Below are positions 1-35,906 of a stretch of DNA of 35,906 nucleotides, piece after piece (within the stretch, counting starts at the first letter, position 1; the number at the start of each line of letters is the position of its first letter). This DNA comes from Lachnospiraceae bacterium (GTDB lineage Bacteria > Bacillota > Clostridia > Lachnospirales > Lachnospiraceae), in the NCBI GenBank assembly GCA_017938145.1, contig JAGBCB010000011.1, positions 1 to 35,906 of the forward strand, given 5' to 3'. Made by a program: the position numbers and the translations under genes. The notes below the pieces were generated by a model. That model was not told the DNA's origin and made no database searches. It worked only from the letters and a program-made list of their open reading frames with translations.

Positions 1-24
1 ATCGCCCATAACATCACAAAAATG

Positions 25-61
25 GCACTGGAAGGATAGAAATCCAGTGCTGCTTTATTTT
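25..61 (+). terminator. Possible rho-independent terminator of a gene left of the window
   Basis: A 7-bp inverted repeat (GCACTGG at 25-31, CCAGTGC at 44-50) is followed by a T-rich run. It would end a plus-strand transcript entering from the left. No gene is visible between base 1 and the end of ilvC, and the T-run is interrupted, so this is tentative. Confidence 0.4.
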
Positions 62-80
62 GAAAATACGTATTTCAAGA

Positions 81-140
81 ATAAAAAACGAGGATGTCCC
101 TCGCTACGATTTAAAAATCATAGTTTTGGGACACCCTCTT
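81..140 (-). terminator. Rho-independent terminator of ilvC
   Basis: A long inverted repeat lies just past the ilvC stop. The outer arms are 90-100 and 128-138 (11 bp, one mismatch), and the inner bases around 103-123 also pair. On the minus strand it is followed by a run of six T within GTTTTTTATTC, as expected for an intrinsic terminator of the ilvN-ilvC unit. Confidence 0.8.
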
Positions 141-155
141 TCGTTTACTTATGTA

Positions 156-1701
<1,546 letters not shown>

Positions 1702-1764
1702 AGAATCCTCTCTCTTTCTGAATTTGTCACTTTAATTCGTTATAGCGTTAATTCAATTTCTATC

Positions 1765-1793
1765 ATTGTATACCCTTGCTTTAATAATGTCAA
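1765..1793 (-). promoter_or_regulatory. Sigma-A promoter of ilvN-ilvC
   Basis: The minus strand reads TTGACA (1788-1793), a 17-bp spacer and TACAAT (1765-1770), near consensus for the housekeeping sigma factor. The predicted start near 1758 leaves a leader of about 55 nt before the ilvN ATG at 1701. Confidence 0.85.
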
Positions 1794-1810
1794 GTGCAAA
1801 AGCAAGGAAA

Positions 1811-1867
1811 ATATAAAAAATCCCTATGCCATAACGTACCAGACGATTATAACATAGGGATTTGAAT
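1811..1867 (-). terminator. Rho-independent terminator of the FMN-binding protein gene
   Basis: The arms AATCCCTATG and CATAGGGATT pair around a loop of about 25 nt that has further pairing inside it. On the minus strand the hairpin is followed by TTTTTTATATTTT. It lies directly after the stop codon at 1879, and directly upstream of the ilvN promoter, which it insulates. Confidence 0.8.
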
Positions 1868-1878
1868 TTTTCTACGTT

Positions 1879-3480
1879 TTATTTGTTTAAAATGAAGTCT
1901 CTCAAATATACGAAGCCTTCGTTGATGGCACGAAGAACTGCCTTAGAAGAGAAGGTTGCACCGGATACTACATCCACCTTGGTAGCATCAATGGCAGGTG
2001 CAGGAGTTCCTCCCGGAACCTCACCGTTTTCAGAAGCCTGGGCAATTGCCTGGTTTGCCAGGTCCACAAAACCACCAACATAAATGCTGACACCGGATAC
2101 TGCATCAGTGTAGCCTTTTTCATTTAAGATACCGTCGGTGGTCTGGTTTTCTACCACATAAGTGCCAAGGGATTCTGCCTGCGTCTTCCATACCGGCTTC
2201 ATTACATACTTACCTTCTACGGAAAGCTGTGCCTTGGAAACACCGCCATACATTTCATCCCATACTACGTTTGTAACCTTACCACCTTCAATAGTTACGT
2301 TTACAAAACCGTAATTACCGTTATCGTCCTTATCACCTTCTACTGTATAGGTGCCGTCCTGACCGTTTGCCTGTGCAATTGCCTGATCAACAAGACCAAC
2401 AAAGCCACCGACATAAATGCTGACACCGGATACCGCATCGGTATAGCCTGTTTCATTCATAATACCTGCAGTTGTCTGATTTTCTACTACATATGCACCA
2501 AGGGACTCGGACTGGGTCTTCCACACCGGCTTCATTACATACTTTCCGTCTACGGAAAGCTGTGCCTTGGATTCACCACCGTACATTTCGTCCCATACTG
2601 CAGAAACGATCTTGCCATTTTCAATGGTTACTGTTACAAAACCGTAATTACCCTTGTCATCCGGTGTACCCTGGGCAGTATATACGCCATCCTTTAACGC
2701 TACGGTCGCAGATGCCTGAGCCATAGCTTGATTGGTTAAATCTACGAAACCTCCTACATAAATGCTGACACCGGATACTGCATCAGTATAGCCCTTTTCG
2801 TTTAAAATGCCCTCTGTAGTCTGGTTTGCTACTACATATGCACCAAGGGACTCGGACTGGTCTTTCCAGGTTGGATTTCCTTCTACCATGACATACTGAC
2901 CGGTTGCCGCCAGTTCTGCCTTGGAAGCACCGCCGTACATTTCGTCCCATACAACGCTTGTTACCTTGCCATCTGCTACGGTTACTGTTACAAATCCGTA
3001 ATTGCCTTTTTCGTCCGGCTCTGCCTGAGCTTTATATACACCGTCCTTTAACTCACCTACTGCAGGGGCTTCTTCCTGCTCGATTCCGAGAATACCGGAA
3101 ATATCAAGTCCGTTTGCAGTTACCGGAAGCTTTACACCGGCAAGTACTGCCTTATATGCATCTTCGTCAACCTTTGTACCGATATTTTCTGTTTCTGTAC
3201 TGCTGGTCACATCATAAGAAACCAGAGTCTGACCGTCTGCGGAATAAGTAGCCTCAATAATCATTTCACCCACATATCCGTCTTCGGAAACAACTACGGT
3301 ATATGTTCCGTCTGCATTCTGTCTTGCTTCTTTAATCTTGCTGCTCGCTCCTGTAACATCAAGAACAGTGCTTCCCGCATGTTCCATTTTAGAAACGGCA
3401 ATAGAAGCTCCACCTACCACGATGGTTGCCACAGCAAGCCAAATTACTGCCTTTAATCCATTATCTTTTTTCTTCTTCAT
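1879..3480 (-). CDS. Membrane-anchored FMN-binding protein with three internal repeats
   Basis: Predicted extracytoplasmic flavoprotein of 533 residues. A hydrophobic segment at about 10-30 (no lipobox) would act as an N-terminal anchor. Residues about 44-135 resemble the first part of an FMN_bind domain (RnfG/NqrC type), but the flavin attachment signature appears only at the extreme C-terminus, as VVSGATFSS (SGATFSS at 506-512). In this motif ApbE enzymes link FMN phosphodiester to the Thr (T509). Between the two parts lie three repeats of about 110 residues (146-256, 264-371, 375-482). Each has GNYGFVTVT, a VVWDEMYGG segment and NQTT-GI-NE-GYTDAVSGVSIYVGGFV. The repeats resemble the FMN-binding domains of PplA-type lipoproteins, but carry SGVS-IYV in place of SGAT-xxS. 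The divergent neighbour encodes ApbE, which supports a flavinylated redox role. The electron donor and acceptor are unknown. Confidence 0.85.
   Translation of the reverse strand: MKKKKDNGLKAVIWLAVATIVVGGASIAVSKMEHAGSTVLDVTGASSKIKEARQNADGTYTVVVSEDGYVGEMIIEATYSADGQTLVSYDVTSSTETENIGTKVDEDAYKAVLAGVKLPVTANGLDISGILGIEQEEAPAVGELKDGVYKAQAEPDEKGNYGFVTVTVADGKVTSVVWDEMYGGASKAELAATGQYVMVEGNPTWKDQSESLGAYVVANQTTEGILNEKGYTDAVSGVSIYVGGFVDLTNQAMAQASATVALKDGVYTAQGTPDDKGNYGFVTVTIENGKIVSAVWDEMYGGESKAQLSVDGKYVMKPVWKTQSESLGAYVVENQTTAGIMNETGYTDAVSGVSIYVGGFVGLVDQAIAQANGQDGTYTVEGDKDDNGNYGFVNVTIEGGKVTNVVWDEMYGGVSKAQLSVEGKYVMKPVWKTQAESLGTYVVENQTTDGILNEKGYTDAVSGVSIYVGGFVDLANQAIAQASENGEVPGGTPAPAIDATKVDVVSGATFSSKAVLRAINEGFVYLRDFILNK
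2035..3045 (-). repeat. Three tandem in-frame repeats within the FMN-binding protein gene
   Basis: The units lie at 2713-3045, 2368-2691 and 2035-2358. Each encodes about 110 residues that align almost without gaps, with long stretches near-identical even in DNA (for example the segment coding for YTDAVSGVSIYVGGFV in each copy). The second and third copies are closest to each other: both have SKAQLSV-GKYVMKPVWKTQ, where the first has a longer, divergent loop. This indicates duplication within the gene. Confidence 0.9.
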
Positions 3481-3551
3481 AAATATCTCTCTTTCTAAGT
3501 TTAATCAAACAGGACTATAGGCCTGTTTTTCTGATTAGTTACAGTGTGTTC

Positions 3552-3580
3552 AGTATACTGTATTTTGTTCATAATGTAAA
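3552..3580 (-). promoter_or_regulatory. Promoter of the FMN-binding protein gene
   Basis: The minus strand reads TTTACA (3575-3580), a 17-bp spacer and TATACT (3552-3557). The predicted leader is about 65 nt. The -35 box lies only 14 bp from that of the apbE promoter on the other strand, so one regulator bound between them could control both. Confidence 0.75.
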
Positions 3581-3594
3581 GCGTTTTTTTACCA

Positions 3595-3623
3595 TTGACA
3601 GTTTTTATCAAAACATATAAAAT
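3595..3623 (+). promoter_or_regulatory. Promoter of apbE
   Basis: TTGACA (3595-3600), a 17-bp spacer and TAAAAT (3618-3623). The predicted start near 3630 gives a leader of about 36 nt to the TTG start at 3666. Confidence 0.78.
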
Positions 3624-3665
3624 CCAAAACAGAAACACGCGTATTCTGCGCAGAAAGAGGCTGTC

Positions 3666-4823
3666 TTGAAACAAATCATCCATAGGAGATTATACTCTGC
3701 TTTACTACTAATGATTTTATCCGTTACCATGCTGCTTTCCGGCTGTAATTTTCCAGCCGGTTCAAAAAACAATTCTCCCTCTGTTACACAGACCCCCGGC
3801 GCAAGTTCCGGTACACTGGCAGCAGAAGGAAACTACCTTATCATTCCTTTAACCACCGGAGAGGTTTCTCCCATCTCTGCCTGCAGCTATGATTTGCTGC
3901 ACACCGTATGCACCATCCAGATTTATGATTCCACCGATTACAACATCCTAAACGAATGTTTTGCAGTCATTGACAAATACGAAAAACTCTTTAGCAGAAC
4001 TTTAGAATCGGCGGAAGTGTATGCCATTAATCAGGCATCAGCAAGCAGCACCAATCCTCAAACTGTTTTTACCGTTTCCGATGAACTAAAAGACATTTTA
4101 GAATTCAGTCTGAAATACGGTGCCCTTTCCGAAGGGGCTCTGGATATCAGCATCGCACCCTTATCTTCCTTATGGGATTTTTCTGATTTAGAACACAAAA
4201 CAAATCCACCGGGAAACGATGCAATCGCTGCAGCAAGAGATTTGGTTAATTACAAAAATATTACCTTAAACGGTAATACCCTTACCTTTGCAAAACCGGG
4301 TATGCAACTGGAACTTGGCGCCGTTGCCAAAGGCTATATTGCGGACCGTGTAAAAGATTTCCTGTTATCCAAAGGAATTACCAGTGCCCTTATCAATCTT
4401 GGAGGAAATATCCTCCTTGTCGGTGAAAAGCCTGACGGTTCCGCCTTTAACGTAGGTATCCAGAAACCCTTTGAATACCGTGATGCTGTAGTAGTGGCAA
4501 TTTCCGAATTAAAGGACTGCTCTATGGTGTCTTCCGGCATTTACGAACGTTACTTTTACGATGAAACAGGAAATTTCTATCATCACATTTTAAATTCTGA
4601 GACCGGATATCCCTGTAAGACTGACCTCTTACAGGTTACCATTATCAGCAAAGATTCTGCCACCGGAGATGCTCTGAGCACCGCATGCTTTGCCCTTGGT
4701 CTGGAAAAGGGCATGGCACTGATTGATTCCCTGCCGGATGTTTACGCCGTGTTTATCACCTCGGATGGCAAACTGCATTTCTCCAACGGCTACTTAGAAA
4801 CCATTCCGACACAAACGGAATAA
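3666..4823 (+). CDS. apbE: FAD:protein FMN transferase (ApbE family) lipoprotein
   Basis: ApbE enzymes take FMN from FAD and attach it covalently to a Thr or Ser of target proteins outside the cytoplasmic membrane, using Mg2+. The 385-residue protein has a lipoprotein signal peptide ending in LLSGC (Cys27). Family motifs are visible in order: LELGAVAKGYIADRV (about 215-229), ALINLGGNI (about 241-249), MVSSGIYERYF (about 287-297), HHILNSETGYP (306-316) and the metal-binding GDALSTACFALG (334-345). I keep the TTG start: AAGAGG lies 5 nt upstream, and this start gives a basic signal-peptide n-region (KQIIHRR); the next ATG falls inside the hydrophobic core. Its obvious substrate is the divergently transcribed FMN-binding protein. 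The gene ends in a hairpin shared with the convergent licD-like gene. Confidence 0.92.
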   Translation: MKQIIHRRLYSALLLMILSVTMLLSGCNFPAGSKNNSPSVTQTPGASSGTLAAEGNYLIIPLTTGEVSPISACSYDLLHTVCTIQIYDSTDYNILNECFAVIDKYEKLFSRTLESAEVYAINQASASSTNPQTVFTVSDELKDILEFSLKYGALSEGALDISIAPLSSLWDFSDLEHKTNPPGNDAIAAARDLVNYKNITLNGNTLTFAKPGMQLELGAVAKGYIADRVKDFLLSKGITSALINLGGNILLVGEKPDGSAFNVGIQKPFEYRDAVVVAISELKDCSMVSSGIYERYFYDETGNFYHHILNSETGYPCKTDLLQVTIISKDSATGDALSTACFALGLEKGMALIDSLPDVYAVFITSDGKLHFSNGYLETIPTQTE

Positions 4824-4866
4824 AAAAAGCAGATAGCACGCCTTGTGTTATCTGCTTTCTTTTTTA
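4822..4866. terminator. Bidirectional terminator between apbE and a licD-family gene
   Basis: The stem AAGCAGATAGCAC/GTGTTATCTGCTT (13 bp with one G-T type pair) has a 5-nt loop. It is flanked by an A-run on the left and a T-run on the right, so it can end transcripts from both sides. The stop codon of the convergent gene (4848-4850) lies inside the right arm. Confidence 0.85.
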
Positions 4867-5672
4867 TATAACCGATATGGTAATTCCAAATCCATATAAG
4901 CCGCCGGATGTTTTCCTAATTCCTTTTCTTCCTCCGTCGGAGGTATCATATAATCTTTCCCGTAAAGGCTGGTTAAATACTGTTCCGGCTCTGCCGCACC
5001 ATATAACATACGGTTTTCAAACTGAAATTTCCTTGGCTCTCCAAAAACCTCTTTGGAAATATCTTCCTTGATGCCCCAATGCCCAAGCAAATTGGAATAA
5101 ATCCCGCTGTTCCCATTTTCTTTTCGGATACAGTGGTCCAACCGTTTTGTTGTTTTGTCCATATCAAACAGTAAACGGATGGTTTTAATAATCAGCGATT
5201 TTGGAAACGTTCTCTTTTTCTGATTGTAATCCAAAATCAGTCCGTACAGAATTCTTTTATAAAACCTTACCTGATAGGACTTTACCAACCTTGCAAGCCT
5301 GCCTGCAGGTGCAGTATCCAATGGGAAAATTTCCAGATATACGCCGCCCACATAGGTATCTTTGCTGCGCCGTTGCTCAATATACGTAGTATTTACATCC
5401 TCAAAATGGGCAAATGCATAGGGAATCCCGGACTCAAACCGGTGATGCCGGATACCGTATCCGGAAGGCATACTGTTTCTTAAAGCCAGCAATTTTTCAT
5501 AATCCACCCTTGGCATACCGATATCAATATCATCATCCCAGGGAATAAATCCCCGATGGCGATAGGCTCCCAGCATGGTTCCGCCCAGCATATAGTAAGT
5601 AAGACCTTGCTCTTTACAGAAGGCATGAAAAACATCCATCACTTCCAGCAATTTTTCATGTAGTTGTTCCAT
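4848..5672 (-). CDS. LicD-family nucleotidyltransferase-fold protein (first copy)
   Basis: LicD proteins move phosphocholine or similar phospho-substituents from a CDP-linked donor onto cell-surface glycans. The diagnostic segment is present near the N-terminus as GGTMLGAYRHRGFIPWDDDIDIGMPR, given here as two parts: GGTMLGAYRHRGF and IPWDDDIDIGMPR. The DDDID aspartates bind metal. I chose the ATG at 5672 (274 residues) over an upstream TTG at 5702, because GAAAGG stands 8 nt before the ATG. It is the last gene of a minus-strand set, and its nearest relative is the gene immediately upstream. No licA/licC choline genes are visible, so the transferred group cannot be stated. Confidence 0.88.
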   Translation of the reverse strand: MEQLHEKLLEVMDVFHAFCKEQGLTYYMLGGTMLGAYRHRGFIPWDDDIDIGMPRVDYEKLLALRNSMPSGYGIRHHRFESGIPYAFAHFEDVNTTYIEQRRSKDTYVGGVYLEIFPLDTAPAGRLARLVKSYQVRFYKRILYGLILDYNQKKRTFPKSLIIKTIRLLFDMDKTTKRLDHCIRKENGNSGIYSNLLGHWGIKEDISKEVFGEPRKFQFENRMLYGAAEPEQYLTSLYGKDYMIPPTEEEKELGKHPAAYMDLELPYRLYKKESR

Positions 5673-5712
5673 GCTTATATCCTTTCTTTTCCTTCTGTAC
5701 AAAACAGTTAAA

Positions 5713-6534
5713 CTATTCTGTCTCCAGAACCTCCGTGCTGTGCTTATTTTGCACTGACTTTTCCGGAGGAGTCATATAATCGCCATACATTTGAGATAAT
5801 ACTGCATCAAAATCTTTTGGTGCGGGACACATAAGTCCTTCAAATGCATATTCTGCCGTTTCCTCATAATAGTTCTTAGGAAACACTTCTTTCATCTTGT
5901 AAGCACCCATAAAATTGCCCACATAGGAAGAAGTCTCATAATCGTACTTTTGCATGGTACGGTCTATCTTTGCCATGATTTTATGAGTATCCAGTATCCT
6001 ATCAAACTTAATTACTTTTCCTACAGAAATCAGAACTTTTTCGTACCAGACACGGTTCTTTAAATTTACATTCACAATCTTGTCAAACTGGGAATACATA
6101 AACAACAGCCGCAGGAATAAGAGCCGGAAGCCGTGAAGTTTTCGGACAAAACGGCTGCCCGGCATACCGTCCAGCGGAAACACATCAATCCAGGCATGAG
6201 TTTCCTTTTCTTCCATGCCGGACCGGTCAATGACCCTGCTGTTAAAATTGTAAACCCGCGGATGAAAATAAATATGCTCCGCATTGTTTTTGTAGCTTAC
6301 AAAACCAAGAGGTTCCGAAAGCTGCTCTTCGGCAAGTTCACAGAACTTTTCAAAATCCTTTCTCGGCATGCCGATATCTATATCATCGTCCCACGGAATA
6401 AAGCCATGGTGACGTACCGCACCGAGAAAGGTTCCTCCCAGCAGATAATACCGTAAACCATGCTGACTGCAAAGTTCTGTCACCTGCTTCAAAATATCCA
6501 GCTCCATCAGTTGAAGCTTTCGCAAATTTGTCAT
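5713..6534 (-). CDS. LicD-family nucleotidyltransferase-fold protein (second copy)
   Basis: A 273-residue paralogue of the neighbouring gene with the same signature: LLGGTFLGAVRHHGF followed by IPWDDDIDIGMPRKDFEKF. It probably decorates the same or a related surface glycan. The ATG at 6534 is preferred over one at 6555, since GGAG lies 8 nt upstream and this start sits 1 nt after the stop of the glycosyltransferase gene, suggesting translational coupling. The C-terminal halves of the two copies differ more than the catalytic N-termini, which suggests different acceptors rather than simple redundancy. A cytoplasmic or membrane-associated location is likely, as no signal peptide is present. Confidence 0.88.
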   Translation of the reverse strand: MTNLRKLQLMELDILKQVTELCSQHGLRYYLLGGTFLGAVRHHGFIPWDDDIDIGMPRKDFEKFCELAEEQLSEPLGFVSYKNNAEHIYFHPRVYNFNSRVIDRSGMEEKETHAWIDVFPLDGMPGSRFVRKLHGFRLLFLRLLFMYSQFDKIVNVNLKNRVWYEKVLISVGKVIKFDRILDTHKIMAKIDRTMQKYDYETSSYVGNFMGAYKMKEVFPKNYYEETAEYAFEGLMCPAPKDFDAVLSQMYGDYMTPPEKSVQNKHSTEVLETE

Positions 6535-6535
6535 T

Positions 6536-7513
6536 TTACTTTCTCCAATATGCATGATTATTGGTCAGCTTTAAAATCCAGTCTTTCTTTAAGAACTTAT
6601 GGTTTCTGCCGAGGAAATAGCCTGCTGCTTTAAACAGATTTTCTCCCACGAAATCAGCAATTTCCATATAATACTTCTGATTAACCAGGTAAGAAAGAAC
6701 CGCTACGCCATACTTATATCCGGCTTTTTCTTCGCTTCCGATTTTGAATACTCCGGAATTTTCCGCATGGGATACGCCCTCGTCAAACTTTCTTCGAAAC
6801 TGAGCCATCCAGTTGGAATTCTCGGAATAATATACCTTAGCATCGGCACAGTAGGAAATCTTTCCGCCTTCTCTTAAGAGCCCAGCTCCAAAGAGATTTC
6901 CTTCACCGGCAATAATTTTATCCGCAAATCCTCCCTGAGTTTCAAAGACATCTCTGCGGTACATGGCACAGGCATTGGAAATACGATATGCGCGGATACC
7001 GTACTTGCTGATATCCTCCTTGGTTCTAAGGTAAGATTTGGATGGATAATCATACAGGTTAACATAGGTTTTTAACACACCTGCCGTCGGACCGGTTACG
7101 TGTCTTGCCCAGGAAACACCTGCGCCGCTTTCCATGCTCCACAGCAATTCTTCAATCAGTTTCGTATCAGCCGGAATGGCATTTTGCTTCATAAATAAGA
7201 GAAATGGACTGGACGTACGCTTTGCACCGGCATTTCTGATGGCACCTTCGTCAAAATTCTTTTCTTTGACCGGAACAATATCTAAGGAAAGTGGAAGCTT
7301 TTTTCCAAACAACTTATATTTTCCAAAATACTTATATATCTGTTTCTGTAATTCTTCACAGGAATCTTCTTTCCATCCGGTTTCCACATTAAGCAGAACC
7401 ACTTTTTCCGGAAGTACGGTCTGCATTGCAAGACACTCCAATAATTTAAATAACTTTTTATCGCCGTGGCATACAGGAATAATAACATCTACTTTGCTTT
7501 TTAAAATACCCAT
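6536..7513 (-). CDS. Glycosyltransferase family 2 (GT-A fold) protein
   Basis: A 325-residue protein with a GT2-like beginning (VDVIIPVCHGDKKLFKLLECL, about residues 8-28) and the FDEGAIRNAGA nucleotide-binding region at about 87-97. It resembles rhamnosyltransferase-like enzymes of surface polysaccharide synthesis. The segment that normally reads T/QDA in these enzymes is FMKQNAIPAD, with Asn111 in place of the metal-binding aspartate (AAT codon at 7181-7183). The acceptor-side half has an AENMY-less, aromatic-rich end without membrane spans. The ATG at 7513 has GGGGAGG 8 nt upstream. It is followed at once by two licD-like genes, so it likely builds the glycan they modify. Activity and donor sugar are uncertain. 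Confidence 0.82.
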   Translation of the reverse strand: MGILKSKVDVIIPVCHGDKKLFKLLECLAMQTVLPEKVVLLNVETGWKEDSCEELQKQIYKYFGKYKLFGKKLPLSLDIVPVKEKNFDEGAIRNAGAKRTSSPFLLFMKQNAIPADTKLIEELLWSMESGAGVSWARHVTGPTAGVLKTYVNLYDYPSKSYLRTKEDISKYGIRAYRISNACAMYRRDVFETQGGFADKIIAGEGNLFGAGLLREGGKISYCADAKVYYSENSNWMAQFRRKFDEGVSHAENSGVFKIGSEEKAGYKYGVAVLSYLVNQKYYMEIADFVGENLFKAAGYFLGRNHKFLKKDWILKLTNNHAYWRK

Positions 7514-7558
7514 CTGTTGTTCCTCCCCATATAGTTTACTTCGTTGAAAATATTATTA

Positions 7559-8581
7559 TCACATTGCTTTTACTGTACTGATTAACTGCTCCACATTTTC
7601 TTCTTTAGTTGCCCAGGAAGTACAAAAGCGGATTACATTTTTACCATCTTCTGTTGTTCCGAAACGCTCAAACAAAAATTCACGGTTCAACACATTGGTT
7701 TGTTCCTCTGTAAAGATAGCAAACTGCTGATTTGTTACGGAATCTGCCAAAAATGTTACTCCGCAATCCGCAAGGCCTTTCTTTAATTTCATTGCCATCT
7801 GATTGGCATGTGCAGCCGCCTTGAAGAATAAATCATCCGTAAATAATGTATTAAACTGGATACCCAAAAGTCTGCCCTTGGCAAGCATGCCTCCGTGCTG
7901 TTTGATGGAGTACCGGAATTCTTTTTGTAACTCCGGATTAAGCAATACCACTGCTTCGCCAAACAAAGCACCGTTCTTTGTGCCGCCAATATAAAAGGCG
8001 TCGGTTAGATTAGCAATATCTTCTATTGTGAGGTCATTGCCTTCTGCAGTTAAAGCACTGCCAAGACGGGCACCGTCTAAATATAAATACAATCCCAGTT
8101 CCTTACAGCAGGCGGATATTTCTTCCAACTCTTTTTTATAATAAATGGTGCCGATTTCGGTAGAGTCGGAAATATACACCATCTTTGGTTTTACCATATG
8201 CTCATCTTCGTGATATGCCACCGCTGCCAGGATATCCTGCGGTGTTATTTTGCCGTCAACACCCTCTACCGCAACCACCTTGTGCCCCGTAGCTTCAATG
8301 GCACCTGTTTCGTGCACATTAATATGTGCTGTTTTTACACCAATAACCGCCTCGTAAGAACGTAAAAATGCACTGATACAGGTCTGGTTTGTCTGGGTTC
8401 CGCCCACCAGAAAATGCACCTGGGCATCCGGACGGTTGATTCTCTTTTTTATTTTTTCCGCAGCTTTGGCACAGTATTCATCCATACCGTATCCTACGGT
8501 GGATTCTAAATTTGATTGAACCAGTGCTTCCATAATTTCCGGCAATGCACCTTCGCTGTAGTCATTTTTGAAACTGATCAT
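7559..8581 (-). CDS. Threonine aldolase-like PLP enzyme
   Basis: Fold-type I PLP enzyme of the beta-eliminating lyase/threonine aldolase group, which cleaves L-threonine or L-allo-threonine to glycine and acetaldehyde. The 340 residues show the PLP features: FLVGGTQTNQ near 57-66 (phosphate and ring contacts), the pyridine-binding Asp169 in YLDGAR, and the Schiff-base lysine K202 in IGGTKNGALFGEA. GAGG lies 9 nt before the ATG. It is 45 bp upstream of the glycosyltransferase gene on the same strand without a clear terminator between, so it may share a transcript, although its role is metabolic. The exact substrate is not determined by sequence alone. Confidence 0.88.
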   Translation of the reverse strand: MISFKNDYSEGALPEIMEALVQSNLESTVGYGMDEYCAKAAEKIKKRINRPDAQVHFLVGGTQTNQTCISAFLRSYEAVIGVKTAHINVHETGAIEATGHKVVAVEGVDGKITPQDILAAVAYHEDEHMVKPKMVYISDSTEIGTIYYKKELEEISACCKELGLYLYLDGARLGSALTAEGNDLTIEDIANLTDAFYIGGTKNGALFGEAVVLLNPELQKEFRYSIKQHGGMLAKGRLLGIQFNTLFTDDLFFKAAAHANQMAMKLKKGLADCGVTFLADSVTNQQFAIFTEEQTNVLNREFLFERFGTTEDGKNVIRFCTSWATKEENVEQLISTVKAM

Positions 8582-8631
8582 GGAACGTTTCCTCTTTTCT
8601 TATTTTGAAATTCCACACTACTATTCTCCAT

Positions 8632-8659
8632 AAAATATTCCCTATTAACATAATAACAA
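8632..8659 (-). promoter_or_regulatory. Candidate promoter of the threonine aldolase-like gene
   Basis: The minus strand reads TTGTTA (8654-8659), a 16-bp spacer and TATTTT (8632-8637), about 50 bp before the ATG. The match is moderate. Confidence 0.4.
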
Positions 8660-8685
8660 GTAAGGCGGAAGGAATCAAGTTCATA

Positions 8686-8714
8686 TTGATAAAAAAGTCG
8701 AATTCTGTTATAAT
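8686..8714 (+). promoter_or_regulatory. Sigma-A promoter of the cation exchanger gene
   Basis: TTGATA (8686-8691), a 17-bp spacer and a perfect TATAAT (8709-8714). The predicted start is near 8721, which leaves a leader of about 65 nt. Confidence 0.8.
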
Positions 8715-8723
8715 GATTTTTAC

Positions 8724-8740
8724 GCGAGGAGATTCCTCGC
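8724..8740 (+). repeat. Perfect inverted repeat at the start of the exchanger transcript
   Basis: GCGAGGA, a 3-nt spacer (GAT), then TCCTCGC. It begins within a few bases of the predicted transcription start. It could be a repressor site or a 5'-end stem that protects the mRNA. It contains a GAGGAG that mimics a ribosome binding site. Confidence 0.6.
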
Positions 8741-8785
8741 ACTCATATGACAAAAGAATATTTACAAACAAAGGAGAGTTTATCT

Positions 8786-9760
8786 ATGGAAATGTTAGTT
8801 TCTGTACTGTTGTTTGCGGTTGGCCTTGTCTTACTTATCAAGGGCGGCGACTGGTTCGTAGACGGTGCTTCCGGCATTGCTACCCGCTTCCATCTGCCTG
8901 ATATTGTGGTAGGTGCCACCGTAGTTTCCATCGGAACCACCTTACCCGAAGTAATGGTTTCCGCCACCGGTGCCCTGCAGGGTCAGGGTGCCATGGCTTA
9001 CGGTAACGCCATCGGTTCCATCATTTGTAACACAGCCCTCATTGCTGCAATTTCCGTTGCCTGCAATCCGGGTCCGGTTAATGTAAAAACCATGAAGATG
9101 CCTGTCTTATTCTTCTTCGGTTCCGCAACCCTGTACTGCTTAGCAGCTTACGGTCTTGGCGAATTCCCTCGCTGGATGGGCTTTGTTATGTTAGCCATCT
9201 TTGTGGTTTACACTTTATTAAATGTGCGTAACGGTTTAAAGAATCCAACCGAAAGCGAAGAAAATGACGCAGAAGAAAATAAAGAAAAGCCACTCTGGCA
9301 GCAATTACTTTTATTAGTTGTTGGTGCTGCTGTTATCGCAGTAGGTGCAAGACTCTTAGTTAACCACGGTACCATCATCGCAACAAAGCTTGGTGTTCCT
9401 GAAACCGTAATCGCCCTTACCTTTGTAGCACTTGGTACTTCCTTACCGGAACTTGTTACCACCATCACTTCCTTAAAGAAGGGCCGTGCTTCCCTTGGTA
9501 TCGGTAATGTAATCGGTGCAAACGTATTTAACTTAGTACTGGTTTCCGGTGTTGCCGTAACACTTGCTCCGTTTGAAGTACCTGTTGGTAAAACATTCTT
9601 CGGCATCAACTCTTCCTTAATTTTGGATATTCCGCTGATGCTGGTTGTAATGTTACTGTTAACCGTTCCTGCGTTAATGAAGAAAAAGCTGGGACGTTGG
9701 CAGGGTATCACACTGCTTTGCATTTACGCAGCATTCTGTATAAGCCAGTTCTTTTTATAA
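8786..9760 (+). CDS. Calcium/sodium:proton-type cation exchanger (CaCA family)
   Basis: Integral membrane exchanger of the CaCA superfamily (YrbG-like), which moves Ca2+ or a similar cation against Na+ or H+. The two inverted alpha-repeats are clear. The first has LPDIVVGATVVSIGTTLPE and the second has VPETVIALTFVALGTSLPE. Both contain the GT-T/S-LPE motif whose glutamate coordinates the ion. About ten hydrophobic segments are spread over 324 residues, with a charged cytoplasmic loop (ESEENDAEENKEK) in the middle. I chose the ATG at 8786 because AAAGGAG lies 9 nt upstream; an ATG at 8747 would add 13 hydrophilic residues and has poorer spacing. It is a single-gene unit with its own promoter and terminator. 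Confidence 0.92.
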   Translation: MEMLVSVLLFAVGLVLLIKGGDWFVDGASGIATRFHLPDIVVGATVVSIGTTLPEVMVSATGALQGQGAMAYGNAIGSIICNTALIAAISVACNPGPVNVKTMKMPVLFFFGSATLYCLAAYGLGEFPRWMGFVMLAIFVVYTLLNVRNGLKNPTESEENDAEENKEKPLWQQLLLLVVGAAVIAVGARLLVNHGTIIATKLGVPETVIALTFVALGTSLPELVTTITSLKKGRASLGIGNVIGANVFNLVLVSGVAVTLAPFEVPVGKTFFGINSSLILDIPLMLVVMLLLTVPALMKKKLGRWQGITLLCIYAAFCISQFFL

Positions 9761-9765
9761 AAGTC

Positions 9766-9826
9766 AAAAACCTCATCCCTTGCAGATTCCCCTGATTAGG
9801 AACTGCTCCGGGATGAGGTTTTTTAT
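9766..9826 (+). terminator. Rho-independent terminator of the exchanger gene
   Basis: AAACCTCATCCC pairs with GGGATGAGGTTT (12 bp) across a loop of about 30 nt, followed by TTTTTT. It begins 6 nt after the stop codon. Confidence 0.85.
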
Positions 9827-9833
9827 GTCCTGT

Positions 9834-9872
9834 GAACCGCCGACAGGTTTTACGAATTGATGTTGGCGGTTC
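9834..9872. repeat. Inverted repeat downstream of the toxin gene
   Basis: GAACCGCC (9834-9841) and GGCGGTTC (9865-9872) form a perfect 8-bp stem with a 23-nt loop. It lies between the exchanger terminator and the toxin stop codon. There is no T-run on either side, so it may slow 3' decay or be a weak terminator for the toxin transcript. Nothing else is seen in this gap. Confidence 0.5.
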
Positions 9873-9923
9873 CAAACAGTAACCTTGTTATTTTACATAT
9901 CAAACAAATTGGTTAATACTAAA

Positions 9924-10346
9924 TCATACCTCTTCTTCCAACATGCTGATAAAGTCATCGGGCAAAATAACTTTTACAGTGCCCTCCTTATAATCCTTTA
10001 TATTTCTGGTAACGATATAATCCATTTCCTTACTGGCAGCAACTTTCTCTACTACTGCATCCTCATAATCACTAATCGGAGAAGCCAGAGCTTCCACACA
10101 ATTTGCCGCGGTCACATCTAAAATACCAATAAGTGAATACAATTTACTCATTATCTGTTTTGACCCAGCTGTATCCTTCACAAACTTTCTTAACAGATAA
10201 TAGATATCCGTTGCAGAACTGGCTGTTATATACATATCCACGATATGATTCGCACCCATCAGAAAGATTTTTTCTGCACTCTTGTTCCAAGGTTCTCTGG
10301 AAGTAAGTGCATCAATAATTACGTTTGTATCTAACAGGATTTTCAA
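9924..10346 (-). CDS. PIN-domain toxin, VapC-like
   Basis: A 140-residue PIN-domain protein, predicted Mg2+-dependent RNase. It opens with KILLDTNVIIDAL, in which Asp6 is the first metal ligand, and has further acidic residues in SATDIYYL, DYEDAVVEKVA and the closing IVTRNIKDYKEG, in the order expected for PIN nucleases. It follows the antitoxin gene with a 3-nt gap, which fits tight coupling. VapC proteins typically cut tRNA or rRNA loops, but the target here cannot be read from sequence. It may also belong to the PIN_3-type subgroup found in Clostridia. Confidence 0.85.
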   Translation of the reverse strand: MKILLDTNVIIDALTSREPWNKSAEKIFLMGANHIVDMYITASSATDIYYLLRKFVKDTAGSKQIMSKLYSLIGILDVTAANCVEALASPISDYEDAVVEKVAASKEMDYIVTRNIKDYKEGTVKVILPDDFISMLEEEV

Positions 10347-10349
10347 TAC

Positions 10350-10562
10350 TTATACACCCAGCCTTTCTGCTCTTGCTTCATCCAGATCAGCATTCGCAGG
10401 TAAAATGCCAAATAAAGACTTAGCAACATCTACCCTGTCCTGATATGGATTGGTCAGCTTTGCCACTACTTTTCCATTCTTGGTGATGTAAATATCTTCG
10501 GTTGCCGACAAGAACAGATACTTGCCTAAATTATTTTTAAGTTCTGTTGCTGTAATTGACAT
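10350..10562 (-). CDS. Phd/YefM-like antitoxin
   Basis: A 70-residue protein starting MSITATELKNNLGKYL, followed by EDIYITKNGKVVAKL. This is the N-terminal DNA-binding pattern of the Phd/YefM fold. The short acidic tail, ADLDEARAERLGV, is of the kind that wraps the toxin. I chose the ATG at 10562 because AAAGGAAG precedes it and the promoter lies just upstream; a longer reading starting at 10637 would run through the promoter. It is the first gene of the pair and probably represses its own promoter together with the toxin. Confidence 0.86.
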   Translation of the reverse strand: MSITATELKNNLGKYLFLSATEDIYITKNGKVVAKLTNPYQDRVDVAKSLFGILPANADLDEARAERLGV

Positions 10563-10589
10563 AAAACCACTTCCTTTCTTCGTACTACT

Positions 10590-10618
10590 ATTATACACAA
10601 ATCGCACGATTTTATCAA
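10590..10618 (-). promoter_or_regulatory. Toxin-antitoxin promoter with palindromic operator in the spacer
   Basis: The minus strand reads TTGATA (10613-10618), a 17-bp spacer and TATAAT (10590-10595). The spacer contains the palindrome AAATCG-TG-CGATTT (10599-10612), which fills almost the whole interval between -35 and -10. A dimer bound there would exclude RNA polymerase, as expected for antitoxin autoregulation. Confidence 0.75.
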
Positions 10619-10702
10619 TGGTTTTGTTCGATTTCATATTAGTTTTATAAAACTACCAATATTACTTTACGGCTTGACCGTCAACTGCATTCGTAAAACA
10701 CG

Positions 10703-10820
10703 AATCATCCAAAACGTCTATCGACGTATTTTAAGAAAGGACTAGGGCACCCATAGACAACACAAGTTGTCCGGGTGCTCCTAGTCCTTTCTTAATGTGC
10801 TATCGCACTTTTGGATGATT
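10703..10820. repeat. Cloverleaf-like inverted-repeat element downstream of purL
   Basis: A perfect 12-bp outer stem (10703-10714 with 10809-10820) encloses three hairpins placed end to end. The first is ACGTC-TATC-GACGT (10714-10727). The second is a near-perfect hairpin of about 28 bp (10731-10746 with 10780-10795 for 16 bp, then 10747-10752 with 10773-10778, then 10756-10761 with 10766-10771). The third is GTGC-TATC-GCAC (10797-10808). The two small hairpins share the loop TATC. It starts 10 bp after the purL stop. There is no long T-run in the purL direction, so it is not a plain terminator. The remaining bases 10640-10702 hold no gene. Confidence 0.8.
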
Positions 10821-10830
10821 TAGTTTTATC

Positions 10831-13800
10831 TTACTTAAAGTATTCTACACCACTCTCAAAAATTCTCTGGTTCTGCTCGCCATAGATGTTGAGAGCTACA
10901 CCGTCACCACGACGCTCGGAGTGAGCCATCTTACCAAGTACACGGCCGTCCGGGCTGGTGATACCTTCGATTGCCCAGTAGGAAGCATTTGGATTGAAGT
11001 CTTCATCCATGGTTGGGTTGCCGTTAAGATCAACGTACTGGGTAGCAATCTGACCGTTAGCAGCTAACTTCTCTAACCATTCCTTGCTTGCTACGAAACG
11101 TCCTTCACCATGGGAAGCAGGTACAGCATAAACGCCGCCAAGCTCTGCCTTCATAAGCCATGGGGACTTGTTGGTAACAACCTTGGTGTAAACGGACTTG
11201 GAAATGTGGCGTCCGATGTTGTTTCTTGTTAAGGTTGGGGAATCATCCTTCTGAGGAGTGATTTCGCCGTATGGTACCAGACCAAGCTTGATGATAGCCT
11301 GGAAACCGTTACAGATACCAAGAGCAAGACCATCTCTTTCCTTAAGAAGAGCGTTAACTGCGTCGGTAATCTTTGCATTCTGGAATGCAGTTGCAATGAA
11401 CTTACCAGAGCCGTCAGGCTCGTCACCTGCGGAGAAGCCGCCCGGGAACATAAGAATCTGAGCTTCGTTGATAGCCTTTTCGAAAGCAAGTACAGATTCT
11501 CTGATGTCTGCTTCGTTTCTATTCTTGAATACTACAGTATTTACATTAGCACCTGCTGCTTCGAACGCACGAAGGGTATCGTACTCACAGTTGGTACCCG
11601 GGAATACCGGAATAAATACGGTAGGCTTTGCAACCTTGTTCTTTGCTGTGTAGATGGTCTTTGCGTCAAAGAGTACCTTTGGAGCTTCTGTTTCCTTCAC
11701 CTTGGAACGGGTTGGGAATACTCTTTCTAAGGTATCAGTCCATGCTGCAATAGCATCATCCATGGAAACCTTTGCGTTGCCGTAAACAAATGCAGATTCT
11801 TCTGTTACTTCACCAACTACATAGTAGTTTACGCCTGCTGCGTCAAGTTTAGCAACGTCGGAAACTTCTGCAAGGATTTCGCCGTAAGCAGGAGCAAATA
11901 ATGCCTCTTCGGAAGTGCAACCCGCACAAATCTTTGCACCGAGCTTGTTACCAAAGCCCATCTTGCTGACTGCTTCTGCAATACCCTTTGCGCCAAGAGC
12001 ATACATGGAAGCGATGACACCTTCTCTAGCCAAAGCGGTAATCTTTGTCATCTGAGCCATGAAGTCTTCGTAGTCAGGTAAGCTGTACGCATCCTTCTTC
12101 ATGCCGAACTTCACAATCTTGTTGCCTGCCTTCTTAAATTCACCTGTGATAACATCGCCGGTCTTTGCAATATCCACTGCAAAGGATACTAATGTTGGAG
12201 GTACGTCGATATCCTGGAAGGTACCGGACATACTGTCCTTACCACCAATGGAAGGAAGACCAAGCTTCATCTGAGCTTCATATGCACCAAGAAGTGCTGC
12301 TAAAGGCTCACCCCAACGCTTAGGGTCGTTACCTAAACGACGGAAGTACTCCTGGAAGGTGAAACGGATCTTTGTATGGTCACCACCTGCTGCTACAATC
12401 TTAGCAACGGAGGAAATTACTGCATAAGCTGCACCATGGTATGGGCTCCAGCTGGATAAATATGGGTCAAAGCCGTAGCTCATCATGGTTACGGTGTCGC
12501 ACTTGCCGCGGAGAACCGGAAGCTTTGCCACCATGGTCTGTACCGGTGTTAACTGATACTTACCGCCGTATGGCATGGTAACGGTGGATGCACCGATGGA
12601 GGAGTCGAACATTTCAACCAAGCCCTTCTTGGAGCAGGAGTTAAGGTCAGCAAGCATTGCCAGCCATTCCTTTTCGATTCCTTCCTTGCCTGCAAGAACG
12701 CCTTCATTCTTAGCCAGCTTCTTATTGGTACGTGCTGCTGCGTAATCAGCACCCTTGTTGAAGTAGTTGTCTTCTGCCTTTGGCATAGTAACCACTGCGG
12801 TTGTTTCCTGATGAGCACCGTTGGTGTCAAGGAACTTTCTTGCAATGTTAACGATTTTCTTGCCTCTCCAGGAAAGAACCAGTCTCTTTTCTTCTGTTAC
12901 AACTGCTACAGGAACTGCTTCTAAGTTTTCTTCTGCTGCAAATGCAAGCATTGCGTCAACATCCTTTGCCTCAACAACAATTGCCATACGCTCCTGGGAT
13001 TCGGAGATAGCAAGTTCTGTTCCGTCAAGACCTGCGTACTTCTTTGGAACCTTGTCAAGGTCTACTCTGAGACCATCAGCCAGTTCACCGATAGCAACGG
13101 AAACACCGCCGGCACCGAAGTCGTTACACTTCTTGATAAGCTTGGTAACTTCTTCACGGCGGAATAATCTCTGAAGCTTACGCTCGGTAGGAGCATTACC
13201 CTTCTGAACTTCTGCACCGCAGGTAGCGATGGATTCGGTAGTATGAGCCTTGGAGGAGCCTGTTGCACCGCCGCAGCCGTCACGACCGGTACGTCCACCC
13301 ATTAAGATGATGATATCGCCCGGATCGGAATTTTCTCTAATTACATTTCTTCTTGGAGCGGCACCCATAACAGCACCGATTTCCAGTCTCTTTGCCACAT
13401 AGTTTGGATGATAAATTTCATCAACTAAACCTGTAGCCAGACCAATCTGGTTACCATAGGAGCTGTAACCGTTAGCAGCACCGGTAACAATCTTTCTCTG
13501 AGGAAGCTTACCGGATAAGGTATCCTTAATCGCTACGGTTGGGTCAGCTGCACCGGTAACACGCATAGCCTGATATACATAACCACGGCCGCTCAGTGGG
13601 TCACGGATAGCACCGCCGAGGCAGGTAGCCGCACCACCGAATGGTTCGATTTCGGTTGGATGGTTGTGGGTTTCGTTCTTGAAGAATACTAACCATTCTT
13701 CGGTCTTACCGTCGATTTCTACAGGAACGATGATGGAGCAGGCATTGATTTCATCGGATACTTCCATATCCTCTAACTTACCGTCTGCTCTCAGCTGCTT

Positions 13801-14649
13801 CATGGCAAATACAGCAAGGTCCATTAAGCAGACAAACTTATCGTCACGGCCGGCATACATAACTTCACGGCTCTTTAAGTAGTGATTGTAAGCAGCCTCG
13901 ATTGGAGCCTTGTAATCGCCGTCTTCGAAAGTAACGCTGGTTAATTCGGTGGAGAAGGTGGTATGGCGGCAGTGGTCAGACCAGTAAGTATCCAGTACGC
14001 GGATTTCGGTAACGGATGGATCTCTCTTCTCTTCGTTCTTGAAATAATTCTGGATATGTAAGAAATCCTTGAAGGTCATGGCAAGACCTAAGGAATCGTA
14101 AAGTGCCTTAAGTTCAGCTTCCGGCATATCCTTGAAACCATTGTAGATGATAACATCGGCAGGATCTTCGAATACAGTGTTCAGTGTTTCCGGCTTAACT
14201 TCGGATGCTGCACGGGAGTCAACCGGGTTAATGCAGTATCTCTTGATTGCTTCTACCTCTGCCTCGGTAACGTCACCGCTGAGAACGTAAGTAGTAGCAC
14301 TGCGGATCACAGGTTCTTCGGTTTCGTTTAAGAGCTTTACACACTGCTCTGCAGAGTCTGCTCTCTGGTCGAACTGGCCAGGAAGATATTCTACGGAGAA
14401 TATCTTATCTCCTGCCTTTGTTTCGAAGTTTTCTTCATATACATAGTCAACAGGAGGCTCAGAAAACACGGTAACTAATGCTTTCTTATAAGTTTCCTCA
14501 CTTACATTTTCCACATCGTAGCGCACAAGAACACGAACACCGGACACAGTCTGGATGTTTAAGTATTCTTTGATTTCATTCATGAGTTCTTCGGCTCTAA
14601 CCGCGTAGGCCGGCTTCTTCTCGGCATAAACTCTTCTTACATTAGCCAT
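10831..14649 (-). CDS. purL: Phosphoribosylformylglycinamidine synthase, single-chain form
   Basis: Fourth step of purine synthesis: FGAR, ATP and glutamine give FGAM. The 1272-residue length shows the fused form, with an N-terminal PurS-like region, two AIRS-type synthase halves and a C-terminal class I glutaminase; Bacillus splits these into PurS, PurL and PurQ. Visible motifs are SDHCRHTTF (about 230), NETHNHPTEIEPFGGAATCLGG, GKDSMSGTF in the second half, PVFPGTNCEYD at the start of the glutaminase, and the catalytic triad Cys1113 (GICNGF) with His1243 and Glu1245 (AHSER). AAGGAGG lies 6 nt before the ATG. It stands alone on the minus strand, divergent from a LysR regulator, so it is likely controlled separately from other pur genes, none of which are in the window. 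Confidence 0.97.
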   Translation of the reverse strand: MANVRRVYAEKKPAYAVRAEELMNEIKEYLNIQTVSGVRVLVRYDVENVSEETYKKALVTVFSEPPVDYVYEENFETKAGDKIFSVEYLPGQFDQRADSAEQCVKLLNETEEPVIRSATTYVLSGDVTEAEVEAIKRYCINPVDSRAASEVKPETLNTVFEDPADVIIYNGFKDMPEAELKALYDSLGLAMTFKDFLHIQNYFKNEEKRDPSVTEIRVLDTYWSDHCRHTTFSTELTSVTFEDGDYKAPIEAAYNHYLKSREVMYAGRDDKFVCLMDLAVFAMKQLRADGKLEDMEVSDEINACSIIVPVEIDGKTEEWLVFFKNETHNHPTEIEPFGGAATCLGGAIRDPLSGRGYVYQAMRVTGAADPTVAIKDTLSGKLPQRKIVTGAANGYSSYGNQIGLATGLVDEIYHPNYVAKRLEIGAVMGAAPRRNVIRENSDPGDIIILMGGRTGRDGCGGATGSSKAHTTESIATCGAEVQKGNAPTERKLQRLFRREEVTKLIKKCNDFGAGGVSVAIGELADGLRVDLDKVPKKYAGLDGTELAISESQERMAIVVEAKDVDAMLAFAAEENLEAVPVAVVTEEKRLVLSWRGKKIVNIARKFLDTNGAHQETTAVVTMPKAEDNYFNKGADYAAARTNKKLAKNEGVLAGKEGIEKEWLAMLADLNSCSKKGLVEMFDSSIGASTVTMPYGGKYQLTPVQTMVAKLPVLRGKCDTVTMMSYGFDPYLSSWSPYHGAAYAVISSVAKIVAAGGDHTKIRFTFQEYFRRLGNDPKRWGEPLAALLGAYEAQMKLGLPSIGGKDSMSGTFQDIDVPPTLVSFAVDIAKTGDVITGEFKKAGNKIVKFGMKKDAYSLPDYEDFMAQMTKITALAREGVIASMYALGAKGIAEAVSKMGFGNKLGAKICAGCTSEEALFAPAYGEILAEVSDVAKLDAAGVNYYVVGEVTEESAFVYGNAKVSMDDAIAAWTDTLERVFPTRSKVKETEAPKVLFDAKTIYTAKNKVAKPTVFIPVFPGTNCEYDTLRAFEAAGANVNTVVFKNRNEADIRESVLAFEKAINEAQILMFPGGFSAGDEPDGSGKFIATAFQNAKITDAVNALLKERDGLALGICNGFQAIIKLGLVPYGEITPQKDDSPTLTRNNIGRHISKSVYTKVVTNKSPWLMKAELGGVYAVPASHGEGRFVASKEWLEKLAANGQIATQYVDLNGNPTMDEDFNPNASYWAIEGITSPDGRVLGKMAHSERRGDGVALNIYGEQNQRIFESGVEYFK

Positions 14650-14715
14650 GATAATCCTCCTTGTTTCCTTACAAATTCGTTAGTAATATTTTGTGGGTAT
14701 CCACCCTTGATACTA

Positions 14716-14744
14716 ATTTTACCACAGAGTTTATTATTATGGAA
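14716..14744 (-). promoter_or_regulatory. Candidate extended -10 promoter of purL
   Basis: The minus strand has TGGTAAAAT (TAAAAT at 14716-14721) with TG one base upstream. A poor -35 (TTTCCA) lies 18 bp further up. The predicted leader is about 60 nt. The weak -35 beside a palindrome fits an activator-dependent promoter. Confidence 0.4.
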
Positions 14745-14760
14745 ATTAATAAATATTAAT
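14745..14760. promoter_or_regulatory. Palindrome in the purL-lysR intergenic region, candidate LysR-type site
   Basis: ATTAATA-AA-TATTAAT, a perfect 7-2-7 inverted repeat in the 173-bp gap between divergent purL and the LysR gene. Relative to the candidate purL start it falls at about -36 to -51. An ATTATAAT at 14784-14791 could serve as the -10 of the LysR gene. Confidence 0.5.
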
Positions 14761-14822
14761 GCTTTTATTATTTTCACTTATGTATTATAATAAAAGCAGA
14801 CTAAAACTAAAAGGAGGCCCCC

Positions 14823-15719
14823 ATGGACGTTAACTATGAACTTTACAAAGTATTTTATCATGTAGCAAAATCCTTAAGTTTCTCCGATGCTGCCCAGGAA
14901 CTTTTCATTTCCCAATCGGCAGTCAGCCAGTCTGTCAAGGTGCTGGAGCGCCGTCTCGGCCAGACACTGTTTACCCGCAGCACAAAAAAAGTTTCCCTCA
15001 CCAAAGAAGGAGAAATTTTATTCAAACATATTGAACCGGCCATCAACCTGATTGTAAAAGGAGAAGGCCAGCTTCTTTCCGCCAAGGAATCCGGCGGCGT
15101 CCAGTTGCGTATTGCAGCCAACGACACCATCTGCCGTTATTATCTGGTACCATACCTGAATGAATTTCATAAAAAGTATCCGGATGTGCATATTAAAATT
15201 ATCAACGCTTCTTCCCAGCATTGCGCTTCTTATTTAGACGGCAACCGGGTAGACTTAATTATTACCAATTCTCCGAATCCGGCATTAAACAATGTCATGG
15301 ATATTACCACAATAAAAGAATTCCGGGATGTTTTCATTGCAGACCGTACCGCTTATCCTTTCGAAGATAAAGAACTGATCCTGCGTGAATTATCCTCCCT
15401 GCCAATTCTTATGTTGGAGAAAAACTCCACCACCAGCGTCTTTTTGCACGAGCAGTTTTTAAGCCACTCCATCGACCTGGCTCCTGCCATTGAGCTAAGC
15501 AGTAACGATTTATTAATCGATTTGGCTTCCATCGGTCTGGGCATTGCTTTTGTGCCGGATTACTGCATTACAGAACATACACCAACGAATCTGTATGCCT
15601 TAAAAATCAAAGACGCCATCCCTGCCCGTAAACTGGTAGCAGCCTATGATTCCGCTCTGCCGTTAACAGAGCCGGCCAAATTCCTGTTAGACCTGATGCA
15701 GGGAAAAAACTCCGAATAA
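14823..15719 (+). CDS. LysR-family transcriptional regulator
   Basis: A 298-residue LysR-type regulator. The N-terminal winged helix-turn-helix is clear: LSFSDAAQELFISQSAVSQSVKVLE (about residues 19-43, split here as LSFSDAAQELFISQSA and VSQSVKVLE), followed by RRLGQTLFTRSTKKVSLTKEG. Residues about 90-290 form the effector-binding domain, with the LRIAANDTICRYYLVPYL start. AAAAGGAGG lies just before the ATG. It is divergent from purL, the usual layout for a LysR target, and is followed by a HAD phosphatase and luxS on the same strand, 16 and 43 bp apart. The effector is unknown. The site at 14745-14760 is the best candidate operator. Confidence 0.93.
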   Translation: MDVNYELYKVFYHVAKSLSFSDAAQELFISQSAVSQSVKVLERRLGQTLFTRSTKKVSLTKEGEILFKHIEPAINLIVKGEGQLLSAKESGGVQLRIAANDTICRYYLVPYLNEFHKKYPDVHIKIINASSQHCASYLDGNRVDLIITNSPNPALNNVMDITTIKEFRDVFIADRTAYPFEDKELILRELSSLPILMLEKNSTTSVFLHEQFLSHSIDLAPAIELSSNDLLIDLASIGLGIAFVPDYCITEHTPTNLYALKIKDAIPARKLVAAYDSALPLTEPAKFLLDLMQGKNSE

Positions 15720-15735
15720 CAGAAAGGAAAATCCT

Positions 15736-16356
15736 ATGATTGACAGTATCATTTTTGACTTAGACGGCACCATGTGGGATACCACAGATGACGCTGCGAG
15801 AATCTGGAGCGAGGTTGCAAAACGCTACCCGGACGTTACCGATGAAATAACCGGACCAAAGTTAAAGTCCTTATACGGTCTTCCTCTGGTTGATATCGCC
15901 GTTAAGCTTTTCACCAGCGTACCGGCAGAGCGCGGCATTGAAATCATGAGAGTCTGTGTTGTGGAACAATGCCCATACCTTACCGAGCACGGCGGTATTC
16001 TCATCGGAAACATCGAAGACACCTTAAAGAAACTTTCCCTAAAATACAAGCTGTTCATTGTCAGCAACTGTGAAGACGGTTATATCCAGTCTTACTTGGA
16101 AGGCCACGATTTCGGAAAATATTTTACCGACTTTGCCTGCCCGGGAACTACCGGCTTATTAAAGGGCGACAACATCAAGCTTATGGTAGAACGCCATAAT
16201 CTGCAGGCTCCTGTCTACGTGGGTGATACCTATGGTGACCAGACCGCCGCAGAAGAAGCAGGTGTGCCGTTTGCCTTTGCTGCATACGGTTTTGGCGAAG
16301 CAACCAAATTCGACTACAAGCTTTCTTCCTTTGAAGAGCTGGCTGAAATCTTCTAA
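15736..16356 (+). CDS. HAD-superfamily hydrolase, phosphoglycolate phosphatase-like
   Basis: A 206-residue HAD subfamily IA phosphatase. Motif I is FDLDGTMWDTT (residues 8-18, nucleophile Asp8 or its neighbour Asp10 in DxD), motif II is IVSNCEDG (about 109-116), motif III has the lysine in LLKGDN, and motif IV is YVGDTYGDQ. The alpha-helical cap at about 15-85 is of the small C1 type. The start has AGAAAGGA upstream. The gene lies between the LysR regulator and luxS, probably on one transcript. The substrate is not determined; members act on phosphoglycolate, sugar phosphates or nucleotides. Confidence 0.88.
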   Translation: MIDSIIFDLDGTMWDTTDDAARIWSEVAKRYPDVTDEITGPKLKSLYGLPLVDIAVKLFTSVPAERGIEIMRVCVVEQCPYLTEHGGILIGNIEDTLKKLSLKYKLFIVSNCEDGYIQSYLEGHDFGKYFTDFACPGTTGLLKGDNIKLMVERHNLQAPVYVGDTYGDQTAAEEAGVPFAFAAYGFGEATKFDYKLSSFEELAEIF

Positions 16357-16399
16357 TCTGCATTGTTTAACACATACGTTCATAAGAAAGGAACCAAAC

Positions 16400-16879
16400 A
16401 TGAAACCAATTGCAAGTTTTACTATAAATCATTTAACCCTGCTGCCGGGCATTTATGTTTCAAGGAAAGACAAGGTTGGCGAAGAAACTATCACAACCTT
16501 CGATATCCGCATGACCCGTCCGAATTTTGAACCGGTCATGAACACCGCAGAGCTCCACACTATCGAACATCTGGCAGCAACTTTCCTTAGGAACCACGCG
16601 GAATTTGGCTCCAAGGTAGTTTACTTTGGTCCGATGGGCTGTCGCACCGGCTGCTATCTCTTACTGGCCGGCGACTATGCATCCAAAGATATCGTTCCTC
16701 TCATGAAGGAACTGTTTACCTTTATCCGCGACTACAAAGAAGAAGTTCCGGGGGCTTCCGCCATTGCCTGTGGCAACTATCTGGACATGAATCTCCCAAT
16801 GGCAAATTACCTGGCAGATAAGTTTTTAAACGAAGTTTTAAATAATATTTCCGAAGAACGTTTGGTATATCCGGACTAA
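16400..16879 (+). CDS. luxS: S-ribosylhomocysteine lyase
   Basis: LuxS splits S-ribosylhomocysteine into homocysteine and DPD, the precursor of autoinducer-2, as part of the activated methyl cycle. The 159-residue protein has the metal site HTIEH (His53 and His57, with the catalytic Glu56) and Cys124 in AIACGNY, plus the catalytic Cys81 in MGCRTGCY. AAAGGA lies 7 nt before the ATG at 16400, which I use instead of a longer in-frame reading that starts inside the HAD gene. The companion gene pfs/mtnN is not adjacent. A strong terminator follows. Confidence 0.97.
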   Translation: MKPIASFTINHLTLLPGIYVSRKDKVGEETITTFDIRMTRPNFEPVMNTAELHTIEHLAATFLRNHAEFGSKVVYFGPMGCRTGCYLLLAGDYASKDIVPLMKELFTFIRDYKEEVPGASAIACGNYLDMNLPMANYLADKFLNEVLNNISEERLVYPD

Positions 16880-16893
16880 GTTCCTGCATATAG

Positions 16894-16924
16894 TAAAGAG
16901 AGAGCATCCTGCTCTCTCTTTATT
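16894..16924 (+). terminator. Rho-independent terminator of the lysR-HAD-luxS unit
   Basis: AAAGAGAGAGCA and TGCTCTCTCTTT form a perfect 12-bp stem with a 3-nt loop, then TATT. It lies 15 nt after the luxS stop. Confidence 0.85.
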
Positions 16925-16944
16925 GCATAAGGAGGATAACTGCC

Positions 16945-17457
16945 ATGGATTCCACATCCGTACAATTCCGGAGTCACACCGCATTACTGTTAGCAGCCGC
17001 ACTTCCCTATCTGCAGCCCGCTTACCGCCATCCGGTGGAACTCGCCATGAAATTTATGGAGTTTTCGGAAACCATACAGTACTGCAGCCAAAATCACCTG
17101 CCTAAAACAGAGGCCCTTCATGCTTTACATAATGCCATGCCCACCGATTCCATGTTTTCCGGCATAATGGAACTTATCTACCATTTTGTACGAGACCCGG
17201 AAGGACTGTTAACTACCCTTTCCCCCATTTGCACCGATAAAGAAAAAAATATTGTGGGATTATTGCTTAACCTGTTTCAGGCAAAAAATTTCTATGAAAA
17301 TTACGGCGACATGTTCAGTACGTTTATGTCTGCCGGTTTTGCAAAAGAGGAACCATCGCCGGAACCAATGGCGCCGGAAGGCGGCCTGACCTCCATGATG
17401 AATGAGGAACAACTCGATACCCTGAATTTGCTGAAAAGTTTGCTGAGCGAAGAATAA
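16945..17457 (+). CDS. Unknown protein, 170 residues
   Basis: I do not recognise this family. AAGGAGG lies 10 nt before the ATG at 16945, so translation is likely. The protein is mostly helical in character with no signal peptide or membrane segment. The N-terminal part is rich in Ala/Leu (TALLLAAALPYLQ), the middle has hydrophobic repeats, and there is a Pro/Glu/Met-rich linker (EEPSPEPMAPEGG) before a short C-terminal helix (NEEQLDTLNLLKSLLSEE). It sits 15 bp upstream of another small unknown gene on the same strand. Both precede a convergent pilus unit. Confidence 0.72.
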   Translation: MDSTSVQFRSHTALLLAAALPYLQPAYRHPVELAMKFMEFSETIQYCSQNHLPKTEALHALHNAMPTDSMFSGIMELIYHFVRDPEGLLTTLSPICTDKEKNIVGLLLNLFQAKNFYENYGDMFSTFMSAGFAKEEPSPEPMAPEGGLTSMMNEEQLDTLNLLKSLLSEE

Positions 17458-17472
17458 AAGGAGGTATCCGTC

Positions 17473-17733
17473 ATGGACAACACCGCATCAAACGATCCGA
17501 TTTTCCGGAATCTTTCCCCTCTGAAAAAGGCTGTCATTGCAGAGCTTATGGAAAAGGCAGCGAATACGCCTTTAGACAAAGCATTTCCGCTTCTGTTAAA
17601 GGCCAATGCCACCTTAAATAAACATGGGGAACCGTTTACTCCGGAAGAACGTAATATGTTAATTACCGAATTAACAAAAAAACTTTCTCCGGAAGAACGA
17701 AAAAAAGTTGCAGCCTTATTAAAATTATTATAG
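17473..17733 (+). CDS. Unknown small helical protein, 86 residues
   Basis: AAAAGGAGG lies 8 nt before the ATG. The highly charged helical protein has two clear amphipathic parts: the N-terminal PIFRNLSPLKKAVIAELMEK and the C-terminal FTPEERNMLITELTKKLSPE, followed by ERKKVAALLKLL. No membrane segment or known motif is visible. The two repeats of the form SP/TP-E-R/K-K resemble each other and could be a helical-hairpin pair. It probably works with the preceding gene, with which it is likely co-translated. Function unknown. Confidence 0.75.
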   Translation: MDNTASNDPIFRNLSPLKKAVIAELMEKAANTPLDKAFPLLLKANATLNKHGEPFTPEERNMLITELTKKLSPEERKKVAALLKLL

Positions 17734-17739
17734 GATTAC

Positions 17740-17772
17740 AAAAAAGCAAGCCGGGTGCAACCACCCGGCTTA
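17740..17772 (-). terminator. Terminator of the pilus unit, possibly bidirectional
   Basis: AAGCCGGGTG and CACCCGGCTT form a 10-bp stem with a 4-nt loop. On the minus strand it is followed by GCTTTTTTG, so it ends the pilT transcript. On the plus strand the run after it is only partly T, so it may also stop the two small genes upstream. Confidence 0.85.
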
Positions 17773-17789
17773 TCTTCTCTCACTTATTC

Positions 17790-18845
17790 TTATCCTAACC
17801 TTCTTACCAACTGTTCCGGACTGTCTGCAAACTCCAGCACGGTTTCCTTTGTAATCTGCTTCTTCTGATACATATCAAGCAAATATTGATCCATCGTAAT
17901 CATGCCGCTTGCACCTCCTGCCGCAATGGCATTGTTTATCTGATGATTCTTATTGTCACGGATCATGTTGCGGATTGCGTTATCCACATGCATAATTTCA
18001 TAAGCAGGAACCAGTTCTCCGTTTACATCCGGAATCAGCTGCTGGGATACTACGGTATGAAGCACCATACTAAGCTGCACCCGGATCTGACCCTGCTGTG
18101 CACTTGGGAAGGAGTCCAAAATACGGTCAATGGTATTTACCGCTCCCTTTGTATGGAGGGTCGCAATTACCAGATGTCCGGTTTCCGCCGCTGTCATGGC
18201 TGTACGGATGGTTTCAGGGTCTCTCATTTCACCCATCAAAATTACATCCGGTGCCTGACGCAGACAGGCGCGAAGCGCAGACAGATAGTCTGCCGTATCA
18301 ATCGCAACCTCTCTTTGGCTGATAATACTCTTATCATGTCCGTGAAGATACTCGATTGGGTCCTCCAACGTAATAATATGTGCTTCCTTAGTATGATTAA
18401 TCCGGTCGATAATACATGCCTGGGTAGTAGATTTACCACTGCCTGCCGTACCGGTAACAAGAATCATTCCGCTGGTTACCTCTGCCAGTTTCATTACTTC
18501 TTCCGGAATATTGTATTCACGCCAATCCGGAATATTAAATGCAACGGTACGGATTACTGCTGCCCAGGAGCCTCTCTGCCGGTACGCATTAACACGGAAA
18601 CGGGCAACTCCAGGTAAGGCAAAGGAGAAATCGTCATCACCGCAGTCTTCAAAATGCATTACCGAACGTTTTGCCAATTCATAGATTTCTGTAATCAGTT
18701 CCTTTGTACTGTTTGGCAAAAGACGTTCCTCTCCAATTTTAACAATTCGTCCTTCCACCTTAGCCGTCGCAGGACTTCCTGCCAAGAAGAAAATATCAGA
18801 TGCGCCTTCTTCCACTGCTTTTTTTAAATAGTCAATTACCTGCAT
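17790..18845 (-). CDS. pilT: Type IV pilus retraction ATPase
   Basis: PilT-type hexameric ATPase that powers pilus disassembly. The 351 residues match the family length. The Walker A motif is GTAGSGKST (132-140), the Asp box is TLEDPIEY (159-166), and the Walker B is VILMGEMRD (201-209), followed by the His box in TGHLVIATLHT. The PilT-specific C-terminal helix AIRNMIRDNK is present, which separates it from PilB/GspE extension ATPases. It is the last gene of the minus-strand unit. No extension ATPase (PilB) or prepilin peptidase (PilD) lies in the window. Confidence 0.94.
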   Translation of the reverse strand: MQVIDYLKKAVEEGASDIFFLAGSPATAKVEGRIVKIGEERLLPNSTKELITEIYELAKRSVMHFEDCGDDDFSFALPGVARFRVNAYRQRGSWAAVIRTVAFNIPDWREYNIPEEVMKLAEVTSGMILVTGTAGSGKSTTQACIIDRINHTKEAHIITLEDPIEYLHGHDKSIISQREVAIDTADYLSALRACLRQAPDVILMGEMRDPETIRTAMTAAETGHLVIATLHTKGAVNTIDRILDSFPSAQQGQIRVQLSMVLHTVVSQQLIPDVNGELVPAYEIMHVDNAIRNMIRDNKNHQINNAIAAGGASGMITMDQYLLDMYQKKQITKETVLEFADSPEQLVRRLG

Positions 18846-18858
18846 TTCTTTTGCCTCC

Positions 18859-19269
18859 TTATTCTAACGTTCCGGTCCATACGTCCAGGCTATCGTCTGC
18901 TTCCCATTCGGTTGTGGATACCAGTTGCCAACGTAGTATCCGGTAAGAATCTCCGGTTATCTGCACTTCGACTTCTATGGCTTGAACATCCGAAACCTGA
19001 CATTGGTAAGAATATATATTACCATCTTTTTTGTTTTTATCAACGCTCTCCATTGGTATCTTTCCTTGCCGCAAAGATGCCAAAATCCGTTCTGCTTCCG
19101 TATCTGCCTCATAATACCGCTGTACTGCGTTGCAGGATGCCTCTGCCATACGGCTGTCTGCCTGTACGGTAGATAAACCAAGCAATGCAAAAATCGTCAG
19201 ACAAAGTACAGCAAAAATAACAAGCAGGGAGCTTCCTCCCACTGCCGGTAATGCCTCCCGTTTACTCAT
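18859..19269 (-). CDS. Small membrane-anchored pilus-cluster protein, 136 residues
   Basis: One N-terminal hydrophobic segment (SSLLVIFAVLCLTIFALLGL, about residues 13-32) follows a short cytoplasmic start, and an extracytoplasmic domain of about 100 residues lies beyond it. The layout is that of a pilin-like minor subunit, but the residue before the segment is not the usual Gly-Phe cleavage site with Glu5. It overlaps the upstream pseudopilin-like gene by 8 bp and is 13 bp from pilT, so it is cotranscribed. The precise family is not recognised. Confidence 0.72.
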   Translation of the reverse strand: MSKREALPAVGGSSLLVIFAVLCLTIFALLGLSTVQADSRMAEASCNAVQRYYEADTEAERILASLRQGKIPMESVDKNKKDGNIYSYQCQVSDVQAIEVEVQITGDSYRILRWQLVSTTEWEADDSLDVWTGTLE

Positions 19270-19687
19270 TTTGCATCACCTCCATCTGCCCCGCAACAGG
19301 AATCCTGATTAGTTCCTCTCCGGATACTGTAGCAAGTGAAACATCCGCCTGCCACAAAGACAGGTCCACGGTTTCTGTATAAACAACGTTCAATATATAT
19401 TCCGCCTGATTTTCTTCTCCGGTTATTTGCCAATCCTTTGTAAAAAACGATACGGACTTATCCTCTGTCTGCTTTGGTGCATACCGCTCCAAATACTCCG
19501 AAAATCCACCGTTCTTCATGATTTCTGCCACATTTTGAGCCTCTGTTACTGCCCTGTTTTTTGCTTCCGTTTTCTTTGAAATTTTTCCCGACAATACAAA
19601 GGTCTGCAAACACAATGCAGCTGCCAGGGCAAAAACAAGAACCATAACAATTTGTTCCATCATTGCCAATGGAGCTTTGCTTTTCAT
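19262..19687 (-). CDS. Pseudopilin-like membrane protein, 141 residues
   Basis: An N-terminal hydrophobic helix (EQIVMVLVFALAAALCLQTF, about residues 11-30) is followed by a globular domain. The region just before the helix (APLAMMEQ) has a glutamate close to where prepilins have Glu5, but lacks the cleavage glycine. The start overlaps the gene upstream by 4 bp and the end overlaps the next gene by 8 bp, so the cluster is translationally coupled. It is likely a minor subunit of the pilus. Confidence 0.72.
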   Translation of the reverse strand: MKSKAPLAMMEQIVMVLVFALAAALCLQTFVLSGKISKKTEAKNRAVTEAQNVAEIMKNGGFSEYLERYAPKQTEDKSVSFFTKDWQITGEENQAEYILNVVYTETVDLSLWQADVSLATVSGEELIRIPVAGQMEVMQNE

Positions 19688-20178
19688 TCTCCTCTTCCTC
19701 CCTCTGCACTGCGTAATGTCAGAATTTGTTCTGTAAACTCTCCGTCAACAGATGTTATCCCGATTCTAAGGCAGCCTTCTGTCATACTAAAATCTACCTG
19801 CTCTGCCGCAATAATTTTTTCTCCGTCTTCCGGCTTAAAATTTCCTCCTGCGGCCGCAAACAATTCACGTAAATATCCATCGTAACAATATATTCTGGTA
19901 ATATATTCTTCTCCATCATAATCATTGGTAAATTCCAACGATTCGACACCGCCAAACTCACCGATGCGCACCGCCCCCGCTTTATCTGCCTGGCGTACTT
20001 TGGTGGCAATATATTGCGGCACCGTCCGTTCCGTATAAGCCGCCTGCTGCCGCTCCACCAACCGTCCGTAAGCTCCTGCTCCTGTTAACAGCACAGCAAG
20101 AATGCAGAGGGCAAAAACAGCAAACAATACCAGTACCACCAGTCCTTCAATATGTGATTTTCTATTTTTATTCTTCAT
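19684..20178 (-). CDS. Pilus-cluster membrane protein, resembles DUF4860
   Basis: A 164-residue protein with one N-terminal segment (GLVVLVLFAVFALCILAVLL, about residues 12-31), followed by a soluble part with YGRLVERQQAAYTERTVPQY and ending EQILTLRS. This resembles the DUF4860 proteins common next to PilC/PilT genes in Lachnospiraceae. I chose the ATG at 20178, preceded by GGAAAG, over a longer reading starting at 20223 that overlaps the upstream gene. The structure suggests a minor pilin-like subunit with the helix in the membrane before assembly. Confidence 0.7.
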   Translation of the reverse strand: MKNKNRKSHIEGLVVLVLFAVFALCILAVLLTGAGAYGRLVERQQAAYTERTVPQYIATKVRQADKAGAVRIGEFGGVESLEFTNDYDGEEYITRIYCYDGYLRELFAAAGGNFKPEDGEKIIAAEQVDFSMTEGCLRIGITSVDGEFTEQILTLRSAEGGRGE

Positions 20179-20488
20179 TTTTTCTTTCCAATACGGTAAT
20201 ATCCGGCATGAGGTTTTCAGCAAACACCTCGTATCTTACAAGATATCTGGATTCATCAATCTGGATTCCGTAGTGTTCCTTCATATAATCTACATCCGGC
20301 GGATAAATTCCCTCCGTAGCATAGCAAGTTACCGCACATCTCTGTAATGCCTGTTCCAGCTGCTTTTTTCCTTCTTCTCCGTTACCTGTTTTCAGGTTGT
20401 TAAGTGCCGTCATAAAAACAAGCAGAACAACTACCGCCAAAACCGGAAACAGAATTCCTCCAAGGCCACTGCGTATTTTTTCTTTCAT
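20168..20488 (-). CDS. Small membrane-anchored pilus-cluster protein, 106 residues
   Basis: An N-terminal segment (GILFPVLAVVVLLVFMTAL, about residues 11-29) is followed by a soluble domain rich in Lys/Glu with two cysteines (RCAVTCYATEGIYPP). The GIYPPDVDYM stretch is reminiscent of the conserved region of major and minor type IV pilins. I chose the ATG at 20488; an upstream TTG at 20500 would overlap pilC more. It directly follows pilC, so this may be the nearest thing to a main pilin in the cluster. Confidence 0.7.
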   Translation of the reverse strand: MKEKIRSGLGGILFPVLAVVVLLVFMTALNNLKTGNGEEGKKQLEQALQRCAVTCYATEGIYPPDVDYMKEHYGIQIDESRYLVRYEVFAENLMPDITVLERKNEE

Positions 20489-20492
20489 ATTA

Positions 20493-21533
20493 TCACCCAA
20501 TTGCTTCCATAATGTTCATTAGTGGCAGCATTACAGAAAGTAAAATAATCCCCACAAGAACCGATGTAATCAGAACCAACGTCGGCTCCAGTTTTTCCAC
20601 TTTGGAAGTCAGCGCTGCATCTGCTTCTTCAGACAAACGGTCGGCAATTTCCACCATAACCGCATCCCCGTTACCACTCTGCGTTCCAAGGCTTAACAGC
20701 CGGCACATAGCCGGCGGAAATACATCCGCTTTTTTTAATGCATCTGCCAGAGGAATACCGCTGAGCAGTTCTTCTTTACAATTTAAGCAACGATCTCTTG
20801 CCTCAGGAACATCACTTAACACCTCTGCTGCCAATTCCATAGTTTCCTCTAACGGAAGACCACTGGAAAGTCCCATGGAAATCGCCTGGGCAAAGCTGGC
20901 ATCATTCATTTTTCGCATAATACCCTTATCACCGGCTTTTTTGCGCCAAAATGCCATAACCTTCTCCCTGAAAACTGCACTGGCAGAAAAAGCGATTACC
21001 AGCCCTACCGCCACTGCAATCAGTACAAGAAGCACCGGCATAGCCTTATTCAATAAAGAACCAAGGGTTAACAGACCACCTGCAACACCTCCCAGTTCTC
21101 CGCCCAGGGAAACGAATACCGACTGAAAAATCGGCAACACCTGGGTTAACAAAACAACAATCACAATCAACATTAACAATAAAAGAATAGACGGATACAT
21201 CAGCGCTCCGCGGATACGGTTATTCATTCTGTCCCGTTCTTCGTAATATCTTGTTAAGGCATGCAGTGCCTCTTCCAAACGTCCTGCGCTTTCACCTACA
21301 TTCAGGATGCCCTGCACATAAACAGGAAAGCAACCTGCATTTTTAATTATTTCCGATAAATAGATTCCGTCATATGCCTGCTCTGCCATAGTCTCCAAAC
21401 ATGCCTTCCAGGCTTCTTCTTTTTCCTCTTCGGCCAGTAAATGTAAACCGTCTCCTATTCTGACACCGGAGTGCACAAGCCATGCCAGCTCCTGGCAGAA
21501 AGAAGCTATTTCCTTATAATTTAACATTCTCAT
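20493..21533 (-). CDS. pilC: Type IV pilus inner-membrane platform protein, PilC/GspF family
   Basis: Polytopic membrane protein that couples the pilus ATPases to subunit assembly. The 346 residues hold two GspF-type domains. The first starts with ASFCQELAWLVHSGVRIGDGL and VGESAGRLEEALHAL. The second has DASFAQAISMGLSSGLPLEE, given as two pieces of the GspF pattern, and LSLGTQSGNGDAVMVEIADR. Hydrophobic segments lie near 110-135, 162-186 and 315-340. It is slightly shorter than typical PilC, with a reduced N-terminus. GGAG lies upstream of the ATG. It is 14 bp downstream of the transglutaminase-like gene. Confidence 0.9.
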   Translation of the reverse strand: MRMLNYKEIASFCQELAWLVHSGVRIGDGLHLLAEEEKEEAWKACLETMAEQAYDGIYLSEIIKNAGCFPVYVQGILNVGESAGRLEEALHALTRYYEERDRMNNRIRGALMYPSILLLLMLIVIVVLLTQVLPIFQSVFVSLGGELGGVAGGLLTLGSLLNKAMPVLLVLIAVAVGLVIAFSASAVFREKVMAFWRKKAGDKGIMRKMNDASFAQAISMGLSSGLPLEETMELAAEVLSDVPEARDRCLNCKEELLSGIPLADALKKADVFPPAMCRLLSLGTQSGNGDAVMVEIADRLSEEADAALTSKVEKLEPTLVLITSVLVGIILLSVMLPLMNIMEAIG

Positions 21534-21547
21534 AAGTGCGCTCCTTT

Positions 21548-22570
21548 TTAGTAAATGTATTTTTCTGTATAGTTAGAACCGTCTCCGATATATTTCATAA
21601 TAGCGTCACTCTTATTGCTGGAAGAAGCAAAGGTTGGATCCATACGCTTCCAGGTGGTTCCGTCAAAGTAGATGGCATTGTCAATCCAGCCGTCCTTTAC
21701 TGTATATACACTAATCCAGGCATGGTAAACATCTCCTGCATAGCCAACCACCAGTTTACAAGGAACCGACTGGCTTCTTAACATTCCCGTCATAAGGGCA
21801 GCGTAATCAAAGCAGATTCCCTTCTTTACTTTTAAAACCTCGTCAAGCACCGGAAGATACCCGCTTTTAACATTAGCAGCAAGTTCTGTATCATAGGATA
21901 TATTTTTTACCACATATTCATAAACAGCCTGTACCTTATCCAGCTCTGTTTCCTTACCCTGGGTAAGCTTTGCACCAAGTTTTATGGTTTCCTCTGCCAC
22001 GCCGTAATCCACATACTGGTTTGGACGTAAAAACGGTGCAAATTCATCCTTTAAGCCCACTGTTGTACTTACAGAAACGACCGTAGCATATTGCTTTCCT
22101 TCCACATTTTCAAAAACAGTAATTTTGTAATCACCATTTCCGTCCGACATCGGGAAGGTTTCCCATTCTTCCGGCTGAATCGTATAAGTATATGTAGTAG
22201 TCGGTCCTTTTACCTGAGCCTTTAGTTTTTTGTCGGTGGCAGTTTTATACTTTACCATAACATAACCGTCTGTGATATTGGAATAATCAATCACTGCTTT
22301 GTCGTTTTCTTCCGCTGCCGTACCCGGTGCTTCCGGTTCCAGAATGTCCGGAATTGCCGGCTCTGCTGCCAAAATCTCCTGCTCCGAATCCACCTTACCA
22401 ATTACGGTTTCGTCCACAAAAGGAGTAACTGCACCCGGTACAGATTCATCTGCCAATGAAGTTCCCGTTGGTGTCGGAACTTCTGTATTCGCTTTTCCTG
22501 AACTGCAACCCGATAAAACAAGCATACCTATTACCGCATACAAAAAATGCTTTTTATACAATTCGTTCAC
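21548..22570 (-). CDS. Transglutaminase-like lipoprotein
   Basis: A 340-residue predicted surface lipoprotein with a signal peptide ending in LVLSGCSS and a Pro/Thr/Glu-rich linker of about 60 residues. A C-terminal transglutaminase-like cysteine protease fold has the triad Cys in KGICFDYAAL, His in VYHAWISV and Asp in RMDPTF. The middle part (about 95-200) looks like a small beta domain. Such proteins act as peptidases or amidases rather than crosslinkers, and the substrate is unknown. It lies 2 bp after the response-regulator gene and 14 bp before pilC, so it is probably cotranscribed with both and may act at the wall where the pilus crosses. Confidence 0.85.
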   Translation of the reverse strand: MNELYKKHFLYAVIGMLVLSGCSSGKANTEVPTPTGTSLADESVPGAVTPFVDETVIGKVDSEQEILAAEPAIPDILEPEAPGTAAEENDKAVIDYSNITDGYVMVKYKTATDKKLKAQVKGPTTTYTYTIQPEEWETFPMSDGNGDYKITVFENVEGKQYATVVSVSTTVGLKDEFAPFLRPNQYVDYGVAEETIKLGAKLTQGKETELDKVQAVYEYVVKNISYDTELAANVKSGYLPVLDEVLKVKKGICFDYAALMTGMLRSQSVPCKLVVGYAGDVYHAWISVYTVKDGWIDNAIYFDGTTWKRMDPTFASSSNKSDAIMKYIGDGSNYTEKYIY

Positions 22571-22572
22571 CT

Positions 22573-24135
22573 CTATTCCTGATTATCCAGCTTCTTTCTG
22601 TATTCCGCTGGACTTTCACTCACATACTTTTTAAACTTCTTATGGAAATAGTCTACATTCTTATAACCGACCATTTCCGCAATTTCATACACCTTATGTT
22701 TGTTTTCCACCAAAAGTTCAATGGCATGCTTGATACGCACCTGGTCAACATAGGAGTTAAAGCTTTCGCCTACATTTTTGTTAAAAATTTTACCAAGGTA
22801 AGAGCTGTTATACCCGAACAGTGCCGCAATTCCCTCCAGCTTAATATTGGCCGCATAATTGTGTTCAATATAATATAAAATATCGTCCAGCACACTGTCC
22901 CTGGAAGAATTACCGGTGGCACTCATTACCATTTCAAACTGCTCGGCAAAATAATCGGTAATCTCATACAAATACGGCTGTGCCGTAATAAAGGCAATAA
23001 TATTCTGGTTGGAGTCAAAAGGAATACTTACTCCGTTGTACCGGTGGTTCATGGTTTCCTTTACCTGAAGATACAGGTCTGCCATAAACAATTTTACAGA
23101 AGAAATATCTGCTTCCACCTGATATAAATAATTTTCCAGTTCCCGTAAGGTTTCCTGAACCTTACGGCGGTTAAAGGTCTGCAGATAATCGGTCAATTTA
23201 GTACAATATTCTTCCACTAAAGATGCTTTCAGTAACTGCTTTTCTCTTTCTACATCAGGCAGCTCCAGGAAGCCCAGTACATGCTGACCCTTCTGGCAGA
23301 AAAAACGCCTTCCGAGAAGCATTGCCGCCTGCTCATAGGAAATTTTCAACTCTCTGATATCGGTTACAGGACATCCGTAAGAAATAAACAACGTATCCAG
23401 TGGACTGCCCTTTTGCGGCGCAGACTCATAATGCTTTAGGAAACGCTGGAACTTATCAATGGCAAACTGTCCTTTTAACAACAGCACATTTTTAGAATTT
23501 ATCACAAAATGCTCAAAGGAATTACTGCCGGAATCCGCCACCATAAACATATCCGCAAACTGATACGGAAGTTCCATTTCGCCTATCTGGAAGTTTTCAT
23601 ACATCACCACCTGATACACTTCTGCTTCCAACTTAAGCTCAGTCAAGTTCAACAATTCAAAACGGACGTTATCTAAAACAATATCCTGTAAAATTTCTTT
23701 TTTTGATTTTCTGCGGAAGAATTCATCATCTTCCTTCTTCTGCCTGGCATCCTGAATCGCATCGTATACTTCCCGTGCAACTTTTTCCAGTTCATCTTCG
23801 TCCATTGGCTTGGTCAGATAATATTTTACACCAAACTTCATGGCAGTCTGGGCATATTTGAAATCGGAATAACCGCTTAATACAACAAAGGTTCCGTGAA
23901 AGCCCTGCTGTCTTGCCTGTTCAATTACCTCTAACCCGTAGAGCTTTGGCATACGGATATCCATGAGTACCAAAGACGGATTTAAACGCAAAATATCCTT
24001 TAAGGCATCTTCACCGTTACCGGCTTCTCCGCAAACGGTAAAGCCTATCTCTTCCCAATCAATAATACACTTTAACCCTTCTCTGATATTTGCCTCATCA
24101 TCCGCAATAAATACGGTTTCCATGATTTCTTTCAT
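22573..24135 (-). CDS. YesN-like response regulator with AraC-type DNA-binding domain
   Basis: A 520-residue two-component regulator. The receiver domain shows the acidic pocket ADDE (11-14), the phospho-acceptor Asp59 in LVLMDIRMP, and Lys109 in YLTKP. A long middle region of about 270 residues joins it to two C-terminal AraC helix-turn-helix motifs (LEGIAALFGYNSSYLGKIF and VYEIAEMVGYKNVDYFHKKF). I chose the ATG at 24135, with GGGAG 8 nt upstream; a GTG at 24144 is also possible. The usual partner histidine kinase (YesM type) is not in the window, so it is an orphan or acts with a distant kinase. It heads the unit leading to the pilus genes, while lying beside a sugar-uptake operon whose regulators are normally of this type. 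Confidence 0.9.
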   Translation of the reverse strand: MKEIMETVFIADDEANIREGLKCIIDWEEIGFTVCGEAGNGEDALKDILRLNPSLVLMDIRMPKLYGLEVIEQARQQGFHGTFVVLSGYSDFKYAQTAMKFGVKYYLTKPMDEDELEKVAREVYDAIQDARQKKEDDEFFRRKSKKEILQDIVLDNVRFELLNLTELKLEAEVYQVVMYENFQIGEMELPYQFADMFMVADSGSNSFEHFVINSKNVLLLKGQFAIDKFQRFLKHYESAPQKGSPLDTLFISYGCPVTDIRELKISYEQAAMLLGRRFFCQKGQHVLGFLELPDVEREKQLLKASLVEEYCTKLTDYLQTFNRRKVQETLRELENYLYQVEADISSVKLFMADLYLQVKETMNHRYNGVSIPFDSNQNIIAFITAQPYLYEITDYFAEQFEMVMSATGNSSRDSVLDDILYYIEHNYAANIKLEGIAALFGYNSSYLGKIFNKNVGESFNSYVDQVRIKHAIELLVENKHKVYEIAEMVGYKNVDYFHKKFKKYVSESPAEYRKKLDNQE

Positions 24136-24178
24136 ATTGTCCACTCCCGAAAAATTGCATACTTTTCCTTAATATATT

Positions 24179-24207
24179 ATTATACCTAATTCTGCAAAAT
24201 TCTGCAA
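24179..24207 (-). promoter_or_regulatory. Promoter of the response regulator-pilus unit with a 10-bp tandem repeat
   Basis: The minus strand reads TTGCAG (24202-24207), a 17-bp spacer and TATAAT (24179-24184). A perfect direct repeat, TTGCAGAATT twice without a gap (24188-24207), covers the -35 and most of the spacer. Direct repeats spaced one helical turn are a usual form of AraC-type sites, so the regulator may control its own promoter. Confidence 0.7.
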
Positions 24208-24258
24208 GTTTTTCTGTACACCGGGTACCGTATTGAATACTTTTTCATTTTCTATCTA

Positions 24259-24340
24259 AAAAGTCCGGAACCCAAATATTCCGATACAGCTCCTCCCCCG
24301 AAAAAGGGAGCTGTAAGGAACGTTTGGGTTCCGGACTTTT
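24259..24340 (-). terminator. Long hairpin terminator of the GH5 gene
   Basis: An 18-bp perfect stem (24259-24276 with 24323-24340) is capped by further pairing of TTCC/GGAA and ACAGCTCC/GGAGCTGT. On the minus strand it ends with CCGGACTTTTTAG. It lies 18 bp after the GH5 stop and closes the polysaccharide region. The rest of the 24208-24357 interval holds no gene. Confidence 0.8.
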
Positions 24341-24357
24341 AATAAAAAAATGAAACT

Positions 24358-27048
24358 TTATTCTGCAGTAATCTTAATCTTCGCCTTACCTCTCTGCTCA
24401 CCCATAGCGGTGATGGTGGTTTTTCCTGCCTTAATGCAGGTTACTTTAACAGTAACAATACCTGCTTCCGGTAATCTTCCTGTTACATCAACCACTGCTA
24501 CAGAGCTGTCATCAGACATAAACGCAACCTTTTCGGTGGTTTCGCCCGGCTCTACGGTAATGGTGAATTCTCTTGTTTCACCCACTGCCATGGTCGCTTC
24601 CGTTTCAGTCGCCTTGATGGAAGTAATCGGTACGGTTTCCACAACCTCTGTGGATTCAAATACCAGATTAGAAATTGTAAAGGTAACTTCAATACGCTTT
24701 GGTTCCGGATGTCCCGCAATATTCAGGGAATAATCGGTGTTTGCGGTAACACCTTCTACCGCAGAACCGTCCCAGGCATTCATTGGGTCACCGGTATCTA
24801 AAGTACCTGCCTTTAAGGCAGTCTTTGGTGCCGTCTGGGTTACCTTGAGTTCTTCTCCGTCTACCACAACCTTGTCGTACATAATATCACAGGTTGCTGC
24901 CTCGGTTTTGGTCTTTACTGCTGTTGTTACCAGATAGTCCTTAATATACAAAGAACCAATGCCCGCCAGACTGGTTACGCCTGCCGCCTTTGCCGCATCG
25001 GAAAGATCTGTAGCTGCATCAATTACTACGGTATACTGACCGTTTTCGGTAATTGTGGTTACAGGTCCTACATCATTGCCGTAATAGTTGTGAACACCAT
25101 CAGTAAAGTAAGCATTTAATGCTACCTGAATTTCTCCGCTGGAAGATACCGCAGATACTTTGATTTTCACACTACGGTTAAGACCTGTGGAGGACTGGAT
25201 AATTACATAAGCAATACCTGCGCCGTGGGCAGTTACCTCACCGAATTCATTTACAGTACAAATATCTTCATTGGTTGACACGTAAGTAAAGAACGCATCA
25301 GTATTTTCCGGTTCCATGGTTGCCTGAAGGTTTGCATGGGAACCCTGCGGAATGGTAACCGTAGTCTGCGGAACCACAATCTTTGTACATGGATTCTCGG
25401 ATGTCTGACCAAGTACGGTAACCATAATGGAGGCTTCTGCATCTCCCATCAGGGAGCAGGCAGTAATGGTTACCACACCCATACTCTTGCCATGAATCAT
25501 GCCATTGTAAACTGTTGCCACATCCGGATTAGAAGTCTTCCAAACAACGATGTCATTACAATCCTCCGGAAGCTTCTGCGCGTCTACATGAACATATTCT
25601 CCTGCTTCCAGGAAAATTCCGTCCGGATACTGGGACTTTGTGTCCAAGGCAATACTTGTCATCGGAATCAGTTCCGGTTCCTTTGTAATATCAGCAAGAC
25701 CCGCATAGTTTAAGTTAAAGCCGCGCATAATGCCGTAGGTTACTTCCGGATACATCAATTCGTAAGTATCACGGCGGATAAGTGTAAAGCAAAAATCTGC
25801 CTTGTCAGCGTCTTCATGGTTGAAGGCACCTGCATCCCACCATACCGGAACAATACCAATCTTTTTACACATATGATTGACTGCTTCCGCATAATAGGCA
25901 CGTTCTGTAGTGTTATTTTTATCAATAGCACCGTACTCACCTAAAATTACAGGATAACCTGCATCAACGAAGCGGGAAAGCTTCTGCATATTTGCTTCCA
26001 GATTCTTTGCAGATATCTCACTGTAGGTACGGTTGGTCATGTTTTCGGCAAGACCGAATAACCAGTCATAGTCATGGACGGCAAGGAACAGACTGCCCGC
26101 TTCGTCCTTTGGCATTTCAAAGCCGTAGGCTTCCTTGGTAGTATTCACAATATTGGTATATCTGCCCGGCACGGATAACCAGCGTTTTGCATTGTTGCTG
26201 CCGGTAGCACGCACGGTATCCACGAAAATCTGGTTTAACTGCATGATAACCTGCATGTCCTTTTTAATTCCTGCATCGGTATTATCCGGACCAACCACTT
26301 CGTTCATGGCTTCAAAAATCAGGTGCTCATCATAATCTTTAAAGCGTTCTGCGATTGTTTTCCAAACCCCTGCAAACTTTTCTTTTACAGGGCCTAAATC
26401 TGTGGCACCTACACGCAGCCAGCCGGTCTGCTCAGCACCGTCATGATGAATATTGATGATACAGTACATATCCTGGGAAACACAGTAATCTACAATTTCC
26501 TGTACTCTGGACATCCACTGCTCATTGATAGCATATCCGTTTTCATCATCAATCATGTTGCCCCAGGTAATCGGTACACGCACTGTATTAAAACCTGCAT
26601 CATGAACTGCGGTAATTAATTCCTTTGTTGTTACATATGGCTGCCACAGAGTCTCTAACGGAGTAAACCCGGTATGACCGTCCATGGTATTACCCAGATT
26701 CCAACCGGTACCCATTTCTGCTACAATTTCGTCGGCGGTCAAAGTGCGGAACGGTTCTGTACCGCTTGCAACCGGCGTTTCCGTAGGAACAGGAGTTGCT
26801 GTTGGTTCCGGTGTCGGAGTAGGCTCCGGTGTTGGTGTCGCAGTCGGCGCTACAGTTGCTGTTGGTTCAGCTGTTGGTGTTGCCGGCGCTTCTGTTGGGG
26901 CAGCGGTTGGTTCAACCGCTTCGGTAGCTGTTGGAGCTACTGTAGGGGTTGCCTCCGGTGTAGTAGTCTTATCGCCACAGGCTGTCATGGATAGTACCAT
27001 TGTAGCACTAAGCAGCAATGCTAATCCTCTTTTTTTCCAAACTTTCAT
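24358..27048 (-). CDS. GH5 beta-glucanase lipoprotein with Ig-like domains and a C-terminal binding-like module
   Basis: A surface endo-glycanase, most likely acting on cellulose, mixed-linkage glucan or mannan. The 896 residues run in this order. A lipoprotein signal ends in SMTACG (Cys24). A Pro/Thr/Glu linker spans about 28-96. The GH5 domain (about 101-445) shows GTGWNLGNTMD, His201-His202, the acid/base Glu250 in EAMNEV, and the nucleophile Glu371 in VILGEYGA. Two bacterial Ig-like (Big_2) domains follow at about 463-546 and 556-632. A beta-rich module (about 636-800) resembles the repeats of the surface protein at 32246-35563. A third Ig-like domain ends the protein. It is 2 bp downstream of the YesL-like gene. 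Its place in an uptake operon supports a role in external degradation. Confidence 0.92.
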   Translation of the reverse strand: MKVWKKRGLALLLSATMVLSMTACGDKTTTPEATPTVAPTATEAVEPTAAPTEAPATPTAEPTATVAPTATPTPEPTPTPEPTATPVPTETPVASGTEPFRTLTADEIVAEMGTGWNLGNTMDGHTGFTPLETLWQPYVTTKELITAVHDAGFNTVRVPITWGNMIDDENGYAINEQWMSRVQEIVDYCVSQDMYCIINIHHDGAEQTGWLRVGATDLGPVKEKFAGVWKTIAERFKDYDEHLIFEAMNEVVGPDNTDAGIKKDMQVIMQLNQIFVDTVRATGSNNAKRWLSVPGRYTNIVNTTKEAYGFEMPKDEAGSLFLAVHDYDWLFGLAENMTNRTYSEISAKNLEANMQKLSRFVDAGYPVILGEYGAIDKNNTTERAYYAEAVNHMCKKIGIVPVWWDAGAFNHEDADKADFCFTLIRRDTYELMYPEVTYGIMRGFNLNYAGLADITKEPELIPMTSIALDTKSQYPDGIFLEAGEYVHVDAQKLPEDCNDIVVWKTSNPDVATVYNGMIHGKSMGVVTITACSLMGDAEASIMVTVLGQTSENPCTKIVVPQTTVTIPQGSHANLQATMEPENTDAFFTYVSTNEDICTVNEFGEVTAHGAGIAYVIIQSSTGLNRSVKIKVSAVSSSGEIQVALNAYFTDGVHNYYGNDVGPVTTITENGQYTVVIDAATDLSDAAKAAGVTSLAGIGSLYIKDYLVTTAVKTKTEAATCDIMYDKVVVDGEELKVTQTAPKTALKAGTLDTGDPMNAWDGSAVEGVTANTDYSLNIAGHPEPKRIEVTFTISNLVFESTEVVETVPITSIKATETEATMAVGETREFTITVEPGETTEKVAFMSDDSSVAVVDVTGRLPEAGIVTVKVTCIKAGKTTITAMGEQRGKAKIKITAE

Positions 27049-27050
27049 AG

Positions 27051-27671
27051 TTAACCTTCCTTTGATTTTCTTTCAATATCTCTAAAGATATACATCGCAG
27101 GACCGCTGATGGTCAAAAAGATAACCGCAGGACCAATCAGCAGACCCAAAAACATGGTTGTTGTATTAAAGATAAAGACAATTATTTCGACTGCAACTAC
27201 TACTGCAATCATTACCGTTCTGCCGAAATATTTTACACTGATGTCCATGGAATTTTTTAAGGTTTTCAGCAAAGTATTATCATACCGTGCCATAAGTGCA
27301 TAGGCATAAATAAAGTAGCCGAAGCACATAACACTTCCCACAATTCCGAGAATTAAAAAGTAAATCGGATTGCCTTCCACCGCATGGAATAACTGAAAAT
27401 CCAAATATAAGGCATACACAAAAAACAAGTTGAGCAGTCCTGCCGGAATTCCCTGCTTCAAATTTGCTTTAAAGGCAGTCCAAAATTGTTTTGCAATATA
27501 CCCTTCCCTTTCATCTACCATTCTAAGCGTGATAGAAAAGGCTGCTGCCGTGGAGGCACCGATGGTTACCACCGGCAGGGAAAACAAAAACCAGAGAACA
27601 TTCAGTTTTATCATATCTAACAAACGGCTGAAAAAATTGTACAACGGTCCGTCTATACTAAAAAGCTTCAT
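27051..27671 (-). CDS. YesL-like (DUF624) membrane protein
   Basis: A 206-residue polytopic protein with about five membrane segments. The start, LFSIDGPLYNFFSRLLDMIKLNVLWFLFSLPVVTIGAST (given as MKLFSIDGPLYNFFSRLLD and LNVLWFLFSLPVVTIGAS), is typical of DUF624/YesL proteins. These are encoded with LplB/YtcP-type sugar permeases and glycan hydrolases in Firmicutes, but have no proven biochemical role. It lies after the terminator that follows the binding protein gene and 2 bp before the GH5 gene. Expression may depend on read-through of that terminator; no promoter is clear in the gap. Confidence 0.85.
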   Translation of the reverse strand: MKLFSIDGPLYNFFSRLLDMIKLNVLWFLFSLPVVTIGASTAAAFSITLRMVDEREGYIAKQFWTAFKANLKQGIPAGLLNLFFVYALYLDFQLFHAVEGNPIYFLILGIVGSVMCFGYFIYAYALMARYDNTLLKTLKNSMDISVKYFGRTVMIAVVVAVEIIVFIFNTTTMFLGLLIGPAVIFLTISGPAMYIFRDIERKSKEG

Positions 27672-27689
27672 AACTATTTCACCCTGTCT

Positions 27690-27730
27690 TTATAAAAAGG
27701 GGCTGGCACCTGTGCGCCGCCCCTTTTTTT
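27690..27730 (-). terminator. Terminator between the binding protein gene and the YesL-like gene
   Basis: GGGGC and GCCCC form a stem with an imperfect inner helix (GGCGCA...TGCC), followed on the minus strand by TTTTTAT. It lies 15 bp after the binding protein stop. It probably makes the binding protein more abundant than the genes behind it. Confidence 0.75.
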
Positions 27731-27744
27731 GATTATTATATCTT

Positions 27745-29532
27745 TTACTGTCTTGTAGCCTCTTCTAACTGATGACGGAGTGCTGCGTTTTCTTCACACC
27801 ACTTGATACACTCTTCGTAACCATATGCCTTGGCATCGTTAATCATCTTCTTAAGAAGCATATTGAACTGACCATCGGATGTGGAATAGATACAGTTCCA
27901 GGAACCGGTGGTAATACAATTGGTTACCTGATTCCAAATAACTTCCAGTTCATCGCTCTTAGCAGTTTCGGAATATGTAGTAGCAGGAGCAACCTTATAG
28001 TTCTTGGACTTTAAGTATTCATTTGGTCTTACTGCACCGGTGTAATCTCTCCAATCCTGCTGCATTGCACAGGAAGCCTCTGTTACATTGCTCTTCCAAG
28101 CTTCCCAGTTATAGGTTTCGCCGTTGGAATCCGGATTCATGGCATTTCTGGACCATGTAATGTTGTTCATCTGCTGACGTCCGTCGTTGTAGGAGAATCC
28201 AGCGTATTCACCTTCCATCATGATTTCACCGGAGGTAACACACTTCTTACCATACTCTGTTAAGTAAGTATTACCTTCTGCGTCATAATCCCAAATTAAG
28301 CCCTTAGGACCGTATTCGGACTCTAAGTAACCTTCCGGAGTGGATAACCAGTTGAGAATTTCCATGCAAAGCTCCGGATACTGGCTGTTTGCACCGATTG
28401 CCCAAACTCTGTTACCGCCGTATGGGCTTAAACCGTAAACGATTGGGGAGGCTCCTTCCGGAAGCATAGTTGTCATATATTTATTTGCTGCCAGATGTTC
28501 TTCTGTGTTGTATGCTGCACTACCTGCATAATTGAAAATAGAGAAGAATACACCACCTGCAATTACCTTGGATGCCATCTCGTCATAAGTCTGGGTCATG
28601 GAGTCCGGATCAAGTAAACCTTCACGGTATAACTTGTTGAAGAATTTTAACATTTCAATGTATGGACCTTCTTCATCCAGAGCGCCATAGAACTTACCGT
28701 TATCACAGTCATAAAGACCCAAATGGAATTCATCGTAACCATACCAGGCAGTAGCCATAGACTTAACATACATTACCATGTTGCCATCCCAGTCAGGCCA
28801 TAAGGACATAGCGTAGGTTTCCTTGCCGTTATCGTCGGTTGGGCAAATAGCCTTCATATCCTTGAATAAAGTAACCATATCATCTAAAGTCTTTACTACC
28901 GGATAACCTAACTGCTTATATAAATCCCAACGAAGGTCCCAGGTATAGAAGAATTCTTCAATACTGCCTGCATCTGCCTTGGCAACACCGTGACCAAAGC
29001 CCAGAATTTTATTCTTTCCTGCAATATCATTATTTAAGCTTCTGTTTGCCTCTAATGCGATGCCCATGTTTTCCTTGATGTACGGACCATACTCGGCAAG
29101 TAAATCATCTTCTTCCCAGTCGAAGAGCATGTCGTTTGCAACGGCTCTCTTGTAATCTGCACCGGTACTACCGAATACTACGATATCACCTAAATTACCG
29201 GATTCCATACGGGTATCAAATACACCGTCGGAGTCAGGGATAATCATTAACTTAACGTTAAACTTATCTAACATAAGCTTAGCAAACCAACCTACCTGTT
29301 CGCCGGAGAAGTTTGCTAACTGGCTGTATACAGTAAGCTCGATTGGCTCACCTCTGTCATCTTTTTTATCTGTTGTTCCTGCGGAATCTCCGCCATTGTT
29401 TGTGCCGCTCTCGCCCGGTGCGGATGTTGGGTTATTGCCCTTGTTTTCATCCTTGCTGCCACAGGATACCATAGAAAATACCATGGTAGCTGCAATGAGC
29501 ATAGCAAGCACTCTTTTCCATAAATGCTTCAT
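27745..29532 (-). CDS. ABC transporter substrate-binding lipoprotein (oligosaccharide type)
   Basis: Extracellular solute-binding protein of 595 residues with a lipoprotein signal (FSMVSCGS, Cys24) and a Gly/Ser/Asn-rich linker (about 25-60). Two alpha/beta lobes follow, of the size used by oligosaccharide-binding family members next to LplB/YtcP permeases. Aromatic residues that could stack on sugars are frequent (for example WYGYDEFHLGLYD and WEAWKSN). It follows two permease genes, from which it is separated by 78 bp with a small hairpin, and is followed by a terminator, so it is likely the most abundant product. AAAGGAGG lies before the ATG. The substrate is inferred from the neighbouring GH5 enzyme to be an oligosaccharide from plant beta-glycan. 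Confidence 0.9.
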   Translation of the reverse strand: MKHLWKRVLAMLIAATMVFSMVSCGSKDENKGNNPTSAPGESGTNNGGDSAGTTDKKDDRGEPIELTVYSQLANFSGEQVGWFAKLMLDKFNVKLMIIPDSDGVFDTRMESGNLGDIVVFGSTGADYKRAVANDMLFDWEEDDLLAEYGPYIKENMGIALEANRSLNNDIAGKNKILGFGHGVAKADAGSIEEFFYTWDLRWDLYKQLGYPVVKTLDDMVTLFKDMKAICPTDDNGKETYAMSLWPDWDGNMVMYVKSMATAWYGYDEFHLGLYDCDNGKFYGALDEEGPYIEMLKFFNKLYREGLLDPDSMTQTYDEMASKVIAGGVFFSIFNYAGSAAYNTEEHLAANKYMTTMLPEGASPIVYGLSPYGGNRVWAIGANSQYPELCMEILNWLSTPEGYLESEYGPKGLIWDYDAEGNTYLTEYGKKCVTSGEIMMEGEYAGFSYNDGRQQMNNITWSRNAMNPDSNGETYNWEAWKSNVTEASCAMQQDWRDYTGAVRPNEYLKSKNYKVAPATTYSETAKSDELEVIWNQVTNCITTGSWNCIYSTSDGQFNMLLKKMINDAKAYGYEECIKWCEENAALRHQLEEATRQ

Positions 29533-29580
29533 GTTTCAAATCCTCCTTTAAATTCACAGAAATTTTGTTTCTGTATTTCA

Positions 29581-29600
29581 ACAGGCCTCCTCCGACCTGT
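29581..29600 (-). repeat. Small hairpin before the binding protein gene
   Basis: ACAGG and CCTGT frame a 10-nt loop in the 78-bp gap between the permease and the binding protein genes. There is no T-run, so it is not a terminator. It may be a decay barrier that raises expression of the downstream gene. Confidence 0.35.
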
Positions 29601-29610
29601 AAAAATCACA

Positions 29611-30582
29611 TTAACCCTTAACCGCACCTAACATAATACCCTTTTCAAAGTAACGCTGCATGAATGGATATACCGCTAAGATTGGAATAACCGTTACCAT
29701 GGAGATGGTATACTTGATGGTTTTTGCATCCATAACCGATGCCATTGCACTTGCCGCCTGGCTGCTGCTGACACCACCCTGCATAATATTTGCCAAGCTG
29801 GTGGTCTGGTTCAAATAGATATACAGTCTGTGCTGCAAGGTCTGTAATTCCGGTGTACCACTCATGTAAAGAATGGAGTCCATGAAGGAGTTCCAGTGTC
29901 CAACCGCACCAAAGATAGCAATGGTTGCGAGAATCGGTTTACTGAGCGGCCAGATAATATTGCGGAAAATCTTCATGTGGCTGGCACCATCGATGAAGGC
30001 ACTTTCCTCCAGCTCTGCCGGAATGGATTCTATGTAGGTTTTTACCAGAATAATATTGTACGGCTGAACGATAGCCGGAATAATATATACCAGGTAATTT
30101 TCGGTTAAGCCTAACATTAAGAAGTTTAAGTAGGTAGGCACCAGACCTGCGTTAAAATACATAGTAATCACGAGGAAACGGTACCAGATTTTTCTGTGCC
30201 ACATTTCCTGCTTTGTCATAAGATAACCTGCCAACGCAGATACCACAACCATCAGTGCCGTACCGATAACCGTTCTGGATGCGGAAACCAAAAAGGCATC
30301 CAATATTTCGCCTGCATTCAGCAGTGATAAATAGTTCTGGAAATGAATTCCTTTCGGGATAAAGTTAATTGCACCGATTCTTACCAGGGAATTATCTGAA
30401 ATGGTGTTAATAAACAGATAATAAAACGGGAAGATACAGCTTATGGTAAATATTCCGAAGAAAGCATAGTTGAGGATATTAAATATCACATCACCAACGG
30501 TTAATTTCTGCTTTTTCTTATGAGTTTTATAATACTGCTTTTCAGCTTTTAAATCAAGTTTTTCCTGTTTTGTCTTTGCCAT
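29611..30582 (-). CDS. ABC transporter permease, YtcP/LplC-like
   Basis: A 323-residue inner-membrane permease with six hydrophobic segments after a lysine-rich cytoplasmic start. The coupling EAA loop is visible as ELEESAFIDGASHMKIFRNI (about residues 190-210), the interaction site for the ATPase. It is the second membrane subunit of the heterodimer and is 16 bp downstream of the larger permease gene. No ATP-binding subunit is encoded here, as is usual for this family, which shares an MsmX/UgpC-type ATPase. It would import oligosaccharides delivered by the lipoprotein encoded next. Confidence 0.9.
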   Translation of the reverse strand: MAKTKQEKLDLKAEKQYYKTHKKKQKLTVGDVIFNILNYAFFGIFTISCIFPFYYLFINTISDNSLVRIGAINFIPKGIHFQNYLSLLNAGEILDAFLVSASRTVIGTALMVVVSALAGYLMTKQEMWHRKIWYRFLVITMYFNAGLVPTYLNFLMLGLTENYLVYIIPAIVQPYNIILVKTYIESIPAELEESAFIDGASHMKIFRNIIWPLSKPILATIAIFGAVGHWNSFMDSILYMSGTPELQTLQHRLYIYLNQTTSLANIMQGGVSSSQAASAMASVMDAKTIKYTISMVTVIPILAVYPFMQRYFEKGIMLGAVKG

Positions 30583-30597
30583 AGCTTCTCACCTCCA

Positions 30598-32049
30598 CTA
30601 CATAATACTTTCGCCACGGATGGCCTTGGAAACACCGTTTGCCAGGAACAACAGGGTAACACTGACAAGGGTCTTTACCATACCTACTACAGTGGACAGA
30701 GGAACTAAGCCTTTACCGATACCGATTTTGTAAACATACAAATCAAGCACTTCAATATCGACAGCATTCTTTGCATTTTCAAATACTAAGTACTGGTCCA
30801 TACCGTTACTTAAAATATTGGCAACGGACATCAGCAGTAATACGCAGAAGGTTGGGATTAAGCCCGGTACCGTAATATGCCACATCTTCTGGAAACGGCC
30901 TGCACCGTCTACGGTAGCTGCTTCGTATAACTGCTGGTCGATACCGGAAATGCCGGAGATATAAATGATGGCACTCCAACCGGTACCCTTCCACATTCCC
31001 CAGGCTAACATTTTAAACCATGTTCCGGACTCACCAAGCAGATAGTTTGTTGTATGTGCGGTGCCGGTAATATCTGTTAAAAAGTTATTTACGAAACCTT
31101 CGGTGGAAAAAATCGCAAAGGCAATGGCATATACCAATACCCAGCTGATAAAGTTTGGAATGGTAGTGAAGGTCTGTACAATACGACGGAACCAGCCACA
31201 CCTTATTTCGGTAAGGAAAATAGCAAATGCCATCGGAACCCAGCTGGTTGCAATACCGAGACCACTCATGATTAAAGTATTTTTTAATACTCTCATGATA
31301 TCGCCTCTGGTTGCTTCGTTTTGGAACAGGAAGGTAAACCACTTAAAGCCCACGAATTTATCCATGGTAAGTGTTTCGCCTGCCTTGTAATCGAAGAATG
31401 CGTATCTCCATCCCCAAAGCGGCAAATAAGAGAATACAAATACGAAGGCAATAATCGGAACAAACATTAAGAACAGCTTCATCGGTGTTTTGATTTCGCA
31501 CTGCTCGCCCTTTTCCGGTCTTGGCTGGAACAGAATAATTACAATGTTTGCTACCACTAAAACAACGGCTAGTGCCGTAAAAATATACATGCCGTTCGGC
31601 AATATGTTATATACCTTATCCGGTCTGGAAGAACCGCCAAATTTTTCATATGCCTTATACATGATAACCATGCCACCGCCCATAACAACAGAGCCTGCAA
31701 GACCAAACCAGTTACTGATTCTCTTTAGCTTTAAGTTACCGACAGACATACAGCCTGCCACAGCACCAAGTAATATGCCAAGGCATACAATTGCCGCAGC
31801 TACCATCAGCATGATGAAACTGCTCTTGTCTACCCAGCCCTTATCCAAAGGTCTCATGGCCTGGGTTGTAAGGGAATCATAAGAAATTGCCGTAGTAAAC
31901 AGTGACAGATTCTTATTGATTAAGTTACATACATAACCCGGATTTGCAGCCGGAAAGAACATCATCATGAGTCCCAAAATCGTACCGAATCTTGTAACAT
32001 AATAGACCTTGTCGGTCCATCCATTACCTTGTACTTTCTTTTTTTTCAT
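30598..32049 (-). CDS. ABC transporter permease, LplB-like, with extra N-terminal membrane domain
   Basis: A 483-residue permease, against about 300-320 for usual LplB-type members. The canonical part begins near residue 187 (TPMKLFLMFVPIIAFVFVFS), and the EAA loop reads DQQLYEAATVDGAGRFQKMW (about 365-385). The first 180 or so residues add four membrane segments (about 20-38, 79-100, 112-130 and 150-172) not present in typical LplB. AAGGAGG lies before the ATG. It heads the transport unit. The added domain could be regulatory or a membrane interaction surface; I cannot assign it. The permease and its partner together should form the channel. Confidence 0.9.
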   Translation of the reverse strand: MKKKKVQGNGWTDKVYYVTRFGTILGLMMMFFPAANPGYVCNLINKNLSLFTTAISYDSLTTQAMRPLDKGWVDKSSFIMLMVAAAIVCLGILLGAVAGCMSVGNLKLKRISNWFGLAGSVVMGGGMVIMYKAYEKFGGSSRPDKVYNILPNGMYIFTALAVVLVVANIVIILFQPRPEKGEQCEIKTPMKLFLMFVPIIAFVFVFSYLPLWGWRYAFFDYKAGETLTMDKFVGFKWFTFLFQNEATRGDIMRVLKNTLIMSGLGIATSWVPMAFAIFLTEIRCGWFRRIVQTFTTIPNFISWVLVYAIAFAIFSTEGFVNNFLTDITGTAHTTNYLLGESGTWFKMLAWGMWKGTGWSAIIYISGISGIDQQLYEAATVDGAGRFQKMWHITVPGLIPTFCVLLLMSVANILSNGMDQYLVFENAKNAVDIEVLDLYVYKIGIGKGLVPLSTVVGMVKTLVSVTLLFLANGVSKAIRGESIM

Positions 32050-32125
32050 AATAGCCTCCTTGTTTCTTGTGCCCTATTCTGTTGCTTATAAGGCTTCAAA
32101 GACATCCTCTTTGTTTTATGAGGTT

Positions 32126-32154
32126 ATTATACTCTTTTCAAGTCCTAAAGAATA
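32126..32154 (-). promoter_or_regulatory. Candidate promoter of the transport operon, weak -35
   Basis: A perfect TATAAT (32126-32131 on the minus strand) with only TATTCT at the -35 position, 17 bp away. This is consistent with a promoter that needs an activator such as an AraC-type regulator. The leader is about 70 nt. The remaining bases of 32050-32245 hold the terminator below and no gene. Confidence 0.4.
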
Positions 32155-32179
32155 CCGTAAATACTTGTGACAAAATACA

Positions 32180-32218
32180 GTAAAAAAAAGACTCCCGGTA
32201 GTATTTTTACTACCGGGA
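32180..32218 (-). terminator. Terminator of the surface protein gene
   Basis: TCCCGGTAGTA and TACTACCGGGA form an 11-bp stem with a 4-nt loop, followed on the minus strand by a run of eight T. It lies about 28 bp after the stop codon and separates the surface protein transcript from the transport operon. Confidence 0.9.
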
Positions 32219-32245
32219 ATCTCTAATTTTTACGCTTATCTGCGA

Positions 32246-35200
32246 CTACTTTTTCTTCTTCATTACTACGAAAGCCGCGCCTGCTGCTACTGCGATTACT
32301 GCTACAACAATAACTGCGATAACAACCGGAGACATGCCGCCTTCTGCATCAGCATCTACGTCAGCAGGTGCTTCTGTAGGAGCTGCAGTTGGTTCAGGAG
32401 CTTCTGTTGCTGCAGGAGCCTCTGTAGGAGTTGCAGTTGGTTCAGGAGCTTCTGTTGGAGCTACGGTTGGTTCAGGAGTTGGTTCCGGAGTTGGCTCTGG
32501 AGTAACTTCTGCTGCCTTGTCGTAGTTGAAACCGGAAACGTCAAAGGTAATCTTTACGTTGCTCTTTGGAAGCATACCGGCCATGTTGTAAGTATTTGTG
32601 ATATCCTTATTCCAAATATTGATGAAGAGAAGCTTCATAACTTCCTTGGAATCACCGTCAAGGAATGCTTCGTCAAATTCCATAACGTTCTTGCCGTCGA
32701 AATCAACCTTAACGTTAGAGAATACGATTTCGCCGGACTTAGGAATGTCTGTGGAGATGAATAACAGGTTCAGTGCTTCGGAACCATCATCCCATGCGAG
32801 GTCATTAATCTCTAAAGTATAAGTACCGTTACCTGCAATCACTGCATCCTTAAAGGTACCTGCTTTCTTAGTAACAGACTGGTCTGTTTCAATGAAGCTC
32901 ATCTGACCGAATACATCCGGATTGGTATCTCTACCGTAAGTTGCATCATCCCATGCGTTACGGAAGGTGTACATACCGGACTGGATACCTACATATGCAT
33001 TGTATGTACCGTCGAGGTCAGCAAAAATCTGTGGCGCTTCTTCCTTTGGTTCTGCATAAATAGCATCTAAAGTGATGGTATACTCGATGGTTGTGAAACC
33101 TTCTAATAAAGTACCGTCCATACACTTTGCATTGTCTGCACCCCATTCATTGTAACCACCGCCTAAACGAAGAGTTCTTGTTACAGGGTGATCTTCTGTA
33201 CCTTCGTACCAGGCAAGAGCTGCTGTCTTATTTAAAGTAATCTTATCAGTTACATCAACACCGTCAATAGCAACCTTGTCGATGGTGTACAATACATTGT
33301 ATAAACCTTCGCCATCTGCTGCTTCCGGAAGAACTAAGGTAGGAGCCATCCACCAGGTGTGATGAACAGGACTTGGATAGGTAAGGCTAAGTGTTACGGT
33401 ATCGCCGGACTTAACAGTTACTACGTTACCGGTAATTGCTGCATTATCGGTAGAACCGTTTGCCCATGTCCAGTCCCATGCATCCTTTGCACTTTCAGCA
33501 GTACCGGCAAGGAACATGGTAGCTTCACCATTGTATAATTCACCTTCTACCTGACCTGTAATAACATCGCCAAGTGTAATGGTGTACATAATTTCATTGT
33601 AATTCTGTGGACTTGCAATGTACTGATTTGCCCACTCATTATATCCACCCTTTAAACGGATAGCCTGTGTTTCAGTCCAGTCAGCAGTACCTTCATACCA
33701 GAATTCATCAGTACCGATAGTCATATCAGGAACAACTTCCAGACCATCAATAGTAATCTTGTCAATAGTATAATCCAGTGTAGTAACTGTTCCGGCAGAA
33801 GCATCATTCAGCACTACTACAGGAGCAAGCCACCATGTGTAAAGAACCGGATCAGGGAAGCTGAGACCAATCGTGATAGTATCACCGGATTTTGCATTTG
33901 TTACCATAGTAGGTACAATACCAGCTACGTCTGTGGAACCGTTAGCATATGTAGCATCCCATGCACCGGAAGCACTTACGTCACCCTGCATAGCAAGGAA
34001 TACAGTCATATCGCCTTCATACTTTGTACCGCCAATTAACCCTTTGGCAGGACCTGCTTCGCCTTCTTCATAAGTAAATGTTACATAGAAAGTTTCTACA
34101 GGTGTATCAAATAATGCCTTATCAAGCGGAGTTGGTGTGCAATCTGCCACATTTCCTTCCTTAACATGAGCATCATCCGGAAGTGCGGTTACCCACTCAT
34201 TATAGAGATTTGTTCTTGTTACAATCTTATCATCACTGCTTGTATACGCATTTCCAACTTCTACTTTTTCACCATTAATCTCTACAGAGTTTACGGTCAT
34301 ATAGTAGCCAGGATATGCCAGTTCACCGATATCAACCATAGCAGCAGCAAATGCAAGACCTGTAACGGAACCATTTGCAGTGCCGGTAAAATCAAGACCT
34401 ACTGTATACTGGCCAGGGCCGTCTACAACAGCGCTAACAACCTTTAATCCATTGGTTAATGTTGCAGGATCTTCGCCCCAGTACTGAACACTCCATGCAC
34501 TATCTGCAAATGCAAGATATGCATTTGTCATTTTTACTGTAAATGTTACATAAATTGTTTCTACATTCTTTAATGTTTCTGCACTAACAGGAGTTGGTGT
34601 ACATCCATCTAAAGAACCGGTTGCAGTACGTGCATCCTCAGGAAGTTCTGTTACCCAGGAATTATAAAGATTACTTCTGGTAACAATTGCATCGTCACTG
34701 CTTGTATATGGTGTGTCAAATTCAACAGCCGCACCGTTTACGAGAATTTCATCAATAACAATGATACTGTTTGGATAAACAAGCTCTGCTCTGTCTATCA
34801 TCAGACCGGCAAAAGCAACTTCCGGTGCCATACCACCTGCTGCTCCTGTAAAATCAAGACCTACTGTATACTGACCAGGTCCGGTTACAACCGTATTGGT
34901 AGGAACCACACCGTTTGTCAATGTAGCAGGATCTTCACCCCAGTACTGAACAGCCCATGCACTGTCTGCATATGCAAGATATGCAGTTGTCATCTTAACT
35001 GTAAATGTTACATAAATTGTTTCTACATTCTTTAATGTCTCTGCACTAACAGGAGTTGGTGTGCATCCGTCTAAAGAACCGGATGCAGTACGTGCATCCT
35101 CAGGAAGTTCTGTTACCCACGCATTGTATAAATTACTTCTTGTTGTAATTCCGTCGTCACTGCTTGTATATGGTGTGCCGATTTCCACTGCAGTACCATT

Positions 35201-35563
35201 AACCTTAACTTCATCAATCACAAGAATACTACCAGGGAATACAAGTTCTGCCTGATCTAACATTACTCCTGCAAAAGCAACTTCCGGTGCAACACCACCG
35301 GCTGCACCCGTAAAATCAAGTCCTACTGTATACTGACCAGGTCCGGTTACTTCGGTATTTGTAGGAACTACACCATTTGTTAATGTTGTCGGATCCTCAC
35401 CCCAGTACTGAACAGCCCACGCACTATCTGCATATGCAAGATATGCCTTTACGGACTTTTCGTCTGCCTTAACTTCCTTTGCAGGTGCGGCAGCTGCTGT
35501 CATAGCAAAAACCATCACGAATGCAAGAAGTCCGGCAAAAAATTTCTTTACTGTCTTACTCAT
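32246..35563 (-). CDS. Large multidomain cell-surface protein, predicted glycan-binding scaffold
   Basis: A secreted, wall-side protein of 1105 residues. A signal peptide (about 1-28, AMTAAAAPA cleavage region) is followed by six tandem beta-rich modules: three close copies (38-192, 193-346, 347-498), two related modules (517-668, 673-834) and a diverged sixth (847-1018). A linker of Pro/Thr/Glu repeats (about 1020-1075) and a C-terminal membrane helix with a KKKK tail follow. There is no LPXTG motif, so anchoring is by this helix. Shared features include YLAYADSAWAVQYWGED in modules 1 and 2, TWW-AP and WYEGT in modules 4 and 5, and GPGQYTVGLDF. Exposed aromatics suggest carbohydrate binding. 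A related module sits in the GH5 lipoprotein. I do not recognise a named family. GAGGAGG lies before the ATG. Confidence 0.85.
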   Translation of the reverse strand: MSKTVKKFFAGLLAFVMVFAMTAAAAPAKEVKADEKSVKAYLAYADSAWAVQYWGEDPTTLTNGVVPTNTEVTGPGQYTVGLDFTGAAGGVAPEVAFAGVMLDQAELVFPGSILVIDEVKVNGTAVEIGTPYTSSDDGITTRSNLYNAWVTELPEDARTASGSLDGCTPTPVSAETLKNVETIYVTFTVKMTTAYLAYADSAWAVQYWGEDPATLTNGVVPTNTVVTGPGQYTVGLDFTGAAGGMAPEVAFAGLMIDRAELVYPNSIIVIDEILVNGAAVEFDTPYTSSDDAIVTRSNLYNSWVTELPEDARTATGSLDGCTPTPVSAETLKNVETIYVTFTVKMTNAYLAFADSAWSVQYWGEDPATLTNGLKVVSAVVDGPGQYTVGLDFTGTANGSVTGLAFAAAMVDIGELAYPGYYMTVNSVEINGEKVEVGNAYTSSDDKIVTRTNLYNEWVTALPDDAHVKEGNVADCTPTPLDKALFDTPVETFYVTFTYEEGEAGPAKGLIGGTKYEGDMTVFLAMQGDVSASGAWDATYANGSTDVAGIVPTMVTNAKSGDTITIGLSFPDPVLYTWWLAPVVVLNDASAGTVTTLDYTIDKITIDGLEVVPDMTIGTDEFWYEGTADWTETQAIRLKGGYNEWANQYIASPQNYNEIMYTITLGDVITGQVEGELYNGEATMFLAGTAESAKDAWDWTWANGSTDNAAITGNVVTVKSGDTVTLSLTYPSPVHHTWWMAPTLVLPEAADGEGLYNVLYTIDKVAIDGVDVTDKITLNKTAALAWYEGTEDHPVTRTLRLGGGYNEWGADNAKCMDGTLLEGFTTIEYTITLDAIYAEPKEEAPQIFADLDGTYNAYVGIQSGMYTFRNAWDDATYGRDTNPDVFGQMSFIETDQSVTKKAGTFKDAVIAGNGTYTLEINDLAWDDGSEALNLLFISTDIPKSGEIVFSNVKVDFDGKNVMEFDEAFLDGDSKEVMKLLFINIWNKDITNTYNMAGMLPKSNVKITFDVSGFNYDKAAEVTPEPTPEPTPEPTVAPTEAPEPTATPTEAPAATEAPEPTAAPTEAPADVDADAEGGMSPVVIAVIVVAVIAVAAGAAFVVMKKKK
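33062..34015 (-). repeat. Modules 4 and 5 of the surface protein
   Basis: Module 4 is at 33560-34015 and module 5 at 33062-33547. They share WDATYANGSTD/WDWTWANGSTD, TIGLSFPDPV/TLSLTYPSPV, YTWWLAP/HTWWMAP, YTIDKITIDG/YTIDKVAIDG and GGYNEWAN/GGYNEWGA. They differ from modules 1-3 in length and in the aromatic cluster, so they may recognise a different sugar. Confidence 0.85.
34070..35452 (-). repeat. Modules 1-3 of the surface protein, recent tandem duplication
   Basis: Module 1 is at 34988-35452, module 2 at 34526-34987 and module 3 at 34070-34525. Modules 1 and 2 are close to identical over long stretches, including at silent positions (for example the segment coding for TLKNVETIYVTFTVKM). 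Module 3 has the same plan with more changes. The pattern fits recent duplication with unequal recombination. Confidence 0.9.
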
Positions 35564-35760
35564 TTTCGTCCTCCTCTATAAATGTTTTTTTCGTATGGAA
35601 GCCCATGGATATACCATGCCTCCCGTACCATACAGTTGTATTTTATAACAAAAGAAGGGCAAAAAACATATTATCTTTTATACAGTTTTTACAGGAAAAA
35701 TTAGAGTTCTTATTCTGACAGGTCAGATTTTTACAGTAATAATTCGACAAGAGCCCGTCC
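35564..35760 (-). promoter_or_regulatory. Leader and upstream region of the surface protein gene
   Basis: No gene is seen in 35564-35776. A hairpin with outer arms GTATGG (35593-35598) and CCATAC (35628-35633) and inner arms CATGG/CCATG lies in the expected 5' leader. A TATAAA/TAAAAT-type -10 (around 35640-35647) is the best promoter candidate, with a poor -35. Further upstream, TCTGAC-AG-GTCAGA (35714-35727) is a perfect 6-2-6 palindrome that could be an operator. Confidence 0.4.
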
Positions 35761-35776
35761 GAATCCTGATATGATT

Positions 35777-35819
35777 CCCCTTAAGTAGACAAGGTAAATA
35801 ACCAAATCTACTTAAGGGG
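35777..35819 (+). repeat. 13-bp inverted repeat before the transposase gene
   Basis: CCCCTTAAGTAGA (35777-35789) and TCTACTTAAGGGG (35807-35819) form a perfect hairpin with a 17-nt loop, followed by GATTTTTT. It is the kind of structure found inside IS ends that blocks read-through transcription into the transposase gene. The IS end itself lies close upstream, probably around 35760-35770. Confidence 0.7.
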
Positions 35820-35827
35820 GATTTTTT

Positions 35828-35906
35828 ATGTATCGAAAATATACGCCAGAGGAAAAAATAAAAATTGTCAGGGGATATATAAAGGGCGAATACTCTTGGA
35901 GTGAAA
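35828..35906 (+). CDS. IS3-like transposase OrfA, N-terminal fragment cut by the window edge
   Basis: The reading starts at the ATG at 35828 and runs to the window end (26 codons). It reads as MYRKYTPEEKIKIVRGYIKG followed by EYSWSE. This matches the start of the helix-turn-helix OrfA protein of IS3/IS150-type elements (K-Y-T/S-PEEK pattern). The second frame and the right end are outside the window. It marks insertion activity next to the surface protein gene. Confidence 0.75.
   Translation, partial: MYRKYTPEEKIKIVRGYIKGEYSWSE

Follow-up and report, generated by a model that had tools for sequence, protein, structure and literature searches.

The locus described here raises the question of whether a Gram-positive gut bacterium may possess a dedicated, non-enzymatic protein which holds a glycan polymer at the cell wall. 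In the available parts of the literature, the surface glycan-binding proteins (SGBPs) encoded in the xyloglucan and mixed-linkage glucan loci of Bacteroides are described as non-catalytic, surface-anchored proteins encoded beside an endo-enzyme and an importer (PMC12710961, PMC10318527); Gram-positive polysaccharide utilisation loci (gpPULs) are stated to lack an SGBP, whose place is often taken by CBMs on endo-acting enzymes (PMC10318527). The accessible text of the paper giving the gpPUL definition reports that no close Sus homologues were found and expects polysaccharide binding to occur via the CBMs of enzymes (PMC5320581).

The window, i.e. the whole analysed stretch of 35,906 nucleotides, comes from the 78%-complete genome of a Lachnospiraceae gut bacterium and contains six locus genes, all on one strand and at the place assigned by a previous sequence-only reading (Table 1). 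The gene set claimed there, two permeases, a binding lipoprotein, a YesL-like protein and a GH5 lipoprotein beside a protein of 1105 residues, is present in full and supported by Pfam, except for the sub-threshold score of the binding lipoprotein. As a single sequence, the latter did not match any PDB entry, and its profile gave weak matches to sugar-binding proteins in the PDB (best value 7e-4). The AraC-type response regulator encoded next to these genes is likely to be the regulator of the locus. The GH5 enzyme (of predicted activity), the ABC permeases with their binding protein and this regulator thus represent the combination of polysaccharide-degrading enzyme, transporter and regulator which characterizes gpPULs. 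A promoter scan was uninformative (29 found versus 31.5 in shuffles).

Table 1. Features of the locus; positions refer to the window.
Feature	Position	Strand	Remarks
Probable start of IS element	35749..35906	+	Ends contig, 5' of surface-protein gene
Surface protein, 1105 aa, non-enzymatic	32246..35563	-	Signal peptide, six modules in the order A A A B B C, linker rich in P/T, membrane anchor at the C-terminus
Module R1, class A	34988..35455	-	
Module R2, class A	34526..34993	-	85% nt and 88% aa identity to R1
Module R3, class A	34064..34531	-	58% identical to R1
Module R4, class B	33548..34033	-	46% identity between R4 and R5
Module R5, class B	33050..33541	-	
Module R6, class C	32519..33028	-	Membrane-proximal; stands alone among the six
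P/T-rich linker and C-terminal membrane anchor	32246..32518	-	
Terminator-like hairpin	32187..32224	-	17-pair stem and T run, directly 3' of surface-protein gene
ABC permease 1	30598..32049	-	BPD_transp_1 (Pfam)
N-terminal hydrophobic extension of permease 1	31489-32049	-	Residues 1-187; missing from shorter homologues
ABC permease 2	29611..30582	-	BPD_transp_1 (Pfam)
Large substrate-binding lipoprotein, 595 aa	27745..29532	-	SBP_bac_1 only below its Pfam cut-off
DUF624 (YesL/MusI-like) membrane protein	27051..27671	-	PF04854
GH5 (GH5_4-like) lipoprotein, 896 aa	24358..27048	-	PF00150 and three Big_2 stretches
GH5 catalytic domain	25714-26751	-	About residues 100-445 of GH5 lipoprotein
Module class G	24646..25146	-	Residues 635-801 of GH5 lipoprotein; from profile comparison
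AraC-type response regulator	22573..24144	-	Pfam

The previously suggested architecture of six tandem modules in a non-enzymatic protein was borne out, and the modules fall into three classes. Neither an enzyme domain nor any Pfam family above its cut-off was detected in the surface protein, and its C-terminal anchor consists of a hydrophobic stretch followed by KKKK, without an LPXTG motif. Compared as single sequences, R1 to R3 resemble the module inside the GH5 lipoprotein only weakly (4, 6 and 5 of 200 shuffles, respectively, reach the score). The relationship is based on class-pure profiles built from relatives for five classes, A, B, C, D and G, while iterated module profiles served for detection only, because they absorb each other. 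The class-pure profiles link A-D (98.6%), A-C (97.7%), C-D (97.2%), D-G (96.2%), A-B (95.8%) and A-G (95.3%), with scores of linked pairs of 54-96 versus 20 or less in column shuffles (20 per pair). The B-D pair is weaker (72%, score 36), and no direct profile link was obtained for three of the ten pairs, B-C, B-G and C-G (5-18%, scores 23-27). As judged from these profile links, all five classes are members of one superfamily of common ancestry, and the proposed kinship of the GH5-internal module with the surface repeats, weak by single sequences, becomes firm with the A-G pair. Among the motifs on which this kinship had originally been based, relatives share G-x-YTV and also the V-x-[VI][ND]G strand, but not Y-x-G-x-D. 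N-x-[W/Y] serves better as a signature, since 66 of the 69 modules have the N and 67 have a W or Y.

The statement that these modules match no named family held for Pfam, NCBIfam and the sequences in the PDB. No family of Pfam or NCBIfam exceeds its curated cut-off for the module; in the case of classes B, D and G, this was assessed with full proteins only. In one relative (L143), a multi-repeat score for PF14541 lies above the cut-off, but no single stretch passes. None of the PDB sequence or profile matches is convincing; the best one (7c5x, 3e-4, class A) is a sum over repeats, of which no single stretch passes.

The same modules are found in a total of 51 proteins, comprising 27 GH5 enzymes recognized by similarity, one truncated GH5 recognized by Pfam and one GH29 fucosidase, while 19 of the other 22, which show no enzyme match, terminate in an anchor of the membrane or sortase type. 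Module A is common to surface proteins and GH5 enzymes, and module B is also present in a GH29. These GH5 and GH29 fusions contain the modules as discrete non-catalytic domains within carbohydrate-active enzymes, which agrees with one part of the general definition of a CBM; the other part, carbohydrate binding, is predicted. The order of the modules differs between genomes (AAABBC, BBBC, BBC, AAD, AAC, AC, DDDC and C). At another locus (L050), two small relatives with sortase motifs are encoded in a stretch in which no importer gene was detected.

The linkage of the surface protein to the importer is frequent. Its gene lies directly before that of permease 1 in 15 of the 33 loci coding for an extended permease and additionally in L039, giving 16 loci, and one of the 16 gaps holds a frame of 86 residues. 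The extended permease, as recognized by a profile built from permeases beside surface proteins, occurs in 22 of the 25 genomes in which module A was found versus 32 of 397 genomes overall, the 397-genome samples for both features presumably being the same, as judged from shared labels; the 25 genomes come from 22 genera, and the Fisher value for this association ignores relatedness. However, no module protein adjoins the permease in 13 of the 33 loci, suggesting that import can do without the surface protein, and a strong terminator-like hairpin separates its gene from that of permease 1 in the window. Hairpins of -19.9 kcal/mol or lower are present in 13 of 15 surface/permease gaps (counted without a shuffle control and leaving out L045). 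The 13 loci and the hairpin between the genes argue against a tight coupling of surface protein and importer as a working unit. The idea that the surface protein docks on the N-terminal extension of permease 1 was first favoured, since all 11 complete permeases then known beside surface proteins carried this extension, but was rejected as a specific link because of the same 13 loci.

Among enzymes of solved structure, the GH5 domain is similar to xyloglucanases and to broad endoglucanases (2jep, 4e-62; 6xsu, 2e-55; 4w85, 1e-45), and the same holds for a module-A-bearing GH5. This similarity and the presence of the catalytic glutamates indicate an affiliation with GH5_4; 6xsu is named GH5-4 in the search output, and we take the other solved matches to belong there as well and NE and GEYG to be the catalytic motifs. 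In the vicinity of the importer, a GH5 gene was seen at 6 of 15 loci with, and at none of 13 without the surface protein (p 0.018), which is not taken as proof because extra flanks were fetched for seven surface-protein genomes and the L047 and L049 stretches were placed to include GH5; within about 10 kb of the importer, as judged by coordinates, the values are 4/15 and 0/13 (p 0.10).

The enzyme neighbourhood fits xyloglucan. Single stretches at L047 and L049 combine GH43, a module-A-bearing GH5, GH29, GH31, GH42 and a histidine kinase, with an additional GH94 at L049. GH31, GH29 or GH42 are present in 9 of 15 surface-protein loci versus none of 15 CBM65 loci, the latter being a different type of control, taken from stretches 13-20 kb long; three of the 15 (L044, L047 and L049) supplied the seeds and match by construction, and the genome of the window counts only through contig C34, without which the value is 8 of 15. 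Loci without a surface protein hold these enzymes about as often (7/13), suggesting that they are tied to the importer and not to the surface protein. Contig C34 codes for a kinase, a GH43 and an alpha-xylosidase (NF007940, 1234 bits versus a cut-off of 606), and its start carries an inverted end matching the IS start in the window. It probably adjoins the window, as suggested by these IS-like ends and the gene order in a relative, and would then add the alpha-xylosidase and the kinase by which, together with an importer, xyloglucan clusters are recognized. Whole-genome searches covered GH31 in this genome and GH29 in 12 genomes; no GH29 was found in the genome of the window at E 1e-20, and GH42 and GH94 were detected neither in the window nor on C34. 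Since alpha-xylosidase, fucosidase and beta-galactosidase genes neighbour loci of this type, and an alpha-xylosidase is encoded on the probably adjoining contig, xyloglucan is the likely substrate.

Because its domain also sits in cellulase-type enzymes and the importer adjoins, the surface protein probably holds xyloglucan at the cell wall, and we assign a probability of roughly two in three to the reading that its modules bind xyloglucan, or the beta-glucan backbone, and keep the polymer beside the GH5 enzyme and the importer. The six modules of the membrane-anchored protein would bind the polymer above the wall next to the GH5_4-type endo-glucanase lipoprotein with its related module, and the released oligosaccharides would be handed to the large binding lipoprotein and the two permeases, to be trimmed in the cell by the alpha-xylosidase and other exo-enzymes, with the histidine kinase and the AraC-type response regulator presumably controlling the locus.

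Since mixed-linkage glucan and cellulose are likewise substrates of GH5_4 enzymes, the modules might instead bind some other beta-glucan (cellulose, mixed-linkage glucan or glucomannan), with the locus serving general beta-glucan scavenging. The matches of the GH5 domain indeed include a beta-1,3-1,4-glucanase and cellulases, no GH31, GH29 or GH42 was detected in the stretches fetched for 6 of the 15 surface-protein loci, and the same is true for the stretches around several of the A-bearing GH5 genes (e.g. L048, L051-L056). We still regard this as rather unlikely, given that the alpha-xylosidase, fucosidase and beta-galactosidase fit the side chains of xyloglucan and are absent from all 15 CBM65 control loci.

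The occurrence of the superfamily in the anchored protein as well as in the secreted enzymes which these loci encode would also fit a docking of enzyme modules on the anchored protein, or modules which are spacers carrying the enzyme through the wall without glycan contact, and so would the repetition of the modules. Such a protein-protein or structural role appears improbable, because module A is present only in GH5 frames in three genomes (G042, G187 and G199), with no anchored partner detected, and because a conservation of N-x-[W/Y] in almost every one of the 69 modules is more in keeping with a ligand site than with a spacer. An anchored, repetitive protein without an enzyme domain might finally be a general adhesin or S-layer-like coat protein located beside the importer by chance, as the relatives at L050 could suggest; we consider this very improbable, since modules A and B recur in GH5 enzymes and a GH29, respectively, the surface protein precedes permease 1 in 16 loci, and adhesion or S-layer families, which the sequence-only reading had singled out as the adverse outcome, stayed below their cut-offs in Pfam and NCBIfam.

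With xyloglucan binding as the preferred reading, the surface protein is likely to be a Gram-positive, SGBP-like protein. It resembles the Bacteroides SGBPs in its anchor and its gene context beside an endo-enzyme and an importer, with a presumed surface location and glycan binding, but differs in its C-terminal membrane anchor, in the ABC importer instead of SusCD and in sharing its modules with enzymes. Bacteroides SGBPs carry a lipid anchor. No match to the SusE, SusF or SGBP families of Pfam was found in the locus up to E 10. As in gpPULs, a polymer-degrading enzyme, an importer and a regulator occur together, whereas the separate non-enzymatic protein is unlike them. The xyloglucan cluster of Ruminiclostridium cellulolyticum, as far as described in the available text, also contains two permeases and a binding protein, on whose gene growth with xyloglucan depends, a sensor with an AraC-like regulator and a GH31, but the polymer is degraded by cellulosomes and an anchored multi-module binding protein is not mentioned in these parts; one gene of unknown function appears in the legend to Figure 12 (PMC4780118). 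Sas20 of Ruminococcus bromii is, according to the accessible text, a starch-binding protein at a Gram-positive cell surface (PMC9112005). It differs in its starch ligand and in being amylosome-borne. It is not known to be linked with an importer.

Titles and opening parts of abstracts, with few subscription papers covered, yielded no description of a protein of this kind next to a xyloglucan importer. Should xyloglucan be bound by these proteins, the picture of gpPULs without an SGBP, as drawn in the available text of the respective papers, would be incomplete for part of the Lachnospiraceae (PMC10318527, PMC5320581), and the modules would constitute a new superfamily of CBMs, some borne by enzymes and others standing alone, which is open to direct characterization. 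The chances seem about even that xyloglucan-importing Lachnospiraceae have a dedicated SGBP analogue in the form of surface proteins made wholly of one module superfamily of at least five classes, shared with endo-enzymes and recombined between genomes.

CBM65, which is known from the same bacterial family, was rejected as the identity of the modules, as classes A, B, C, D and G all show less than 2% probability of a relation to its profile. In the genome of the window, which encodes a lipoprotein-like protein with three CBM65 modules near ABC permeases, PF18259 matches only contig C28.

The modules of the surface protein fall into three classes, namely A (R1-R3, mutual identity 58-88%), B (R4-R5, 46% identity) and C (R6), and gave neither a Pfam or NCBIfam family over the cut-off nor a convincing match in PDB sequence searches. 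Their kinship with each other, with class G of the GH5 enzyme and with a fifth class, D, was analyzed by hhalign using single-class sets of relatives (28 A, 13 B, 13 C, 8 D and 7 G modules). Six class pairs (A-D 98.6%, A-C 97.7%, C-D 97.2%, D-G 96.2%, A-B 95.8%, A-G 95.3% probability) reached scores of 54-96, compared to values of at most 20 in column shuffles (20 per pair). B-D gave 72% (score 36), and B-C, B-G and C-G, which are weak on their own (5-18%, scores 23-27), are joined via A or D. One shared position shows N-x-[W/Y], with N in 66 and W or Y in 67 of 69 modules, and represents a candidate ligand site. CBM65 was ruled out as module identity by profile comparison.

A census of the window and the stretches L039-L069 and L120-L154, chosen for module or CBM65 matches, yielded 51 module-bearing proteins. 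As judged by similarity to the window enzyme, 27 contain a GH5 catalytic domain; a further GH5, cut by a contig end (L060), was recognized by Pfam, one protein contains a GH29 alpha-fucosidase and two B modules (L062), and 22 gave no enzyme match. Of the latter, 19 end in a membrane anchor, including two with LPKTG. Class G occurs in nine GH5 proteins, either together with A (L046, L057, L058, L064, L152) or without it (window, L039, L041, L148). At the sequence level, this distribution over enzymes and non-enzymatic proteins is the pattern of a carbohydrate-binding module. The surface-protein query found matches in 21 of 299 family genomes and module A in 25 of 397 (query genome counted in both), but across the phylum module A was present in only two of 398, one being the query.

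Some further architectures were observed. The GH29 fusion combines its B modules, a hydrophobic stretch and the enzyme in a single protein, its gene lying between GH31-like and GH94-like genes. In L050, B and C modules are found on small proteins of their own, two in number, both of which carry the sortase motif LPKTG. The surface protein of L200 is apparently divided among three small module proteins upstream of the permeases, of which the first two were recognized by weak matches only, and a 271-aa protein with a G module standing alone is encoded downstream.

In the surface protein, a signal peptide precedes the six modules, which are followed by a P/T-rich linker and a C-terminus that is hydrophobic, ends with KKKK and lacks an LPXTG motif. 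Its gene is followed by a hairpin (17 pairs plus T run), so it is probably expressed at a different level from the downstream importer genes. Permease 1 is extended at its N-terminus by a hydrophobic region of some 190 residues, missing from all seven shorter or unrelated homologues aligned. A search with this extension alone gave 33 loci, distributed over 32 of the 397 family genomes; a module-bearing surface protein is encoded directly upstream in 15 of these loci and absent in 13, while in five the contig breaks off at the gene or close to it. The surface protein is therefore a frequent yet optional partner of the importer. L039, from another collection, raises the co-occurrences to 16, and only one of the 16 intervening gaps (L146) contains a frame (86 aa). 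The extended permease is present in 22 of 25 module A genomes, where 2.0 would be expected from its presence in 32 of all 397 (Fisher p 2e-25, without correction for relatedness).

With regard to the substrate, the GH5 domains of the window and of an A-bearing relative match xyloglucanases and broad endoglucanases (2jep, 4w85, 6xsu for the window). The surface-protein loci L047 and L049 each encode a histidine kinase together with GH43, an A-bearing GH5, GH29, GH31 and GH42, and L049 additionally GH94 (Pfam-confirmed are GH5 and GH31 in L047, and GH94, GH29, GH42, GH43 and the kinase in L049, the others by similarity). The importer has GH31, GH29 or GH42 nearby in 9 of the 15 loci that encode the surface protein and in 7 of the 13 that lack it, in none of the five truncated loci and in none of 15 CBM65 loci used as comparison; these counts take in three seed-supplying loci, and the window's genome enters only through its contig C34, without which 8 of 15 remain. 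Hence, these enzymes mark the importer family irrespective of the surface protein. GH29 was not found in the window's genome (3.24 Mb, 78% complete, with the window as contig C59 out of 72). In PMC4780118, a comparable cluster of R. cellulolyticum is described as importing xyloglucan oligosaccharides, which are trimmed by GH42, GH31 and GH3 enzymes. We infer for the window that the surface protein would bind and hold a glycan, most likely xyloglucan, which GH5 would cut at the surface, aided by its own module; the oligosaccharides would be handed over to the binding lipoprotein and permeases for import and be finished in the cytoplasm by alpha-xylosidase and other enzymes.

Contig C34 encodes a kinase and a GH43 along with an alpha-xylosidase that scores above the NCBIfam equivalog cut-off, and in L041 of a same-genus relative the gene order runs from the surface protein over a kinase, read in two frames, to GH31. 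Together with the inverted ends of the window and C34, which contain the start of a transposase-like frame and which we take to be IS-like, this order suggests that an IS element broke the assembly there. The end just upstream of the surface-protein gene may shut out upstream transcription.

The surface protein is proposed to work like the surface glycan-binding proteins (SGBPs) of Bacteroides, but is no member of them by sequence, anchor or importer. Gram-positive polysaccharide utilisation loci are said to be without SGBP in PMC10318527, and polysaccharide binding is expected via enzyme CBMs in PMC5320581. A separate protein of the window's genome contains three CBM65 modules and is encoded near another ABC importer (contig C28, stretch L120). 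Lipoprotein-like proteins in which two to five CBM65 modules are arranged in tandem occur in 12 of 15 CBM65 loci retrieved, mostly adjoined by ABC permease genes, and no enzyme domain was detected by Pfam in the two copies scanned whole (L120, L122), making them a candidate second, separate non-enzymatic glycan-binding protein.

Coordinates of the features discussed (window positions unless a stretch is named)
Feature	Location	Strand
Seven-gene locus (gene calls and Pfam): surface protein (1105 aa), two ABC permeases, binding lipoprotein (595 aa), DUF624 (YesL-like), GH5 lipoprotein, AraC-type response regulator, in order of transcription	22573-35563	minus
Hairpin	32187-32224	
IS-like end, right end of window	35749-35906	
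IS-like end, left end of C34	L160:1-180	
Tandem CBM65 proteins	L120:7508-10921; L121-L123, L125-L131, L134	
GH29 fusion	L062:7775-10708	
B and C module proteins	L050:8212-10219	
Split surface protein	L200:5946-9076	
Stand-alone G module	L200:14426-15241	
Transglutaminase-like protein	21548-22570	
Secretion genes	17790-21533	
LicD-family genes	4848-6555	

Directly after the response regulator gene, a lipoprotein-like protein with a transglutaminase-like core is encoded. The locus is adjoined by genes for a type II/IV secretion ATPase and a T2SSF protein as well as by small frames, which may together form a cluster for a pilus or for competence. Two LicD-family genes are located side by side, with an overlap of 20 bases between the second and its neighbour, and may serve a phosphocholine-type surface decoration.
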